Source of the DNA: Zhouia spongiae
GTDB taxonomy: Bacteria; Bacteroidota; Bacteroidia; Flavobacteriales; Flavobacteriaceae
Direction of reading: 5' to 3'
NCBI RefSeq assembly: GCF_022760175.1
Contig: NZ_CP094326.1
Location: 3,832,804 to 3,896,803 of the forward strand
Length of the DNA: 64,000 nt
How positions within the stretch are numbered: the first letter of the stretch is position 1; each line of letters begins with the position of its first letter. The position numbers and the translations under genes are program-made. This document shows, piece by piece, positions 1 through 64,000 of the stretch. Below the pieces are notes generated by a model. It did no database searches. It was not told where the DNA came from and saw only the letters and a list, made by a program, of their open reading frames with translations.

Positions 1-1413
1 ACTACTCGTAAAGTTGTACCTGTTAAACTTATTACCTAGCATAAGTCCTTCCTGGTCTGATACTCTTGCCGATAATAAGTAGTTAACTTTGGAAGACCCT
101 CCACTTACATTAAAATTGTACTGGTTCCAAACAGCATTATCGTTTGTAATCTTATCCTGCCAATCGGTATTTGCATTTCCAACGGTCACCTGATCGATCA
201 ACCCTGCCGGTGTTAAAAAATCATTTACCCATTGCTCAGTGTTTAAGGCGTCAAAAGTCCTCAACGGATTCTGAATGGTTGTACTATATGAAAAGTTAAA
301 CCTGGGTGCCTGATTTCGTTTTCCCCGTTTAGTCGTAATAACAATAACGCCATTCGCGGCTCTTGATCCGTAAATAGCAGCTGCCGAAGCATCTTTAAGC
401 ACATCTACCCGCTCGATATCTGCCGGGTTTATAGCTAATAACGGGTTTTCCCTGTCGCCGAAAACGCCTAGTCCTGTACCATCTGCAAACCTGGGGTTAA
501 TAGTAATAGGAACCCCGTCTACTACGTACAGTGGCTGGTTATCACCGATCAACTGGCTAAGTCCTCTAATATGGACAACAGCACCACTTCCGGGAGCTCC
601 GGCTTGAGCAGAAACATGCACTCCGGTCATTCTCCCCACTAAAGCCTGATCGACCGTTTGTGTTTTTACCTGAACAATTTCTTCTGATTTAACAGAACCT
701 ACCGACCCGGTCAGGTCCTTTCTTTTTGTTGTTCCATACCCCACAACCAGAACTTCTTCCAGCGCATTTACGTCTTCTTTAAGGCTAAAATTATACGTAG
801 TAACCCCGGCAATTATAGGCTTATACTGAAATTCGAATCCCATCATGCTTACATAAATAAAGTCTCCTTCATTGGCTTGCAAAGAAAATCTCCCGTCAAA
901 ATCGGTTGCGGTTCCCCTCAGTATAAAGTCTTTGTTCACAGGAGCACCTGCTTTGGGTTCGTTGTTGGTCACTACTACCGTTGCGCCGACAAGTGGTAAT
1001 CCGGACGGATCGGTCACAACCCCGTTGATCATAATCTGAGGAGCAGCCTTTTCTTTTTTAACAATAATGGTATTGTTTGCAAACTCATACGTTAAGTGCA
1101 TCGGTTTCAACACTTTTACAAGCAATGCTCCGGCTTTTATAATTCCTTTTTCCAGTTTAACATCGGGAATAGCATTTATTTGATCGTTGCTGTAAATAAA
1201 CGTGTAATTTGTCTGCGATTTGATCAGGTTAAAAACCTGTTCAACAGAAATATTCTGATCTCTGTCAATCAAGATTTCAGCATCCTGTGAAAATCCGCTA
1301 TTCGGACTAAAACCGAAGAGGGTAACGCAAAACAAAAACATAAATACTTTCATGATAAACCGAAGTAGTCTTAATCTGTAATCAAACAGATTGCTGGTTA
1401 GTCTAATTTTCAT
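1..1413 (-). CDS. SusC/RagA-type TonB-dependent receptor with STN domain (N-terminal part, runs off window)
   Basis: Outer-membrane TonB-dependent receptor of the SusC class; 471 codons are visible and the C-terminal barrel lies beyond the left edge. Visible order: a long cytoplasmic-type leader (residues 1-20) and signal peptide to about residue 43 (FSQ), an STN signalling domain at about 50-118, a carboxypeptidase-like beta-sandwich at about 128-215, then the TonB-box/plug start with VVGYGTTKRKDLTGSV at about 223-239 and the SusC plug motif around LKDASAAAIYGSRAANG. The STN domain is the part that contacts FecR in transducing receptors, which fits the FecR and ECF sigma genes just upstream. 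I chose the start at 1413 because family members often carry this long N-terminus; the Met at residue 21 is an alternative. The ligand cannot be told from this part. Confidence 0.93.
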   Translation of the reverse strand, partial: MKIRLTSNLFDYRLRLLRFIMKVFMFLFCVTLFGFSPNSGFSQDAEILIDRDQNISVEQVFNLIKSQTNYTFIYSNDQINAIPDVKLEKGIIKAGALLVKVLKPMHLTYEFANNTIIVKKEKAAPQIMINGVVTDPSGLPLVGATVVVTNNEPKAGAPVNKDFILRGTATDFDGRFSLQANEGDFIYVSMMGFEFQYKPIIAGVTTYNFSLKEDVNALEEVLVVGYGTTKRKDLTGSVGSVKSEEIVQVKTQTVDQALVGRMTGVHVSAQAGAPGSGAVVHIRGLSQLIGDNQPLYVVDGVPITINPRFADGTGLGVFGDRENPLLAINPADIERVDVLKDASAAAIYGSRAANGVIVITTKRGKRNQAPRFNFSYSTTIQNPLRTFDALNTEQWVNDFLTPAGLIDQVTVGNANTDWQDKITNDNAVWNQYNFNVSGGSSKVNYLLSARVSDQEGLMLGNKFNRYNFTSS

Positions 1414-1456
1414 ACATTTGAAATTGGTAAGTTAATATTACAGTTAATTTGCTCTC

Positions 1457-1507
1457 AAGGGGAATAGACCTGTGACTTTGGACGGTTGGCAGGTGCTGTT
1501 CCCTTTT
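1457..1507. promoter_or_regulatory. Stem-loop between fecR and the SusC gene
   Basis: Imperfect inverted repeat: GGGGAATAGACCTG (1459-1472) can pair with CAGGTGCTGTTCCC (1490-1503). It occupies the 97-nt space between the anti-sigma gene stop and the receptor start. It could be a terminator or attenuator setting receptor levels apart from the FecR transcript. Only the symmetry is seen; the role is inferred. Confidence 0.3.
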
Positions 1508-1510
1508 CTT

Positions 1511-2689
1511 TTATTTTGTTATGATCAATACATCGTTATCCTGTTTAAATTTTACTTCTTCTGTTCTTTCCAGATAGGTCAATAATTTACTTATATCGTC
1601 TTCTCTTTTAAGGAATCCCGAGAATATTTTGGTTTTTAATTCCTTCTGTTCAAATAAATATTCAAAATTGTACCAGCGGGAAAGGATTTTCATCATTTCC
1701 TCCAATGTCATTTTATCAAAATTGAAGTACCCGTGTTTCCATGAAATCGTATTGTTCACATCTACCCTGGCTACATTTAAAGTACCATCAGATATATTAA
1801 AAACCGATTGTTCTCCCGGTGTGATATTCTTGTTGACCGTTCCGTTGTTGATGTTCACCCTGCCTTCTACAAGAGTGGTGTACACATTCTCGTCATCCGG
1901 GTTCGCACGGATATTGAATTCTGTCCCCAGTACTTTTACCTCCTGATCTTCCGTAGTCACCAAAAACGGCTTGTCGTTATTAAAGCTGCTCGGGCTTACC
2001 TCAAAATAAGCTTCTCCATACAATAACAGTACCTTCCGCTCTCCTGCATTTTCAAAACTTACAGGGTATTTAAGTTTACTTTCCGAATTAAGCCAAACTT
2101 TGGTGCCATCGGTCAGTTCAAGCTGAAATTGACCTCCCCTCGGGACGGTCAGTTCATTATATCTTATTTCTTTTTCTTTAGCATGAAACTTGTCGTTGTA
2201 TACCAGGCTTTGGCCATTACTGGCAACCTTCTCCGTTTTGTACACCTTTCCGGGTTCGAGAATTACATTTTCCCCGTTCTCAAGCACCAGAACAGCCTTA
2301 TTTTCCCCGGGAGAAATAGACACTACCTGTCTTTTTTCTTTTCCAAACTCCAAACCGTGTTCAGACATATTGGCTTTCAGTGCGAAAAAAGCAATTGTCA
2401 AAACTGCTGCCAAAGAGGCTACTGCGGCATACCATAGCTTCCTTTTTCTTTTAATTCTTTCGGTATGTTCTTTTTCTATTTTGGCTTCGAGCACTTTTTT
2501 CATACCGGTCAGATTATAGGTTGTCAGATTAAAATCCACAGCATAATTCAACCTAACCTGCTCTTCAAAAATTATTTTATTCCGGCCATCATCCAACCAT
2601 TCCGAAAGGCGTTCCAGTTCGAATAAATTGATCGAGTTTGTTAAATACTTCCCGATAAGTTCTATGGCTTCTTCTTTTTGCATATTCAT
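1511..2689 (-). CDS. FecR-family anti-sigma factor
   Basis: Inner-membrane anti-sigma factor that relays receptor occupancy to the ECF sigma factor. 392 residues: a cytoplasmic N-terminal region (1-85), one transmembrane helix at about 86-105 (WYAAVASLAAVLTIAFFAL), a periplasmic FecR domain around 175-280 (VPRGGQFQLELTDGTKVWLN, then VKVLGTEFNI), and a C-terminal DUF4974-type region (DKMTLEEMMKILSRWYNFEY, about 322-390) that is usual in Bacteroidota. It lies between the divergent sigma gene and the downstream receptor, the standard three-gene transduction order. Length is normal for the family. Confidence 0.95.
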   Translation of the reverse strand: MNMQKEEAIELIGKYLTNSINLFELERLSEWLDDGRNKIIFEEQVRLNYAVDFNLTTYNLTGMKKVLEAKIEKEHTERIKRKRKLWYAAVASLAAVLTIAFFALKANMSEHGLEFGKEKRQVVSISPGENKAVLVLENGENVILEPGKVYKTEKVASNGQSLVYNDKFHAKEKEIRYNELTVPRGGQFQLELTDGTKVWLNSESKLKYPVSFENAGERKVLLLYGEAYFEVSPSSFNNDKPFLVTTEDQEVKVLGTEFNIRANPDDENVYTTLVEGRVNINNGTVNKNITPGEQSVFNISDGTLNVARVDVNNTISWKHGYFNFDKMTLEEMMKILSRWYNFEYLFEQKELKTKIFSGFLKREDDISKLLTYLERTEEVKFKQDNDVLIITK

Positions 2690-2776
2690 TTAATAGTTCT
2701 ACCTCTAATACGAACTCAAAACAACACACCCTACCTTTTTATAAATTTTATTGTATAAATTGCGTAATTTTAACAT

Positions 2777-3400
2777 ATGACCGACGCTTTTTATATGAAT
2801 TTCAGAGAAAACAACATCTTAATCAACGGAATTAAAAGTGGTAACAAAGAGGCATATATTTTTATGGCTGAGCGGTATCACCATAAGCTTTGTGTCTATG
2901 CCAACAGCCTGGTGAACAATCCCATGCAGGCAGAAGATATCGTTCAGAATGTATTTATCAATGTGTGGATAAAAAGAGAAAAATTAAATCCTGATTATTC
3001 TCTTAAAACATTCTTATATAAATCGGTTTACAATGAATTCATCGATCAATTCCGCAGGGGACAAGTGATGAGTAAAATAGAGCAGTTATTTGTAGAAAGC
3101 CTGAACAATGTTATATCGGATCAGGAAAATGACAATACTGAAAAAATGATCAAACTGGTTAGAAGTGCCATAGACGAACTCCCTGCAAAATGTAAAAATA
3201 TTTTTGAACTCAGTAAAAAAGAAGGACTCACCAATATTGAAATTGCTGAATATCTTGGGGTATCCGTAAAATTAGTAGAGAAACAAATTACAAAAGGGTA
3301 TAAATCAATCAAGGAATATGTGGCATCAAGATCAAAGGTTGTCCTGATCATAATCAACCATATGAAAATGAAGGTCGGGAACAACGTCCTTACTCGGTAA
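2777..3400 (+). CDS. ECF RNA polymerase sigma-70 factor
   Basis: Extracytoplasmic-function sigma factor, 207 residues. Region 2 lies at about residues 20-90 (NPMQAEDIVQNVFINVW, then LKTFLYKSVYNEFIDQFRR) and region 4 at about 130-185 (IDELPAKCKNIFELSKKEGLTNIEIAEYLGVS spans the helix-turn-helix). It is divergent from fecR across 87 nt, so both promoters lie in that space. Expected to direct RNA polymerase to the adjacent receptor when FecR is relieved. A second Met at residue 7 is a possible start. The C-terminal tail (residues 190-207) is slightly longer than usual. Confidence 0.93.
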   Translation: MTDAFYMNFRENNILINGIKSGNKEAYIFMAERYHHKLCVYANSLVNNPMQAEDIVQNVFINVWIKREKLNPDYSLKTFLYKSVYNEFIDQFRRGQVMSKIEQLFVESLNNVISDQENDNTEKMIKLVRSAIDELPAKCKNIFELSKKEGLTNIEIAEYLGVSVKLVEKQITKGYKSIKEYVASRSKVVLIIINHMKMKVGNNVLTR

Positions 3401-3410
3401 GGACTTACCG
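3386..3410 (+). promoter_or_regulatory. Two mutually exclusive hairpins over the sigma gene stop codon
   Basis: GTCCTTAC-TCG-GTAAGGAC (3386-3404) is a perfect 8-bp stem. CGGTAAG-GA-CTTACCG (3395-3410) is a perfect 7-bp stem that reuses the same GTAAGGAC bases, so only one can form at a time. The stop codon (3398-3400) lies inside both. No T-run follows, so this is not a standard terminator. Confidence 0.35.
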
Positions 3411-3631
3411 GACACTATCTGAATTTTGGATAAAGGTACCATCGCGGAAAGTGTGTAAATAAAATTCATCGAGGTTTGACTTTTCTACAATTGATCTTTT
3501 TTTCAAAAGATGATAAAGAGCCGGTTAAGGATTATTCCCCGGTTTCTAATGGGCATAAATCTTTTTGAATTTAATCAGATAATCACAAATGTAAAACTTA
3601 GTTTTCGTCTTCTAACTTCCGTCTTCAACTC

Positions 3632-3916
3632 CTACTCATCCCTTAAGCTTTCTACCGGATTTCGTGTTGCTGCCCTGTATGTTTGCCAGCTTACCGTAAA
3701 TAAGGCTATGACCAGAGTACATAATCCTGCCGAAGCAAATACCCACCAGCTTAAAGCCGTTTTATGGGCAAAATTCTCCAGCCATCTACTCATAGCGTAA
3801 TAACTTATCGGACAAGCAATTACAAAAGCTATCCCTACCCATTTTACAAAGTCTTTGTTAAGCAGTAACATGATCTCGGTTATGGCAGCGCCGTTTACCT
3901 TGCGGATACCGATCTC
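3632..3916 (-). repeat. Homogenised FtsX C-terminal segment, copy 1 of 3
   Basis: The final ~285 nt of this permease gene match the ends of the permease genes at 6308 and 9686 much better than the remaining gene bodies do. The protein ends from EIGIRKVNGA to NPVESLRDE are almost identical, and the match with copy 2 continues a little past the stop codon (actcctactcatcccttaag). This suggests recent gene conversion between paralogues. Confidence 0.7.
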
Positions 3917-6073
3917 TTTGGTTTTACTCTCGGTCATAAACAAACTGATAGCCACCAGTCCTAAAAGTGAAATAAAGAGGACAATAACAGTAAAGGCTTC
4001 CAATGATTTTTTTAGTTGGAGTTCCTTTTCATAAACACTTTCATAATCCACTTTATGAAGGATATTGTCTTTTGTATTATTATTGTAGGTCTCTTCTTTT
4101 TTTATGTCCAATAGCAATTGGATCAATTCTTCTTTATGGTTTTCATCGTAAGATACCTGCAAAAACTGCATAGGAAAATTATCAAATCCGTAGCCTATGA
4201 TCACAGGATAAACAGGACTGTATAGCGGGGTATTATAAATGTTCTTAAAGACCCCAACGATTATGGCATTGTTTATATTTGTAGAAGTAAAAACGGTGCC
4301 TAAAGGTTTTTTAAGATTCGCTCTTTTAACAAATTCTTCATTTACAATTACTTCAATCAATTCATCCGTTTTCTCCGGTGTCCAACCAACAACTTGAAAT
4401 GTATTTGAAATTATAGGTTTTCTGGTCGACTTAATGTTGCGTCCTTGTATCAGTTTCAGATTATATGTCTTCAGATAATTTGTATCTCCTCTTACCATCA
4501 TTCCTTTGATTTGATTTTTAGAGGATCTTATTTCAATATCTTCCAGATTGAATTGTGATCTAAAAAGGATGTCCCCAACGGCCACATCATTAATATAACT
4601 TTTAGCCTTTAATTCATTCATCAGCACCTCCCCGTCAACTCCGTAAGGACTAACAGTGACCACATTTTTATCAAATCCCAAATCTTTGGTCTCTATATAT
4701 TGTACTTGTTTTCTTATTAAAAATATGGAGCTCATCAAGCCTATTAACAATACTAACTGAAATCCTATAATCACCTTTTTGGAAAACCATGAACTTCCCC
4801 ATTTTCCATTTTCATTCTTTCTGTTGACAAAAATTGCTTTGTATGACATTGCAAACTCCAGAGTTCCTATAACCAATCCTACTACAAATATGATCAGCAG
4901 ATAAGAAACAATTAGCATTTTGTCATTATGCCATGAAAACTCATAATCGGTTTTGATGAGCTTATTGAAGACACTATTAAGGAAAGGATATGTAAGCAGG
5001 GTCAGAATAAAGCAAATCAGTATGTTGAATACCGATTCAAACAACAACAGGACATATATATTTAGCTTGGATATTCCCAGGTTCCGGCGGATCCTAAACT
5101 CGCCAGTCCGGTTTAAACTAAGTCCTAAATTCATTAGCACGTAATTAAAGACTGCCAACAATAATGTTAATGAGCCTATTAGTATCAGAACACCTATAAA
5201 CTGTTTCGATCCCTTTTTTTTCTGATTGGTGATATCAAAAGAATCAAAATAGATATTGTCCAAACGTTGTAACTCATACATGAAATTATTTTCATCAACC
5301 TCTTCAACTCCTCCATTTTTTGCTTTTGTATAAAGGGTCTCTCCTATTTTATTGGCGAAATCCTTTACTTTTTCAACATGCGGCAAATGCAGGTATAGGT
5401 CGGCAATACCAATTCTCCACCCAACTTCTTCTCGCGTATCTGTATAGCTTATAAGTGGATGGGATTTAATGTTTAAAAAGACGTCTGACTGTAGTGTAGC
5501 GTTCTTTGGAATATTCTCTATAATACCGGCCACCAGATATTCTTTGTCTTGAGAACTACTATTGTTATAAGCTTTAAGTACCTTACCGAGAGCTTCCCCG
5601 TTTTTAAACAGTTCCCGGGCTTTTCTTTGCGAAAGGATAATACTGTTTTCATCATCTTTAAATGTTTGCAAATTCCCTTCTATAAGTTTAAAGTCAAATA
5701 GATCAAAGAAAGAGGGCTCTACGTACATTATTTCCTGTTCTGTCTTTTCTCCGTTAAGCACCAGACTTATAGGAGCGTTGTTAGTGAGAACACGGGCATA
5801 ATCATTTACTTCCGGCAATTTATCTTTTAAATACCGGCCCATAGGGGGTGGGGTCATTTCGCTCCTGTTACTGCTTGAAGGCCGGGTTTGCAATACCCTG
5901 TAGATTTCTTTTCTTTTACTGTGAAACGTATCTACACTCAACTCTTTATAAACGAAGTGATAAATGTGGAAAGACGCTACGATCGCCACACTCATCCCCA
6001 GTATGGAAACAGCATAGATTTTATAATTCCTTGTAATTCTTCGCAGGTATTCCCTTAATATTTTGAATAGCAT
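3632..6073 (-). CDS. FtsX/MacB-type ABC transporter permease (permease 3)
   Basis: Inner-membrane permease of the MacB/FtsX superfamily, 813 residues. An N-terminal helix (about 20-42), a large MacB-like periplasmic domain, a first FtsX helix set at about 290-460, a second periplasmic domain, and a second FtsX set in the last 120 residues ending in NPVESLRDE. Typical double-FtsX length for Bacteroidota. Last gene of the minus-strand operon TolC-HlyD-permease-ATPase-permease-permease. Its last 95 codons are nearly the same as those of the other two permeases, while the rest is diverged. Substrate unknown; such proteins work by mechanotransmission rather than substrate passage. Confidence 0.9.
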   Translation of the reverse strand: MLFKILREYLRRITRNYKIYAVSILGMSVAIVASFHIYHFVYKELSVDTFHSKRKEIYRVLQTRPSSSNRSEMTPPPMGRYLKDKLPEVNDYARVLTNNAPISLVLNGEKTEQEIMYVEPSFFDLFDFKLIEGNLQTFKDDENSIILSQRKARELFKNGEALGKVLKAYNNSSSQDKEYLVAGIIENIPKNATLQSDVFLNIKSHPLISYTDTREEVGWRIGIADLYLHLPHVEKVKDFANKIGETLYTKAKNGGVEEVDENNFMYELQRLDNIYFDSFDITNQKKKGSKQFIGVLILIGSLTLLLAVFNYVLMNLGLSLNRTGEFRIRRNLGISKLNIYVLLLFESVFNILICFILTLLTYPFLNSVFNKLIKTDYEFSWHNDKMLIVSYLLIIFVVGLVIGTLEFAMSYKAIFVNRKNENGKWGSSWFSKKVIIGFQLVLLIGLMSSIFLIRKQVQYIETKDLGFDKNVVTVSPYGVDGEVLMNELKAKSYINDVAVGDILFRSQFNLEDIEIRSSKNQIKGMMVRGDTNYLKTYNLKLIQGRNIKSTRKPIISNTFQVVGWTPEKTDELIEVIVNEEFVKRANLKKPLGTVFTSTNINNAIIVGVFKNIYNTPLYSPVYPVIIGYGFDNFPMQFLQVSYDENHKEELIQLLLDIKKEETYNNNTKDNILHKVDYESVYEKELQLKKSLEAFTVIVLFISLLGLVAISLFMTESKTKEIGIRKVNGAAITEIMLLLNKDFVKWVGIAFVIACPISYYAMSRWLENFAHKTALSWWVFASAGLCTLVIALFTVSWQTYRAATRNPVESLRDE

Positions 6074-6184
6074 TTTTAGTTGTTGGTTTATATATGTATT
6101 TCTTCTTATTCCCCCTTATCTTCCCTAAGGGGAGAAGATGTTTCTTTTTCTTTGGTCAAAAGACAAATTCCGAATACCATTTTT

Positions 6185-6306
6185 AACTCGTAATTCCTCT
6201 ATCCACTTCTGACTCTCGTTTCGTAAATCGTCAAATACCAAAAAGCAAATCCCAAATTCCAAGCTCATAGTTCTGAACCTTTAACTTCTGCCTTCCGACT
6301 TCAGCT
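6185..6306 (-). repeat. Degenerate GAAGT-type short-period repeat, intergenic
   Basis: Read on the minus strand this spacer is built from degenerate 6-8-nt units such as GAAGTCGGAAGGCAGAAGTT, then AACTATGAGCTTGGAATTTGGGA-like units. The same composition, in the same order, fills 8770-8885 and a shorter piece at about 3600-3632, always just downstream of a permease or before the next gene in this operon. It holds no gene. Confidence 0.5.
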
Positions 6307-6307
6307 C

Positions 6308-6592
6308 CTACTCATCCCTTAAGCTTTCTACCGGATTTCGTGTTGCTGCCCTGTAAGTCTGCCAGCTTACCGTTAGTAAGGCTATGACCAGGGTACATAA
6401 TCCTGCCAAAGCAAATACCCACCAGCTTAAACCTGTTTTATAGGCAAAGTTCTCCAGCCATTCAATCATAGCGTAATAAGCTATCGGGCAAGCAATCACA
6501 AAAGCTATCCCTACCCACTTTATAAAATCCTTGTTAAGCATGACCATGATCTCGTTTATCGTTGCGCCGTTTACCTTGCGGATACCGATCTC
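6308..6592 (-). repeat. Homogenised FtsX C-terminal segment, copy 2 of 3
   Basis: The last ~95 codons are near-identical to copies 1 (3632) and 3 (9686). The identity with copy 1 continues into the first bases after the stop codon. Confidence 0.7.
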
Positions 6593-8695
6593 TTTGGTAC
6601 GTTGTTCCGATTTAAAAAGCGACATTCCTATTAATCCCAAAATAGTTATAAAAACAGCAATAACCGCTAACGCTAAAATTGATCTTTGCAATATTCTATC
6701 CTTACTATAAATATCATTTATCAACGTTTCATAATAATCAGGATCGAATACGACATTTTCCTGACCGCGAACCATTGTATTAACTCTTCGTTTATCTTTT
6801 ATGACGTTTACTTCCTCTTTACTCAATAAATCATTTATCAATTCGACAGCTTCTTTTCTTTTGCCTTTTTCATATTTAATTATCACTCCTCCATATTCGG
6901 AATAACTTTGCGGTATTTTGAAAAACAATGGTCGTAGTGTATTATAGAGCGATTCAAATTTAAAATCATCAACTACGCCGATTATGGTGCCCTGACTTGT
7001 TTCTTTATTTATAGGATTGTCGGTAATTCCCAAAAATTTGATGGCAGGTCCATTAACAATGATATTTTCTCCATTAGTGTCCGTTGTAAATGTTTTAGAA
7101 AAATTACGGCCTGCTTTTAATTTAATGTTATACAAAGGAATATAATTAACATCAACTTCAAATCTCTCCATCGACACCTGTTTTGAAGGCGACTTATTTA
7201 ATGCTACACTATACCTGGCAGAACCATCATGCAATGGTAAAATAGTTCCCTCCGAAACATTTTTAATTACTGGATATTTTCTAATCTCTTCTTTAAAATG
7301 GGATGCATCCCAATTAAGTTTTTTTATCATCAAGGTATTATCTACCGAAAAACCTTTACCTGAATTAATCATGAAATCCAGTTGTTTATAATAAACCAAT
7401 GAAAATGCTAACAAAATAACGACAATAACTAATTGAATAAACATCGTGCTATTTTTCAACAGAAAAGACTTCCTCTTTTTTAATTTACTTTCCTTAATAA
7501 TTTCAATAGCATTGAACCTGATCAAATAGTAATTAAAATAAAGAGCCGCTAATATTGTAACCATCAAAACGATCGCAATTGCATAACAAAAAAAGGCATA
7601 ATTAATATTCCCACTTAAAATTAAATTGCTATCTGAAAAATCATTAAAAAAGGGCAATACAAGTTTCATTAACAATACAGCAGTAACAGCAGAAATAATA
7701 CTTATGGTCAAGGATTCTAACAAAAATATTTTTAATACTCCTGAAGCCCTCAATCCATTAATCTTTCGAACAGCAAACTCCTTCATTCTTCGTTTGATAA
7801 TTGCTGTATATAACAGTAAAAAATTCGTTATTGAAATTATCAATATTAAAATGCCAATAACCGCATAAATAATGACTCGTTTTAAAGAGCCCGAAGACGG
7901 TCCTTCAATATTTTCGGAAAACAAATGAACATCCACAAGTGGCTGTAGGTCATAAGTTTCATCAAAAATTTTAGGTTGAGCTTTATAAACCTTATTCATT
8001 TTTTCTACTACCGTTTCAATTGCAGCCCTCTTATCAATCAGAATATAAGCTTGTCCTCTTTTGCTTCCATAATTTTGTGGCTCCATCATGCTTTTATAGG
8101 CAAAAGAATTACTGTTTGGAACTATCAGGTCAGGAGCAATTGTCGATTTCCTAGGAAAATCTTCATAAACTGCCCCTATTGTAAATTCTTGCTTTCTATC
8201 ATGTGTTTCTATTGTCAAAACTTCACCTACAACCGATGCCTTTTTAAAATGCTTTAACGCAAATTGTTTTGAAACAAGAACAGTTTTTGGATTTTCTTTG
8301 AGTATGTTTAAATTACCCGAAATTCTATTGAATGTAAAAACATCCACAATTTCAGGATCGGCATAAAACCATCTTTCCGGATCTTTTGTTCCGGCAATGC
8401 TAAAAAACCCTTCAAAATAAGTTGCCGATTGTATGATTTCCGGAACCTGATCTTGAAAAACTTGCACGATTTTCGGGTTGTTTATTGATTGTAATCCGTC
8501 TTGAGTAGTTTTATTTAGCACCCTAAATACATTCTCATGCCTTTTATGGTATAAGTCGTAGCCTGTTTCTTCAGTAACATACAACAAGGCAATAAAAGCT
8601 ACACATAGTCCAATACTCAAACCTGTTAGGTTTAAAAAACTGTAAGGACGTTGGGTTATAAATGCCCTGTATATTATTTTTAAGTTGTACAACAT
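6308..8695 (-). CDS. FtsX/MacB-type ABC transporter permease (permease 2)
   Basis: Paralogue of the neighbouring permeases, 795 residues. N-terminal helix at about 19-40 (FLNLTGLSIGLCVAFIALLYV), MacB-like periplasmic domain, FtsX helices at about 270-440, second periplasmic domain, and a C-terminal FtsX block with RTKEIGIRKVNGATINEI. It ends in the same NPVESLRDE tail. It is separated from permease 3 by 234 nt of repeat-like spacer and from the ATPase by 192 nt, long gaps for an operon, so internal promoters are possible. The partner ATPase is probably the gene at 8888. Confidence 0.9.
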   Translation of the reverse strand: MLYNLKIIYRAFITQRPYSFLNLTGLSIGLCVAFIALLYVTEETGYDLYHKRHENVFRVLNKTTQDGLQSINNPKIVQVFQDQVPEIIQSATYFEGFFSIAGTKDPERWFYADPEIVDVFTFNRISGNLNILKENPKTVLVSKQFALKHFKKASVVGEVLTIETHDRKQEFTIGAVYEDFPRKSTIAPDLIVPNSNSFAYKSMMEPQNYGSKRGQAYILIDKRAAIETVVEKMNKVYKAQPKIFDETYDLQPLVDVHLFSENIEGPSSGSLKRVIIYAVIGILILIISITNFLLLYTAIIKRRMKEFAVRKINGLRASGVLKIFLLESLTISIISAVTAVLLMKLVLPFFNDFSDSNLILSGNINYAFFCYAIAIVLMVTILAALYFNYYLIRFNAIEIIKESKLKKRKSFLLKNSTMFIQLVIVVILLAFSLVYYKQLDFMINSGKGFSVDNTLMIKKLNWDASHFKEEIRKYPVIKNVSEGTILPLHDGSARYSVALNKSPSKQVSMERFEVDVNYIPLYNIKLKAGRNFSKTFTTDTNGENIIVNGPAIKFLGITDNPINKETSQGTIIGVVDDFKFESLYNTLRPLFFKIPQSYSEYGGVIIKYEKGKRKEAVELINDLLSKEEVNVIKDKRRVNTMVRGQENVVFDPDYYETLINDIYSKDRILQRSILALAVIAVFITILGLIGMSLFKSEQRTKEIGIRKVNGATINEIMVMLNKDFIKWVGIAFVIACPIAYYAMIEWLENFAYKTGLSWWVFALAGLCTLVIALLTVSWQTYRAATRNPVESLRDE

Positions 8696-8769
8696 AGTTT
8701 ATTTAACTCCTTAATCTTTTTTTATTACACTGTGGCATCAAAAACAACCTTCTTGATTTGGGCTGCATT

Positions 8770-8885
8770 CTAACTACTGGCTTTTGACTCTCGGCTTTCA
8801 AATCGTGAGTCGTCAATTGTCAAGTTCCAAAAATCAAATTCCAATTCATAACTTTTAACTTCCGACTTCTGACTTCAAACTTCAC
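8770..8885 (-). repeat. Degenerate GAAGT-type short-period repeat, intergenic
   Basis: Second copy of the short-period spacer (minus strand GAAGTCAGAAGTCGGAAGTT and following AAAAGTTATGAATTGGAATT-type units). Same unit order as at 6185-6306. Confidence 0.5.
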
Positions 8886-8887
8886 AT

Positions 8888-9580
8888 CTATTCCTCTTCT
8901 ATCAACTCGTGAATACGCTCTGCTACTATCTGTCCGTCAAAAAGGTTTACTACCCGATGTGCATATTGCGAATCCCTGTCGGAATGTGTTACCATCACTA
9001 TGGTAGTTCCTTCCTGGTTAAGCTCGGTAAGTAAACTCATCACTTCCCTCCCGTTCTTAGAATCCAGATTACCTGTAGGCTCATCGGCCAATATGAGTTT
9101 GGGATTTGCTACGACAGCCCTGGCTATAGCTACACGTTGTTGCTGACCTCCCGATAACTGTTGTGGAAAATGATTTAGCCGATGTCCCATCTTCATCCGT
9201 TCCAGTACTTCTTTTACGCGACGTTTACGTTCTTTGACGCTTACTTTAAGGTATACCAGCGGTAATTCGACATTTTCAAAAACGGTTAATTCATCGATCA
9301 GGTTAAAACTCTGAAAAACAAAACCGATATTTCCTTTTCGCTTTTGGGTACGCCGGCTCTCTTTTAATTTTCCGAGCTCCTCCCCAGCAAATTTGTAACT
9401 CCCTTTACTCGGGTTATCGAGCATTCCGATAATATTGAGCAAGGTCGATTTCCCACAGCCGGAAGGTCCCATAATGGCTACAAATTCGCCTTGTTTCACA
9501 TGCAGGTTCACTTCGTGCAGAGCACGGGTTTCCACTTCCTCTGTCCTGAACACTTTCGATAGGTTTTCTGTTCTTATCAT
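8888..9580 (-). CDS. ABC transporter ATP-binding protein (MacB/LolD type)
   Basis: Cytoplasmic ATPase that powers the FtsX-type permeases encoded around it; 230 residues, the normal size for a stand-alone LolD/MacB nucleotide-binding subunit. Walker A GPSGCGKST at 38-46, Q-loop Gln90, signature LSGGQ at 142-146, Walker B LILADE at 162-167, H-loop His199. Only one ATPase is present for three permeases, so it probably serves all of them. The C-terminal IHELIEEE tail is short and acidic. Confidence 0.96.
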   Translation of the reverse strand: MIRTENLSKVFRTEEVETRALHEVNLHVKQGEFVAIMGPSGCGKSTLLNIIGMLDNPSKGSYKFAGEELGKLKESRRTQKRKGNIGFVFQSFNLIDELTVFENVELPLVYLKVSVKERKRRVKEVLERMKMGHRLNHFPQQLSGGQQQRVAIARAVVANPKLILADEPTGNLDSKNGREVMSLLTELNQEGTTIVMVTHSDRDSQYAHRVVNLFDGQIVAERIHELIEEE

Positions 9581-9685
9581 GGTTTTAAAGTTTCGTTGTT
9601 TCTTTTTTTTTATATTTTACAAATGAATTCTATTTCAATAGATTTGGTTGTCACCATATCAGATTCGGCTACAAACCCCATAAGC

Positions 9686-9970
9686 CTATTCATCGCGCAA
9701 GCTTTCTACCGGATTCTGCGTTGCCGCCCTGTAGGTCTGCCAGCTTACTGTAACCAAAGCTATGATTAGGGTAAACAGTCCGGCGAGGGCAAACACCCAC
9801 CAGCTTAAAGCCGTTCTATAGGCAAAATTCTCCAGCCATCCGCGCATAGCGTAGTAGGCTACGGGACATGCAATAATAAAGGCTATCCCCACCCATTTTA
9901 TAAAATCCTTATTAAGCATGACCAAAATATCGGTTACCGTAGCGCCATTTACTTTTCTTACTCCGATCTC
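9686..9970 (-). repeat. Homogenised FtsX C-terminal segment, copy 3 of 3
   Basis: Third copy of the conserved 3' segment. It is somewhat more diverged than copies 1 and 2, and identity stops at the stop codon. Confidence 0.6.
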
Positions 9971-12094
9971 TTTAAACCGCCGTTGTGTATCGTACAAAGC
10001 AATAGTAAACAACCCTATGGCAGAGATCAACAATGCAATAATGGTAAACACGATATAGATGGTACTCAGCCGCTTTTCTTTTTGGTATAAAGCTGCGATA
10101 TCGTCGCTTAAAAAGGAGTAACTAAAGGTCTGATTGGGATTTATTTCTTTAAATAAATCTTCTATAAGCTGAATTCCTTCCCCGGTCCGTCCTTCATGGA
10201 ATTTTATAAAATACTCTGCTTCAGGATCCTCAAAATATACCATAATTAAAGGTTCAGGTCTAGCTGAAAGATGTTCATAATTAAAGTCTTTAACAACCCC
10301 TATTATTTCATAGCTGTCGTCATCGTCTTTAGCCCAAATTCTATTATTAATTCTCGTTTTGGTTATATCTTTAATATTCCAGTTTTTTAATGCTGCTTCG
10401 TTTATCACAATTTTATGACCACGTTGCTCATCAACCCCGGTTTCAAAAAAACGCCCTGCAATAAGTTTAAAACCAAACATATCTTTATATCCCGGTGATA
10501 CAACAAGGCTGTTTTGGGTTTCATATTCATAAGTTTCTCCCTTAGGTTTCCAATCAATTGGAAAAACATCAATAGGAGAATTTCCCTGCGTAACATTTTC
10601 TATACACGAAAAAGAAGCTAACTGGTTGTTAATGTAACCAGGGATTTTCATTAGTTTCTCCCACTCCTGCATTCTTCGCTTCTGGCTCCAGTTCTTACTT
10701 TCAAAATTAAAAGGGGGCTCATAGAATAACTTTACTTTCATAATCCTGTCTTTATGGAATCCCAAATCTTTATTGAGCATTAGCCCTAACTGATTATTCA
10801 CCACAAGTCCTGATATCAATAAAATGAGAGCCAGGCTGTACTGCAAAATAATAGTAACCTGACGTCCGCTTAGTTTGGAAGAAACCGCTGTATTCTGTTT
10901 GATATTTTTTACAGTAGAAAATCTGTTAATAACCCATGCAGGATAAATCATCCCAAAAAAAGTTATGATCAACAATACGGTCAAATTGAGTAAAAACACC
11001 TGTATAAAAGGGGGAGCTAAAGCAACTCCTGCAAAAGCATTAAAATGGGGTAGAATAAGATTGTAACCAATCGTAATAAGTAATCCGGCTATAAGTATTA
11101 AAGCAAAAACCTCCACCAATTTTTGTAAAACGATGTGCTTTTTTAAAGCACCATTCACCTTAGAAATGGCTATGCTCTTAAGTATGGCATTGGTATTGAC
11201 TATTTGTAAATTGGAGTAATTGAGTATCGAAACAAAAAATATCACAAGTATAATAACAAGTAATACCTGTATGTTCTTTTTATTTCCCGATGCGAATGGC
11301 GTATATTTTTTCATGGCACTTAACTCATTGCTGAAATATATGTCATCTAAACCTACAATAGACGTAATGCTTTCTGTTAACTGCGGATAATAGCTAGAAA
11401 CTTTATTATTAGATCCTTTTATCTTTTCTTCAAAATCTGCTTTGTTAAAATTAGGACTTGCTTTAAAAAAAGGCACGCTAATCCTACCATAGCCATGATC
11501 CAGATGCTGATAGGGGATTATATAATCAAAAGTCATAGAACTGTTTGACGGAATTTTGACTACCCCTTGCACAGTATGGAGCCCCTGATACATCCTTACT
11601 TCAAAATCTACCATTTTCCCCATCGGATCTTCATCGCCAAAAAGTTGCTTGCTGAATTCTTCACTTATGATAATGGATTGTTTATCATTCAACACTGTTT
11701 TAGGATCGCCATACAACAACTTAAAATCAAAAACCTGAAAAAAGCTACTATCCACTACCATTCCTGTCGGGGTATAAGTATTGTCTTTATACTTTATTTT
11801 GGTATCGTTCTCTATAAAACATCTTATGGCCACACTACTCTCAATTTCAGGATATTTATCCGCTTCAAATTTAAAAGGGGACAGCCATTCGCTTTTTGGA
11901 GATTGCTTCATCACAACTGTATAAATATCTTTCTCCCGTTTATGAAAATCATCCATGGTCAATTCATTATACACATACGAAAAGAGCAATGATATGCACA
12001 ATGCGCCCAGACATAGTGTAGCCAGGCTACCGATAAAAATGACCTTGTTAGACCTAAAGTTCCTGAAAGCAAATTTTATATAATGTTTTAGCAT
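9686..12094 (-). CDS. FtsX/MacB-type ABC transporter permease (permease 1)
   Basis: Inner-membrane double-FtsX permease, 802 residues. N-terminal helix at about 17-39, periplasmic MacB-like domain, FtsX helices around 275-440, second periplasmic domain, C-terminal FtsX block with RRFKEIGVRKVNGATVTDI and the shared NPVESLRDE tail. It lies between the adaptor (34 nt upstream) and the ATPase (105 nt downstream). With the adaptor and TolC it could form a MacAB-TolC-like tripartite pump. The presence of three paralogous permeases suggests heteromeric or alternative complexes; the substrate is not visible. Confidence 0.9.
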   Translation of the reverse strand: MLKHYIKFAFRNFRSNKVIFIGSLATLCLGALCISLLFSYVYNELTMDDFHKREKDIYTVVMKQSPKSEWLSPFKFEADKYPEIESSVAIRCFIENDTKIKYKDNTYTPTGMVVDSSFFQVFDFKLLYGDPKTVLNDKQSIIISEEFSKQLFGDEDPMGKMVDFEVRMYQGLHTVQGVVKIPSNSSMTFDYIIPYQHLDHGYGRISVPFFKASPNFNKADFEEKIKGSNNKVSSYYPQLTESITSIVGLDDIYFSNELSAMKKYTPFASGNKKNIQVLLVIILVIFFVSILNYSNLQIVNTNAILKSIAISKVNGALKKHIVLQKLVEVFALILIAGLLITIGYNLILPHFNAFAGVALAPPFIQVFLLNLTVLLIITFFGMIYPAWVINRFSTVKNIKQNTAVSSKLSGRQVTIILQYSLALILLISGLVVNNQLGLMLNKDLGFHKDRIMKVKLFYEPPFNFESKNWSQKRRMQEWEKLMKIPGYINNQLASFSCIENVTQGNSPIDVFPIDWKPKGETYEYETQNSLVVSPGYKDMFGFKLIAGRFFETGVDEQRGHKIVINEAALKNWNIKDITKTRINNRIWAKDDDDSYEIIGVVKDFNYEHLSARPEPLIMVYFEDPEAEYFIKFHEGRTGEGIQLIEDLFKEINPNQTFSYSFLSDDIAALYQKEKRLSTIYIVFTIIALLISAIGLFTIALYDTQRRFKEIGVRKVNGATVTDILVMLNKDFIKWVGIAFIIACPVAYYAMRGWLENFAYRTALSWWVFALAGLFTLIIALVTVSWQTYRAATQNPVESLRDE

Positions 12095-12128
12095 CTCTTT
12101 AGTTTTGATTTATCATATATTATGGCGG

Positions 12129-13388
12129 TTATTTCAATACCAGTTTTTCATTATCGCCAAAATTATCGTAGGAAGAGATAATAACCTCTTCTCCTGCATC
12201 CAGGCCCTCGGTAATTTCATAATATTTCGGGTTTTGTTTTCCGATCTTCACTTTGCGTTTCAGGGCAAATACACCCGAAGGGTCCACCACATAAACCCAT
12301 TGTCCTCCCGTACTGCCAAAGAAAGCACCTTTTGGGAGCAACAATGCATCCGACGGCGCTCCCAACTGTAATTTCAGATAATAACTCTGACCTGTACGGA
12401 TATTATCGGGCTTATCGCCGTCAAATACAAAATCCACATCAAATTTACCATCCCTGACATCGGGGTATACTTTTCGCAGTCGCAACCTGTAAGTTGTATT
12501 GCTACGTTCAAAGCCGGCTGTCAATCCGTGTTTTACACGATCTATATAGTGTTCGTCTATTTGCGTTTCTACTTTAAAATCAGACAGCACATTGATCTGT
12601 CCTATATTTTGCCCTTTCCCTATTTGTTTCCCTATTTCGGCATCTAAAAATCCTAACTGCCCCGAAATCGGGGCTTTTACATTCAGGTTTTCTATACGGT
12701 CGTATTCCATACCTAAGGTTTGCCGCATACGGTCAAGATCCCGGGTCAGGTCGAGGATACTACCGGTATTCCGTAAAGAATCCTGTTTAGTTTGAAACTT
12801 ATTGACCTCATAGCTTTTCCGGGCCAGTTCATAATCTTCCTTTGCCCGCAAATACTCTTCTTTGGCAATAAGTTCTTCGCTATAAAGCTCATTATACTGT
12901 TCGTGTTTTCGTTTGGCTTGCTTTAAGCGGTATTCGGCATCCAATAAACTCTTTTGCGAGGCATTGCGTTTGGTCTCAAAATCGATCTGGGTCTGCCGCA
13001 AGTTATTCTGCTTGGTTGCCAGATTGGTCTCACTGTTCAGTATTTGTCCATAGAGTTCGCGGTTTTCCAGCTTTAAGATCACATCTCCTTCCTTTACCAT
13101 ACTTCCTTCTTCGATCAGGATTTCTGTTACACGTCCGCCCTCATAAGCGCCCAGATAAACCGTGGTTATCGGGCTTACCTGACCGCTCAAGCTGATGTAA
13201 TCGTTAAATTTATCCTTTTTAACCTGACCAATGGTAAGTTTGTCCTTTTCTACTTTCAAGGTTGAAACTGTCCTGCTGAAAGCTATATAATAGACAAAAT
13301 AGAATAACAATCCTGTAATAACGGCAATGCTTATGTGTTTGGGTTTAATGCCTTTTTTCTTTACTATTCTAGTATCCATACTATTCAA
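12129..13388 (-). CDS. HlyD/MacA-type periplasmic adaptor
   Basis: Membrane-fusion protein linking the inner-membrane pump to TolC. 419 residues: short cytoplasmic N-terminus, one anchor helix at about 20-39, a biotinyl-lipoyl-like half (VTEILIEEGSMVKEGDVILKLEN, about 90-112), a long alpha-helical hairpin at about 115-225, the second lipoyl half (IENLNVKAPISGQLGFLDAEIGKQI), beta-barrel and membrane-proximal domains to the end. The start overlaps the tolC stop by 8 nt, so the two are translationally linked. Length is typical. Confidence 0.94.
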   Translation of the reverse strand: MNSMDTRIVKKKGIKPKHISIAVITGLLFYFVYYIAFSRTVSTLKVEKDKLTIGQVKKDKFNDYISLSGQVSPITTVYLGAYEGGRVTEILIEEGSMVKEGDVILKLENRELYGQILNSETNLATKQNNLRQTQIDFETKRNASQKSLLDAEYRLKQAKRKHEQYNELYSEELIAKEEYLRAKEDYELARKSYEVNKFQTKQDSLRNTGSILDLTRDLDRMRQTLGMEYDRIENLNVKAPISGQLGFLDAEIGKQIGKGQNIGQINVLSDFKVETQIDEHYIDRVKHGLTAGFERSNTTYRLRLRKVYPDVRDGKFDVDFVFDGDKPDNIRTGQSYYLKLQLGAPSDALLLPKGAFFGSTGGQWVYVVDPSGVFALKRKVKIGKQNPKYYEITEGLDAGEEVIISSYDNFGDNEKLVLK

Positions 13389-14742
13389 TATCAGCGGTTA
13401 ATGGTAACGTAAACTTCCCGTTATAAAAATCAAGTGTACGCTGTTGCATTGTTAACTGCGACTTAAGGCGAACGTGTTCTATTTTAGCATTTAAATAGAC
13501 ATTGGAAGCCAATTGCAATTCGTATAAACTTACAAGGTTTCTTTCGTACTTTTTTTGAACGATATCCAATGCTTTGGATTTTGCCTTGAGCGTTACCTGA
13601 TTAAGCTTTATTTCAGCTTTCAAAGCCTCGTACCTTTGTACCATTTCCTTAATTGCCTTATACACTTCTTGTTTTTCTATATCCAGGTTATTACTGGCTA
13701 TTTCCAATTCTTTTTTTGCGATCTTTATCTGGCTTCTCGTCCGCCAGTTGCCAAAGATGGGATAACTCATCGATATCCCGATGTACTTTGACTGATTGTT
13801 CTTTAGCTGATCGCTTAAAGAAATGGTCTCTCCGTTTACATCTTTAAAATTATCCGAATAGCTGGTTGAGATGTCACCGCTTAACCGGATCGTTGGAAAT
13901 AAAGCGGTCCTGTTGAGCTGGAGTTGTTTTTTTGACGTAGCGACCTGCAATTTACTTTTTTGCAGATGGGGCAATACCTCCTGTGATACACTAAAAACCT
14001 CATCTACCTGGAAGGTCGTACTATCTGATGAAACTGCATTTTCTAAGGGAGCTGTCAATTCAATATCTTCAGTATTCAGGTTCATTTTTTGAATAAGTGC
14101 CAGTTTTGCCTGATCCAGTAGGTTTTGAGCTTTAAGTACTGCAAGGGCATCCGCTTCGGTTGTTGCTTCTATTTCATACAGATCGGCTTTTGCCATTAAT
14201 CCCAGTTCTACTTTTTTAACGATGGCTTTTTCTAATAACTGATTTGTAGATTGTTGTTTCTCTACTATCGTTAATGCTCCTTTGCAATACAATACCTGGT
14301 TGTAGAGGTCCATAATTTTAAAAGCCAGGTCGTATTCGGTTTGTTGGTTATCCAGTTTACTCGATTCATAGATAATTTTTTGATAGGCAATTTCATGCCA
14401 TTTTCTAAAAGCCTGAAAAAGCGTTAATGAAGAGGACAATCCTCCGCTAAGCCCGGAAACAAAACGGGTATCGACAAAGCTATTCGTAACAGGGTCCAGT
14501 GTTCTACCGAAACTTACATTATAACTGGGATACGACACATTGATGGTCGGCAACATATCGCGTTTGCCTTGCTGCCAACGCTCTTTACTGATAGCCAGGT
14601 TCAGGTCCTGTGTTCTTTTATTAAGGCTGTGCTTAAGCGCATAGGCAATACAGTCGTCTAAGGTCCATTGAGTTTGCGCCTGTACCCTAAACATAAATAA
14701 AAGTCCGAAAACCAATACAGTTAAACGTATTCTTAATATCAT
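13381..14742 (-). CDS. TolC-family outer-membrane efflux protein
   Basis: Outer-membrane channel of the export system, 453 residues. Signal peptide to about residue 22 (FMFRVQAQ), then two OEP repeats with long helices (QTEYDLAFKIMDLYNQVLYCKGAL; KQEVYKAIKEMVQRYEALKAEIKLNQ) typical of TolC. First gene of the operon; its promoter lies in the 208-nt space shared with the divergent NtrC-type regulator, where a candidate sigma-54 promoter faces this gene. Confidence 0.94.
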   Translation of the reverse strand: MILRIRLTVLVFGLLFMFRVQAQTQWTLDDCIAYALKHSLNKRTQDLNLAISKERWQQGKRDMLPTINVSYPSYNVSFGRTLDPVTNSFVDTRFVSGLSGGLSSSLTLFQAFRKWHEIAYQKIIYESSKLDNQQTEYDLAFKIMDLYNQVLYCKGALTIVEKQQSTNQLLEKAIVKKVELGLMAKADLYEIEATTEADALAVLKAQNLLDQAKLALIQKMNLNTEDIELTAPLENAVSSDSTTFQVDEVFSVSQEVLPHLQKSKLQVATSKKQLQLNRTALFPTIRLSGDISTSYSDNFKDVNGETISLSDQLKNNQSKYIGISMSYPIFGNWRTRSQIKIAKKELEIASNNLDIEKQEVYKAIKEMVQRYEALKAEIKLNQVTLKAKSKALDIVQKKYERNLVSLYELQLASNVYLNAKIEHVRLKSQLTMQQRTLDFYNGKFTLPLTADIE

Positions 14743-14777
14743 TAATTAGTTCATCTATACATTCCGGCTTTTTAATG

Positions 14778-14793
14778 TCTAACACTATGCCAA
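14778..14793 (-). promoter_or_regulatory. Candidate sigma-54 promoter for the tolC export operon
   Basis: On the minus strand TTGGCAT (-24-like, 14793-14787) is followed by GTTAGA (14783-14778) at the -12 position. The -24 half is close to consensus (YTGGCAC); the -12 half has GA in place of GC, so the match is partial. The predicted transcript start would be about 24 nt before the tolC ATG. The divergent gene encodes a sigma-54 activator, which makes this plausible. Confidence 0.35.
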
Positions 14794-14805
14794 AGATCAC
14801 TAAAA

Positions 14806-14818
14806 ACTGATAATCAGT
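14806..14818. promoter_or_regulatory. Palindrome, possible activator-binding site upstream of the export operon
   Basis: ACTGAT-A-ATCAGT is a perfect inverted repeat about 40 nt upstream of the candidate transcript start. A second looser one (CCTGATTAAAAACAGG) lies at about 14840-14855. Their position fits an upstream activating site for the Fis-type DNA-binding domain of the adjacent regulator. Function is inferred. Confidence 0.35.
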
Positions 14819-14950
14819 AATTTAAACCAAAAAATACAACCTGATTAAAAACAGGGATGTCAAAATAATGGACAAAATATGTAAAAATATTTTACACTTT
14901 ATAAAGCAAAACAGCAGGAATACCTAGATTTGGATAAATTAATATATCGG

Positions 14951-16318
14951 ATGATCCAAGGTAAAATACTTATCATAGACGACAATAAGAGTGTGCTAAG
15001 CGCCCTCGAATTATTGTTGTCTACCGAATATCAAACGGTAACAACCCTGTCTAATCCCAATGCTATTACATCTATTTTCGATATTCATATATACGATGTG
15101 ATCTTATTGGACATGAATTTTTCAGCCGGTGTTAATACGGGCAATGAAGGTTTTTATTGGTTAAAGCGTATCAAAGAGCTAACACCCGAAACCTCAATGG
15201 TTATGATCACTGCCTATGGCGATGTCGAAATTGCTGTCAGGGCCTTAAAAGAAGGTGCTACAGATTTCATTCTTAAACCCTGGGACAATAAAAAGCTTTT
15301 AGGAACCATACATGCTGCATACAAATTACGGTTATCGCAATTGAAAGTTAAAGCATTAAGATCGACACATCAAAATCTAAAATCGATCATTAACAAAGAA
15401 GGGCCATATATCATTGGACAGTCTAAGGCCATCAACAAAGTCTTAAAACTGACGAAAAAGGTGGCAGCTACTAATGCCAATGTGCTGATCACAGGTGAGA
15501 ATGGTACGGGGAAAGAGCTCATAGCAAGGGAAATTCACAAAAACTCCCGGCGACAACACGAAGTACTTGTAACCATAGATATGGGAGCCATACCCGACAC
15601 CTTATTCGAAAGTGAATTGTTCGGGCATGTTAAGGGCTCTTTTACAGATGCCCATAAAGACCGCCCCGGAAAATTTGAAGCAGCCAATAACGGCACTTTA
15701 TTTTTAGACGAAATTGGCAACCTGCCTTTGCCTTTACAATCTAAATTACTATCGGCATTACAAAACCGACAGGTATTTAAAGTAGGGTCGAATAGCGGCA
15801 TCGATGTCGATATCAGGTTAATTTGTGCTACTAACAGTCATTTGGAAAATCTCGTCAGTAACGGGTCTTTTCGGGAAGACCTGCTTTATCGTATCAATAC
15901 CATACATATAGAAGTACCTCCGCTACGCGACCGGGAAGATGATGTCTTGATCCTGGCGGACTACTTTTTAAAAAGATATGCTTCCAAATACGGTAAAAAA
16001 CTTTCGGGTATCAGTGTCCTGGCCAAAAAGAAATTACGGAACTACAATTGGCCGGGAAATGTACGTGAATTACAACATACCATGGAAAGGGCTGTGATTC
16101 TAAGCGAAGGGAATACTTTGAATGCAGATGATTTTCTGTTTAAAACCGCCGTTTCATCCAAACACATAAACGATATGGAAACCCTGGATGATATGGAAAA
16201 GCTTATGATCACCAACGCTTTGCATAGGCACGAAGGCAATTTTACGGCAGCGGCCAATCAATTGGGGATAACCCGACAAACATTATACAATAAAGCAAAA
16301 CGGTACGGTATCCACTAG
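14951..16318 (+). CDS. Sigma-54-dependent response regulator (NtrC family)
   Basis: Cytoplasmic two-component activator, 455 residues from the ATG at 14951; that Met directly precedes the first receiver strand (QGKILIIDD), so I prefer it over the upstream TTG. Receiver domain 1-125 with acidic pair Asp10/Asp11, phospho-acceptor Asp54 and Lys109. AAA+ domain with Walker A GENGTGKE (182-189), Walker B FLDEIG (251-256) and a sigma-54 contact loop GSFTDA (229-234), a variant of GAFTGA. The Fis-type helix-turn-helix is at about 420-455 (FTAAANQLGITRQTLYNKAKRYG). It is followed 3 nt later by its kinase and is divergent from the export operon it probably controls. Confidence 0.95.
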   Translation: MIQGKILIIDDNKSVLSALELLLSTEYQTVTTLSNPNAITSIFDIHIYDVILLDMNFSAGVNTGNEGFYWLKRIKELTPETSMVMITAYGDVEIAVRALKEGATDFILKPWDNKKLLGTIHAAYKLRLSQLKVKALRSTHQNLKSIINKEGPYIIGQSKAINKVLKLTKKVAATNANVLITGENGTGKELIAREIHKNSRRQHEVLVTIDMGAIPDTLFESELFGHVKGSFTDAHKDRPGKFEAANNGTLFLDEIGNLPLPLQSKLLSALQNRQVFKVGSNSGIDVDIRLICATNSHLENLVSNGSFREDLLYRINTIHIEVPPLRDREDDVLILADYFLKRYASKYGKKLSGISVLAKKKLRNYNWPGNVRELQHTMERAVILSEGNTLNADDFLFKTAVSSKHINDMETLDDMEKLMITNALHRHEGNFTAAANQLGITRQTLYNKAKRYGIH

Positions 16319-16321
16319 ACC

Positions 16322-17686
16322 ATGAGTAGTAAAATATTATATTTTAAGATCGTTTTCAGGGTATTATGTCTCTTGGCTACCTCTTTCGGAATGGCCTATG
16401 CCATACTCCACAAGCATACGGATTACGCCATTTATACAGGAATAATTATTATAGCACAGGTTGCAGGGCTTATAAATTTTTTAAATCGCACCAATAAAAA
16501 AATTGCTGCCTTTTTTGAAGCCGTCGAAAACGACGATTCCACCATACATTATCCGCTATATATAAAAAACAATTCCTTAAAGGAACTACACAAAGGTTTA
16601 AATCGGGTCAATAACCTCATCCAGAACATAAAAATAGAGCACGAAACCCAGGAAAAATATTATCAGGCCATATTGGAGGATGCTGCAATCGGAATCCTTA
16701 CCATCGACAAAGAAGGGCATATTTATACGGCAAATAAAAGTGCCAGAACTATCTTAGGACGTAGTCCGCTGACCCATATAAGACAGCTACAACACATTAA
16801 CAAGAGCTTACATTACCTTCTTACAGTTCATAAGCCTTTTGACCCGAAGTTATTTCAATACACTAACGAACGTGAAATTATAAAGCTTTCTGTTAAAGCA
16901 ACTCCCTTGATATTGAATAAAAAAGAACTGTTATTGGTCCTTATTCAAAATATCAATGCCGAGATCGAGCAAAACGAAATAGATTCATGGAATAGCGTCT
17001 TTAGTGTTTTGACACATGAGATCATGAATACCATAGCCCCCATTACATCCCTGGCAGAAACACTGGTAGAAAAAACCAATACACTGATAAATGCCCGGGA
17101 AAATAATAACATAGATCCCAATACAATCAAGAGCATTTCAAAAGGACTGGATGTTATAAAAGAGAACAGTTATAATTTGGTAGATTTTGTAGATTCGTAC
17201 CGGGCACTTACCAAGATCCCAAACCCCGACAAGAAAATGCTGTCGGTAAGCATCTTATTTGAAAAAATAAAGATCTTGTGCAGCCAGGAAAAGGGATTTG
17301 AAAACACTTCGTTTAAAACTGAATCAGACAACAATCTAGAGGTTTTTGCAGATGAAAAACAGCTCCTACAGGTATTGATAAACCTGGTGAAAAATGCCCT
17401 TCAGGCTATCGATGGCAGCACTAACGGGATCATCGGGCTTAGCGGCAAAAGAACAGGTTCGGGTAATATTATCTTGCAGGTAACGGATAACGGCCCCGGT
17501 ATTCCTACAACACTCATAGAACAAATATTTATCCCTTTTTTTACTACTAAAGATGAAGGTACCGGAATAGGGCTAAGCCTTTCCAAACATATTATGAAAC
17601 TCCACGGCGGTAGCATAAAAGTAAGCTCCATTCCCGAAAAAGAAACAGTATTCACGTTAAGTTTTCCCGGTTATGAGCACTTCTAA
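16322..17686 (+). CDS. Sensor histidine kinase (partner of the NtrC-type regulator)
   Basis: Membrane histidine kinase, 454 residues. Two transmembrane helices at about 8-28 and 35-54 with almost no periplasmic loop, a linker, a PAS-like domain at about 112-212, His232 in LTHEIMNTIAP (the dimerisation helix of this Bacteroidota subfamily), and an HATPase domain with the N box NLVKNALQ, G1 box DNGPGIP and G2 box GTGIGLS. The lack of a sensory loop suggests it senses the membrane or a partner such as the FtsX complex. Co-transcribed with the regulator (3-nt gap). Confidence 0.95.
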   Translation: MSSKILYFKIVFRVLCLLATSFGMAYAILHKHTDYAIYTGIIIIAQVAGLINFLNRTNKKIAAFFEAVENDDSTIHYPLYIKNNSLKELHKGLNRVNNLIQNIKIEHETQEKYYQAILEDAAIGILTIDKEGHIYTANKSARTILGRSPLTHIRQLQHINKSLHYLLTVHKPFDPKLFQYTNEREIIKLSVKATPLILNKKELLLVLIQNINAEIEQNEIDSWNSVFSVLTHEIMNTIAPITSLAETLVEKTNTLINARENNNIDPNTIKSISKGLDVIKENSYNLVDFVDSYRALTKIPNPDKKMLSVSILFEKIKILCSQEKGFENTSFKTESDNNLEVFADEKQLLQVLINLVKNALQAIDGSTNGIIGLSGKRTGSGNIILQVTDNGPGIPTTLIEQIFIPFFTTKDEGTGIGLSLSKHIMKLHGGSIKVSSIPEKETVFTLSFPGYEHF

Positions 17687-17956
17687 AAATCCGAAATTTG
17701 AACTTCATCCTTTTTATTCCGATAAAACTCAGATAAAAAATCACCGGCTACAAGATATCCTGATTAAGTTTAAGTTTTACGATTATTTAATATAATGTCA
17801 GGTCGGGCCCTCCGGCTATCAGGATAAACTAATTCGGACGGACAATAAATAACCCTTTTTAGAAGACGGCATCTCAATGGCCGGGGCGGCAATATTTTAA
17901 ACAGAACATCAATGAATACATTAACAAAAGTATTTTAAGATTTCTTAGAATTAATC

Positions 17957-18661
17957 TTATTGATCTGTCTTTCTAAGGTCAAGTTTATGAAAAAAAGTTA
18001 CCATTAATGTGTGATCATTTTCAATACGTCTGTCATTTATGATGATGTATTGGTTCATATACCCTAAACTTAATGTAAAAGCATTATTTATGGGAATGTC
18101 AAAAGCCCCGTAAATTCTATTTTGACTGAAGTTTTTATTGTCTGTATATTTATCAACATCTAAAAAAACCTGATTTGAGAGTGAAAAACCGAGGATTGTT
18201 TTGCCTTCTTCAGAACGTATAATTGGCACTTTTGTCCCAAATACCAGCCGCAATCGGTGCCTTGTTCTGTCTTTCATAATACGCTGTTCCAGCAGCATTC
18301 CATAATTAACTGAAATTGTCTTTATCTTACTTTTTATACTAAACTGTTCATAAATACGGTGCTCCGTTCTTTTTTCCGTGACTGGATGTGCCCCGTAAGG
18401 AAACAACACTACCCATTCGTATCCAGCCCCAAAGCTTATATTTTGTAAGTAGTCGTAACTGGCACCAAATCTTAATTTTGATTGTTGCCATTCTTTAACA
18501 AAATTGTGACGACTCCATGAATATAACGTTTCAACATTGAATTTTTCGGTCAATCGATATTTTCCTGAGTAATACCACCACGAATTAAACTGGTCTGCCT
18601 TTTGGGCCCTGGCAACAAAACATATAAAAACGAAAAAAATTATTATCAGTACTCTTTTCAT
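17957..18661 (-). CDS. DUF2490 outer-membrane beta-barrel protein
   Basis: 234 residues with a signal peptide ending near residue 19 (VARAQ). The rest alternates in beta-barrel fashion with motifs of the DUF2490 family (FNSWWYYSGKYRLTEKFNVETLYSWSRH; RIYEQF; RHRLRLVFGTKVPI; GAFDIPI). Likely an outer-membrane protein of unknown role. Its ATG is 2 nt after the stop of the methyltransferase, so the two form one operon downstream of the first AraC-type operator. Confidence 0.8.
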   Translation of the reverse strand: MKRVLIIIFFVFICFVARAQKADQFNSWWYYSGKYRLTEKFNVETLYSWSRHNFVKEWQQSKLRFGASYDYLQNISFGAGYEWVVLFPYGAHPVTEKRTEHRIYEQFSIKSKIKTISVNYGMLLEQRIMKDRTRHRLRLVFGTKVPIIRSEEGKTILGFSLSNQVFLDVDKYTDNKNFSQNRIYGAFDIPINNAFTLSLGYMNQYIIINDRRIENDHTLMVTFFHKLDLRKTDQ

Positions 18662-18663
18662 AT

Positions 18664-19305
18664 TTAATATGATCTTTTTTTTCCTGAAAACCTGATAACA
18701 CTTCCAGTCCCTTTATGAAATACCCCTTCATTTAAGACTATCTTTTGCTCCTCTAAGACTTGTATTTCAAAACCTTCGAAATCTGCTCGTATTTGCTCCG
18801 GTGAAAATAGCATGTCAACATCCTTTGGACCCCCTGCTCTTGAATCAATTTCCTGGTATTTAATATGATTTTTACTAAAAGCTTCAAAGATGACAAGTCC
18901 GCCGGGTTTAAGAAGTCTGGCTAGTTTTTGATGAATGACGTGAATTTTCCATGATGAAAAATGTGCATAGATCAAAGCAATAGCGTCAAAAGACTTATCT
19001 GGCAACTCCACTTTTTCTATATCATCTACAACATAATTAATACTTACAAGTTGTTCTGATGCGAGTTGCAATGCCTTTCTTTGTCCCTCTTTACTTAAAT
19101 CTATTGCTGTTACGTCCCAACCCAACTTTGCAGCAAACACACCATTGCGGCCTTCGCCATCGGCCGGTAATAAAATAGTTCCCGGTTTTAGCTTTTCTAT
19201 TTGCTCTTTAAAGAATATGTTAGGTTCTTTACCATAAGCAAAAGCAGGATCTTGGTATCTTTCATTCCAGAATTCCTTGTATTTTAATTCGCTTTGTTTT
19301 TTCAT
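18664..19305 (-). CDS. Class I SAM-dependent methyltransferase (TehB-like)
   Basis: 213 residues. The first lines (FWNERYQDPAFAYGKEPNIFF) and the SAM-binding glycine motif LPADGEGRNGVFAAKLG with acidic Asp in VTAIDLS at the end of strand 2 place it with TehB/thiopurine-type methyltransferases, often tied to resistance to toxic oxyanions or xenobiotics. The DUF2490 gene follows directly. The direct-repeat operator at 19360-19397 lies 55-92 nt upstream of its start. The acceptor substrate is unknown. Confidence 0.88.
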   Translation of the reverse strand: MKKQSELKYKEFWNERYQDPAFAYGKEPNIFFKEQIEKLKPGTILLPADGEGRNGVFAAKLGWDVTAIDLSKEGQRKALQLASEQLVSINYVVDDIEKVELPDKSFDAIALIYAHFSSWKIHVIHQKLARLLKPGGLVIFEAFSKNHIKYQEIDSRAGGPKDVDMLFSPEQIRADFEGFEIQVLEEQKIVLNEGVFHKGTGSVIRFSGKKRSY

Positions 19306-19359
19306 AATAGTATTTGATGTATGGAGTGTAAAATTATTACCTTGCTGGTGGTATACACC

Positions 19360-19397
19360 AGGACAAAATTGAAGTAGTATTGGACAAATCCTAAATT
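19360..19397 (-). promoter_or_regulatory. AraC-type direct-repeat operator before the methyltransferase operon
   Basis: Two half-sites, AGGACAAAATTGAAGT (19360) and TGGACAAATCCTAAAT (19381), start exactly 21 bp apart, i.e. two helical turns on one face. The block matches the site at 21438-21474 (shared core TGAAGTAGnATnGGAC). Toward the gene, a -7-like TAATTTTA (minus strand, 19336-19329) precedes the start by about 24-31 nt. Confidence 0.5.
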
Positions 19398-19406
19398 TTC
19401 AGAAGA

Positions 19407-20882
19407 CTACCCTGCCTTTTTACGCATAGTAAATGAAATAACTACAGCTATGGACATCAAAACTCCGGCAACAATGAATGTTGTACTCATTCCCTTTGAA
19501 ATATCTTGTCTCCGAGCTATTTCAAAATCGCTTGTGCCGACAGCAAAAGCAAATAAAGCTCCCAGTACCGAAGCACCTGTAACAAGACCTAAATTACGTG
19601 ACAAGTTAAGCACGCCTGATATAACACCTCGCTGGTCTTTATTTGCTCCCATCATAACAGATGTATTATTGGCCGCCTGAAAAAGTTGATAACCCGGTGT
19701 TAAGATTGCTAATGCGATTATATATCCAATAACTCCATACTTATTTGGCAATATTGATAATGTGAACGCCCCCAGTACCATTACCAGCAGGCCCGTTATT
19801 ACAGTTTCTGTTGCTCCAAAACGGTCAACAATACGACCAGATGGAATTCCTGTAAGTGCAGAAACCATCGGTCCGACCGACATAACCATCCCAACAAAAG
19901 TTTCATTAAGTCCTAATGCTAACGATAGATAAAATGGTCCGACAACCAATGTTGCCATCATTACAGCAGAAACAAAAGAGTTCACAATCAAACCAGCACT
20001 TAAGTTTCTGTCTGTAAATGCCGATAATTTTATTAAAGGGGATTTCGCTTTAGCTTGAGAATATATAAATGCACCAGTACCCATAACAGCAAGTAAAAGC
20101 AATAGAACATTTACCAAATTAAAACTTCCTTTACCTATCGTCATTCCCAGGGTATAAAAAGCAAGCGTTACTGCTAATAAGAACGTTCCTGTCCAATCAA
20201 TTTCTTTACTCGATAACCGAAACCTGAATGCCCTGCTTCGTGCCTCGAAACCAAAGTATTTCTTATGAGAATACCTCGTGGGTTTACCCCGGAGCAGATT
20301 CCTTTCATGTGTCACTCTCGCTTTAGCCACCGGCAGGTACTTATATGTTAAGAACATATTTAAAACACCAGGCGGAACCATCATCAGGAAGATAGTTCTC
20401 CACCCGAAACTTTCTATTAAAATGCCTCCAAGTGTCGGGCCCAACGCTGTCCCTATTGCCGACATTGTACCCAACATTCCCATAGCGCTACCCATTTTTT
20501 TCTCTGAAATGGCTTCACGAAGAAAAGCCATAGTAAGCGCTATTAAAATAGCTGCACCCACCCCTTGGAAAGAACGTGCTAAGATCAACATCCATAATGC
20601 CGGGGCAATACCACAGGTAAAGGATGCCAGAGTGTATACAATAAGACCAATCATCAGCATACGCTGCAAACCCAAAATATCACCCAGCCTTCCTATGCTT
20701 ACAATCACAACAGTAATCGATAAAAGATAGGAGATCACGACCCATTGTACGGATTGAAATGTGGTAGAAAAAACTTCGGTTAAGGTTGGTAAAGCAACAT
20801 TGGCAATGCTGACACCCAAGGAGGCCATTAAAGTGGAAATCGAAAGACTTGTGAGTATCCATGTGTTTGGTACTTTTTTCAT
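19407..20882 (-). CDS. MFS drug/proton antiporter, 14-TM DHA2 type
   Basis: 491 residues with about 14 hydrophobic helices, the count of the EmrB/QacA (DHA2) group. Motif A-like IGRLGDILGLQRML after TM2, a motif C-like GPTLGGILIESFGWRTIFLM region around TM5, and a repeat of motif A in TM8-9 (GRIVDRFGATE). Predicted inner-membrane exporter of hydrophobic toxins. It starts 2 nt after the DUF2938 gene. A central cytoplasmic insertion rich in Arg/Lys/His (about residues 185-225) is longer than usual. Confidence 0.92.
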   Translation of the reverse strand: MKKVPNTWILTSLSISTLMASLGVSIANVALPTLTEVFSTTFQSVQWVVISYLLSITVVIVSIGRLGDILGLQRMLMIGLIVYTLASFTCGIAPALWMLILARSFQGVGAAILIALTMAFLREAISEKKMGSAMGMLGTMSAIGTALGPTLGGILIESFGWRTIFLMMVPPGVLNMFLTYKYLPVAKARVTHERNLLRGKPTRYSHKKYFGFEARSRAFRFRLSSKEIDWTGTFLLAVTLAFYTLGMTIGKGSFNLVNVLLLLLAVMGTGAFIYSQAKAKSPLIKLSAFTDRNLSAGLIVNSFVSAVMMATLVVGPFYLSLALGLNETFVGMVMSVGPMVSALTGIPSGRIVDRFGATETVITGLLVMVLGAFTLSILPNKYGVIGYIIALAILTPGYQLFQAANNTSVMMGANKDQRGVISGVLNLSRNLGLVTGASVLGALFAFAVGTSDFEIARRQDISKGMSTTFIVAGVLMSIAVVISFTMRKKAG

Positions 20883-20884
20883 TT

Positions 20885-21379
20885 TTACGGATTAAAAAGT
20901 TTAATTCGTTTCAATGCTATAGCTATTAAATACAAGCCAATTGCATAAATGAGATGGATTATAAAAACCTTTAAAAGATGTTGTGAAGAGTCGGGTATTT
21001 TAGAGAATACAATTCCAAAACCAAATAATGGTTGCATTATAAAAACAGCCGGTAAAAGCGAAACCAACCCAACCATAATTGAAGGCAATAATGTAGGCTT
21101 CGAAAACCATTTACTACCGTAAAGCAATGGTAATAAAAAAGAAAAAATCACGCCGATAAAATAATGCCCGAACAAACCATAAAACCTTTCGTTTTCTGCA
21201 CTTGGCGTTTGTACGATGGTATGGTGTGAAAATTGCCCTTCTATAATATATGCCAACCACCTGCCTAAAAAGAGCACTCCTCTGGACCTGATTTCAAAAA
21301 AGCTTGCAATGAATTTCCAGAAATCAATAAAAAGTGTTGCCCCTATACCCGCCAAAATGGTTTTATAAACGGTTTTCAT
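20885..21379 (-). CDS. DUF2938 integral membrane protein
   Basis: 164 residues, four or five predicted helices. Family features are LAGIGATLFIDFWKF near the N-terminus, RGVLFLGRWLAYIIEGQFSH and FYGLFGHYFIGVIFS. Function unknown; members often lie beside AraC regulators and efflux genes, as here. First gene of an operon with the MFS pump, preceded by a good -7 box (21408-21415) and an AraC-type operator. Confidence 0.8.
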   Translation of the reverse strand: MKTVYKTILAGIGATLFIDFWKFIASFFEIRSRGVLFLGRWLAYIIEGQFSHHTIVQTPSAENERFYGLFGHYFIGVIFSFLLPLLYGSKWFSKPTLLPSIMVGLVSLLPAVFIMQPLFGFGIVFSKIPDSSQHLLKVFIIHLIYAIGLYLIAIALKRIKLFNP

Positions 21380-21407
21380 CCTATCTGCTCATACTAAAAT
21401 TATACTA

Positions 21408-21415
21408 CAAAAGTA
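21408..21415 (-). promoter_or_regulatory. -7 promoter box for the DUF2938-MFS operon
   Basis: TACTTTTG on the minus strand is an exact TAnnTTTG Bacteroidota -7 element. It would start transcription about 23 nt before the DUF2938 ATG. No good TTTG -33 element is at the right spacing, which fits an activator-dependent promoter with the AraC-type site just upstream. Confidence 0.45.
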
Positions 21416-21437
21416 CTTTTGACAAGCTTGTAAATAT

Positions 21438-21474
21438 TAGGATTAAACTGAAGTAGAATAGGACTTATTTAAGT
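21438..21474 (-). promoter_or_regulatory. AraC-type direct-repeat operator before the DUF2938-MFS operon
   Basis: Half-sites TAGGATTAAACTGAAGT (21438) and TAGGACTTATTTAAGT (21459) start 21 bp apart. About 24 of 30 aligned positions match the site at 19360. It sits 59-95 nt before the DUF2938 start and overlaps the stop codon of the araC gene. Confidence 0.5.
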
Positions 21475-22328
21475 TTTTGCCTGAAAGCCTCTGGGGAATA
21501 ACCTGAGTGTTTTTTAAAGAATCTAATGAAATATGAAACATCCTCATACCCTAAACGATAAGCTATTTGATTTATTTGATTGGATGTTGCCAAAAGATAC
21601 CGCTTGGACTCTAATATAATTTGTTCGTTGATAAGTGCCGATGCTGTTTTTCCCAATGTCTGTTTTGTTATAGAATTTAGCTGGTAGTTTGACAAATTTA
21701 ACATCCCGGCATATTGAGACACCTGCTTTTCACTGGCAATATTTGTTTCTAACAGCTGTAAAAACGCTTCAAGACGTTCCTGAACATACAAATCTTTATT
21801 TTCAATTGCTTTATTACTCTTATTCCTTAACCTCATTAATGTTACAAATAGAATTCGAAGATTGGATTTTATCACCTCATTATAAGCTTCCGGTTTGTTC
21901 TTGTATTCATTAAAAATTGACATCGACAGAACATTCAATCCTGAAAAGCTTTCTTCATCCAATTGATAAAAGTTTTTATTGCTTGCCTTTTGTAATAAAA
22001 TGCTTGGCTCTTTTTCAATTGGGTAATAAAAGGAAACATTAAATTGAATCATAAAACCTCTACTATCACTTCTTAACTCTAATTTATGCACCTGACCCGG
22101 GCGAACAATAAATATCGAATAATCAGTTACATCATAACTAACGAAGTCTATTTCATGGTTTCCAAACCCTTTTTCCAAGATTAAAAAGAAATAGAAATCA
22201 TGTCTATGAAGTTCATGAACCATCTCTCTCCCTTCAAGTAAATCTTGCAACTTCCTTATAGTGAAATTCCCCAATAAGTCTGGCTCTTTTTGCGTAATAG
22301 CAATATGTCTTATCGGAATAGACTTCAT
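21465..22328 (-). CDS. AraC-family transcriptional regulator
   Basis: 287 residues: an N-terminal cupin-like sensor (about 1-150, with HRHDFYFFLILEKGFGNHEIDF) and a C-terminal AraC domain with two helix-turn-helix units (about 185-285; second: INQIAYRLGYEDVSYFIRFFKKHSGYSPEAFR, the family signature). It lies upstream of and in the same direction as the efflux and methyltransferase units. The pair of 21-bp direct repeats in front of those units are the obvious candidate targets. The inducer is unknown. Confidence 0.92.
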   Translation of the reverse strand: MKSIPIRHIAITQKEPDLLGNFTIRKLQDLLEGREMVHELHRHDFYFFLILEKGFGNHEIDFVSYDVTDYSIFIVRPGQVHKLELRSDSRGFMIQFNVSFYYPIEKEPSILLQKASNKNFYQLDEESFSGLNVLSMSIFNEYKNKPEAYNEVIKSNLRILFVTLMRLRNKSNKAIENKDLYVQERLEAFLQLLETNIASEKQVSQYAGMLNLSNYQLNSITKQTLGKTASALINEQIILESKRYLLATSNQINQIAYRLGYEDVSYFIRFFKKHSGYSPEAFRQKLK

Positions 22329-22387
22329 GTAGATGAAATAAAAGAATTTAAAAAACGCTACAAATTTAATTAAAAAAGGGGAGCGCC

Positions 22388-22533
22388 CATCTTTACTCGA
22401 TAATAGGGCTTTATTCCGTATAGGTATCGGGAGCTACGATGCTTGCCCCTGCGAAATATTCCTAACGGAATTTCAAAGGGCTTCCCTTTGTAAAATGTTT
22501 TGCCTATGCGCGATGGTTCCAGAGTAGTTTACT
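22388..22533 (-). repeat. Dispersed hairpin repeat, copy A (internally deleted)
   Basis: Fills the 349-nt space 22329-22677. Read on the minus strand it begins AGTAAACTAC, lacks the left head and the GGTCT hairpin, then carries the CGCAT-GGCAAAACATTT block and the central hairpin GAAATTCC-GTTA-GGAATATTTC flanked by GCCCT/AGGGGC arms, and ends near TATCGAGTAAA. Same orientation as copy B. The remainder of the gap holds nothing I recognise. Confidence 0.75.
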
Positions 22534-22677
22534 TAAAACTCCCATTTTCTTTTATGCCGGTTGACGGGCCGGAGCTTTATTTATCCATTTCATTTATCAT
22601 ATAATACAATGCCTTAACCAGGCAGTCTCATATGATGTTTTAACCAAAATATCGACAAGCAAGGTCTCGTTTTCATT

Positions 22678-23196
22678 TCATGCCTTTTTAGTTTCAATCT
22701 TAATTCTACTCGTACATACTAACTTTATATACTTCCAGAACCCGAAACGGTATTTTTTAATTTCCTTCAGTTCAATGGCATTATACATCTCATCAAAATT
22801 GTCGTAAAACAATCCGCTTATTTTGAATGCGGTTTTTGATGTTTTATCTACCAAATGAATGGTTCGATACGTTTCGTATCTGCCGTATTCCACAGACTTT
22901 ATATACCCGATAAAGTTTTTTAGCTCTATGCTTTTCCCAAAAGGGCGGTATATGGAATAGTATTTAATCGTTTGGGCAGCTTTGTTGATGATGATTCGTT
23001 TATAGTCTTTGAAAATAATGAGCACCACCCCGAAAAGAGCAGATAGAAACAACGACATAACCATTGGGTATACGTCAAATTTCTTAAATAGGAGACTGTA
23101 CAACATCAACCCAATGAGTACCAACAAGCCTATGGTACCTAGAATCATGGTGATGAACCATGAGACAAACCCAGATTTTAGTTTGCTTTTTATCAT
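22678..23196 (-). CDS. Small membrane protein with PH-like C-terminal part, unknown function
   Basis: 172 residues. Two transmembrane helices at about 12-34 and 42-62, followed by a soluble part with alternating hydrophobic strands (KRIIINKAAQTIKYYSIYRPFGKSIELKNFIGYIKSV) that resembles bacterial PH-like domains fused to two helices. No catalytic motif. Starts 21 nt after the DinB gene. Function not known. Confidence 0.7.
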   Translation of the reverse strand: MIKSKLKSGFVSWFITMILGTIGLLVLIGLMLYSLLFKKFDVYPMVMSLFLSALFGVVLIIFKDYKRIIINKAAQTIKYYSIYRPFGKSIELKNFIGYIKSVEYGRYETYRTIHLVDKTSKTAFKISGLFYDNFDEMYNAIELKEIKKYRFGFWKYIKLVCTSRIKIETKKA

Positions 23197-23217
23197 TTAT
23201 ATTTTCACTTTACCAAA

Positions 23218-23706
23218 TTAATTATCCAGCATCCTTTTCAGCACCGCTATTTGCCCGTTGTGCCAGCTTTGATGTTGTGGAAGCCACAGCAGTGCCTCAT
23301 ATTTGGTTTTAACGGCAGGATTAGGCACTTCGGTATCGTTGTCCAAATCTTTTTCGTTGATATTTTCCAGGTTTCTTAGAATGATGGCCATCGTAAGTTC
23401 ATAAGCGGCTATCAACTCTTTTGTAGAAGGCTTTTCTTTTTCAAAATCGGCAGGGTTTGATTTGGGGCCATAGAATTTAATGTAATCGGGTAGGTTTATT
23501 TTTTCTTTAAACTCTGTACTTGCCCCGGAAATCGAGGCTATTCCATGTAAATAATTGGCTAAAATAATATGCCCTATTTGCCAGTTCAGATTGGTCTTTA
23601 GTACACCGGGCGTTTCATTCCATTTTTCAGGTAGAATGTCGGTTATTAACTGGTCGGTTTTTCCTTTTACCAAAAGGATTTGTTCGCTGAGTATTGTTGC
23701 TTTCAT
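23218..23706 (-). CDS. DinB-like metal-binding four-helix protein
   Basis: 162 residues with the DinB/YfiT fold pattern: His in NLNWQIGHIILANYLHG (about residue 46) and the C-terminal HQSWHNGQIAVLKRML pair, giving a three-His metal site. Members include thiol transferases, but most are uncharacterised. Probably cytoplasmic. Precedes the PH-like membrane protein gene. Confidence 0.85.
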   Translation of the reverse strand: MKATILSEQILLVKGKTDQLITDILPEKWNETPGVLKTNLNWQIGHIILANYLHGIASISGASTEFKEKINLPDYIKFYGPKSNPADFEKEKPSTKELIAAYELTMAIILRNLENINEKDLDNDTEVPNPAVKTKYEALLWLPQHQSWHNGQIAVLKRMLDN

Positions 23707-23764
23707 CTGTATGACGGTTTATTTTATAAAATTCAATATTATTTTCGGGTTATCTTCAGTTGTT

Positions 23765-24106
23765 TTAAATCACATCAATCACTTTTTCCAAAACATAATG
23801 GATGCCTGCCACAAGAGCGGTAATAAGCAAAAGCAATCCCAACCGAATTACCGTGGACTTTATACTGTGCTTTAGCATCTTCTGCAACAAAAAAATATCT
23901 AAAAGGATAAACAATAATGCAATGACTGCCCCAACCCTTACACCGATATGAAATAAGGCATAATCATAAAAAAGATGAAGCAGGTACCATACCCCTCCAT
24001 CTGATATATGGTTAGGGCCTAAAACCATTCGCATATACACAATCCCTAAAAGTAAGGATATGGCTATCCAGATTAAATAAGTTAAAATTTGCTTTAGGGT
24101 CTTCAT
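23765..24106 (-). CDS. Small integral membrane protein, unknown function
   Basis: 113 residues with three predicted helices (about 7-27, 50-75, 88-108). No known motif. The C-terminal end VAGIHYVLEKVIDVI resembles the 27-residue reading frame at 35815-35898 (VGAIRCVLEKKIDVM), so that frame looks like the remnant of a second copy. Flanked upstream by repeat copy B. Confidence 0.65.
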   Translation of the reverse strand: MKTLKQILTYLIWIAISLLLGIVYMRMVLGPNHISDGGVWYLLHLFYDYALFHIGVRVGAVIALLFILLDIFLLQKMLKHSIKSTVIRLGLLLLITALVAGIHYVLEKVIDVI

Positions 24107-24162
24107 CTATTGATTTTTTGAATGATTGGTCCGGTCGTTTTTTTATATGGCAATCTACTATT

Positions 24163-24358
24163 AATGGTATGTTTTTACTCGATTATCGAGATTTAAATGC
24201 TCCGACGCTTGTCCTTATGAAATATTCCTGAACGGAATTTCATAGGACTTACGTCGAAATGTTTTGCCATGCGCCAGCTGGCTCCATCGCTAAAAAGGTC
24301 TACCAGACCTTTTCTTTACGCTTGGCCCTCTCGTGGACTTGCCCCAAGATCGTTTACT
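24163..24358 (-). repeat. Dispersed hairpin repeat, copy B (most complete)
   Basis: Read on the minus strand: AGTAAAC end, GC-rich head (GGGGCAAGTCCACGAG), hairpin AAAAGGTCTGGTAGACCTTTTT, palindrome GCCAGCTGGC, block GCATGGCAAAACATTT, central hairpin GTCCTATGAAATTCC-GTTCA-GGAATATTTCATAAGGAC (24248-24211), and closing palindrome CTCGATAATCGAG (24190-24178). It lies between two minus-strand genes. Direct AGTAAA-type sequence occurs at both ends. Confidence 0.85.
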
Positions 24359-24369
24359 GGTTGTCCGGG

Positions 24370-24771
24370 TTAATAAAATTCTTCCGGATTAAATGCTAAA
24401 GGGTTTTCTATTGATTTTAAAGTGACAGGGGTTTTTAAGTTGAATGTTTTCCATTCCACAGATTTAGGCTTGCTCTCTGAAATAAGTCCCTTGCTTATTT
24501 TCATTTTACTGGTCAGAAAGTTTATGCTATAATCTGTTGTATTGCCATTTCCCCTGTGCGTTTTAAATAGGTCGAGTCCGATCAACACAAATTCATTTTG
24601 TCGGAACCGAAATTTATAAGCATATGTCGTTGTGTCCCAGCTTCCTGCGCTATACCATAACCTAAATAAAATGCTTAGGATGCCTGTTTCGCTGATTTTA
24701 AATCCTTCAAAGGGTTCGTCCACTGTAGGGTAATCACGACAGACGATAAGCTTATGCGATATTAGTTTCAT
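24370..24771 (-). CDS. Hypothetical protein, C-terminal-like fragment
   Basis: 133 residues, no signal peptide. Beta-rich middle (TTYAYKFRFRQNEFVLIGLDLFKTHRGNGNTTDYSINFLTSKMKISKG) similar in style to secreted Bacteroidota proteins that normally carry an N-terminal export signal, so it may be a truncated form. Its ATG overlaps the stop of the DUF3137 gene by 4 nt (ATGA), so it is translated as the last gene of that operon. Function unknown. Confidence 0.6.
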   Translation of the reverse strand: MKLISHKLIVCRDYPTVDEPFEGFKISETGILSILFRLWYSAGSWDTTTYAYKFRFRQNEFVLIGLDLFKTHRGNGNTTDYSINFLTSKMKISKGLISESKPKSVEWKTFNLKTPVTLKSIENPLAFNPEEFY

Positions 24772-25832
24772 TTTAATTCAGTCCCTATTTGTAAAGCTGT
24801 TTCGATATCATGTGCCAATTCTTCTATGATTTTTACACTTGCCAATTCTCCGGTAGGGAAAGAAAAAAGTCCGTTTTCGTTTTTTACTGCAAGGTACATT
24901 TGCTGGTTCTGGAAAGATAAAAGTATAGGCTGGTTAAATTTTTCCTTTAAAGCAACGATTCGTTCCATAAGTGCTGTAGATAGTACATAACGAGCTTCTA
25001 CCTGGTCTGTACTGTACACTATAAACTGATTGGTAAACCTTGGATCTTCCAGATTGATCCGCTGTTCCTCCTTAAAATTGCTGCTGAAAAACCGGTTTAA
25101 TTTAGAATTCTGGTTATTGGTTAAAATTACGGTATGCCCTTTGAGTGATTTCTTAAACCCTAACCAGCAAAACATTCCTCTAAAAGTGTAATAAACATTG
25201 TCTGCTGATTTGTTAGTGAATATATTCCTGAGTACAAACTGATATAATATCACCATCATATTCAGTATTGGAACTCGCATAAAACTATCTGCGATTTTAT
25301 TAGATACGTTTTCCTCAACAATACCTATATCGGCAATGTTAACTGCCTTACCGTTTGTTACACTTCGCAGTTGCCCGTAATTGTACATCGTTGCGTTTGT
25401 CCTTACCCAGGCAAAGAGCTTACTTTTTACTATTTCGTTAGCCGGAACAGCAGTGTTCTGGGCAAAACGCAGCTTTGGGAACAACATTTTCACCATTTTA
25501 GCCATGGTTTCCGTTTCCTTTATTTTAAATTTTCGAAATGCCCCAGCAAATACATATGTGGTCAGGTATAATAAAACCATCAGCCCTATTAAAGGGTATA
25601 TACTTGCATAAGGATTGTCGGACGTAGGCTTAAATTGCTCAAAAAAGTAAAAAAAACTATTCGCTGAATCCGGAAAATAATTCGTAGCCATAAGCAATAG
25701 CATGAATACAAAATACAGTCCTGTAATAAGCCACATTGTTCTTTGAAAGAACAAGGTTCGTTTTCTTTTTTGGCAAATGACAGATAGGTCATTACTTACC
25801 TCTGCATATACCCTTTTCATCAAATGCTCCAT
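24768..25832 (-). CDS. DUF3137 membrane protein
   Basis: 354 residues. Two N-terminal helices (about 31-52 and 75-98) and a long soluble domain with the DUF3137 pattern: YYTFRGMFCWLGFKKSLKGHTVIL, then RINLEDPRFTNQFIVYSTDQVEARYVLSTALMERI and LSFQNQQMYLAVKNENGLF. Such proteins are often encoded beside LemA, as here. Role unknown; thought to work at the membrane. Sits between the DUF1266 gene (3-nt gap) and the small 24370 gene (4-nt overlap). Confidence 0.85.
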   Translation of the reverse strand: MEHLMKRVYAEVSNDLSVICQKRKRTLFFQRTMWLITGLYFVFMLLLMATNYFPDSANSFFYFFEQFKPTSDNPYASIYPLIGLMVLLYLTTYVFAGAFRKFKIKETETMAKMVKMLFPKLRFAQNTAVPANEIVKSKLFAWVRTNATMYNYGQLRSVTNGKAVNIADIGIVEENVSNKIADSFMRVPILNMMVILYQFVLRNIFTNKSADNVYYTFRGMFCWLGFKKSLKGHTVILTNNQNSKLNRFFSSNFKEEQRINLEDPRFTNQFIVYSTDQVEARYVLSTALMERIVALKEKFNQPILLSFQNQQMYLAVKNENGLFSFPTGELASVKIIEELAHDIETALQIGTELK

Positions 25833-25835
25833 AGC

Positions 25836-26648
25836 TTAACTATTGGGCCAACTTAGGGTATTCCAAGGACTCTCCGGGTTTTCTGACACCTGTTTGTAGA
25901 GGTGGTACACTTCTTCTCTGTAAGAACGTTCCCGGTGTTGTTGGTCGAAAGCAAAACCAATAATAAAACTTTTCCCGAACTCTTCCCAGGAAGAGAAATG
26001 GTTTAAGGCGAGTTCCCTGGCAAATTTAATGACCTTGAGTGCTTCTTCTTCTGTGATTATATTTGTAGTATAGGCTTTTCTGGCCTGTCCTACCAAAATT
26101 GCCGCATCATACCCGGCAATGCCCGAATCCATTTCGTCATCAAAAGTAATAAGTCCATTTTGCTTGAGTTCGTTTCGTACTTTATTGGATTTTAGTACTT
26201 TTAGATAATTGAAGGCTCTTTCATTGTTGCCAAAATAATCTTTCATGCCTTTTTCCCAGTTTTCTTCGGGTTGGGTGTTTATCATCTTATAAATAAAGTC
26301 ATAATACCAACGTCTGCCATCTTTCATAAAATATTCGGTGAGGTCCCAATAACCTTCCCTGGTATCTATGTACCATCCTTTTAAGTAGCGATTTGCAGAT
26401 TTTGGATCAAGAAATGTTAGAGTATTCGTGTCTGCTCCCCACCACTCCGCTAAAGGTGTGTAAAGTGCTATGGCAAATAGTTGTTCTCCGGTTAGAGTAC
26501 CGGTTTCCGACGTTTTGAATTTCACTTTTTTTAAATCAGCTTCGTCATAACCTTCTTTGGCTGTTTTAAAGTATTTATAAGCATAGGAAATAACGGCTAT
26601 TGCCAGTATTACATAGCCATACCATGGTAAATTTTGTAACATTTGCAT
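25836..26648 (-). CDS. DUF1266 protein with N-terminal membrane anchor
   Basis: 270 residues: one helix at about 8-26, then a DUF1266-type domain (LTGEQLFAIALYTPLAEWWGAD; RYLKGWYIDTREGYWDLTEYFMKDGRRWYYD; GIAGYDAAILVGQARKAYTTNIITEEEA; SSWEEFGKSFIIGFAFDQQ). Family function unknown (YbeR/YbeU group). 14 nt after lemA and 3 nt before the DUF3137 gene. The fused anchor helix places it at the same membrane as its neighbours. Confidence 0.82.
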   Translation of the reverse strand: MQMLQNLPWYGYVILAIAVISYAYKYFKTAKEGYDEADLKKVKFKTSETGTLTGEQLFAIALYTPLAEWWGADTNTLTFLDPKSANRYLKGWYIDTREGYWDLTEYFMKDGRRWYYDFIYKMINTQPEENWEKGMKDYFGNNERAFNYLKVLKSNKVRNELKQNGLITFDDEMDSGIAGYDAAILVGQARKAYTTNIITEEEALKVIKFARELALNHFSSWEEFGKSFIIGFAFDQQHRERSYREEVYHLYKQVSENPESPWNTLSWPNS

Positions 26649-26662
26649 CCTTATATTCGATT

Positions 26663-27223
26663 TTAGTTATTTAGCAATTCGGTAATATTTATTTCTTTTT
26701 GTTCTGCTTTTGGAATCTCTAATAGCGTTTCTGCTTTATCTTTTCTAATACCAGCCACTATGCTTGCCGGAAACATTTGTATTTGGTCATTATAACTTGT
26801 TACCGCAGCGTTAAATGCTCTCCTGGCTGCGGAAATCTGGTCTTCCATATCAGACAATTCAAACTGAAGATTTATAAATTGTTTATCGGCTTTTAAATCT
26901 GGATAGTTCTCTACATTAACGTTCAGCCCGCTCATCACTTTCGTCAATTCATTAGAGGCTTCTATTTTTTCTTTAGGCTCGATTGCCCTTTCTATCTGAC
27001 CACGTAACGCTGTAACTTTTAGTAAGATTTCTTTTTCGTGTGCCAAGTATTTGCTGAGCATTGCTGCCAGATTCGGGATTAAATCAAACCGCTTTTTAAG
27101 ATAGATCTCTATACTTCCAAAGGCCTGTGCCATCTGGTTTTTTTTAGCAATTATTTGGTTGTTGATTACAATTCCCACTATGGTAACCAGTAATACAACT
27201 GCGACTATTACAGCTATTTTCAT
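26663..27223 (-). CDS. LemA-family protein
   Basis: 186 residues: one N-terminal anchor helix (1-21) then a helical-bundle domain with LemA marks (IYLKKRFDLIPNLAAMLSKYLAHEKEILLKVTALR; AFNAAVTSYNDQIQMFPASIVAGI). Usually membrane-anchored with the bundle outside the cytoplasm. Upstream of the DUF1266 and DUF3137 genes, a combination seen in other bacteria. Confidence 0.94.
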   Translation of the reverse strand: MKIAVIVAVVLLVTIVGIVINNQIIAKKNQMAQAFGSIEIYLKKRFDLIPNLAAMLSKYLAHEKEILLKVTALRGQIERAIEPKEKIEASNELTKVMSGLNVNVENYPDLKADKQFINLQFELSDMEDQISAARRAFNAAVTSYNDQIQMFPASIVAGIRKDKAETLLEIPKAEQKEINITELLNN

Positions 27224-27320
27224 GATTTTTTATTTTAATGACTATATTTTTTCACTTAACTTCTATTGCTTTTTCGGGTTTTACCTCCCCGGTTTGTAAT
27301 CATATCAGGCCTTGACACCC

Positions 27321-27734
27321 CTAGTTTATACTTTCGCGGAAGTGATATTTGCTTATTTTTTTAATTTCATTTATTTCTTTTCCTGTCAGTTCTCCATTGT
27401 GATATTGCAGGCTTAGGTTTTGCAAAAATGTACCCTCGTTAGACATTATATCTAACTTACCTGCTTTTTTCCATTTCCATGCAAATACCCCAATTGGGCT
27501 GGTCGTTTCTTCTCCACAAGAAGATATTTGCTTCTCCTCTGCACTAACAAACTTTCTGGTAAAGTGTAGCACTAAATAAATTTCTGTGCCGGCACAAGAA
27601 TTGTCGTCAGGGGTTTCTTCGCAAACAGAACCTGTTTTGGCAATAAAAGTTTTATTTATTATTGAGTTTTTATTTTTTTGAGCATGCATCAAAAAAGACA
27701 TTAACATGAAAGCCGATACGATTAACTTATTCAT
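27321..27734 (-). CDS. Secreted hypothetical protein with three to four cysteines
   Basis: 137 residues. Signal peptide to about residue 18 (LMHAQ). The mature part has Cys in GSVCEETPDDNSCAG and SSCGEETT, suggesting disulfides. No family recognised. Spaced 97 nt from lemA and 10 nt from the protease gene, so it probably belongs to the same transcript. Confidence 0.65.
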   Translation of the reverse strand: MNKLIVSAFMLMSFLMHAQKNKNSIINKTFIAKTGSVCEETPDDNSCAGTEIYLVLHFTRKFVSAEEKQISSCGEETTSPIGVFAWKWKKAGKLDIMSNEGTFLQNLSLQYHNGELTGKEINEIKKISKYHFRESIN

Positions 27735-27744
27735 TTTAAAAATT

Positions 27745-28821
27745 TTAACACTTGCTATAATGTGTCATTTTTGCTCCAAAGTCGTTTACGAACATATCGT
27801 CTAAATCATCTGCTTTAATGGCTAGTTGTGCAATATCTTCAAGAAATTCTTCTTTGTTCTCTGAATATAAATCACTGATGTGTATGCGATAGGAAAGGAA
27901 TATTTGATTGTTGGAAATCGATAATCTATGCTTTCCCATATCCGCCGTTAAAATATACTCATATACTTCGGCTAAATTTTTACGTGGCAGATCGTTTAAA
28001 GGAGAGGTGGCAAACAAATAATTATTATCGTATACAAACATCCGTATTTCAGCACTGCCCTGATGAAAATACCAACGTTCTCTGCCGGTACGTGCCAAAA
28101 CGGGATCTACATTTAACCTTTTGATTGCTTCTTCTACTTTTGAACTAAAATCGGAAATCTGATTTTCTTCAAATAGCTTTTCATCGATGTCGTTTCCACA
28201 ATTAGGGCAATAATCCGTTTTTTCTTCAATGAGGTTATTGCAACTGGTACAGGCTATGGTAAACTCACCAGATAATTCGCTTACAATTTCCAGTTCTTCG
28301 CGGAGCGTTTTCGTTGGAATGGCAAACCCCATATTGTCTGCATTGGTAAATTTGGATGTTACGATGCCCACCAGCTCGCCTTTTTCATTAATTACGGGAC
28401 CTCCGCTGTTGCCCGGATTAATGGCGGCATCGGTTTGTATAAAATTGCTACCGTCAATAATCTGTCTGGGATTAGACACTATACCTTCGGTAACGGTAAA
28501 GGGCATCCCATACGGATATCCCAACACCAGCACTTTATCTCTGGAGGCGGTTTCGTTATCGTGGTTTGTACGGATTATCCCGGCAGGTTCCGGTAAATCT
28601 TCTGCTTGTAAAAAGGCAATGTCCTTTCCTTGATTTATATACACAACCTTTGCCAAATACCTATTTTTGTCTTGCCCCTCTATACTCACTCTTAAACAAC
28701 CGGATACCACGTGATAATTGGTCACAACAACATTGTCTTGCAGGCTGTAAAAGCCTGTTCCGCTCCCATTTGCCGTATTAATCCTATAAACAGAACTTTC
28801 TATACTTTTTAATACACTCAT
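27745..28821 (-). CDS. Trypsin-like serine protease with zinc ribbon
   Basis: 358 residues, no signal peptide, so probably cytoplasmic or attached through a partner. S1C-type protease domain at 1-180 with catalytic His37 (TNYHVV), Asp67 (GKDIAF) and Ser139 (NPGNSGGP), all intact. It is followed by a zinc ribbon with Cys191, Cys194, Cys205 and Cys208 and a C-terminal domain of unknown type (about 225-350) with aspects of YbjN-like folds. There is no PDZ domain, unlike DegP. 3 nt after the 401-residue gene. Likely a regulated protease of the membrane-stress operon; substrate unknown. Confidence 0.88.
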   Translation of the reverse strand: MSVLKSIESSVYRINTANGSGTGFYSLQDNVVVTNYHVVSGCLRVSIEGQDKNRYLAKVVYINQGKDIAFLQAEDLPEPAGIIRTNHDNETASRDKVLVLGYPYGMPFTVTEGIVSNPRQIIDGSNFIQTDAAINPGNSGGPVINEKGELVGIVTSKFTNADNMGFAIPTKTLREELEIVSELSGEFTIACTSCNNLIEEKTDYCPNCGNDIDEKLFEENQISDFSSKVEEAIKRLNVDPVLARTGRERWYFHQGSAEIRMFVYDNNYLFATSPLNDLPRKNLAEVYEYILTADMGKHRLSISNNQIFLSYRIHISDLYSENKEEFLEDIAQLAIKADDLDDMFVNDFGAKMTHYSKC

Positions 28822-28824
28822 TAT

Positions 28825-30030
28825 TTAATTGGTTTTAAAATTGGCCATCATTTGCTGCATTAATGCCATAGATTGCTGCATTTGTTCTCCCATAATTTTT
28901 GATAAATCCATTCCATAATCGTCACCAAACAGGGAGTCTTCCATGATAGCCTCCATTCCTTTCAATAAAACAGGCGCTGCTTGGTTCCAATCCAGTCCAT
29001 TGGCTTGTGCCATAGCATTTGTAATGGGTTTGCTAATGCTTTCATCAACCAGATTATAGTAGAATAGGCCATAAAAGCAGGACTGTAGCAAGTTTGCAGC
29101 ATCTTCAAACCTGGCATTGGCTATCATTTCTTGTATTTCTGCATAGCTGTCTCCCCAATTTTCCCTAATATTCTCCTTTTTACCGCTGTACTTATGGGGT
29201 ATGAATGTCGCTACTTGATATAAATCCTCTGAAAATTTAGCACTTGAATAGCTTCGTAACTTTTCTAAACTCGTCTTGCCATTTAATAACCGGTTCTGAA
29301 AAGGGGTATTTCTGTCAAAAATACCATCTATGGCTTTTTCAATTACGGTGCGTAAGTAGCCTTGCGGTTCAGCATAAAACTCTATTCTTTTTAAAGTGAT
29401 GTTCAACGTGTACCAGGCATTGTTTTCGTGGCGATTTTCCATATAATGATCAAACCGCCTCATACCTTCTTCTATGATTTTTTGATAATTGGAATATGCC
29501 TCTTCCTTTATGTCGTCCGGCAAAGGTGTTATGTCTGGTTCCTGCAAATGTGCTGCACCGAACTTTTCTATAAACTCATCGTCATAACTATCTGCATAGT
29601 AGCATATTTCCCTAAGTACACCGTAAATCTTATAAGGTTCGCATAAGTTTATGGGGCAAGAGAATGAAAAGTAAACAAGATCATTCTCCAAGGCTACATT
29701 GCTAAGGTTGAGCGGATACATACGTATTTCTGCCAGCCTGCGCATCAAGGGTACTTTTTTGGCATTTTCTATGTTTAGAAACGGACATTTTATCAACAGC
29801 TCTTCTGCTGTTTGTGTAATGGTGATAACAACGGAACCGTGAGCAATTTCGTAACAATCTCCTTTTTTTTGGTGCTGTAAATGACTTCCAACATAATCTA
29901 GCAATGTGGGTAAGACTTTATCATGTTGTTTATTATTAAACAGTGCAATGGCTTCATCCCATTTTTCATCTTGCCGGGTAGCTGCTCGCTTTGCTTGTAT
30001 CGGTGGAATGTAGGTATGGTTTTGGTTCAT
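28825..30030 (-). CDS. Hypothetical cytoplasmic protein (401 aa)
   Basis: No signal peptide or helix. A helix-rich N-terminus (DEKWDEAIALFNNKQHDKVLPTLLDYV) and a middle with alternating strands (YEIAHGSVVITITQTAEELLIKCPFLNI). It ends in a Met/Gln-rich amphipathic tail (MGEQMQQSMALMQQMMANFKTN). No family recognised. Placed between the lipoprotein (5-nt gap) and the protease (3-nt gap), so it may be a partner of the protease C-terminal domain, whose strand pattern looks similar. Confidence 0.65.
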   Translation of the reverse strand: MNQNHTYIPPIQAKRAATRQDEKWDEAIALFNNKQHDKVLPTLLDYVGSHLQHQKKGDCYEIAHGSVVITITQTAEELLIKCPFLNIENAKKVPLMRRLAEIRMYPLNLSNVALENDLVYFSFSCPINLCEPYKIYGVLREICYYADSYDDEFIEKFGAAHLQEPDITPLPDDIKEEAYSNYQKIIEEGMRRFDHYMENRHENNAWYTLNITLKRIEFYAEPQGYLRTVIEKAIDGIFDRNTPFQNRLLNGKTSLEKLRSYSSAKFSEDLYQVATFIPHKYSGKKENIRENWGDSYAEIQEMIANARFEDAANLLQSCFYGLFYYNLVDESISKPITNAMAQANGLDWNQAAPVLLKGMEAIMEDSLFGDDYGMDLSKIMGEQMQQSMALMQQMMANFKTN

Positions 30031-30035
30031 CGTTT

Positions 30036-30608
30036 TTAATAATTCATTTTTATAAGCTCTCCATTTAACCGGTAATAAAATGAAAAGCTGGTTCCGCCGT
30101 TTTCAGGTTCCAGATTAACCACATATTCTGTTTTTGACTTATCACCGTTTTTCGGGAATTTTACAAAAGCCATTTCTAACATTGGTTTTTTGATGTCTTT
30201 TTCGGCTGTCAACTGTTTTTTCGATTTTTCTACCAACCCGCCTAATTGAGCAAGGTTAATTTGATCGTTTAACTGGAACATAAAATCGGCAGCTTTTGTA
30301 CCTTCAGGAACTTCTATGGTAATATCTGAATTAAGGTTCCAGGAACCGTTTACCAAATTCCATTGTCCCATTTTTAAAGATTCCGGTGCTTCTGTAACCG
30401 TCAGGGAAATCGTATTCCCAATAGATTTATTGTATATAATCGTCATGTTGGTGAAATATGCATCGTTGCCAAATTTGTTTTTTATTTCTTTCTCTATGGA
30501 GGCAAACCCCTCTGCCGTGGCGGGCTGTTTACTTGATCCACCACCTCCACACGATAGTAGCATTAGCGTTGATACTGTGATTACTGCCAAAAGTTTAATT
30601 GTCCTCAT
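30036..30608 (-). CDS. Lipoprotein, unknown function
   Basis: 190 residues. Lipobox LLSC with Cys20 and a Gly-rich stretch after it (CGGGGSS), typical of Bacteroidota surface-directed or periplasmic lipoproteins. The mature part is a mixed alpha/beta domain with ADFMFQLNDQINLAQLGGLVEKSKKQL. No family recognised. Second gene of the operon that runs from 30851 to 24370. Confidence 0.7.
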   Translation of the reverse strand: MRTIKLLAVITVSTLMLLSCGGGGSSKQPATAEGFASIEKEIKNKFGNDAYFTNMTIIYNKSIGNTISLTVTEAPESLKMGQWNLVNGSWNLNSDITIEVPEGTKAADFMFQLNDQINLAQLGGLVEKSKKQLTAEKDIKKPMLEMAFVKFPKNGDKSKTEYVVNLEPENGGTSFSFYYRLNGELIKMNY

Positions 30609-30641
30609 TTTTAAAAAATTTTATTGGGTTGATATTATACT

Positions 30642-30851
30642 TTACTCTTCATTCCTTCCAAAAAGGAAAAACAATGCACCCCCTCCGAGTATTAAGAGGA
30701 TCCTGATACTCCATCCCATTGTACTTCCCCAGGCATCTACCCAGGCAAGTAGCCGGATGTTGTAGTTGAAAATCGATAGAACAATAGAGATGATGCCCAT
30801 TGCTGCAAGCAATACCCCGGCGTTTCCTAATTTAGATTTAATATTTTCCAT
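30642..30851 (-). CDS. Small two-helix membrane protein
   Basis: 69 residues from the ATG at 30851; I prefer this start to one 63 nt upstream because the upstream part would overlap the conserved promoter region. Two helices (about 10-28 and 45-64) around a short WVDAWGST loop, and an RNEE end. Fits small DUF3185-like membrane proteins. First gene after promoter segment P1. Confidence 0.6.
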   Translation of the reverse strand: MENIKSKLGNAGVLLAAMGIISIVLSIFNYNIRLLAWVDAWGSTMGWSIRILLILGGGALFFLFGRNEE

Positions 30852-30903
30852 ATGTTTATGTAATTGATTGTTTTCAACAAAACTATATGGAGTCATGAAA
30901 TGA

Positions 30904-30967
30904 AGAAATAGCAAACCTATTTCTGACAGATTAGAATGAATATACGTGCTATTTAAAAAAATATCCG
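30904..30967 (-). promoter_or_regulatory. Twin promoter segment P1
   Basis: 64 bp that match segment P2 (35941-36004) at 58 positions. Read toward the gene it holds TAGGTTTG, an exact TAnnTTTG -7 box (30919-30912), embedded in the inverted repeat AAATAG-5 nt-CTATTT (30906-30922). The predicted start is about 50 nt before the first ATG of the operon. An operator over the -7 box would suit a repressor or a bound regulator. Confidence 0.55.
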
Positions 30968-31018
30968 TTTCAATATTATTTTAGTATTCGCATAATTGTT
31001 TTATATAGGATTTCAAAT

Positions 31019-31257
31019 TTATCTGAATTCCAGGATGTTGATTCCTATGCTATAATTGGCATCTTCCTTTAATTTTATTTTCAGTATTATTGTTTGAAGT
31101 GTTGCAGGTATAACTGTAGGTTTCAGAATATAGCTTTTACAGAACCTCGTTAATAAACATTTTCACCTTATAGGTTACTTCATCAGAATTATTGGTAGTT
31201 ACAATTTTGTTTTCAGTATAGGTTATTGCAGATTCTGATCCATTACTGGTGACAAAA
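31019..31257 (-). pseudogene. Degraded 3' end of an unknown gene
   Basis: This 346-nt space (30915-31260) carries two coding-like stretches on the minus strand in different frames: one ending VTYKVKMFINEVL and a second reading SYILKPTVIPATLQTIILK onward to a stop at 31019. They join if one frameshift is allowed near 31135. There is no start codon. Probably the tail of a decayed secreted protein. Weakly supported. Confidence 0.3.
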
Positions 31258-31260
31258 GAA

Positions 31261-32265
31261 TTATTTGTGTGCTGTTTTTTTAGAATCAACCAACACTATA
31301 CTTTTCAAATCATAGCTGAATTGGTCTGTTTTCGTATAAGCCGATACAGTATTATCTCGAATATTTAAGGTCTTAACTTTATAACTGACCGTGATTGTTT
31401 GTTCCTGAGTGTTTGTCTCCATCAAAATTTCATCGAACGTGCTTTGTATTGTTGCCGTATTGGGTATCGTAGGACAGCGTTTAAGCATGCTTAACGCTAT
31501 ACTATCTTTTGAAAACCATTGGTTTAGAAAGCCTAAATGTTTGTCAGAACATTGGCAGCCCAAATCTAAATAAGAGAGCAATTTACATTTCAAATTACTT
31601 CTATTTTCATCAGGCCTTCCTCCCTCCCATTCGCATTCGTTTCCTACAAATGTAGCGACATATCCCAAAGCGGCTCTTTCGGGTTCAATGATGCTTTTTT
31701 GAAAGTCTTTATCAAGTACAATGGTGTTTATATCTACTTTTAATTCTTCATCATATAACGTTTCTTGCCATAAAACTTTTACGTTTTTATCGTCAAGTTC
31801 AGCAGTTTTTGTTGATGATATTAAAAACTCTTTAAAATCTAAATACTCAGGGTCACCAGCAGGCCTGATGCTGTCTATTTTCCAGTTTATGATAATTTCC
31901 TGTTCCTTAAAATACTTTCCTTCCCATTCATCTTCACTAATTAACACAATAGTATCATTATTCTTTTTTATTGTAAAGAGTACCTGATCATAATCATAAT
32001 TGTTGAAATCTACATAGGTAACGGTATCGGTATAAACTTTTCCGGGATACAATGTTTCATCGGGTCTTAGACGGCTTTTAAAACTATCTGGAAGCGTATT
32101 TTCTTCTTGCTCTTGAGAATTCATTGTCTCTTCGTCTTTTTGGACTGCTTTAACCGTTGTGTTGATTTCTTTTTTTACGGGCTTTTCAGGTTTACCTTTA
32201 CAGGAAATTAAACAAAGACCTAGCAAGAGGACGAGTAGTAAAAGTGTAGTGGTGTTATTTTTCAT
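31261..32265 (-). CDS. Lipoprotein, unknown function (334 aa)
   Basis: Lipobox LISC with Cys22, then a Lys/Glu-rich linker. The mature domain contains four to five further Cys (VGNECEWEGG; LKCKLLSYLDLGCQCSDKHLGFL; KRCPTIP), suggesting disulfides. No family recognised. Last intact gene of the operon that starts at P2; separated from the next gene by a broken reading frame (32301-32567). Confidence 0.65.
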   Translation of the reverse strand: MKNNTTTLLLLVLLLGLCLISCKGKPEKPVKKEINTTVKAVQKDEETMNSQEQEENTLPDSFKSRLRPDETLYPGKVYTDTVTYVDFNNYDYDQVLFTIKKNNDTIVLISEDEWEGKYFKEQEIIINWKIDSIRPAGDPEYLDFKEFLISSTKTAELDDKNVKVLWQETLYDEELKVDINTIVLDKDFQKSIIEPERAALGYVATFVGNECEWEGGRPDENRSNLKCKLLSYLDLGCQCSDKHLGFLNQWFSKDSIALSMLKRCPTIPNTATIQSTFDEILMETNTQEQTITVSYKVKTLNIRDNTVSAYTKTDQFSYDLKSIVLVDSKKTAHK

Positions 32266-32300
32266 ACTTTTTGGGAATAAATTATTGCTGCGCTATTGAT

Positions 32301-32567
32301 TTAGTGCAGCTCTACCTCCCAATCTTCATAAAGTGCTCTGCTTTAAAATTGGGGGCGCAATACGAACGGATTTGATCTACTGCACGTTTTTCGGCATGTT
32401 TGGTATTGAGTACTTCTCCGTTTTCATCGAGTTCAATAACATTGGTAAAAGGCAATGGCTTGTTCTATACCACTGAGATCTTCACCGTCTGTTTTTATTT
32501 TAACTGGTAGTGCGTACACTTGCCATAAAACTGTTAATGCACCGCCAAATGATTCGCTCAGTTCCAT
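32301..32567 (-). pseudogene. Frameshifted small gene
   Basis: Minus strand, start ATG at 32567. The frame reads MELSESFGGALTVLWQVYAL up to SGIE, then shifts near 32455 into a frame reading PFTNVIELDENGEVLNTKHA...RSYCAPNF, and shifts again near 32330 to finish YEDWEVELH with a stop at 32301. If repaired it would encode about 88 residues. It fills the 306-nt gap between two genes of the same operon. Family not recognised. Two separate shifts make a sequencing error unlikely. Confidence 0.55.
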
Positions 32568-32571
32568 GTGT

Positions 32572-33897
32572 TTATTTATAAGTTTTTCCATCAAATTTTA
32601 ACACCGATGCTTTATTGGTAACAGTGTCTTTACTGTCACAATCGCCGTTTTCATCTTTAAATTCAATGGTTTCTGTAATTGTATGCGCTACTAAAATATC
32701 ATAATAGCCATTGTTTTTTTCCTGAAACATACTGAGTGCTTTTTCTTCGTTAAGAAATTCACCAATACAGTCGCCATCATATTGACCGGAAAACTCATTT
32801 ATGGTATAATTATCCAATACTTTCTTTAACGAATCCCCAGATTTTACAAATAAAGAGATCGTTTCTCTTTGATAAGGATTTGCACGTGATAATCCTATGA
32901 ATGTCGTTTTAACAGCAAAGGCAGTGGTACTATCGGTAACCGGGTAAAATTCTTTATTAATTTCAATGCTTCTCAGTTCTATGGCATCGGATACCCAACC
33001 ACTGGTTTGATAGCTTTCATAAAATTTTGTGTTTATCGTTTTTGTGGCATTATCAACCAAAAAGATATGGCTGTTCAACTCAAAAAATCCCTCTCCTTCG
33101 TCTTCAATTTCGGGAATTAGCAAAACGATGTTTTCAGGGTTGTCAAAAAATGTCTGGGTGGTCACTAATTCTTCTTTGATGTTTAGCCGATTGATGTCTG
33201 TTTGGTGTTCTAATACATACTCTACAAAAGAACTGTTCGAAGATTCTGTAGCTACAATATTGCCCGTTACCGTATCAATTCGAAACGTCCACAACACTTG
33301 TCTTGTATCATTTTCGTACTTAAAGGTATTTATTTTCAATATAAAATCATGGGTTATTTTTGATTCTATTTTACCATACCCTTCGGCTATTTCATCATAA
33401 GCAATCACTCTTTGATCTAAAATTTTTCCATTTAAGTCGTAGTTAATTAGTATTGTCTCCATTTCATGTTCACCTTTTAGAACGGTTACAACGAGGGCAT
33501 GAAAATTTTTAAAATCCTCAATTTTATAGGATGCAACAACCTTGTAGTTATGTCCTTCTTTATAAAAATCAGGATATATGTTTTCTAGTTGTAACGCTTC
33601 CACTTCTTGTTTGCTTAAGAATTTGTCATCCTTAAAAGTGTCGAAGTTGGTGGTATCTGTCAGCGGTAAGGTTTTGGTTTTTACATTTTCGAGTATGCTC
33701 TTAAAAACAGAAGGGTCTACATTAATCACTTTTTTTATCGGTTCAGTAATTGTCGCTGCGGCTTCAACTGCTTCCTCTTCATTTACATCAGAAATTTCCA
33801 AAGCTCCATTTGTATTTGTTTTATGAGTTTTTTCTTTATCATTCCGGACACAAGAGAAAAGTGTAACGGACAGTAAAATATATAGTAGTATTCTCAT
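32572..33897 (-). CDS. Lipoprotein, unknown function, paralogue of the gene at 33903
   Basis: 441 residues; lipobox FSC with Cys16. The mature protein is beta-rich with two halves. It ends in NKASVLKFDGKTYK, nearly the same as the neighbour, and shares the order of motifs with it (VVTVLKGEHEMETILINYDLNGKI; GWVSDAIELRSIEI; FSGQYDGDCIGEFLNEEKALSM). Tandem duplication followed by divergence. No family recognised; likely on the cell surface or in the periplasm. Confidence 0.7.
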   Translation of the reverse strand: MRILLYILLSVTLFSCVRNDKEKTHKTNTNGALEISDVNEEEAVEAAATITEPIKKVINVDPSVFKSILENVKTKTLPLTDTTNFDTFKDDKFLSKQEVEALQLENIYPDFYKEGHNYKVVASYKIEDFKNFHALVVTVLKGEHEMETILINYDLNGKILDQRVIAYDEIAEGYGKIESKITHDFILKINTFKYENDTRQVLWTFRIDTVTGNIVATESSNSSFVEYVLEHQTDINRLNIKEELVTTQTFFDNPENIVLLIPEIEDEGEGFFELNSHIFLVDNATKTINTKFYESYQTSGWVSDAIELRSIEINKEFYPVTDSTTAFAVKTTFIGLSRANPYQRETISLFVKSGDSLKKVLDNYTINEFSGQYDGDCIGEFLNEEKALSMFQEKNNGYYDILVAHTITETIEFKDENGDCDSKDTVTNKASVLKFDGKTYK

Positions 33898-33902
33898 TGT
33901 AT

Positions 33903-35192
33903 TTATCTATAGGTTTTGCCGTCAAATTTTAACACGGATGTTTTATTGGTAAACGTTTCTTTGGTATCGCAATTACCTAGTTCGTCTTTAACATTGATAG
34001 ATTTAGTCAATTTATTTTTTATAATAATATCAAAGTATCCGTTGGTTTTTTCTTCGGAAATACTCAATGTTTTTTCTTCACTTAGAAACTCACCATCACA
34101 GTCACCGCTCCATTCGCCTCCATACTCCATTATTTCGAAATTGTTTAGTATTTTTTTTAAGTTATTCCCTGATTTCACAAATAGTGATAGTGCTTCATTT
34201 TCATAAGGATTCACTTGTGAACTACCTATAAACCTGATTCTAATGCCAAAGGCTCTAACATCTTCCGAGTGATCGTATGGAGCGGTGTCAATAGTTATTT
34301 CTCTTAAATGTATTGCGTCAGAAATCCAACCGTTTGTTTCGTGACTTTCAAAGTATTGATGGGTAATTTCTTTGGAGGCTGTATTTACCAGTGCAATATG
34401 CGTGTTAAACTCAAGATACCCCTCTTCTTCGCTTCCTACAGCTATTTCCGGAATTACTACAACCGCTTCATTGGGGCTATTAGGTAGTATTTTAAAGGCT
34501 TGTAACGTTGGAATTAGTTTCGATTCATCTAAATTTAGTTCTTTTATAACCAATTCGTAACAGATATCTCTAATACCCAAAACTCTAAAATTTCCGTCAG
34601 ATTCAATTTTAACTACGCTATAAACAGGTCCATCTTCATCATCTTCACTTACCGTATATTGATAGTCAATTGTAATTTTATTTGATTCTATTCTTGATTT
34701 TGTTCGAGCCCAGCTTTCAACTGTCTCATCATAAGCTATCATTTCAGAAGCAATGACATTGCCTTCTAAATCGTAGTTAATGAGTTTGGACTCCATTACC
34801 TCATCGCCTGATAATACCGTTACTACAACGGTATAAAAATCGTCAGATAAATTTAACCGGTAGGCAGAAACTGCCCGATGCTTGTCGTTTTCTTTATCCC
34901 AGTTTTTGTAGATTTTAGGGAGCTGAAATGCTTCTGCATTTATTGTTTTGTAATCGCTTTCATCAATAAAGATATCAAAAGAAGTACTATCAATTAAAGG
35001 CACTTTTTTCGTTTTTAGTTTTTGTAATTCTTCTTTAAACGTTGTTCCATTATTTATTTGCTCTGTTACTTCTTTAGCCACATTCTCTGCTGCCGAAATA
35101 ATTTCTACAGCTCCTTTTGAGGGCGTTTTTTCTTTGGTGTTTTGTGCACAAGAACAAAAAATGAGTACTATTAATAGGTAGGTCTGTTTCAT
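33903..35192 (-). CDS. Lipoprotein, unknown function, paralogue of the gene at 32572
   Basis: 429 residues; lipobox-like FCSC with Cys15. Shares with its downstream neighbour VVTVLSGDEVMESKLINYDLEGN, GWISDAIHLREITI, GGEWSGDCDGEFLSEEKTLSI and the end NKTSVLKFDGKTYR. Its ATG overlaps the stop of the 35189 gene by 4 nt. The repeated GDC-GEFL-EEK element is the best-conserved part and may be the functional core. Function unknown. Confidence 0.7.
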   Translation of the reverse strand: MKQTYLLIVLIFCSCAQNTKEKTPSKGAVEIISAAENVAKEVTEQINNGTTFKEELQKLKTKKVPLIDSTSFDIFIDESDYKTINAEAFQLPKIYKNWDKENDKHRAVSAYRLNLSDDFYTVVVTVLSGDEVMESKLINYDLEGNVIASEMIAYDETVESWARTKSRIESNKITIDYQYTVSEDDEDGPVYSVVKIESDGNFRVLGIRDICYELVIKELNLDESKLIPTLQAFKILPNSPNEAVVVIPEIAVGSEEEGYLEFNTHIALVNTASKEITHQYFESHETNGWISDAIHLREITIDTAPYDHSEDVRAFGIRIRFIGSSQVNPYENEALSLFVKSGNNLKKILNNFEIMEYGGEWSGDCDGEFLSEEKTLSISEEKTNGYFDIIIKNKLTKSINVKDELGNCDTKETFTNKTSVLKFDGKTYR

Positions 35193-35803
35193 TTTAAATC
35201 TATTTTTTTTTGCAAGGCAACGGTATCTGTTTTTACAACATAACCATTCTCATAATATTCCAATAATCCATAATGTTGTGTAGTGCCTTTTTTATTTGGA
35301 CGAATATTGAAAGTGGCTAATTTTTCATTGTGGTACATGCCCAAATCTTCGACTGAAAAACCGCTCAAATCTTCTTCATGGTCTATAAAATAGGCGGTGC
35401 CGTAATCTTGAAATACGGATAGCCTGGAACTTTTGGAATAGCTATAAAAAGCTAAAACCGCATAAGGGGCTTCATGGGTATTTGCGGTATATACTTTTTG
35501 ATTGTTTATCAAATTCTTGTCTATCATTTCAATCACTCTACTTTTGATGATGGCATGCAAGGAATCGCGGTCTTTAATTTCATTTTTTACCAAGTATAAA
35601 TTCGGATATACGTTGGATTGAATAAACTCCATTTTCACAAAGAATAGCTGGTACATGGTAACACTAATGATTGTGGCGGACAGTATTGATAATGCTCCAA
35701 TAGCTCTTACTTTTTTAGCCACAATCCATTTTAAAACTTTGTAGAGCAGGAATATGCCTGTACCAAGGAGTAATAGTAAGAAAATAACGATAAGTATTTC
35801 CAT
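35189..35803 (-). CDS. Membrane-anchored hypothetical protein (204 aa)
   Basis: Two N-terminal helices (about 3-24 and 36-55) followed by an extracytoplasmic domain of about 150 residues with YAVLAFYSYSKSSRLSVFQDYGTAYFI. No known family. Starts 11 nt after the stop of the 27-residue frame at 35815 and overlaps the next lipoprotein gene by 4 nt, so it leads the lipoprotein operon. Confidence 0.65.
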   Translation of the reverse strand: MEILIVIFLLLLLGTGIFLLYKVLKWIVAKKVRAIGALSILSATIISVTMYQLFFVKMEFIQSNVYPNLYLVKNEIKDRDSLHAIIKSRVIEMIDKNLINNQKVYTANTHEAPYAVLAFYSYSKSSRLSVFQDYGTAYFIDHEEDLSGFSVEDLGMYHNEKLATFNIRPNKKGTTQHYGLLEYYENGYVVKTDTVALQKKIDLK

Positions 35804-35814
35804 TTTTCAGCCAT

Positions 35815-35898
35815 TTACATAACATCAATTTTCTTTTCTAAAACACAACGGATTGCGCCAACGGTTGCGGCTATTGTAAGATTCATTCTTGAGTACAT
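35815..35898 (-). pseudogene. 27-residue reading frame, remnant of a small membrane protein
   Basis: ATG at 35898, TAA at 35817-35815, product MYSRMNLTIAATVGAIRCVL ending EKKIDVM. It resembles the last 27 residues of the 113-residue membrane protein at 23765. Lying between promoter segment P2 and the next gene, it could be a decayed first gene or a translated leader. Confidence 0.4.
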
Positions 35899-35940
35899 TT
35901 TAATTTAGTACCACTAAAAATACATCACAATATCAGTTTT

Positions 35941-36004
35941 AGAAATAGCGAACCTATTTATGACAGATTAGAATGAATATGTGTGCCGTTTAAAAAAATA
36001 TCCG
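35941..36004 (-). promoter_or_regulatory. Twin promoter segment P2
   Basis: 64 bp matching P1 (30904-30967) at 58 positions, including the AAATAG-5 nt-CTATTT inverted repeat (35943-35959) with a -7-like TAGGTTCG. Similarity stops sharply at both ends. It lies upstream of the lipoprotein operon and 17 nt from the end of the LytTR regulator gene. Confidence 0.55.
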
Positions 36005-36020
36005 CTAAAGTAAAAATTGC

Positions 36021-36758
36021 TTATTCGTTATTCCAGCTTAAAAATGTACTTAAGAACAGCTCTTTTTTTCGGGAAGAAACCGGTACTTTTTTCCCGTTTT
36101 TTAAATGAATCACACCGGCTTTGTCATACTTATCTATAAATTTTAAGTTAACCATATACGATTGATGCGGACGTATAAAACTGGCTTTGGAAAGACGCTC
36201 TTCAAATTCTTTTAAGGTTTTTGAAACTACGTATTTTTTGTTGCCATTACAGTAAAAAGTAGTATAGCCCTTGTCTGATTCGCAAAAAAGTAATTCGTTT
36301 AAATCAATCACCTGAAAACTATCATGCAACGATAAAATTAACTTTGAATCTTCATTATTCCATACTTGTCTGGTAATTTGTACCTGTTCTCTTTGCTGCA
36401 TTAAGGATAGCTGTGTTACTTTTTGAAGTGCTATTTGCAGTTCATCCATATCAACAGGCTTTAGCAAATAATCGATCGCACCAATTTTTAAAGCACGCAA
36501 GGCATGTTCTTCATAAGCGGTTATAAAGATCACTTTAAAATGAAGGTTTTCGGTTTGTTCTAAAAAATCAAATCCGGTACCATCGGTAAGGTTGATATCC
36601 AAAAAAACCAACTCAGGGTTACAAGCATTGGCAACAACAACCGCATCCTTTACAGATTCGCATTCGCCCAGTACCGTTACTTCAGTATCTACCAGTTGCA
36701 GCAGGTTACGCAACCCTTTTCTAATGTACTCCTTATCTTCAATTATTAATGTCTTCAC
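36021..36758 (-). CDS. LytTR-family response regulator
   Basis: 245 residues: receiver domain 1-118 with Asp8, phospho-acceptor Asp54 (LVFLDINL) and Lys100 (YLLKPVD), and a LytTR DNA-binding domain at about 140-240 (LNELLFCESDKGYTTFYCNGNKKYVVSKTLKEFEERL; FIRPHQSYMVNLKFI). The ATG overlaps the end of the kinase gene by 20 nt, so the two are co-translated. The twin promoter segments P1/P2 nearby are candidate targets. Confidence 0.95.
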   Translation of the reverse strand: MKTLIIEDKEYIRKGLRNLLQLVDTEVTVLGECESVKDAVVVANACNPELVFLDINLTDGTGFDFLEQTENLHFKVIFITAYEEHALRALKIGAIDYLLKPVDMDELQIALQKVTQLSLMQQREQVQITRQVWNNEDSKLILSLHDSFQVIDLNELLFCESDKGYTTFYCNGNKKYVVSKTLKEFEERLSKASFIRPHQSYMVNLKFIDKYDKAGVIHLKNGKKVPVSSRKKELFLSTFLSWNNE

Positions 36759-38946
36759 TATTTTGTATTGTTATGTAAGGAATTGTCAATGTTACGATGG
36801 TTCCTTGTTCATTATATTTTTTTCTGTCTTCAACGGTAACAGCCCCCTTCTTTTTAAAATCTTTTGACAGTATTTGTAATCGTTCAGAAGTAATGGTCGT
36901 TGATAATGATTTTTTATCTCGATTTTTACCCTCGGTCAGGCAATCGATACCAACGCCGTTGTCGGTAATGATACAATTTAATTCTTCATTTGAGCAGGAA
37001 ATATCAATGTTAATGACTCTATTTCCTGTTAAACCTGCAAAAGCGTGTTCTATGGCGTTTTCAACAAAGGGCTGAATGAGCATTGGAGGAATCTTAAATC
37101 GTGAGGTATCCATAGTCTCTTCTACAGCAATAGTGTAGGTATACAATTCATTTTCTAAATTTTGAAGCGCTAAATAATTTTCAACAGCTACTAATTCTTG
37201 AGAAAGCAATACGGTTCGGTCTCTTGAATTTTCTAAAATAGTTCGAAGTAATTTTGAGAATTTTGATAGATAGGAAACGGACTTCTTTTCTTCTCTATTC
37301 AATATCATGCCTTGTAATACCGACAAGGAATTAAAAATAAAATGCGGCGTCATCTGTGAGCGTAACAGTTTTTGTTCTATGACCACATTTTGTGTTTTCG
37401 ATTTTTCGTTTCTTAGTTTTAAAAAGAAAATAATGGCTCCCAACATGAGCGTTGTAACTAAAAAACCAATAACACCAAGCAGTAAATTACGCTGCGACCT
37501 TTTTAAATTTTGGGAGGTGTCCAGTACTGTTTTCGTAAGTTTTAATTCCCGAATACTAGCAGAATCCAAGGCTTGTTTATATTTGTATTCGTATTCTAAC
37601 TGCGTGATCTTTTCAATATTTTCTTTATTGAAAATACTATCATTCAGCATTTTATATTGTTGAAAGTTTGTAAATGCCTTTTTGTAATCACCTGTGCTTT
37701 TATAAATTTCAGAGAGGATTTTTGTGGCCTTTTTTCGATTTTCCAACAGTTCTAGTTCTTCTGCAATTTTTTGGCCTTTTTGGGTGTGTAAAAGTGCTTT
37801 TTGATACTTTTTTTCGTGTAAATAAGTTTCTGCAATTCCTAGGAGACTAGCTGATAATATCCGTCTATTATTTGTTTCTTCACTAATTTCTTTTGCATTT
37901 ATATAATTTTTCCGCGCCGCTGATGTTTTGTTTTGTAATAAGTAAATGTTTCCAATATTAATATAAGATAAAGAAGAAAGTTTTAAGTCATTAACCTCTT
38001 GGCTGGCTTTAAGCGACATACCAAAATATTCAAGAGCCTTTGTAAACTCCTTTTTTTTCAAGTATATATTACCAATATTACTATTGTTTGCAGCTATAAG
38101 TTTTTTATTTCCGATTTTTGATAAAAAGACAAATGATTTTTTATGGTACTCCAATGCCTTGTCGTATTTTTTTATGGCAGTATAAGTGTCGCCTAAATTG
38201 TCCAGGACTTTTGCCATACCCAGTGTGTCGCCCATTTTTTCATCATAGGCTAAACTTTTATTGTAATTTTCAATAGCCAGAGGATAATTACCTTGCACCC
38301 TATACACAACTCCTAAATTGATATGAACAAAAGAAATACCATCTTCATCGTTCAGTATTTCACTTAAAATTAATGCTTCTTTATAGTTGGTAATGGCTTC
38401 ATTGTATCTCCCGATTTCAGAATATATATTTCCGGTATTTATCAAACAGGTTGCAATTTCCCTTTTGTTTCCTGATTCTTTATAAATTTCTAAAGCCTTT
38501 TTATAATTTTCCAATGCTTCATCATATTGCGATAAATCACAATTTGTGATGCCGAAAGCGATGTAAACATCTGCTATTCCTTTTTTATTTTGAATCGACT
38601 CATAATATCTTAGCGACTCTTTAAAAAAATTTAAACTTTCGTTATAATTTGATTTTATGTTTTCCAGTATTCCTTTCAGATAAAATACCCGTGCTTTTCC
38701 TTTTTCGTAATTTAAAGCATTGCTTAAGTCCTCGGCTTCTTTAAGATATAAGTTGGTTAACTTCATATCTCCCTGAAAATGAGCATATGCCAAATCATAC
38801 AATATATTTGCCCTTGTAGTATCATTTGCCTTATGATTTTCTAATTGAATTTTAAGGCTGTCTCTTTTTTGGACTTGAGCTTGTAGATTTATTACAAAAA
38901 ATAAAGAAACAAATAAAGGAAGAATATAATTGTTAATTGAAGTCAT
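36739..38946 (-). CDS. TPR-containing sensor histidine kinase (LytS/YehU type)
   Basis: 735 residues. Signal sequence to about residue 23 (LQAQ), about nine TPR units with a 40-residue period (about 45-440) in the periplasm, a coiled region, a transmembrane helix at 489-509, and a His_kinase domain with phospho-acceptor His535 (QMTPHFIFNSLSVLQ), followed by an HATPase domain (FVENAIEHAF; DNGVGID). Periplasmic TPR units suggest sensing of a protein or peptide. Partner of the overlapping LytTR regulator. Confidence 0.95.
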   Translation of the reverse strand: MTSINNYILPLFVSLFFVINLQAQVQKRDSLKIQLENHKANDTTRANILYDLAYAHFQGDMKLTNLYLKEAEDLSNALNYEKGKARVFYLKGILENIKSNYNESLNFFKESLRYYESIQNKKGIADVYIAFGITNCDLSQYDEALENYKKALEIYKESGNKREIATCLINTGNIYSEIGRYNEAITNYKEALILSEILNDEDGISFVHINLGVVYRVQGNYPLAIENYNKSLAYDEKMGDTLGMAKVLDNLGDTYTAIKKYDKALEYHKKSFVFLSKIGNKKLIAANNSNIGNIYLKKKEFTKALEYFGMSLKASQEVNDLKLSSLSYINIGNIYLLQNKTSAARKNYINAKEISEETNNRRILSASLLGIAETYLHEKKYQKALLHTQKGQKIAEELELLENRKKATKILSEIYKSTGDYKKAFTNFQQYKMLNDSIFNKENIEKITQLEYEYKYKQALDSASIRELKLTKTVLDTSQNLKRSQRNLLLGVIGFLVTTLMLGAIIFFLKLRNEKSKTQNVVIEQKLLRSQMTPHFIFNSLSVLQGMILNREEKKSVSYLSKFSKLLRTILENSRDRTVLLSQELVAVENYLALQNLENELYTYTIAVEETMDTSRFKIPPMLIQPFVENAIEHAFAGLTGNRVINIDISCSNEELNCIITDNGVGIDCLTEGKNRDKKSLSTTITSERLQILSKDFKKKGAVTVEDRKKYNEQGTIVTLTIPYITIQNSEDINN

Positions 38947-39041
38947 ACAATTTATGTAGATTTTTGGTACTGCTAATCTACAGTTTTTTGCATTAGGTTA
39001 GAACCATTTCTATCAATTATAGAGTTTAGGGGAATTAGAAA
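38947..39041. other. Upstream region of the kinase gene, no feature recognised
   Basis: Together with 39273-39546 this makes a 600-nt space without genes. It should hold the promoter of the kinase-regulator pair on the minus strand, but I see no convincing -7 box. The rest of the space is repeat copy C and one copy of a 59-bp direct repeat. Confidence 0.4.
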
Positions 39042-39272
39042 AGTAAACTACCTCGGGGCAAGCCCACGAGAGGGCCTAGCGTAAAGAAAAGGTCTGGCAG
39101 ACCTTTTTAGCAATGGAGCCAGCTGGTGCATGGCAAAACATTTCAACGCAAGCCCTGTAAAATTCCGTTCAGGAGGATTTCACTAGGGCAAGTCCTATGA
39201 AATTCCGTCAAGACTATTTCACAAGGACAAGCGTCGGAGCATTTAAATCTCGATGATCGAGTAAACATCATT
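39042..39272 (+). repeat. Dispersed hairpin repeat, copy C (expanded)
   Basis: Opposite orientation to copy B and close to it over its whole length: AGTAAACTACCTCGGGGC head, AAAAGGTCTGGCAGACCTTT hairpin, GCCAGCTGGT, GCATGGCAAAACATTT, then the central hairpin module twice in tandem (39149-39188 and 39189-39227, about 40 bp each), GCGTCGGAGCATTTAAAT, and closing palindrome CTCGATGATCGAG (39249-39261). Confidence 0.85.
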
Positions 39273-39358
39273 GGTATAAAACAGACCAACAAATGTATGC
39301 AACTCCCGGCCATAGCTTACAACCTTAAAAGTACCTGAAGGATATAGAGAAACACCTA

Positions 39359-39417
39359 AAAAGTGGAGTATCAAGCCTGCAAAGTATTTGTTTTTGTTTA
39401 AAAGTAACTATACAACA
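39359..39417 (+). repeat. 59-bp direct repeat, left copy
   Basis: Begins AAAAGTGGAGTATCAAGCCT and ends AAAAGTAACTATACAACA. It matches 41610-41668 with essentially one mismatch (A/G at the 28th base). The two copies bracket about 2.2 kb holding the DoxX, broken Crp and 169-residue genes. Confidence 0.8.
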
Positions 39418-39546
39418 CCATTTATACCTTTCAATTTTAGCTTACAACCAAAATTACAATACAAAATAAGAGTCCTTAATAGGGCTTATTCAGGTCTTGC
39501 TTTCATATCATCAGTGCTAACCCTTATCAGCCACCGCCATTTTTCT

Positions 39547-40002
39547 TTAAAAAATTCGGATTGAGCTAATATAAATCCAGGCAATGAATAAAAATTGCAA
39601 TGGAATTCTAAACCATAGATAGGAAAGACCATTCCCGTCAAATGTTCCCTTTTGATAATCTATATTATGAATCGAAGCATAAATATTCGCTGGTAACATC
39701 AACAATAGGAAAATAATTAAAGTCCATCCACTCATCACTTTTAATTTTGGGATAAACAACCCGATTGCTAAAAGAACTTCAAAAAGCCCTGTGAGATAAA
39801 CAAGGCTTGTTTTGAAAGGAACAAATTGTGGTATCATCATTGACATTCCTTTGGTAAAAGCAAAATGTCCAATTGCCGTAAAACATAACATTATTGACAT
39901 TGCTATTCTTGCTGATAAAGCAAAATTATACTCCTTAACCACAATTTTTGCCGCAAAAATTGCGATCACAAAACTTGATAAAAGTACTATTAATGGTTTC
40001 AT
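39547..40002 (-). CDS. DoxX-like membrane protein
   Basis: 151 residues with four to five helices. DoxX-type features: ARIAMSIMLCFTAIGHFAFTKGMSMMIPQFVPF and YLTGLFEVLLAIGLFIPKLK. Family members act in membrane redox or quinone-linked processes, but most are uncharacterised. 65 nt downstream of the broken Crp gene, which would be its natural regulator. Confidence 0.85.
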   Translation of the reverse strand: MKPLIVLLSSFVIAIFAAKIVVKEYNFALSARIAMSIMLCFTAIGHFAFTKGMSMMIPQFVPFKTSLVYLTGLFEVLLAIGLFIPKLKVMSGWTLIIFLLLMLPANIYASIHNIDYQKGTFDGNGLSYLWFRIPLQFLFIAWIYISSIRIF

Positions 40003-40067
40003 GCTGTCTTCTTCTTAATTCATTTACAAAGTTCATAAATGACTTTGGAGCTGACAATGAACCTAAG

Positions 40068-40634
40068 TTAAGTAATTCGTTTGCGTATCCTGCTTAAGGC
40101 TTGAGGTGTAACACCAATATATGACGCAATGTATTTTAATGGAACTTGCTTCAATAATTTTGGACGTTCCAAGAACAAGTCCGCATAACGTTCTTCTGCT
40201 GTTTTATTTAGTAAGGAAATTTCTCTTTTCGACTTTATTAAAAACATATTTTCTGCCATTCTTCTCCCTATTAAATTTCCGCTTTCGGTTTTTTTATAAA
40301 CCTCCTGAAGGTCTTCGAACGATATTCGCCACAAAGTTGTATTTGTCAACGTTTCAATTTAATAATGAGTGGGGGTTTGAGTAATAAAGGAATCATAAGC
40401 AGTTACAAATTCATTTTCAAATAAAAATCCAAAGGTTAATTCATTTTCTCCTTGTGGAATATAAAGTCTCACCATTCCTTCCGATATAAAAGACAGGTAA
40501 TTCTCTATCATTCCAATTTTTATTAGGGTTGAATTCTTATTTAATTTTTCCTTATGCATTTTTGAAGAAAAAAAGTCCCAATCAGAATTGTTCATTAGAT
40601 AAATATTGTTAATGAACTTTTTAATTTCTTCCAT
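40068..40634 (-). pseudogene. Crp/Fnr-type regulator interrupted by an in-frame stop
   Basis: Read as one frame the 189 codons give a full-length Crp-like regulator: cNMP-binding-like part (MEEIKKFINNIYLMNN to FITQTPTHY), then TAA at 40361-40359, then IETLTNTTLWRISFEDLQ through a winged-helix end (VPLKYIASYIGVTPQALSRIRKRI). The frame is unchanged across the stop, so a single substitution (AAA or CAA to TAA) is enough. The second part lacks a start except a Met 4 residues in. Likely a recent pseudogene; two-piece expression or a sequencing error are alternatives. Confidence 0.85.
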
Positions 40635-40726
40635 TCTACGATTTTTTTAGCTTGTGCCTAATGAAAAATACAAAAAGTGTTTTGATGTCATTTTATATAG
40701 TGTTATGTACTTTTGTTTCCTTTAAT

Positions 40727-41236
40727 TCACGGTAATGTTAGTCCGAGTTCATTTATTTCTTTGTCAATTTTTATCCATTCAACTCGTTTGTCAATATCCT
40801 TTTCTACCGGACTAACAATCATAAACAAGTTAGTCAGATAGATAACTTCGACAGTTCGTTTATTATATCCCAAAGCTCCAACATCTTGCATTTGAAACTC
40901 TACTTTCTTAAAGTCCAAATGTCCGTTTTGATAGAGCACTTTTTGTGTTTTCCAACTTCCCGAAGAAAATATTATTTTCATTGGTCCAATTATCAATATT
41001 CCAATTAATGTTAGAAACGGAACAACTGAACTAATGATTTTCCATTTGGTTTTTTTGAAACTAAATAAATTCCATATCAAGGTCAGAGGTGTCAAAATCA
41101 TAATTCCGAAATATGTAAACGATTTTATGACTTGACTTTTAATCTCAAAAGATGTCAGTCCGTCAAGTAAAAAAAGTCCAATTATCAAAATTAAAATTCC
41201 GTTTAAAAACCTTGATATGTATTCTTTATTCATCAT
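40727..41236 (-). CDS. Hypothetical membrane protein (169 aa)
   Basis: Three predicted helices (about 10-26, 37-58, 68-92) followed by a soluble tail of about 75 residues (VEKDIDKRVEWIKIDKEINELGLTL). No family recognised. Lies alone between the broken Crp gene and a gene-poor stretch. Confidence 0.6.
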   Translation of the reverse strand: MMNKEYISRFLNGILILIIGLFLLDGLTSFEIKSQVIKSFTYFGIMILTPLTLIWNLFSFKKTKWKIISSVVPFLTLIGILIIGPMKIIFSSGSWKTQKVLYQNGHLDFKKVEFQMQDVGALGYNKRTVEVIYLTNLFMIVSPVEKDIDKRVEWIKIDKEINELGLTLP

Positions 41237-41797
41237 TTATTAAATGTACCACAACAGTCTCGTATATGAAAAGCAGAGATTCTCACTCTAGCTTTTCAGT
41301 TTTACATTAACCATAAAGTTATGAAATTCATTTTCGTTTAGACACTTAGACCTCTGTTTTTTACATACCATGTGCCTGTTACACAAGTTAGCGAAAACCG
41401 ACACGGGATTGTTAATATCTTTTCATCAGATACTTACATTGGTAGTATACAAGTCAAAAACAATATCAGGAGAAACCATTCAATCAATTTCAGTTAAGCG
41501 AGCGCGTACCGAAAGGCAATTTTTACCGTCGTTTAAAAGAGGTAACAAACTTAGCGTGTCTATACCACTCACACATAATAGAGTACTCAGCCATAAAACG
41601 TACTACCATAAAAGTGGAGTATCAAGCCTGCAAAGTGTTTGTTTTTGTTTAAAAGTAACTATACAACAAATTTCACGACAACTCATTTATATTGTTTATA
41701 ATTTAAACAGAAACATAACTAATATGAACTATAGTTAGAAGAATGATAGGAGAACGGGATTGATCAAAAGCCTATCACCATAAGATTGATTCACATT
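41237..41797. other. 561-nt space without a gene
   Basis: Holds the right copy of the 59-bp direct repeat. A reading frame of 122 codons at 41370-41738 on the plus strand has no recognisable product and a poor start; I do not call it a gene. Confidence 0.5.
41610..41668 (+). repeat. 59-bp direct repeat, right copy
   Basis: Same orientation as 39359-39417, almost identical. The sequence on the far side of each copy differs, so the duplication is limited to this segment. Confidence 0.8.
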
Positions 41798-42094
41798 CTA
41801 TTTCTTCGTTGCTTTCTTCTTCTTATCTTTTAATTCCTCAATGTACTTATCTACATTAATTTCTAATTCAAATAAATTCACTTTTTTCAAGTTCAGGGCC
41901 TTGGCCATCAAAATCAATTTATCTAATGTAGGATTAGCTTCACCTCTCTCAACTGTTCCGATTAAATATTTAGTTAAACCTACATTACTATCAGCGAGTT
42001 CCTGTTGAGATATATGTTCCTTAACATAATCTTGACTTGGAACCTTTTCTCTTAATTTTAATAAATATTTACCTAGTCTCTCCTTTTCAGTCAC
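41798..42094 (-). CDS. XRE-type helix-turn-helix regulator
   Basis: 98 residues, one Cro/C1-type HTH (about 25-75: ISQQELADSNVGLTKYLIGTVERGEANPTLDKLILMAKALNL) and a Lys-rich end (DKKKKATKK). The type is common in Bacteroidota and in mobile elements. No neighbour is clearly its target. A strong palindrome 50-75 nt upstream of its start suggests autoregulation. Confidence 0.88.
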   Translation of the reverse strand: MTEKERLGKYLLKLREKVPSQDYVKEHISQQELADSNVGLTKYLIGTVERGEANPTLDKLILMAKALNLKKVNLFELEINVDKYIEELKDKKKKATKK

Positions 42095-43737
42095 CTTCTA
42101 TTTCTATTTAGTCACGTTAAATTTCCCACATATCTGTAAAAATTATGGTATGTTTTATCATACCGTAACAATTATTTTATTATATTTGTTGGGATTATAT
42201 ATTTTTGCGATTCTTCTGAAAGAAAAATATTAGAAGCAATTGCTTAGAGTCTCGAACTGAAAACTGGTAATTTTTATGGAAACGAGATGATAAGTAACTT
42301 TGCTCACGACCCGCGGCGTGGGCTCTGTTATCGTTTCCAAGGTATACCAGTACCTCAGTTCGGTAATTTGAGTTCCACGCCTATTTGTTTTTGGACACCA
42401 GGCTTTACTCATCTTTTTCTTGGCATAGTTTTCTTGATTTTCATGGGAGTTTTGCAACTATCGGGCAAACTGCCACGCTTTGTACCAAAGCTCGCAGAGA
42501 CGTTATATTAAAATAAGGAATTTAAATTATGAGTTATGAATTTTTATATTAAAGGCCTTTTCCTTTTTTCCATTGGCCAAAAAAAGAAAGTGCGAAACTT
42601 GTTTCAGACATAAAAACATTTGGGTTAGTGATTGCAAGGGTGGCAATATGGTTTGTTGGTAAAACCTCACAACAGGATTGCATATCCGGCTAACGTTTAT
42701 TTTAATTATTAGAAATAGTATGAAACACCAACCAAAACTCACTATGACCAGAGTATACGAAATACAGCTTACTGTTTTTTATATACTATTTAAAAAGAAA
42801 CCGAAGAACCCGGTTTAAGGTTCTATTTTGTTACAGGAGTGACGTTAGACTTTTAGGAAGGAGCTGTTTCCCATGATAAGATTCCTTTATTTCTTATCAG
42901 GTTGAGCATTGCTAAAATGGAAATATATTTTCATTGAAAGTGCAATGCGGAGCAAGTCCACCCCACCGGTACTTAAAAATTGTATAGCAGTTCTTTTTGG
43001 AAATGGTATATCTCCTGCAACAACTTACTACGCATTGTACACAGTATCCGGCTGTGAAGAATAATTGAAGCTTATAGATTTTGGTATAGCCTTTCTTTTT
43101 TATTCATGTTTTTGTTGAATGCTTTTTAAAGGAATTCATGATATGCTTCGCAATTCATTGATGAAAAAAGAATAGATGATAAAATATTTGAGTTAGTTGA
43201 TTGGGTAGTTATGTGACCTGTAGCCGGCTATAGTGATATACCGTACTACAGGTCTTTACCCTAAAAAGGGAACATCATACTGGCAGAGCATTTTTGGCCA
43301 GTACAGGTAGATTGCCATACTTCGACTATCGCTCAATACAGGCCAGGCTTTTACAAAGCCTTCACAAGGACGTTGACTTTTATTGTTATGGGAAATTAAA
43401 CTGCCATGAGCTGTGGCACGCGAGAATCCCATTTTCGATAAATCCGTTAAAATCAAACGTTGTTTAAGCCTGTTCCAAAAAACAGGTGAGTTCGTTTGAT
43501 TTAGAATTTATGAATCTAGTGAATCGTCGAACAACCAGGGCAGGCGTTTTTTCGTTCTTTTCTGGGCTATACAATTGCGAAGCACATCATGAGATCCGAT
43601 AAAAAACACCGAATAAAAAAAGAATAATTAATAAGCCGAATTGATATTCGGTTAAAAAGGCCCTCTGAATATTGTGGAAGGTATCGCAGAAGGCCATAGA
43701 TCAATTAAAACCAAGTTTAATTAAACCTTTCAAAATT
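42095..43737. other. 1.6-kb region without recognisable genes
   Basis: Short frames exist on both strands (e.g. 42230-42457 minus, 42287-42511 plus, 43256-43456 minus) but none has a recognised product, a good start or neighbours in an operon. The base composition is close to coding DNA in places (42290-42500, 43200-43460), so decayed genes are possible. The promoter of the SusC operon must lie at the right end. Confidence 0.45.
42143..42168. promoter_or_regulatory. Palindromic operator upstream of the XRE gene
   Basis: GGTATG-TTTTAT-CATACC is a perfect 6-bp inverted repeat (42147-42164), extended by TTA/TAA pairs on both sides with one mismatch. The position, 50-75 nt before the XRE start, suits an autoregulatory site. 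Confidence 0.5.
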
Positions 43738-46700
43738 ATGAAAAATAATGTTTTGAACAAGGGGCGGATACTGCTATTACTGGCATTATTCATAACCCTC
43801 ATGTTACTAACCTATTCCGCTTTTGGACAAAATACAAATAACCAGCAACATCAGATTCGGGGTGTAGTAACAGACTCTGAAGGAATTCCGGTTCCGGGAG
43901 TTCATGTTCTCATTTCTGGTACGCAAACCGGTACATTTACCGATAGTAATGGTACTTATAGCATTAGCCCCCACCCCACCGATGTTTTAATCTTTTCTTA
44001 TGTGGGATTTGATACGGTAGAAAAATCCATAGGAGGTCAAACAGAAATCAATGTCACCCTAAAGGAATCTGTCACTGATTTGGGAGCGGTAACCGTTAAT
44101 GCCGGATACTATACGGTATCAGAAAAAGAACGGACAGGGAGTATTAGCCGTATTACAGCTTCTGATATAGAGACACAACCAGTAATAAACCCTCTACAGG
44201 CACTACAGGGAAGGATGCCGGGGGTAATTGTTAGTCAGATAAGTAGTATTCCCGGAAGTACTTCGAGCATCCAAATCAGGGGGCAAAACAGTCTAAGGCC
44301 GGAAGGTAACTATCCTTTATACATCGTAGATGGGGTTCCGGTAAGTTCCGTGCCTGTTTCTGGAAGCGGATTCATGGCTCTTGGGGTTGACCCCCTGAAC
44401 AGCATTAACCTCTCTAATATTGAAAGTATAGAGGTGCTGAAAGATGCTGATGCTACCTCTATTTACGGTTCCAGAGGAGCCAACGGGGTGGTACTGATTA
44501 CTACTAAAAAGGGACGTGAAGGCAAAACCGCCCTAGATATTGGATTGTATACCGGTATGGGCAAAATTTCCAATACCATAAATACCTTAGATACCAACCA
44601 GTATTTGGAAATGCGAAAAGAAGCCTTTGCCAATGACGAGGCTACCCCAACCCAGTTCAATGCCCCTGACCTTCTGGTTTGGGATCAAAACCGTAATACT
44701 GATTGGCAAGAAAAGCTTTTGGGAAACACTTCCTATATAACGGATGTACAGGCCTCGGTTTCCGGAGGAGACACTCAAACATCCTTCCTTCTGGGTGGCG
44801 GCTTTCATAAAGAAGGTACGGTTTTTCCCGGTGATTTTAATTACCGGAAGGCAACAGGTTTTATAAACCTAAATCATTCTTCTTCCAACCACAGATTCAG
44901 GGTTAACTTTTCAGCAAATTACGGAGTTGATAGGAATCATTTATTTTACGACGGGCAGTTCGTTCAAAGAGCCGTACTGTTGGCTCCTAATGCGCCGGCA
45001 TTGTATGACCTGAACGGGCAGCTTAACTGGGAGGGTTCTACCTGGACAAACCCCTTAAGTTATCTGGAAAAAACACAAGAAACAAAAACCAATAATCTCA
45101 TTGCTAATGCTTCCCTTGCCTATGAGATTATCCCAAACCTTAACCTTAAAACCAGTTTCGGGTATACCAATCTGCACAGTGAAGAAATTTCCAAGGAGCC
45201 TTTGAGTTCTCGGAACCCAGCCTTATGGCAATACCTTTCCAATTCCTCCAGACATATTACCGGAAAACGGGAATCAATTATCCTGGAGCCTCAGCTGACC
45301 TATTCCTTACAAATGGGAAAAGGCAGCCTGAAAACCCTTCTAGGGATGAGCTATCAAAAGGCAACTAACCACCAGTTATACGCTATCGGTGTAGGGTATG
45401 CAGATGAAAGTTTAATTGGGAACCTGGCAACTGCCGATCGTGTAAACATCAGCTTGCAGGACGATATTGAATATAAATACCATGCCGCTTTCGGGCGCAT
45501 CGGGTTTGATTGGGCAAAAAAATACTTTTTGAACCTTACCGGGAGAAGGGATGGTTCTTCCCGTTTTGCAACTCAACATCGTTTTGCCAGTTTCGGAGCG
45601 GTAGGGGCTGCCTGGATCTTTTCCGAAGAGCCTTTTGTACGGAAAACACTTCCTTTTCTTAGTTTCGGTAAGATCAGGGGCAGTTATGGAACTACAGGGA
45701 ACGACCAGATAGCCGATTACGGCTACCTGGATATTTATGCCCCTACCCAGGGAAGCGGAGGCCTTTACCCTACCCAAATAGCCAATCCGGAATATTCATG
45801 GGAAGTGAACAAAAAATTGGAAATTGCCACCTCCCTAGGAGCTTTTGAGGATCGGGTAATGGTTTCAGGAGCCTGGTACCGCAACCGTTCTTCCAATCAG
45901 CTGGTGGGCTATTTCCTGCCGGCGATCACCGGTTTCACTTCCATTCAGGCCAACCTGCCAGCTAAGGTGGAGAACATAGGATGGGAAATTGAATTGTCCA
46001 CCCGGAATATCCGCAGCAGTACACTACAATGGGATACCTCAGTTAACATCACTTTTCCGAAAAACGAATTGGTATCATTTCCGGGGCTGGAACAATCCTC
46101 CTATGCCAATATCTATCGGGAAGGGGCTTCCCTAAATAGTTCCTTGTTATACCAGTCTTTGGGAGTGAATCCTGAGACCGGATTTTATGAGATTTTAGAT
46201 GCCAACAGTGATGGGAGCTATAATTCGGAGGATAAAATAATAGTAAAAGATTTTGGGCGTAAATATTACGGGGGCATAAATAACAATCTAACCCTTGGAG
46301 GCTTTACATTCAATTTCTTTATAGAATTTGTAAAGCAATTGGGAAGAAACCACCTAACTACTTTTCAGACCCCACCCGGTATGATGGGTTTTGTGGGGGG
46401 CAACCAACCCGTAGAGGTACGGGACCGGTGGCAACTACCCGGTGACTTTAGCAATACCCAAAAATTTTCGCAAGCCTTCGGTTATACACCCTATAACAGA
46501 ACAGCAAGTAGTGATCTGTCCGTTACGGATGCTTCCTATGTACGGCTAAAGACCCTTACTCTTTCCTATCAGCTGCCCCCCCGATTTATGTATAAAACAG
46601 GCATTGAATCGTGCCGTGTCTACCTGCATGCACAGAACCTTTTTACCATTACCAATTATAGTGGGTTTGATCCTGCCAACAACCGCGGGAGCCTGTTGGC

Positions 46701-46749
46701 ATTACCGCCTCTTAGAATCATAACTATTGGTACCCAGCTAAAATTTTAA
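43738..46749 (+). CDS. SusC/RagA-type TonB-dependent receptor
   Basis: 1003 residues from the ATG at 43738; an in-frame TTG 66 nt upstream is unlikely because the signal peptide follows this Met (KGRILLLLALFITLMLLTYSAFGQ). No STN domain. Carboxypeptidase-like domain (IRGVVTDSEGIPVPGVHVLISGT...GTYSI) at about 30-115, plug with LQALQGRMPGVIVSQ, IRGQNSLRPEGNYPLYIVDGVP and VLKDADATSIYGSRGANGVVLI, then the barrel to LRIITIGTQLKF. Forms a transport pair with the SusD protein 11 nt downstream. The cargo is not known. Confidence 0.96.
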   Translation: MKNNVLNKGRILLLLALFITLMLLTYSAFGQNTNNQQHQIRGVVTDSEGIPVPGVHVLISGTQTGTFTDSNGTYSISPHPTDVLIFSYVGFDTVEKSIGGQTEINVTLKESVTDLGAVTVNAGYYTVSEKERTGSISRITASDIETQPVINPLQALQGRMPGVIVSQISSIPGSTSSIQIRGQNSLRPEGNYPLYIVDGVPVSSVPVSGSGFMALGVDPLNSINLSNIESIEVLKDADATSIYGSRGANGVVLITTKKGREGKTALDIGLYTGMGKISNTINTLDTNQYLEMRKEAFANDEATPTQFNAPDLLVWDQNRNTDWQEKLLGNTSYITDVQASVSGGDTQTSFLLGGGFHKEGTVFPGDFNYRKATGFINLNHSSSNHRFRVNFSANYGVDRNHLFYDGQFVQRAVLLAPNAPALYDLNGQLNWEGSTWTNPLSYLEKTQETKTNNLIANASLAYEIIPNLNLKTSFGYTNLHSEEISKEPLSSRNPALWQYLSNSSRHITGKRESIILEPQLTYSLQMGKGSLKTLLGMSYQKATNHQLYAIGVGYADESLIGNLATADRVNISLQDDIEYKYHAAFGRIGFDWAKKYFLNLTGRRDGSSRFATQHRFASFGAVGAAWIFSEEPFVRKTLPFLSFGKIRGSYGTTGNDQIADYGYLDIYAPTQGSGGLYPTQIANPEYSWEVNKKLEIATSLGAFEDRVMVSGAWYRNRSSNQLVGYFLPAITGFTSIQANLPAKVENIGWEIELSTRNIRSSTLQWDTSVNITFPKNELVSFPGLEQSSYANIYREGASLNSSLLYQSLGVNPETGFYEILDANSDGSYNSEDKIIVKDFGRKYYGGINNNLTLGGFTFNFFIEFVKQLGRNHLTTFQTPPGMMGFVGGNQPVEVRDRWQLPGDFSNTQKFSQAFGYTPYNRTASSDLSVTDASYVRLKTLTLSYQLPPRFMYKTGIESCRVYLHAQNLFTITNYSGFDPANNRGSLLALPPLRIITIGTQLKF

Positions 46750-46760
46750 AAACAACATAT

Positions 46761-48155
46761 ATGAAATCATTATATAAATTCCGTTTCTATTTGACATGCT
46801 TAATAGTGAGTTTGTACATATTGTCTTGTAAAGACTTTGTTGAGATTGACCCACCCAATTCCCGGGTGATAGGAAGCACAGTATTTGAAAATGACCGTCT
46901 GGCCACCTCGGCCATTGAAGGGGTATACCACAGAATGTTTGATTCTGGCAATTTTGCAGGTGGGGGACAATGGTCTGTCACCACTGTGGCCGGGCTCTCG
47001 GCAGATGAATTTGAGGTGAACCCTTTTAGTAGTTCCTTGCAAGAATTTTACAGATGTGATATCGATCCGTCAAACCCAGCCAATCTGGCTTTATGGTCAA
47101 GTGCTTATAGCACCATATATATGGTCAATGCCGTCATGGAAGGGCTCAAAAGTTCTTCCGTTATCACCCCGGAGACCAAAAAGCAACTGGAAGGGGAAGC
47201 AAGGTTTGTAAGGGCTTTTTCCTATTTCTATCTTGTGAATCTTTTTGGGGATGTTCCCCTGATTATCACTACGGATTACAGGGTTAATGCAAAAGCATTG
47301 CAGGTATCACCGGATGACATTTACCAAGCTATCATAAACGATTTGGAACATTCCAGGCAATTGCTTGATGACACTTACCGAAACTCGGAAAGAACCCATC
47401 CGAATCGCCTGGTTGCATCAGCCCTTTTGGCAAGGGTGTATTTGTATCGACAAGAGTGGAGCCGGGCAGCGGATTTAGCTACTGAATTGATTGGTTCCAC
47501 CGATACCTACAGTCTGGCAGAGGACATCAACGATGTTTTCCTGGCCAATAGTTCGGAAGCCATCTGGCAAATAGCCCCTACTAATGTTGGAAACACCAAT
47601 GAGGGTAATATGTTTATCCTGACAAGTTCACCGGTAAGCAGCCCATGGAATCCGGTGTATTTGAAAGAAGAACTTGTTTCCGGTTTTGATAATCATGACA
47701 AACGGTTATTACATTGGATAGGAACTTTTGAAAGTAATGGTACTACCTTTTATTATCCTTTTAAGTACAAGATACGACTTTCTTCAGGGCAACCAACGGA
47801 GTATGCTACAGTCCTAAGGTTTGCCGAACAGTACCTGATCCGTTCTGAGGCACGTGCCCGAATGGGAGATATACCGGGTGCACTTGCCGACCTTAACCTT
47901 ATCCGTAACCGTTCCGGATTGGAAAACTATACAGGAAATAGTGAGCAGGAACTGTTGGCTGCCATATTGAAAGAAAGGAGGAAAGAATTCTTTTCCGAGT
48001 GGGGGCACCGTTGGTTAGATTTTAAAAGGCTTAGCCTTGCAAACGATCTTCTCAGCCCGGACAAAGAAGGTTGGCGAACTACCGATGTATTGTACCCTAT
48101 TCCTCAACGGGAGCTTGATAAAGCACCTACCCTTAATCAAAACTCAGGATATTAA
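46761..48155 (+). CDS. RagB/SusD-type surface lipoprotein
   Basis: 464 residues. Lipobox ILSC with Cys23. SusD-like TPR fold features: FVRAFSYFYLVNLFGDVPLI, ASALLARVYLYRQEWSRAADLATELI, LRFAEQYLIRSEARARMGDIPGALADLNLIRNRSGL, and the C-terminal ERRKEFFSEWGHRWLDFKRL. Caps the SusC barrel and binds the ligand. Third gene follows after 25 nt. Confidence 0.96.
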   Translation: MKSLYKFRFYLTCLIVSLYILSCKDFVEIDPPNSRVIGSTVFENDRLATSAIEGVYHRMFDSGNFAGGGQWSVTTVAGLSADEFEVNPFSSSLQEFYRCDIDPSNPANLALWSSAYSTIYMVNAVMEGLKSSSVITPETKKQLEGEARFVRAFSYFYLVNLFGDVPLIITTDYRVNAKALQVSPDDIYQAIINDLEHSRQLLDDTYRNSERTHPNRLVASALLARVYLYRQEWSRAADLATELIGSTDTYSLAEDINDVFLANSSEAIWQIAPTNVGNTNEGNMFILTSSPVSSPWNPVYLKEELVSGFDNHDKRLLHWIGTFESNGTTFYYPFKYKIRLSSGQPTEYATVLRFAEQYLIRSEARARMGDIPGALADLNLIRNRSGLENYTGNSEQELLAAILKERRKEFFSEWGHRWLDFKRLSLANDLLSPDKEGWRTTDVLYPIPQRELDKAPTLNQNSGY

Positions 48156-48180
48156 GTATAACTCCTAAACTTTTAACACT

Positions 48181-49587
48181 ATGAAACCATATAGAAGCAT
48201 TTTATTGACCGTCTTTCTTCTATCTCTCTTCTATTTTGCACAACCCATAAGGGGGCAGGAAGTAAATTTAGAAAACGTGCAAATAGACCATCCGGTACCG
48301 GATTTTATCTTGGAAAATGTTCAACATTACCGACAAAAAACGGTGTCTTCTGACAACCTAAAAGGGAAGTTCGTTGTTTTATGCTTTTGGCACCGGTTCT
48401 GTTCCGGGGCTTATAAAAACTTTTCCCGAATGAATAGGCTAGCCAGAGAATTTAGGGGCAAGGTTGAATTTATCATGATAGGGGGCAGAAGTAATAAAAG
48501 TGAATATAATAGAAATGAAGAACTGGATTCACTGATGGCTTTATTTGAAAGAACCAGAAAAATGCAGAATTTACAACTACCTTCCTCCTATGACATTGAT
48601 CTATATCAACGCTTTGTAACAGCAGGTGCACCTCATTTGATATGGATAGATGATAAAGGTATAGTACAAGCCGTGACAGCAAATATTGACTCGACCCGGT
48701 TGGAAGCTTTTCTGGCAGGAAAGGAGTTTGACTTTTTTGATTACTCCATGGAAGGTCTCGAGAGGTCCAAACAGCGACCGGATGTCTATGATGCTGAAAA
48801 CCCATTTTTGGTAGATGGCAACGGAGGGAAAAGTGACAGTTTCCAGTACCGTTCCCTAATCACCCCATATACAAATGAAATGCCCTTGGCAATGGGCATT
48901 ACAAGGAAGGTAAAGTGGTATCATTGGCAAGGAAAACTGGAAGGTGTTGCTGCTTTGGAAGAACTATATAAATTGGCCTATTTCGGGTATTTTGGGAACT
49001 ATGATGATTGGTACCGTGAAGAAAACTATAACCAGCTTGTCCTCGACATTAAAAATAAAAGACCGTTTACTCGGTACAATTATAATATCCCCATTGAAAA
49101 CATATACTGGTACAGCCTGATTGTCCCCCAGCATAAAAGAAATCCTAAATCCCTGATGAAGATCATACAAAATGATCTCGATAACTACTTTGGTTACCAG
49201 GCCAGGATAGAAAAGCGCATGCTGCCATACTGGTGTATAACAGCAAATGAGCAGGTTAAGGAAAAAATAAAAACCAAAAATGGTCCATCCAAGCTGATCA
49301 CTGATCAGTTTACTTACGTAGGGGCACAGAACCTTCCATTTACCAAATACCTAAAAATGTTGTTTATTATGATTGCCCCTGGACCCGGCATAGAATTTCC
49401 CATTATTGATGAAACAGGTATAGAAGGAAATATTGATATCCCCGTTAAGGATGTTGACCTATCTAACTTTGAAGACACAAAAAAGGTGCTTAGAAAGCTG
49501 GGCTTTGATATCAAAAAAGCCTACAAGGATTTTAATGTACTGGTAATCTCTGACCCTATATCAAATATAGACAATGGCTCCAAATAA
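48181..49587 (+). CDS. Secreted TlpA-like thioredoxin-fold protein with a single active-site cysteine
   Basis: 468 residues. Signal peptide to about residue 25, then a thioredoxin-like domain (about 35-160: VPDFILENVQHYRQKTV...LKGKFVVLCFWHRFCSGAYKNFSRMN). At the place of the usual WCxxC motif there is FCSGA: Cys74 is kept but the resolving Cys is Ala77; Cys68 lies six residues earlier. The long C-terminal part (about 190-468) is unfamiliar. Translated with SusC/SusD; the context suggests periplasmic thiol chemistry on an imported or exported peptide. Not a standard disulfide reductase. Confidence 0.82.
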   Translation: MKPYRSILLTVFLLSLFYFAQPIRGQEVNLENVQIDHPVPDFILENVQHYRQKTVSSDNLKGKFVVLCFWHRFCSGAYKNFSRMNRLAREFRGKVEFIMIGGRSNKSEYNRNEELDSLMALFERTRKMQNLQLPSSYDIDLYQRFVTAGAPHLIWIDDKGIVQAVTANIDSTRLEAFLAGKEFDFFDYSMEGLERSKQRPDVYDAENPFLVDGNGGKSDSFQYRSLITPYTNEMPLAMGITRKVKWYHWQGKLEGVAALEELYKLAYFGYFGNYDDWYREENYNQLVLDIKNKRPFTRYNYNIPIENIYWYSLIVPQHKRNPKSLMKIIQNDLDNYFGYQARIEKRMLPYWCITANEQVKEKIKTKNGPSKLITDQFTYVGAQNLPFTKYLKMLFIMIAPGPGIEFPIIDETGIEGNIDIPVKDVDLSNFEDTKKVLRKLGFDIKKAYKDFNVLVISDPISNIDNGSK

Positions 49588-49620
49588 TCTTTGTCCTCAT
49601 ATCTGGTTTAGCTAATCAAA

Positions 49621-49650
49621 AGGTGGCGGAAAATTCCGCCACCTGTTTTA
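49621..49650. terminator. Bidirectional terminator between convergent units
   Basis: AGGTGGCGGAA (49621-49631) and TTCCGCCACCT (49634-49644) form a perfect 11-bp stem with a 2-nt loop, followed by GTTTTA on the plus strand and TTTTG on the minus strand. It separates the plus-strand SusCD operon from the minus-strand DUF6520 gene. Confidence 0.8.
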
Positions 49651-49671
49651 ACACCTTAAGATAAACTTGAC

Positions 49672-49920
49672 TTAAGGTTGATGTTTACGCTCTACTGAAC
49701 ATTCAGTAGCACTAACCTTCATTGCGTAGACAGTTTGGCTCTGATACGTACAGGTCTGTCCCAGATCGTTACATTCTGCTTCAGGAACCGCCCTACATTC
49801 CCCTTCCAGTTGGATAAACTTTCCGGTTAAGGCCGGTTCTGAAAACGTAGCTGAGGCAAACGCCATACCTGCTGCCAGTATAAAAGCACCAACAGGCAAT
49901 ATAAACTTCATTTTTTTCAT
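49672..49920 (-). CDS. DUF6520 secreted cysteine-containing peptide
   Basis: 82 residues: signal peptide MKKMKFILPVGAFILAAGMA with a cleavage region near residue 23-25, and a mature peptide of under 60 residues with four Cys (42, 50, 57, 74: GECRAVPEAECNDLGQTCTY and TECS). This layout is that of DUF6520, a Bacteroidota family of unknown role. Lies 103 nt downstream of the 374-residue gene in the MauE unit. Likely exported and disulfide-bonded. Confidence 0.82.
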   Translation of the reverse strand: MKKMKFILPVGAFILAAGMAFASATFSEPALTGKFIQLEGECRAVPEAECNDLGQTCTYQSQTVYAMKVSATECSVERKHQP

Positions 49921-50022
49921 GAGTTCTACGATTTAATTAGACTTAAATGGCCTTTTATACAGATCATAGGCCGTTATCCTGTTCTTATTGCAATAAGCTC
50001 TTTAAATATCATTTCGATTATC

Positions 50023-51099
50023 TTATTTTGTTCTGTAAATATTGTCAAACCTCCTTGGTTCCAGGAGGTATACCACCAAGTATCTGTTATGCAGGGCTAC
50101 TAAATAATTACCTGCAACCCTAAAATCGGTCACCTTATACCCCTTGTAATCGGGAAGGTAAAAGCTAAACTCGTAAACATCTTTTTCCAGATCATAAACA
50201 TCTATGACAGACGACTCCTTAAAACTTTTCTTGTCTTCATTTTTTGCCATTAAATTGGAACATACAAAAAGTAAGTTTGCGGAGGTGCTACTTTGTTTAT
50301 TGACCAAAAAAGGAGGTGCTGACATTTTTCTGGGGCGACCGACTTTGGGAGCAGAGATTTGGATCTTCGCTACATTATTGGTATCGATTGTTTTTCCGGT
50401 CCTAAGCAAGTTAAGAATAGTATCCATTACCATATACTGGTTCCGATAATGATACAGATAAATGATTTGATCAAGCTCCCTATTATAATGCAACATACCG
50501 TCCACACAAAATATCCCGTCTATTTGTTTTTGTAAGATACCAGGAGTCAGTTTAATATGAGGCGGATTATCTGCTAACTTACCCAAAACAAATTCCTTTG
50601 TTGCACTGCTAACTGCACGAAGGGCAAAGGATTTTGCGCCTATTGGAATAGCCTTGCTAAAATAGACACTATCATACATGAACTTTTTAGTCTTCCAATC
50701 CCCCAAAGTTCCTCGTAGTAATTGTGGTGTAACTCCATCCACAATATAGAAATAAGGCGGTAATACTTCTACCCTTGTATCCGAAGCGAATTTTTTAGTC
50801 TCATCATGCTCAACGCTAAGTACAACATGAGAAGTATCAATAGGGGTAAGTCTCAAAGTCAGGAAATATAATGTAGCGGTGGCATTGCTTAAGTAAACTT
50901 CATGCTGTCCGGTTCCGGCAAAATAAAAGGAATTAAACTTCAGGTCAAAACTTTTCATCTTTTTGACCGGATGGGGTGGAAACAATCTGTTAAAACTGTT
51001 TTTTTTATGCGTCATTTTATGAGAAATCCCGTAGAGTACAATAACAGAAGTAATCCCAAGAAATAAATAAACGGATAATTTAATCAGAACATTTTTCAT
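50023..51099 (-). CDS. Membrane-anchored extracytoplasmic protein, unknown function
   Basis: 358 residues from the ATG at 51099; an earlier Met 48 nt upstream lies inside the MauE gene, so I take this one. One N-terminal helix (about 6-26), then a mostly beta domain with repeated strand patterns (HEVYLSNATATLYFLTLRLTPI; NRELDQIIYLYHYRNQYMVMD; LLFVCSNLMA; YKVTDFRVAGNYLVALHNRYLVVYLL), compatible with a beta-propeller. Starts 1 nt after the MauE stop. No family name recognised. Confidence 0.65.
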   Translation of the reverse strand: MKNVLIKLSVYLFLGITSVIVLYGISHKMTHKKNSFNRLFPPHPVKKMKSFDLKFNSFYFAGTGQHEVYLSNATATLYFLTLRLTPIDTSHVVLSVEHDETKKFASDTRVEVLPPYFYIVDGVTPQLLRGTLGDWKTKKFMYDSVYFSKAIPIGAKSFALRAVSSATKEFVLGKLADNPPHIKLTPGILQKQIDGIFCVDGMLHYNRELDQIIYLYHYRNQYMVMDTILNLLRTGKTIDTNNVAKIQISAPKVGRPRKMSAPPFLVNKQSSTSANLLFVCSNLMAKNEDKKSFKESSVIDVYDLEKDVYEFSFYLPDYKGYKVTDFRVAGNYLVALHNRYLVVYLLEPRRFDNIYRTK

Positions 51100-51100
51100 T

Positions 51101-51541
51101 TTATTTACTATTTTCAAATTGAACTTTACCCAGTATAAGTACTCCAAACATGGCTAGAAATACAAAACCGATATTGAAAATAAGATGTTCCGTCCATCCC
51201 ATTTTATCGAGGATTCCGCCACAGGAACAAGGCACAAAAGGACTGAATTTTAAGATCATTACGATATAGGTAGTAAATACAACCATTAAACCAAATGATA
51301 CATATAAGGCTTGTAAACGAAACTTAGGAATACATAACATTGATGCGATTATAAGTTCGGTAACAGGAACTAACCAGACGATCCATCTCCCCACCGAAGT
51401 CAGTAGAGGTGATTGCCCAACCTGGATCCTGAATTTCTGAAAGTCTGTCAATTTACTTACCCCTGCATAGACAAATAATAGAATAAACAGCAGACAGATA
51501 ATTTCAATAATAATTTTTCTATGCTTCTCATACCATTTCAT
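51101..51541 (-). CDS. MauE/DoxX-like membrane redox protein
   Basis: 146 residues, four helices (about 11-29, 49-67, 76-98, 118-138). Carries FAGVSKLTDFQKF-type N-terminal features and the conserved periplasmic CSCGG motif (FVPCSCGGILDKMGW) of MauE-like proteins, which are tied to disulfide formation of exported proteins. First gene of the unit MauE - 374-type protein - DUF6520. A tandem AraC-type operator lies 51-92 nt upstream. Confidence 0.85.
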   Translation of the reverse strand: MKWYEKHRKIIIEIICLLFILLFVYAGVSKLTDFQKFRIQVGQSPLLTSVGRWIVWLVPVTELIIASMLCIPKFRLQALYVSFGLMVVFTTYIVMILKFSPFVPCSCGGILDKMGWTEHLIFNIGFVFLAMFGVLILGKVQFENSK

Positions 51542-51591
51542 ATCATTTGTATTTAACTGATATTAAACAACATAAAATTATAAAGCTGAAA

Positions 51592-51633
51592 TGATCCCTA
51601 AGGGATAAAGAGTGGTCTGTAAGGGATTTTGTG
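51592..51633 (-). promoter_or_regulatory. Tandem AraC-type operator upstream of the MauE unit
   Basis: Two adjacent 21-bp units, TGATCCCTAAGGGATAAAGAG minus its last base (from 51592) and TGGTCTGTAAGGGATTTTGT (from 51613), share TAAGGGAT in register. The second unit matches TGGTCTGTAAGGGATTTT at 53262 exactly over 18 bp. Confidence 0.6.
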
Positions 51634-51653
51634 AATGAATCAGGAGGATAATA

Positions 51654-52619
51654 TTATGATTTTTTAATTGTAGACCTTAAAGTTTTGGGTCTGTAACCAT
51701 ATCTCTTATTGAATTCTCTGGAAAAATGGGTGCCATTTTTAAACCCAACCATTTTAGCAATCTCTTTAAAGGACTTTTCAGAAAACTCCACAAGAACATG
51801 TGCTTTTCTGAGTCGTTCTTCCTTTAAAAATTGAAAAACCGTCATGCCGTTAAGTTCCTTAAAACCTCTTTTCAGTTTAAATTCATTGGTGCCAAAATCA
51901 TGTGCCATTTCTTTAAGGCTAGGTAATTCCTCATCCAAATGGTTCTTGATATATTCGCCGGCCGCCCTGATCTTGGAAAGATCTGAAATATGTAAAATTT
52001 GCTTATCTTTCTTCGAACTTTTTGATGCGAATTGGTTTAGCACCCTCTTTTGCACCTCTATGTCAAGCACCTTTCTTTTCTGAACCATGTCAAAGGTAGT
52101 AACAATCGTTTTTCCCTTAAATAAGGAACCATGCGAAAATTTGATCACACGGCAATAGGCAGGGAATAAAAGCTTTTTATTGGTTATAAAAGATAATTGT
52201 AAGGATGCTTCCTGCATGGATTCCCCATCGATAATTTCTTTTATAGTGCCCCATTCTCTTTGTGATTCGGTTGAGAGGAACTCCTCAAAAAGTTTACCCC
52301 ATATATCATTCTCTTTGAACCCTAAAAAACTTTTGGTACTTCCGCTGATTTCTTCAATACGGAATTCCTTATTCAGGATAAAAAGTATTTGTATGACCAA
52401 TGCATAGGAATCATGGAAATTCACATACCCCTGATGTAAAAAGGAATCCCTGATTTCTTCTGTGGTCATATTAATCAGAGCTGTCAGGGCTTCCAGCTCA
52501 TCTTTTTTTTCTGAACGTTCAATACTATAGGAGAAATTACCTTTGTACATCTCTAACAGTTGCAGGTACACTTTTTCAAGTCGTGTTTTGTTTTCAGGAT
52601 TATCCATAAGCCATAGCAT
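51654..52619 (-). CDS. AraC-family regulator with N-terminal PAS-like domain
   Basis: 321 residues. A helical N-terminus, a PAS-like domain at about 70-170 (QILFILNKEFRIEEISGSTKSFLGFKENDIWGKLFEEFL), and an AraC DNA-binding domain at about 220-318 (LPSLKEMAHDFGTNEFKLKRGFKELNG; FKEIAKMVGFKNGTHFSREFNKRYGYRPK). A Met at residue 5 is an equally good start. Lies between the two tandem operators at 51592 and 53241, so it probably controls the MauE unit and the 52784 gene. Confidence 0.92.
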   Translation of the reverse strand: MLWLMDNPENKTRLEKVYLQLLEMYKGNFSYSIERSEKKDELEALTALINMTTEEIRDSFLHQGYVNFHDSYALVIQILFILNKEFRIEEISGSTKSFLGFKENDIWGKLFEEFLSTESQREWGTIKEIIDGESMQEASLQLSFITNKKLLFPAYCRVIKFSHGSLFKGKTIVTTFDMVQKRKVLDIEVQKRVLNQFASKSSKKDKQILHISDLSKIRAAGEYIKNHLDEELPSLKEMAHDFGTNEFKLKRGFKELNGMTVFQFLKEERLRKAHVLVEFSEKSFKEIAKMVGFKNGTHFSREFNKRYGYRPKTLRSTIKKS

Positions 52620-52783
52620 TTACTACTAATGGGCGGGGAACCTAAAAGACACAATACTTGCTCAGTAGAGTATTTATGATCAAATATTTGAATGCTTTGG
52701 GGGAAGCATAAAATTACAAAAAATACGAATCTTTTTGATTATGAGTTACTTACAATAATTTTATTGAACTATCGTTTACATTA

Positions 52784-53155
52784 TCAAACATATTTGGAGA
52801 GAAATATCAGTGCTTCTGCATCTTTATTAAATATTCCTGTAGGTACGGGAGGGCTGTTCCCCCTTATATAGGTCTCGGAAAGTATACGGGATAATGGAGT
52901 GTCAGAAACAAGGGCTATAGCCTTAATAAATACAGAACCTTCCTTCGCGAAATACCTTCGTGCATCCATATCTATAGCTTTAACGCCTCTGGTATTACAA
53001 AGTACGGGATAGGTCTTTCCTCTTTGCAATTTTAACCGGTCAGATACAATTTGTACAGCAGCTGATAAATGGATGTCTACATCATCTTTATAGACAAAAA
53101 ACAGAATTCCTTTGTCTATCCAAAAGGAAGCAAATTCATTTTCAATATTCATCAA
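52784..53155 (-). CDS. DUF7793-like small protein (STAS-like)
   Basis: 123 residues, no signal. Pattern ASFWIDKGILFFVYKDDVDIHLSAAVQIVSDRLKLQRGKTYPVLCNTRGVKAIDMDARRYFAKEG fits the small SpoIIAA/STAS-like families common next to Bacteroidota regulators. A Met at residue 2 is the likely real start. Function unknown. A tandem operator lies 86-127 nt upstream. Confidence 0.72.
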   Translation of the reverse strand: MMNIENEFASFWIDKGILFFVYKDDVDIHLSAAVQIVSDRLKLQRGKTYPVLCNTRGVKAIDMDARRYFAKEGSVFIKAIALVSDTPLSRILSETYIRGNSPPVPTGIFNKDAEALIFLSKYV

Positions 53156-53240
53156 ACCGGTACTTAATAGAAATATGACCAGTTAATTTAATAATTTTTT
53201 TTTAAAATGGTCTTCTGGACCGTCCAGTAAACCACAAAAC

Positions 53241-53282
53241 TTGTCTGAAAAGGATTTTTTCTGGTCTGTAAGGGATTTTTTT
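53241..53282 (-). promoter_or_regulatory. Tandem AraC-type operator upstream of the DUF7793-like gene
   Basis: TTGTCTGAAAAGGATTTTTT (from 53241) and TGGTCTGTAAGGGATTTTTT (from 53262) are direct repeats with exactly 21-bp period. Same sequence type as 51592-51633. A 13-bp palindrome CTGGAC-C-GTCCAG lies next to it at 53215-53227. Confidence 0.6.
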
Positions 53283-53348
53283 ATTCGGATGGGGTGTTAT
53301 AATTGTTTTTAATGTTTGATTTTAATTAGTTTGAAACCTCGTTTAATG

Positions 53349-53547
53349 ATCAACTACCTCAGAGAGTGCCGAGCGTAAAAAAAAGATATAGCGTACCTTT
53401 TTAGCGATAGAGCCAGCTTTCACATGGGCAAAGCATTTCGCCGCAAGCCCCATGAAATTCCGTTAGGAATATTTCGCAAGGGTAAGCATCGTAAATCCCG
53501 GTACGATATCGGGATTAAATTTCGATTGTCGAATAAACACCATCATT
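53349..53547 (+). repeat. Dispersed hairpin repeat, copy D (diverged)
   Basis: Same orientation as copy C. Head CTACCTCAGAG, decayed second hairpin, AGCCAGCTTTCACATGGGCA, central hairpin GCCCCATGAAATTCC-GTTA-GGAATATTTCGCAAGGG, an extra palindrome TCCCGGTACGATATCGGGA, and closing palindrome TTCGATTGTCGAA (53521-53533). Occupies most of the 427-nt space 53156-53582, along with the operator at 53241. Confidence 0.75.
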
Positions 53548-53582
53548 GTTATCCTTTTTTAACCCATAAAATCTAGTATCAA

Positions 53583-56003
53583 ATGGCTAAGATCAAACAC
53601 AACAATTTTCTTGACACTGTAAATGAAGTTTTTACTGATGCTACAAAGCAAGGAGTGTTACACTTATACGCAGAAGGAGAAAAATTTACAGGTAGAAAAA
53701 TACGCATCCACCAAAATGAACTGTTTCATTTTGGAACCACCGGCTATCTTGGTTTGGAACAGGACAAGAGATTAAAAAATGCAGCTGCCGAAGCAGTGTA
53801 TAATTACGGAACGCAGTTTCCGCTTTCTAAAACCTATATATCACATCCGTTGTACCGAACACTGGAAGAAAAAATTAAGGCCATGTATGGTTATCCGGTA
53901 ATCATTACCAAAAACAGTACTTTAGGGCATATGGGCGTGATTCCCAGTGCTGTGTCCGACCACGATGCCATTATTCTTGACCATCAGGTACACTGGAGTG
54001 TTCAGAGTGCGGCAAAAACGATGAAGTTAAGGTCTGTACCTGTGGAAATGATCCGGCATAATAATTTGGATATGCTGGAAGAAAAGGTTAAAAAATTTTC
54101 ATCAAAACATAAACGCATCTGGTACATGGCCGATGGTGTGTATTCCATGTATGGAGATGAAGCTCCTGTTTTGGAACTGATGGAACTCGGCAAAAAGTAT
54201 CCGCAACTCCATCTTTATTTTGATGATGTCCACGGAATGAGTTGGACAGGGAAAAAGGGTACCGGTTTCGTGATGAGTAAAATTAAGACACTACCTCAGA
54301 ATGTACTGTTATTTGGCACGCTCAGTAAAACATTTGGTGCCAGCGGCTCCGTATTGGTGTGCCCAGATAAAGAGATGTACCATAAAATAAAAACTTTTGG
54401 AGGACCACTCACTTTTTCAGCACAATTAGATCCTGCTTCGATAGCTGCAGCTATTGCCTCAGCTGATATACACCTATCAACGGAAATCTATACCTTACAA
54501 TATGAGCTATTAGAACGGATAGAACTGTTCAATTCATCGTTAAAAAAAACAGACTTACCTTTAATTGACCGGAACAATTCACCGGTGTTTTACATCGGAA
54601 CGGGGATGCCCATTACCGGATATAATTTTGTAAACCGCCTGATGAAGGAAGGTTTTTTTGTCAATCTGGGCATTTTTCCGGCAGTCCCGGTAAAAAACAC
54701 AGGAGTTCGCATTACCATTTCCAGACATAATCAGCCGGAAGAAATCAAAGCATTGGTACAGGCTATGGAGTATCATTACCCGAAAGCGCTTGAGGCAACC
54801 TATACCACTTATGATAAAGTATGCAGGGCTTTTAACCTGAATGTAAAACACAACAATAAGCTATTGGAGATTCCTGACGGGTTTCAAATACAAGTAGAAC
54901 GAAATATTTCGAAAATTGATAAAGATGAATGGGATAAGCTGCTCGGAAAGCAAGGGGCATTTGATTGGGAAGAATTACAGTTTTTAGAAGATACATTTAC
55001 TAATAATGCCCTACCGGAAGAGAATTGGGACTTTTATTATATTATCATCCGGGATGTCCTTTACAGACCTGTCCTGACTACCTTTTTCACCTATGGCCTT
55101 TGGAAAGAGGATATGCTGGCTCCGGTATCGGTTTCTGAAAAGTTAGAAAACCTTAGGGCAAAAGATCCTTATTATTTGACCTCACCTGTGTTGAGTATGG
55201 GAAGCTTGTTTACCGAAGGAGATCATTTATTTCTCGATATGACTCATCCTTTATGGCCAACGGCCTTACATCTATTTTTCCATCAAATAGAACTTTTGGA
55301 TCGTAAACTACAACCTTCAATGGTTGTTTTACGGGATTTTAAAGAAGAATCCAAACTCAATGAATTTTTTCACAATCATGGCTTTGTAAAAATCTCCATG
55401 CCTGATGCTTGTATGATTAAAAACCTCTCGTGGAAAGGTGTACAAGATTATACAGGAAGGTTGTCGACCAGATCACGGAAGCATTATCGAAAAGATATTA
55501 AACCATTCACGGGTCATTTTAATATCACCATAACTGATTCATTAAAAAAAGAACAACTGTCTGACTGTTATCAGCTTTTTGAGAATGTACGCAAGAACAA
55601 TCTGGGACTGAACACCTTTGCTTTCCCGCAGAAAATCATGCAGAACATGTCTAGACATCCGAATTGGGAATTTATCCTATTGGAATTAAAAGGGAAATAC
55701 ACCAAGACAACCAAAGGCCAGATAGTTGGAGTGATGTTTTGTTATAAAAACCCTTCCTTATCCTATGTTCCCGCTTTTGTCGGTATGGATTATACGTATG
55801 CCAAAGAACATCAAGTGTACCGGCAACTCCTTTTTCAGACAGTAAAAAGAGCGGGAGAATTAGGGTTTAAAAAAATTGATTTTGGTCTGACGGCAGCCTT
55901 TGAGAAGAAAAAGATCGGAGCCGATGTAATCCCTAAAGTGGCCTATATACAAGCCCGTGACAATTACACCATGGAAATGCTGGATATAATGGAAAATAAG
56001 TAA
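53583..56003 (+). CDS. PLP-dependent alpha-oxoamine-synthase-like enzyme fused to a GNAT/FemAB-like acyltransferase
   Basis: 806 residues, two domains. 1-410: fold-type I PLP domain of the BioF/KBL/SPT group, with YLGLEQDKRLKNAAAEAV, stacking His137 (DHQVHWS), cofactor Asp214/His217 (FDDVHG) and Schiff-base Lys249 (FGTLSKTFGASGS). About 560-800: a GNAT-like domain of the BioF2/FemAB kind (RLSTRSRKHYRKDIKPF; GQIVGVMFCYKN; ELGFKKIDFGLTAAFEKKKIGA). Residues 410-560 form a linker. Likely condenses an acyl-CoA with an amino acid and then acylates the product, as in amino-lipid synthesis; inferred. It stands alone. Confidence 0.85.
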   Translation: MAKIKHNNFLDTVNEVFTDATKQGVLHLYAEGEKFTGRKIRIHQNELFHFGTTGYLGLEQDKRLKNAAAEAVYNYGTQFPLSKTYISHPLYRTLEEKIKAMYGYPVIITKNSTLGHMGVIPSAVSDHDAIILDHQVHWSVQSAAKTMKLRSVPVEMIRHNNLDMLEEKVKKFSSKHKRIWYMADGVYSMYGDEAPVLELMELGKKYPQLHLYFDDVHGMSWTGKKGTGFVMSKIKTLPQNVLLFGTLSKTFGASGSVLVCPDKEMYHKIKTFGGPLTFSAQLDPASIAAAIASADIHLSTEIYTLQYELLERIELFNSSLKKTDLPLIDRNNSPVFYIGTGMPITGYNFVNRLMKEGFFVNLGIFPAVPVKNTGVRITISRHNQPEEIKALVQAMEYHYPKALEATYTTYDKVCRAFNLNVKHNNKLLEIPDGFQIQVERNISKIDKDEWDKLLGKQGAFDWEELQFLEDTFTNNALPEENWDFYYIIIRDVLYRPVLTTFFTYGLWKEDMLAPVSVSEKLENLRAKDPYYLTSPVLSMGSLFTEGDHLFLDMTHPLWPTALHLFFHQIELLDRKLQPSMVVLRDFKEESKLNEFFHNHGFVKISMPDACMIKNLSWKGVQDYTGRLSTRSRKHYRKDIKPFTGHFNITITDSLKKEQLSDCYQLFENVRKNNLGLNTFAFPQKIMQNMSRHPNWEFILLELKGKYTKTTKGQIVGVMFCYKNPSLSYVPAFVGMDYTYAKEHQVYRQLLFQTVKRAGELGFKKIDFGLTAAFEKKKIGADVIPKVAYIQARDNYTMEMLDIMENK

Positions 56004-56008
56004 ATAAT

Positions 56009-56028
56009 CCTCGGGGCAAGCCCCGAGG
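56009..56028. repeat. 20-bp perfect hairpin, isolated head of the dispersed repeat
   Basis: CCTCGGGGC-AA-GCCCCGAGG has perfect 9-bp arms and starts 5 nt after the stop codon of the PLP-GNAT gene. It is the fully symmetric form of the heads of copies B and C. It could also act as a transcription end, though no T-run follows. Confidence 0.8.
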
Positions 56029-56104
56029 CATTAATCTTTAGAATAAACTTAACTGAATTTCATTTTTATATCAAACCACATACTCTTGTTCTACACCTTG
56101 ATTC

Positions 56105-56127
56105 TGGATCAATCTCAAAAGTTGTGT
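56105..56127 (+). repeat. Left terminal inverted repeat of the ISAon1-type element
   Basis: Begins TGGATCA and ends GTTGTGT. Its inverted partner is at 57501-57523. Confidence 0.65.
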
Positions 56128-56173
56128 GTAAATTGAATTTATAGTATGATCTTTGTTTTAAAAACTGACTTTA

Positions 56174-56533
56174 TTGGATCCATACATTGACTTACTAAAG
56201 GTTCTCTTACCTGAACTATTAATTACTCATTTCGATATTGCTAAGCATGAAATAAACAAAGATGTTCTTCATCTTTATTTTGAGGAGAAGAATGATATTC
56301 CAAAAGAACTTTCCTCTGAGATACTTATTTCACACGGTTTTCATAAAGCAATCACCATTCAGGATTTCCCTGTTCGTGGCAAGCATGTTTATTTACATAT
56401 CAAGCGCCGTCGATGGCTAGACAAAACCACAGGGCAAGTCGTGCATCGAAATTGGAATTTGGTAGCGCAGGGAACTCGTATGACCGTAGAGTTCGATGCT
56501 TTTTTAAAAGCACTTGGTCAGTACCAAGACTAA
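56174..56533 (+). CDS. ISAon1-family transposase N-region protein
   Basis: 119 residues. Matches the separate N-terminal protein of ISAon1 elements: KEINKDVLHLYFEEKN-like start, HGFHKAITIQDFPVRGKHVYLHIKRRRWLDKTTGQVVHRNWNLVAQGTRMT, a DNA-binding zinc-finger-like region in ISL3 relatives. Its start is a TTG (ttggatcca). The end overlaps the transposase frame by 20 nt in a different frame. Confidence 0.82.
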   Translation: MDPYIDLLKVLLPELLITHFDIAKHEINKDVLHLYFEEKNDIPKELSSEILISHGFHKAITIQDFPVRGKHVYLHIKRRRWLDKTTGQVVHRNWNLVAQGTRMTVEFDAFLKALGQYQD

Positions 56534-57500
56534 TGATTGCCACACCATAGGTGGGTTTTATGGAGTTAAAGGCAAGAAGTTACAACGACACTATCGAGAT
56601 TATCTAAGTGATTTTAAAGAGTGGAAAGATAAGCCCCACGCTAAAGACTGGTTAATCTTTCCTGAGAATATGGGTAAGTATTTATCTATTGATGAGACTG
56701 CTCTATCCAAAGGAGAACTCTACACTATTATTACTAATAAAAAAGCTAAAGGTAAGAAAGGTGCTATTGTAGCTATACTTACGGGAACCAAAGCTGAACC
56801 TATTATAGAACAACTGCTTAAAATCCCGAAGACACTTAGAGATAAGGTAAAAGAGATTACTTTGGATATGGCACATTCAATGAAAATGATTGTCAAAAAA
56901 TGCTTCCCTAAAGCCATACAGGTAACAGATCGATTTCATGTACAAAAACTAGCCCTAGAAGCACTACAAGATATTAGAATCAAACATCGATGGGAAGCTA
57001 TTGACCTAGAAAATGAACAAATTAAACAAAGTAAGAGTACACAAAAAGTGTTCATTCCAAAAACCTTTCCTAATGGGGATACCAGAAAACAACTCTTGGC
57101 TAGAAGTAGGTATCTACTCTATAAAGCACCCAACAATTGGACACAAAATCAACACATACGATCCAAAATCCTCTTTGAACAATACCCCGACATCAAAAAA
57201 GCATATGATTTAGTACAAGGATTAAGAAACATATTCAATACAGCTACCTCTATACAAACTGCTTACACCAAGTTAGCACACTGGTATAAGGATGTAGAAC
57301 AAACAGGGTTTAAAGCTTTCAACACCATAGCTAATACGATAACTATGAACTATAAATCGATCTTGAATTATTTTATAAACAGGAGCACCAATGCTTCGGC
57401 TGAAGCTTTCAATGCTAAAATAAAAGCGTTCAGAGCACAGTTTAGAGGAGTGAAAAATGTAGAATTCTTCCTTTATAGATTAACTACAATTTTTGCATAA
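56514..57500 (+). CDS. ISAon1-family (ISL3-like) transposase
   Basis: 328 residues, DDE type: LSIDETALSKGELYTIITNK (first Asp), VKEITLDMAHSMKMIVKKCFPKAIQVTDRFHVQKLALEALQDIRI (second Asp region), and STNASAEAFNAKIKAFRAQFRGVKNVEFFLYRL (Glu region), all in the usual order. The frame is +1 relative to the N-region gene, with a T6A4 run near the overlap (56500s), so a programmed frameshift or independent start (TTG at 56514) are both possible. Looks intact. Confidence 0.88.
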   Translation: MVSTKTNDCHTIGGFYGVKGKKLQRHYRDYLSDFKEWKDKPHAKDWLIFPENMGKYLSIDETALSKGELYTIITNKKAKGKKGAIVAILTGTKAEPIIEQLLKIPKTLRDKVKEITLDMAHSMKMIVKKCFPKAIQVTDRFHVQKLALEALQDIRIKHRWEAIDLENEQIKQSKSTQKVFIPKTFPNGDTRKQLLARSRYLLYKAPNNWTQNQHIRSKILFEQYPDIKKAYDLVQGLRNIFNTATSIQTAYTKLAHWYKDVEQTGFKAFNTIANTITMNYKSILNYFINRSTNASAEAFNAKIKAFRAQFRGVKNVEFFLYRLTTIFA

Positions 57501-57523
57501 ACACAACAATTGGGTATGATCCA
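57501..57523 (-). repeat. Right terminal inverted repeat of the ISAon1-type element
   Basis: Plus-strand ACACAACAATTGGGTATGAT followed by CCA; it lies directly after the transposase stop codon. Confidence 0.65.
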
Positions 57524-57546
57524 TGAATATGCTTTTAAACGGGTAC

Positions 57547-57581
57547 AAAAAAACCAGTAAAAATATATCTTACTGGTTTTT
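57547..57581 (-). terminator. Rho-independent-type terminator downstream of tRNA-Pro
   Basis: AAAAAAACCAGTAA pairs with TTACTGGTTTTT (57570-57581) with a short AT-rich loop. It gives a T-run on either strand, so it can end the minus-strand tRNA transcript. Confidence 0.75.
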
Positions 57582-57624
57582 AATTATTTATGTATTAAAA
57601 GAATTTCTTTTAACACCTTATCTG

Positions 57625-57699
57625 TCGGGGTGGCAGGATTCGAACCTGCGACCTCCTCGTCCCAAACGAGGCGCGATAACCGGGCTACGCTACACCCCG
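57625..57699 (-). tRNA. tRNA-Pro (anticodon TGG)
   Basis: Minus strand, 75 nt. Acceptor CGGGGTG pairs with CACCCCG, anticodon stem-loop CCTCG-TTTGGGA-CGAGG with anticodon TGG, T-arm GCAGG-TTCGAATC-CTGC, discriminator A. The CCA end is not encoded. Confidence 0.95.
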
Positions 57700-57717
57700 A
57701 AAAATCATAATCTTGTC

Positions 57718-57752
57718 GTGTAGTTTATCTCGAACTTGTCGAAACGCTACAC
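57718..57752. repeat. Hairpin between the two tRNA genes
   Basis: GTGTAGTTT...AAACGCTACAC with inner TCGA-ACTTG-TCGA. The right arm (acgctacaccctgaaaa, 57744-57760) repeats the 5' end of the tRNA-Pro gene (acgctacaccccgaaaa, 57687-57703). It may be a tRNA remnant or a processing hairpin. Confidence 0.5.
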
Positions 57753-57768
57753 CCTGAAAATAAAAAAG

Positions 57769-57852
57769 CGGAGAGACAGGGATTCGAACCCTGGCAACAC
57801 TTACGCGTTGACAGATTAGCAATCTGCTCCATTACCACTCTGGCACCTCTCC
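57769..57852 (-). tRNA. tRNA-Ser (anticodon GCT)
   Basis: Minus strand, about 84 nt with a long variable arm. Acceptor GGAGAGG with TCTCTCC (one G-T pair), anticodon stem CAGAT-TGCTAAT-CTG region with anticodon GCT, variable arm CAACGCGTAAGTGTTG, T-arm CAGGG-TTCGAAT-CCCTG, discriminator G. The CCA end is not encoded. Confidence 0.95.
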
Positions 57853-57994
57853 AAAAATTTATTTATGATCGTTATGCACTTCTGAAATGCGGATGCAAAT
57901 GTAGTGGTTAGAGTTATAGAACGCAACATTTTTTTATATTTTTTATGCTTTTTTTAGTCCCTTCCTTAATAACATCTTCACGATCAATCAGATA

Positions 57995-60043
57995 TTATTC
58001 GGGATACTCTACACGTAAATGATAGATATTTGTTAGTTTCTGTTTCAGCACCTTCTTTATCACCTGTATCTCTTTAAAAGTTATGTTCGCATTTATAAAC
58101 TGATCTTCTTCTATCTGTTTGTTAATAATCCGCTCCACAAACCCGTCAATAACAGAAAACGTAGGGTTTTTTAAACTTTTGGAAGCAGCTTCAACCGAGT
58201 CGGTCATCATTAAAATGGCTGTTTCCTTGGAAAAAGGGATCGGACCGGGATATCTGAAATCATCGGGATTCGCATCCTCGGCAGACTCTTTCTCCTTCAT
58301 ATAGAAATAATATACAAGTGATGTACCGTGATGTGTACGTATAAAATCAATGATTCGGTCCGGCAATTTATTTTTCTTGGCGATTTCAATGCCATCTATT
58401 ACATGATCGATGATTACTTGAGCACTTTCTTTCGGTGACAGCTCATCATGCGGGTTCACACTGGTTGTCTGATTCTCCGTGAAATACATCGGATTATTCA
58501 TCTTCCCTACATCGTGATATAAGGCCCCTACCCTCACTAACATGGCATTAGCTCCTATCTCGTTAGCTACTGCCTCAGCCAAATTAGCCACTTGTAATGA
58601 ATGATGAAAGGTACCGGGTGCTTTTTCAGCCAGCTCCTTTAATAAAGGTGAATTAGTATCGGTAAGTTCCAGTAAAGAAACATCAGACACCAGGCCAAAA
58701 AGCTTTTCATATATGTAAATCAAAGGAAATGCTGCTAAAGTAGCCAAGCCATTTAAAATAAAAATACCAAAGGTTTGCCACTCTATATTTTTGATATGTC
58801 CCTCCTGAATAATATACAGACCAAAATAGCCTAAAATATATATGAGTGTTATTTGGGCTACCGAAATAAAAAGATTAGCTCTTTTATGCAAATTAGTAAT
58901 GGTCTGAATAGTTATAATACCGGCAATAATCTGAAGAAAAACATATTCAAATGCATTCGGAACGATAAAACCTAACAGGAGTACTGTGATAACGTGTGCG
59001 AATAGTCCTAAACGCGGATCAAAAAAGGCTTTTAGGATCAATGGCAATATACACATGGGAACCACATATATAAACGCCGCATTGTATTTAAGTGCCACAG
59101 TTGTCAGAAAGATCATCAACAATACGTTGAATACTATAAATGTAACCTTGTTGTTGTTTAAATACACCAGGGGCCTGTATTTATATAAAAAGAGCACCAA
59201 CATCAGGAAAGTAATAGAAACCAAAAGAATATAGCCAAACAGAATCCAGTTATAGTTACTTTCGCTCCACAACTGCGATTCGTATTCTTTTCGCAGTGAA
59301 TACAGCATGTTATAACGCTCCCCTTCTATCACTTCACCCTTCGCTATAATTCGCTTGCCTTTTTCTACATGTCCCCTGGTTCCAACTATAGACTTTAGCT
59401 CTTCTTCTAAAACTTTATTTGTTAGTGATTCGTCGTAAAAAACATTCGGTTTTATATCATCAAAAAATAAATTGTAGAACGTGCCTGCATATTGAGATGC
59501 ATTTTTGCTGCCTAAAATTGATGAAATTTTATGCTGTAGCTGACTTAGTTGAATTAAATCACCAAAAAACACGGAAGTTTGTTCATTTCCTTTTACCAGA
59601 TTAACCACGTCTCCCGGTACATTATCCTGCTCTGCCTGCACAATCCCCTTATTGTAGATCTGATTCAGGATGTCTGCGCCTACCTCATATAGTCTTTCTT
59701 TAATTGCTCCACTATACAGAGAGTCCGGAAAATATATAGCGAATTTACTTTTATATTGCTCAATAACATTTTCCTGTATTTTTGAATCAACCCTGTAGAA
59801 ATTTATATGCTTGCTTTTAAGTGAGTCTTTTTCTGCATTGAACTCCTCATCAGTTTTATACACTGCAAAATCGAATGGAGCATAAAGCGTTTCATATTGC
59901 CAGATTTTACCTTTCTGAAAATCATATTTAAACTTCCCTCCCTTGGGAAAAAGATATATGATTAAAGTAATAGCAAGAAGAAACAATGAAACCTTGTAAA
60001 TGTTAGACTGGTTCTTATATATTTTACTTAAAAACTGTTTCAT
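57995..60043 (-). CDS. 7TM-HD-domain phosphohydrolase (PgpH-like)
   Basis: 682 residues. N-terminal helix (about 18-33), a 7TMR-HDED extracytoplasmic domain (about 40-260), seven helices (about 267-450), and a C-terminal HD domain with HHSLQVANLAEAVANEIGANAMLVRVGALYHDVGKMNNPMYF and the later DHVIDGIEIAKKNKLPDRIIDFIRTHHGTSLVYYFY. PgpH-family members cleave cyclic di-AMP; all visible metal ligands are present. Length and order are typical. Single gene. Confidence 0.93.
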   Translation of the reverse strand: MKQFLSKIYKNQSNIYKVSLFLLAITLIIYLFPKGGKFKYDFQKGKIWQYETLYAPFDFAVYKTDEEFNAEKDSLKSKHINFYRVDSKIQENVIEQYKSKFAIYFPDSLYSGAIKERLYEVGADILNQIYNKGIVQAEQDNVPGDVVNLVKGNEQTSVFFGDLIQLSQLQHKISSILGSKNASQYAGTFYNLFFDDIKPNVFYDESLTNKVLEEELKSIVGTRGHVEKGKRIIAKGEVIEGERYNMLYSLRKEYESQLWSESNYNWILFGYILLVSITFLMLVLFLYKYRPLVYLNNNKVTFIVFNVLLMIFLTTVALKYNAAFIYVVPMCILPLILKAFFDPRLGLFAHVITVLLLGFIVPNAFEYVFLQIIAGIITIQTITNLHKRANLFISVAQITLIYILGYFGLYIIQEGHIKNIEWQTFGIFILNGLATLAAFPLIYIYEKLFGLVSDVSLLELTDTNSPLLKELAEKAPGTFHHSLQVANLAEAVANEIGANAMLVRVGALYHDVGKMNNPMYFTENQTTSVNPHDELSPKESAQVIIDHVIDGIEIAKKNKLPDRIIDFIRTHHGTSLVYYFYMKEKESAEDANPDDFRYPGPIPFSKETAILMMTDSVEAASKSLKNPTFSVIDGFVERIINKQIEEDQFINANITFKEIQVIKKVLKQKLTNIYHLRVEYPE

Positions 60044-60217
60044 TGGGTATAATTGATATTCAAACCTACATAAAATATTTGTACAAACCTCTTTTTACTG
60101 TTGGCAACCCGTAAATAAACCGATAAATATAAAAGTATGGTGTATTCTTAAAATCGATCTGCCCCTATGATTATCTTTTCAAAATAACTAAATTCGCAAA
60201 TACTAAAAACTAACAAA

Positions 60218-61396
60218 ATGTCTAAAAAAGTAGTTATTGTTTCCGCTGCAAGAACACCGATTGGTAGTTTTATGGGTGCTTTATCCGGTATTCCCGCTCC
60301 AAGGTTAGGTGCTATTGCCATAAAGGGAGCCTTAGAGAAAATAAAGTTAGATCCTGCTTCAGTTGATGAAGTATTAATGGGTAATGTCGTACAGGCCGGA
60401 GTAGGTCAAGCCCCTGCCAGGCAAGCTGCCATTTATGCCGGTATTCCTGATACGGTGCCATGTACAACTGTAAATAAAGTCTGTTCAAGCGGGATGAAAG
60501 CCGTTATGCAAGGAGCGCAAGCCATTGCGTTGGGAGATGCAGACATCGTAGTAGCCGGAGGCATGGAAAATATGAGTTCAATACCTCATTACGTACATAT
60601 GCGAAAAGGAACCAAGTTTGGTCCGGCTTCTCTCGAAGATGGTATGCAAAAAGACGGTTTGGTCGATGCGTATGATAAAAATGCAATGGGGGTATGTGCC
60701 GACGATTGTGCAACCGAGTACAATATCAGCAGAGAAGAACAAGATGCATTTGCAATACAATCGTACAAGCGTTCTGCCGCTGCGTGGAGTGAAGGTAAAT
60801 TTGAAAATGAGGTGGTGCCTGTTGAAGTACCACAAAGAAAAGGAGAACCATTGATTGTCAAGGAAGATGAAGAGTTCAAAAATGTATTCTTAGACAAAGT
60901 CTCCAGACTACGTCCGGCATTCACCAAAGAAGGAACGGTAACTGCCGCTAATGCCTCTACTATTAATGATGGTGCCGGTGCTGTTGTTTTAATGAGCGAA
61001 GAAAAAGCAAAAGAATTAGGATTAAATCCATTAGCCACTATATTGAGCTATGCAGATGCTGCACAAGAACCTAAATGGTTTACCACCGCTCCTGCCAAAG
61101 CGCTCCCTAAAGCTTTGAACAAAGCCGGAATCGGCATAAAAGATGTCGATTACTTTGAGTTTAATGAGGCTTTTTCGGTTGTCGGATTGGCCAACATGAA
61201 AATACTGGAGCTTTCAGACGACAAAGTAAATGTTAATGGTGGAGCTGTTTCCTTAGGTCATCCACTTGGTTGTTCCGGAGTTAGAATATTGATCACACTA
61301 ATGAATGTATTGGAACAAAATGACGCTAAAATTGGAGCTGCTGCCATATGTAATGGCGGAGGCGGAGCTTCAGCCATGGTCATTAAAAGAAGTTAA
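60218..61396 (+). CDS. Acetyl-CoA C-acyltransferase (thiolase)
   Basis: Cytoplasmic biosynthetic or degradative thiolase, 392 residues (standard length). Nucleophile Cys89 in NKVCSSGMKAVM, glycine-rich MENMSSIPHY, His in FNEAFSV and GHPLGCSGVRI, and the second active Cys in ICNGGGGASAMVIKR near the C-terminus. Carries out acyl-CoA chain condensation or cleavage. Followed by a clear terminator. Confidence 0.95.
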   Translation: MSKKVVIVSAARTPIGSFMGALSGIPAPRLGAIAIKGALEKIKLDPASVDEVLMGNVVQAGVGQAPARQAAIYAGIPDTVPCTTVNKVCSSGMKAVMQGAQAIALGDADIVVAGGMENMSSIPHYVHMRKGTKFGPASLEDGMQKDGLVDAYDKNAMGVCADDCATEYNISREEQDAFAIQSYKRSAAAWSEGKFENEVVPVEVPQRKGEPLIVKEDEEFKNVFLDKVSRLRPAFTKEGTVTAANASTINDGAGAVVLMSEEKAKELGLNPLATILSYADAAQEPKWFTTAPAKALPKALNKAGIGIKDVDYFEFNEAFSVVGLANMKILELSDDKVNVNGGAVSLGHPLGCSGVRILITLMNVLEQNDAKIGAAAICNGGGGASAMVIKRS

Positions 61397-61410
61397 TAAA
61401 TAAACTCTTA

Positions 61411-61459
61411 AAGACCCGATTAAGTTCTAGAAAAAATTTAGCTTTATCGGGTCCTTTTT
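61411..61459 (+). terminator. Terminator after the thiolase gene
   Basis: GACCCGATTAAG (61413-61424) pairs with CTTTATCGGGTC (61442-61453) around a 17-nt loop and is followed by CTTTTT. Confidence 0.8.
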
Positions 61460-61485
61460 ATATAGTAATATAGACTAAAATATTA

Positions 61486-62238
61486 ATGCAATTCGGAATT
61501 TGTCATTTAAGTATTGTCCCATTACGCTCTGAAGTAAGCGATAAAAGTGAATTAATCTCACAGGTACTTTACGGAGAGTACTTTAAAGTTTTAGAACACA
61601 GAAAAAAATGGAGCAGAATACGCCTGGCTTTTGACAGATATGAAGGCTGGATAGATAATAAACAGTTTTTATTTATTACCGAAGAACAATACAAGACTAT
61701 AGATAAACAAGTACCTGAATTATCCGGCGATTTAGTTGAATTTGTCACCAATGATAATACCCAGGAACTTTTAACCATACCTTTAGGCTCTAATATTAGC
61801 GGGAACCCTCTCTTAGGTTTTTCCTACGACGGGAGCATTTTGGGCACTAAACAACCCAAGAATAAAATAATCGAAACTGCCTATATGTATTTAAACGCTC
61901 CATATATGTGGGGTGGAAAAACGCCATTTGGCATTGATTGCTCCGGTTTTACACAAATGGTCTATAAATTAAACGGATATAAACTCTTTCGGGATGCTTC
62001 ACAACAAGCCGAACAAGGGGAAGCCTTGAGTTTTATCGAAGAATCAGAACCCGGCGATCTGGCTTTTTTCGATAATGAAGAAGGCAATATTGTTCATGTC
62101 GGAATCATGATGTCGGACAACTACATCATCCATGCACATGGAAAGGTCAGAATAGACCGCATCGATCATTCCGGCATCTTCAATGTAGACACCAGGAAGC
62201 ACTCTCACAAACTAAGGGTCATCAAAAAAATCATTTAG
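61486..62238 (+). CDS. NlpC/P60-family cysteine peptidase with SH3-like domain
   Basis: 250 residues. SH3-like N-terminal half (about 1-115: VPLRSEVSDKSELISQVLYGEYFKVLEHRKKWSRIRLAFDRYEGWID) and a C40 peptidase domain with Cys152 (GIDCSGFTQ), His204 (VHVGIMM) and His216 (HAHG). No signal peptide, though family members cleave cell-wall peptides; it may use another export route or act on internalised muropeptides. The start at 61486 follows the thiolase terminator by 26 nt. Confidence 0.93.
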   Translation: MQFGICHLSIVPLRSEVSDKSELISQVLYGEYFKVLEHRKKWSRIRLAFDRYEGWIDNKQFLFITEEQYKTIDKQVPELSGDLVEFVTNDNTQELLTIPLGSNISGNPLLGFSYDGSILGTKQPKNKIIETAYMYLNAPYMWGGKTPFGIDCSGFTQMVYKLNGYKLFRDASQQAEQGEALSFIEESEPGDLAFFDNEEGNIVHVGIMMSDNYIIHAHGKVRIDRIDHSGIFNVDTRKHSHKLRVIKKII

Positions 62239-62262
62239 TTTATTATTGAAAAAATCGTAAAT

Positions 62263-62295
62263 AAAAAGGCCTCGAAAAATTCGAGGCCTTTTTAT
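62263..62295. terminator. Bidirectional terminator between convergent genes
   Basis: AAAAAGGCCTCGAA-AAA-TTCGAGGCCTTTTT: a perfect 14-bp stem with A/T tails on both sides. Ends the NlpC/P60 gene on the plus strand and the TPR gene on the minus strand. Confidence 0.95.
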
Positions 62296-62312
62296 AAGTA
62301 CGATGTCCGAAT

Positions 62313-63593
62313 CTACTGCTGAATCGCATCGAGTCTTGATTGTAGTTCTTTGTATTTTGCAGAATCACCCAAACCTCTGTAAATATTCATTAGCGTCCTG
62401 ATCGCATCAGGATTTTCAGGATTAACCTCCAAAACTTTAGTCAGATAAGGAATAGATGATCTATGTATATCTTCTCTCTTCTTTTTCAACTCATCATACT
62501 TCTTATTATCTGCTGAAGAAGTTCCCAAATTGTTCATCTGGTCAACAATATCTTGCTCTCCAGCCAATATTAAAGAGGCCATATTTAAATTGGTATTCTC
62601 ATTATCCGGATCTAAAGCCAACGATTTCTCATAGTATTCTTTTGCCTTGGCTGCATCTCCCTGCTCAGCAGTAATAACTCCAAGGTTATAATATAATGAA
62701 GAGTTGTTAGGATCTTTTTGAATAGCCTCCTCCATTAAGGTCTGAAATTTTACTTTATCATCTAACTTAATATATAAGTTAGCCTCTGTTAGTAAGAGGT
62801 TAATATCTTCAGGGTTGGCTGCACGGGCATCCTTAATGGCCTCAATAGCTTTTTCAGTATCACCTTTTTGAGTATATATCAGGGCAATATTCTTAACGAT
62901 TTCTGGCAATCTTGATTCCGTTACTTTTTCAGCAGGATCTTTATGCGATTTTGCTTTAACCATTAAGTCACGTTGTTGCTTACTGCTAAATACTTCCTCT
63001 TCTCCAGTTTCAACATTCGTAGCTACATATTGCGTAGAGACTCCTGTATATCCCAGATCCTTTAACTGACCGTAATAATCCAATGCCGTATCATAATCAC
63101 TTCCGTTAACAGCACTGGAAGCCGCATAGTAAAGGTAATCTACATTATTCTCTTTATCCAGCAAATAAGCCATATTCAACTTTTGAGCAGCATCAGAATA
63201 TTCTTTCTTCTCATTATCAGCTACGGCTGAGTTCACCAATGCACCAGCCATCTGAGCCATTACCTGCTTTGCCTCTTCTGTATATTTCTGTTTTGTAGAC
63301 TTCTCAAATTCTATCAGTTGATCAAATGCCTCCTGTGATGTCTTAAAAGAGTTAATGGCTTCCATTCCCTTTTGGGCCATATCGAAATACGTTTTTCCCT
63401 TTAGAAAATAAAATTGGGCTTTATACTTATCATCAGCATTAGCGATTAAAGGACTTGCCGCTTCGATTGCAGCCTTTGCTCCTGTTACATCTCCACCGCT
63501 CAATGCTTTATCTGCCTCTTTCAATTCATTCTTTTGTGCAAAAGAAAAAGCAGTTATTAATAACGCTGAAGCAACTAAAACTTGTTTTTTCAT
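62313..63593 (-). CDS. Secreted TPR-repeat protein
   Basis: 426 residues. Signal peptide to residue 19 (LLITAFSFAQ), then TPR units: an N-terminal stretch (about 20-160), and a well-formed block at about 225-345 (EIVKNIALIYTQKGDTEKAIEAIKDARAANPED; SSLYYNLGVITAEQGDAAKAKEYYEKSLALDPDN) and one near the C-terminus (PYLTKVLEVNPENPDAIRTLMNIYRGLGDSAKYKELQ). Widely conserved next to gyrA in Flavobacteriia. Role: periplasmic scaffold, exact partner unknown. Confidence 0.92.
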   Translation of the reverse strand: MKKQVLVASALLITAFSFAQKNELKEADKALSGGDVTGAKAAIEAASPLIANADDKYKAQFYFLKGKTYFDMAQKGMEAINSFKTSQEAFDQLIEFEKSTKQKYTEEAKQVMAQMAGALVNSAVADNEKKEYSDAAQKLNMAYLLDKENNVDYLYYAASSAVNGSDYDTALDYYGQLKDLGYTGVSTQYVATNVETGEEEVFSSKQQRDLMVKAKSHKDPAEKVTESRLPEIVKNIALIYTQKGDTEKAIEAIKDARAANPEDINLLLTEANLYIKLDDKVKFQTLMEEAIQKDPNNSSLYYNLGVITAEQGDAAKAKEYYEKSLALDPDNENTNLNMASLILAGEQDIVDQMNNLGTSSADNKKYDELKKKREDIHRSSIPYLTKVLEVNPENPDAIRTLMNIYRGLGDSAKYKELQSRLDAIQQ

Positions 63594-63706
63594 CAGTTTA
63601 AAATTTTCTATTCTTTTAAGTTATAACTTAGTTTAAAATATGTACGATTTAAAATACCATATGGATTAAAAAAAATGATCTCTTACAAAAATAACGATAA
63701 TCTAGA

Positions 63707-64000
63707 TTATGATTCGTTGGTCGACCCGTCGTCAACTCCCGCTCCATTCTCTTCTACTTCAATGTCATTGATGTCCTGAAGATCTTCTTCTTCTTTCATT
63801 ACCTTGGCTACGGCAGCAATGGAATCGTTTCCTTTTATATTTATCAAACGAACCCCCTGCGTTGCTCTCCCCATTACCCGAAGGTCTTCTACTGCCATAC
63901 GAATCGTTAAACCCGATTTGTTAATAATCATCAGGTCATCTTCATCTGAAACATTCTTAATTGCTACCAATTCACCCGTTTTATCGGTAATAGACATGGT
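63707..64000 (-). CDS. gyrA: DNA gyrase subunit A, C-terminal end (runs off window)
   Basis: Last 97 codons visible. The sequence KNVSDEDDLMIINKSGLTIRMAVEDLRVMGRATQGVRLINIKGNDSIAAVAKV is the last blade of the GyrA beta-pinwheel that wraps DNA, with the GRATQGV repeat motif. It ends in an acidic tail (EEEDLQDINDIEVEENG...). The start lies beyond 64000. Confidence 0.95.
   Translation of the reverse strand, partial: TMSITDKTGELVAIKNVSDEDDLMIINKSGLTIRMAVEDLRVMGRATQGVRLINIKGNDSIAAVAKVMKEEEDLQDINDIEVEENGAGVDDGSTNES

Follow-up and report, generated by a model that had tools for sequence, protein, structure and literature searches.

Hairpin-rich repeats of Zhouia spongiae as probable copies of a short non-autonomous mobile DNA element of Flavobacteriaceae chromosomes

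Introduction

Several described systems of short bacterial repeats rely on the ability of DNA to fold into hairpins. REP/BIME sequences, which are associated with RAYT proteins, are intergenic chromosomal hairpins of 20-40 nt with a GTAG tag, located mostly downstream of genes and thought to be moved in trans. The insertion sequences of the IS200/IS605 group, described in part in PMC6006769, lack terminal inverted repeats, carry subterminal hairpins at both ends and insert 3' of a fixed short target similar to a short sequence at their right end. Other palindromes have no dedicated transposase: according to PMC3733652, the CGTC-tagged palindromes of Bacteroidetes, reported also from Gramella forsetii, are single hairpins with stems of 8-9 bp, loops of 4-5 nt and a CGTC tag, and Rickettsia palindromic elements (RPE) are frequently inserted in frame in coding sequences. 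Hairpins can also be targets themselves, as IS elements insert into REP hairpins, with the hairpin axis as the insertion point (PMC1525189).

The repeats described here lie in a stretch of 64,000 nt of the Zhouia spongiae chromosome, hereafter the window. We favour the reading, which we hold to be somewhat better than even, that each is a copy of a mobile, non-autonomous DNA element, about 100 nt long, which has spread over the chromosomes of Flavobacteriaceae. In the open literature that was searched, no title or abstract start describes this hairpin repeat family.

The repeat family in the window and in the genome

A covariance model, R1, was built from 16 full-length single-palindrome copies of the Z. 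spongiae genome. The original prediction had listed four dispersed copies, A to D, and all of them were recovered at their places with slightly shifted ends, with R1 E-values spanning 1.5e-10 to 1.5e-60 (Table 1). Between its left end and a GAGTAAA right end, copy B has hairpin 1, a core module, a hairpin 2 that holds a single nested palindrome, and hairpin 3. On the + strand its palindrome is flanked by CTTG (24208-24211) and CTTA (24248-24251), so that the flanks on the element strand are CAAG and TAAG. In copies A and D a further small palindrome (TCCCGGTACGATATCGGGA in D) precedes hairpin 3; copy A also holds one nested palindrome, and hairpin 3 of copy D is TTCGA/TCGAA.

A 20-nt stretch at 56009-56028, which had been taken for an isolated head, does match the repeat; it proved to belong to the left part of an additional copy, which is truncated, with GTAAA at 56000-56004 and a covariance model R2 score of 24.8 bits (E 0.044; 55958-56047). 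The TAA of this GTAAA is the stop codon of an 806-aa ORF (53583-56003). The same ORF combines an aminotransferase class I/II domain with a GNAT-type domain. A sixth copy at 20205-20305 (-), absent from the predicted list, scores 45.7 bits with R2 (E 4.5e-6; 20205-20303) and 28.7 bits with R1 (E 1.1e-6); it is located inside an MFS transporter ORF, and the statement that all copies are intergenic does not extend to it.

Table 1. Features of the repeat family and of the ORF that holds one copy in frame.
Feature	Position	Strand	Evidence or note
Basic element (~100 nt), old copy lying in frame in MFS transporter ORF	20205-20305	-	R1, R2
DHA2-type MFS transporter ORF with in-frame copy	19407-20882	-	TIGR00711, E 2.3e-52, 178 bits, below the model's curated cut-off of 230
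Copy A, internally deleted	22410-22535	-	R1 42.4 bits, E 1.5e-10
Copy B, long form	24174-24360	-	R1 220.5 bits, E 1.5e-60
Nested 36-nt palindrome, hairpin 2 of copy B	24212-24247	-	sequence
Copy C, long form, two nested palindromes	39040-39265	+	R1 205.7 bits
Copy C, first nested palindrome	39153-39188	+	between CAAG 39149-39152 and CAAG 39189-39192
Copy C, second nested palindrome	39193-39227	+	between CAAG 39189-39192 and CAAG 39228-39231
Copy D, diverged long form, one nested palindrome	53346-53537	+	R1 103.7 bits
Truncated copy: GTAAA left end, hairpin 1, CATT	56000-56032	+	sequence; R2 weak
Loci of other genera with palindromes in the loops of hairpins 1 and 2 or just 5' of hairpin 3			L137, L140, L149, L172, L183, L199, L200

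Other repeats were observed in the same window. Three ORFs of about 800 aa at 3609-12094 (-) have a common 300-nt 3' repeat (89% and 74% identical to the first), and the first of them matches MacB_PCD and FtsX. Two direct repeats are present, one of 87 nt (82% identical, 30904-30990 and 35941-36027) and one of 64 nt (95% identical, 39354-39417 and 41605-41668) just downstream of copy C, together with an inverted repeat whose 47-nt arms (43109-43155 and 43573-43619) are 79% complementary and 417 nt apart.

The covariance-model search of the genome that had been proposed along with the prediction returned 127 R1 matches at E <=0.01, 86 of them at >=50 bits. A pattern for the left end matched the genome 69 times, and its reversed control never did. 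When these left-end matches are pooled with those of R1 and R2, 139 genomic places result, the weakest of which may be chance matches. The repeats do form a family, one with more members than originally reported.

A basic element of about 100 nt

The repeats had been described as one element of fixed order. A fixed element of about 200 nt was abandoned when a 24-nt right end led to elements of about 100 nt in other genera, and the fixed order gave way to a ~100-nt element with other palindromes nested inside. Specifically, the basic unit is composed of GTAAACTACC, hairpin 1 (loop CAAG), a spacer, hairpin 2 (loop CAAG), hairpin 3 and TAAA, with the consensus GTAAACTACCTCGGGGCAAGCCCACGAGGCATT-spacer-TTTCGAGGCAAGCCTCGGAGCATTTAAATCTCGATTATCGAGTAAA. 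Of 118 right ends, 101 could be paired with a left end by a loose criterion of <=7 edits in 20, applied without a control run; the element lengths have their mode at 99-100 nt, and ten short forms measure 52-64 nt. Hairpin 1 occurs in the Z. spongiae genome as GGG/CCC, GTG/CAC and GAG/CTC subfamilies.

We read copies B, C and D, which measure 187-226 nt, as having developed later from this basic element. In particular, the GGTCT/GCCAGCTGGC block would have been acquired later, given that both the Z. spongiae genome and others contain forms that lack it. In a genome of another genus of the same family (G025; L086, 917-983, 12526-12594 and 13406-13474), the core module (AAAATGTCTGGTAGACATTTTT...) occurs by itself, immediately 5' of several paralogous genes.

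Mobility and insertion target

The element is mobile. Its T subfamily (GGTGCAAGCAC) has 17 copies, 15 of which are exactly 100 nt long and 8 of these 15 identical, and the copies lie in unrelated flanks (seven by BLAST, the rest by eye). All 17 right ends have their own left end close by, preceded by A in 14 cases and by C in three. The identical copies suggest that the family has been active recently.

The insertion target is indicated by one empty site and one tandem pair. In Leeuwenhoekiella marinoflava (L149) the empty site reads TTATGAGGTAAA/GTTGC, while the filled site of L. polynyae (L209) reads TTATGGATAAA/CTACTT...GAGTAAA/GTTGC; in other words, the empty site has one GTAAA, and the filled one has ATAAA and GTAAA at its two sides. 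This is the one clean interspecies empty site. In the tandem element pair (L282), a single GTAAA is common to both elements. Together they point to insertion just 3' of GTAAA, the exact cut points being deduced. Only TAAA is common to both flanks, which fits a TAAA duplication as well as an element that ends in TAAA.

In Maribacter, L153 is without the element present in L157, with a spacer too diverged for the bases to be placed. A second candidate empty site, L146, was dropped, as decayed element remnants, from which hairpin 1 and the spacer are lost, are found in both Leeuwenhoekiella relatives searched. Likewise L280, considered as an unpaired left end, turned out to be a short decayed element. 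An autonomous form, whose two ends would enclose a gene, was not found among the own-genome loci looked at, which cover part of the 69 left ends.

Palindromes nested in the hairpin loops

The central GAAATTCC/GGAATATTTC hairpin, previously thought to be a fixed part of the repeat, is instead a loop insertion, present and absent within one subfamily. Two T copies (L307 and L314) are 39 nt longer exactly at the CAAG of hairpin 2 than the 15 copies without the insertion, and the 39-nt gain consists of a 35-nt palindrome plus a second CAAG. Copies B, C and D are read in the same way: one or two palindromes of 35-36 nt would have entered the CAAG loop of their hairpin 2, so that CAAG now stands on either side. 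In the own-genome loci examined, 36 distinct CAAG-palindrome-CAAG contexts were counted, 30 of them with a unit length of 35, and forms of about 140 nt (L296-L299) carry a like insertion without the core module.

In other genera, different and mostly GC-rich palindromes occupy the loops of hairpins 1 and 2 or a position just 5' of hairpin 3 (Table 1). At an orthologous Salegentibacter site, one species (L107) has no hairpin 2 insert, and two others (L163 and L218) carry different inserts. GC-rich CCTGCCTG...CAGGCAGG-like palindromes recur at three places of the element in other genera (L199, L140, L200 and others) and probably form a separate palindrome family.

Spread among Flavobacteriaceae

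When 395 genomes sampled from the order were searched with at most one mismatch, 8 contained the right end, Z. spongiae included, all of its own family; there are 51 copies in Z. spongiae, 27 and 14 in the next two genomes, and 0 with the reversed control. R2 matched 8 of 60 relatives, again counting Z. spongiae. A BLAST search of the same number of genomes with one 184-nt copy (L017) matched 12, own genome included, and the other 11 show only pieces of <=64 nt, among them the extreme 3' end. Moreover, a scan of named genomes with TTTAAATCTCGATTATCGAGTAAA gave at least 116 stretches. The 116 listed all come from genera or groups that we take to be Flavobacteriaceae; the genera among these listed matches include Maribacter, Aquimarina, Salegentibacter, Leeuwenhoekiella, Sinomicrobium, Galbibacter and Zobellia. 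A stretch containing a single element was matched 31 and 42 times in two Leeuwenhoekiella genomes (those of L133 and L195). No match was obtained for one element copy searched against plasmids and phages, nor for the exact right end in viral contigs.

Structure and covariation

The paired arm changes on which selection on structure (DNA or RNA) had been proposed, GTCCT/AGGAC versus GCCCT/AGGGC and CTCGA/TCGAG versus TTCGA/TCGAA, are present in the sequence; covariation supports the proposal between genera and is not significant within the genome. In a cross-genus alignment (A4) of 76 elements in 75 distinct rows, hairpins 1 and 2 covary with a score of 0.178 against 0.109 (sd 0.007) in shuffles, none of 500 being as high, in a test inflated by the relatedness of the elements. 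When the structure is slid along the alignment the score is 0.026-0.080. Cells changed on both sides number 53 versus 19.1 in shuffles, and pairs changed on both sides show no excess (10 versus 8.3; 91 of 500 as high). For example, pair 72-84, which lies inside hairpin 2, appears as GC in 43 elements, CG in 17, GU in 7 and AU in 2. Hairpin 3 is invariant in A4 because the scan required it; RNAalifold by itself, run on the cross-genus alignment, predicted hairpin 3 and neither hairpin 1 nor 2. Among 16 long copies of the genome, the covariation score is not clearly above shuffles (32 of 500 as high), and the same holds for pairs changed on both sides (210 of 500).

Folding of one 184-nt copy gave z values of -3.8 (sense) and -4.0 (antisense) as RNA, and of -4.2 and -4.5 for its two strands as DNA. 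Half-compensated pairs read on the sense strand are G.T in 58 cases versus A.C in 80 (binomial P 0.07), and 17 versus 22 in a second count, that is, no sense-strand G·U preference appears among them. A sense RNA is therefore not favoured and hairpins at the DNA level fit better; the evidence for an RNA role of the element is weak.

Placement relative to genes

By an ORF test, 140 of the 143 R2 matches in named loci are intergenic, two are antisense and one is sense, the last probably a chance motif. Of the 124 copies with an assignable neighbour on each side, 87 follow a gene on the same strand, at a median of 30 nt; 54 are in tandem sense versus 22 antisense (P 3e-4), and 33 are convergent versus 15 divergent. 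The same position is taken by 25 of 36 long copies in the Z. spongiae genome and by just 10 of the 17 T copies. In 14 of 101 cases an upstream ORF of >=80 codons ends at a stop codon provided by the element itself, against about 0.3 expected per position under even spacing (58 over 176 positions). These closures are no proof of native stops, because a gene cut short by the insertion would also end there. The stop codon in GTAAA can explain many of the copies directly behind genes in sense, and a target of this kind could account for their gathering there without selection by the host.

The in-frame copy of the window corresponds to codons about 193-226 of the MFS ORF. Because only Z. spongiae itself matched this gene at E 1e-30 among 38 genomes, solved structures were used for comparison. 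The relatives in the PDB are EmrB and EfpA, whose alignments break off at query residues 180-189 and start again at 221-228, so that the codons of the element are passed over; beyond them the alignment is weak for EmrB (16 bits, E 0.038) and not significant for EfpA.

Possible mechanism and alternative explanations

The proposed moving unit would extend from CTACC, just after a host GTAAA, through the three hairpins to its own terminal TAAA, and would insert directly 3' of GTAAA, with one TAAA on each side and no other target duplication seen. The CAAG loops of hairpins 1 and 2 would in turn be insertion sites for smaller palindromes; in Z. spongiae, a 35-36 nt palindrome plus CAAG would have entered hairpin 2 once or twice to give the long copies seen in the window. 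Identical copies at dispersed places, the two fixed ends, the GTAAA junction and CAAG nesting are observed, and by analogy with IS200/IS605 and REP/RAYT the movement would occur in trans, probably by an enzyme that acts on single-stranded hairpin DNA.

A Y1/RAYT transposase elsewhere in the genome, for which the original prediction suggested looking, was found by neither of two models: PF01797 (Y1) has no match at E 0.001 in the one-contig genome, and the best NF047646 (RAYT) hit is 11 bits (E 0.7). PF01797 hits are absent from four of the eight R2-positive genomes among 60, Z. spongiae included (G000, G028, G029 and G034). Insertion into the lagging strand would predict a chromosomal strand bias. 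In the best two-arc split, made without origin and terminus positions, 87 of 125 copies agree in strand, and 298 of 500 permutations are as high. At the right end of the T subfamily there is no TTTA directly 5' of the last hairpin, and therefore guide pairing of the IS608 style was not seen. The IS200 of one genome (G007, three equal-scoring Y1 genes) was considered as the autonomous form and rejected, as the one region read fully (L092) has other ends. In Aquimarina sp. RZ0 (L138), the DNA that separates the copy at 4494-4588 from that at 4975-5076 is similar to two separate segments of L095, the G007 locus carrying a Y1 gene, and is possibly an IS200 remnant.

These results bear on several alternatives. 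The repeats could belong to a REP/RAYT system whose RAYT was lost from the genome or sits on an unsequenced replicon; the hairpins, the REP-like placement and an NF047646 match of 89.5 bits in the same genus (G001) speak for this. We consider it unlikely, since the identical copies suggest recent activity and yet the one-contig genome shows no Y1/RAYT, no hairpin carries a GTAG tag, and the RAYT locus of G001 (L080) is without an R1 match. What remains of the REP/BIME-like or non-autonomous character first assigned to the repeats is a dispersed, hairpin-rich, non-autonomous element with compensatory stem changes and a REP-like lifestyle; the single element of fixed order is not supported. A structured RNA at gene 3' ends (terminator, stabiliser or processing site), selected by the host and with dispersal as a secondary feature, would agree with the RNA fold z of -3.8 and with the position behind same-strand genes (87 of 124; tandem 54 versus 22). 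The orientation bias, however, could be produced by the GTAAA target and is small in the recent T subfamily (10 of 17), while RNA wobble pairs are not preferred (G.T 58 versus A.C 80, and 17 versus 22), a terminator scan was negative in copies B and C, and the element of L146 lacks hairpin 1 and spacer in two relatives. Rfam has no match over the copies: at gathering scores the window yields two tRNAs only, and up to E 1 five own-genome loci give two weak hits, both outside the element. A host-selected RNA thus appears quite improbable. A classical MITE moved by a DDE transposase would likewise be short, multi-copy and without ORF, with TAAA on both sides, but it is very improbable here: there are no terminal inverted repeats (left GTAAACTACCTCGG, right in reverse TTTACTCGATAATCGAG or TTTATTGGCACCGCC), and the only common sequence, TAAA, is also the element's constant right end.

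For the nested palindromes, template switching of replication at hairpins, rather than transposition, has some appeal, as the units are palindromic, stand in series, have tips in few alleles and in one case are inverted (L286). It is nevertheless doubtful, given that one and the same unit, with the same ends, is placed precisely at CAAG in more than one subfamily of the element in this genome and that unrelated palindromes occupy the same loops in other genera. An equally tentative extension of our preferred reading, a non-autonomous mobile element, is that hairpin transposons exist in two layers, the ~100-nt element going to GTAAA and smaller palindromes to its CAAG loops, with a putative non-Y1 enzyme and both layers ending in a copy of their own target. 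If this were true, elements would grow by loop insertion in nested-doll fashion, and long structured bacterial repeats could arise stepwise. One genome displays forms that can be lined up, from the basic element to one with a single nested palindrome, then to one that also has the core module and finally to one with two nested palindromes, and the nested step has defined empty and filled states within it. Apparent recent activity, presence in many genera and the lack of a visible transposase here make a search for a new mobilising enzyme feasible.

Comparison with known systems

With REP/BIME sequences and their RAYT the element shares hairpins, chromosomal and intergenic location, a position mostly downstream of genes and presumed movement in trans; its extragenic, high-copy nature is reflected in 140 of 143 intergenic matches, 87 of 124 copies behind a same-strand gene and 127 genomic matches. 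It differs in being about 100 nt long, with three hairpins and two ends (GTAAAC at the left) instead of one hairpin, and in having neither a GTAG tag nor a RAYT found in the genome. The CGTC-tagged palindromes (PMC3733652) are similar in being palindromic, Bacteroidetes-borne and without a dedicated transposase, whereas the ends and architecture of the hairpin element are other than theirs. The one copy in frame in a protein gene (20205-20303) recalls the RPE (PMC3733652), although frequent in-frame insertion was not found: one match of 143 in the named loci, probably by chance.

As in the IS200/IS605 group, described in part in PMC6006769, terminal inverted repeats are lacking, hairpins lie near both ends, and insertion would take place 3' of a fixed short target resembling the right end; the difference is that no Y1 gene or orientation bias was found and that guide pairing was not seen in the T subfamily. 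"IS200/IS605-like" is therefore a description of the apparent way of working and not of membership. Finally, in analogy with the IS elements that insert into REP hairpins (PMC1525189), the hairpin axis is the insertion target, with the difference that the insert here is itself a palindrome of 35-36 nt and not an IS.
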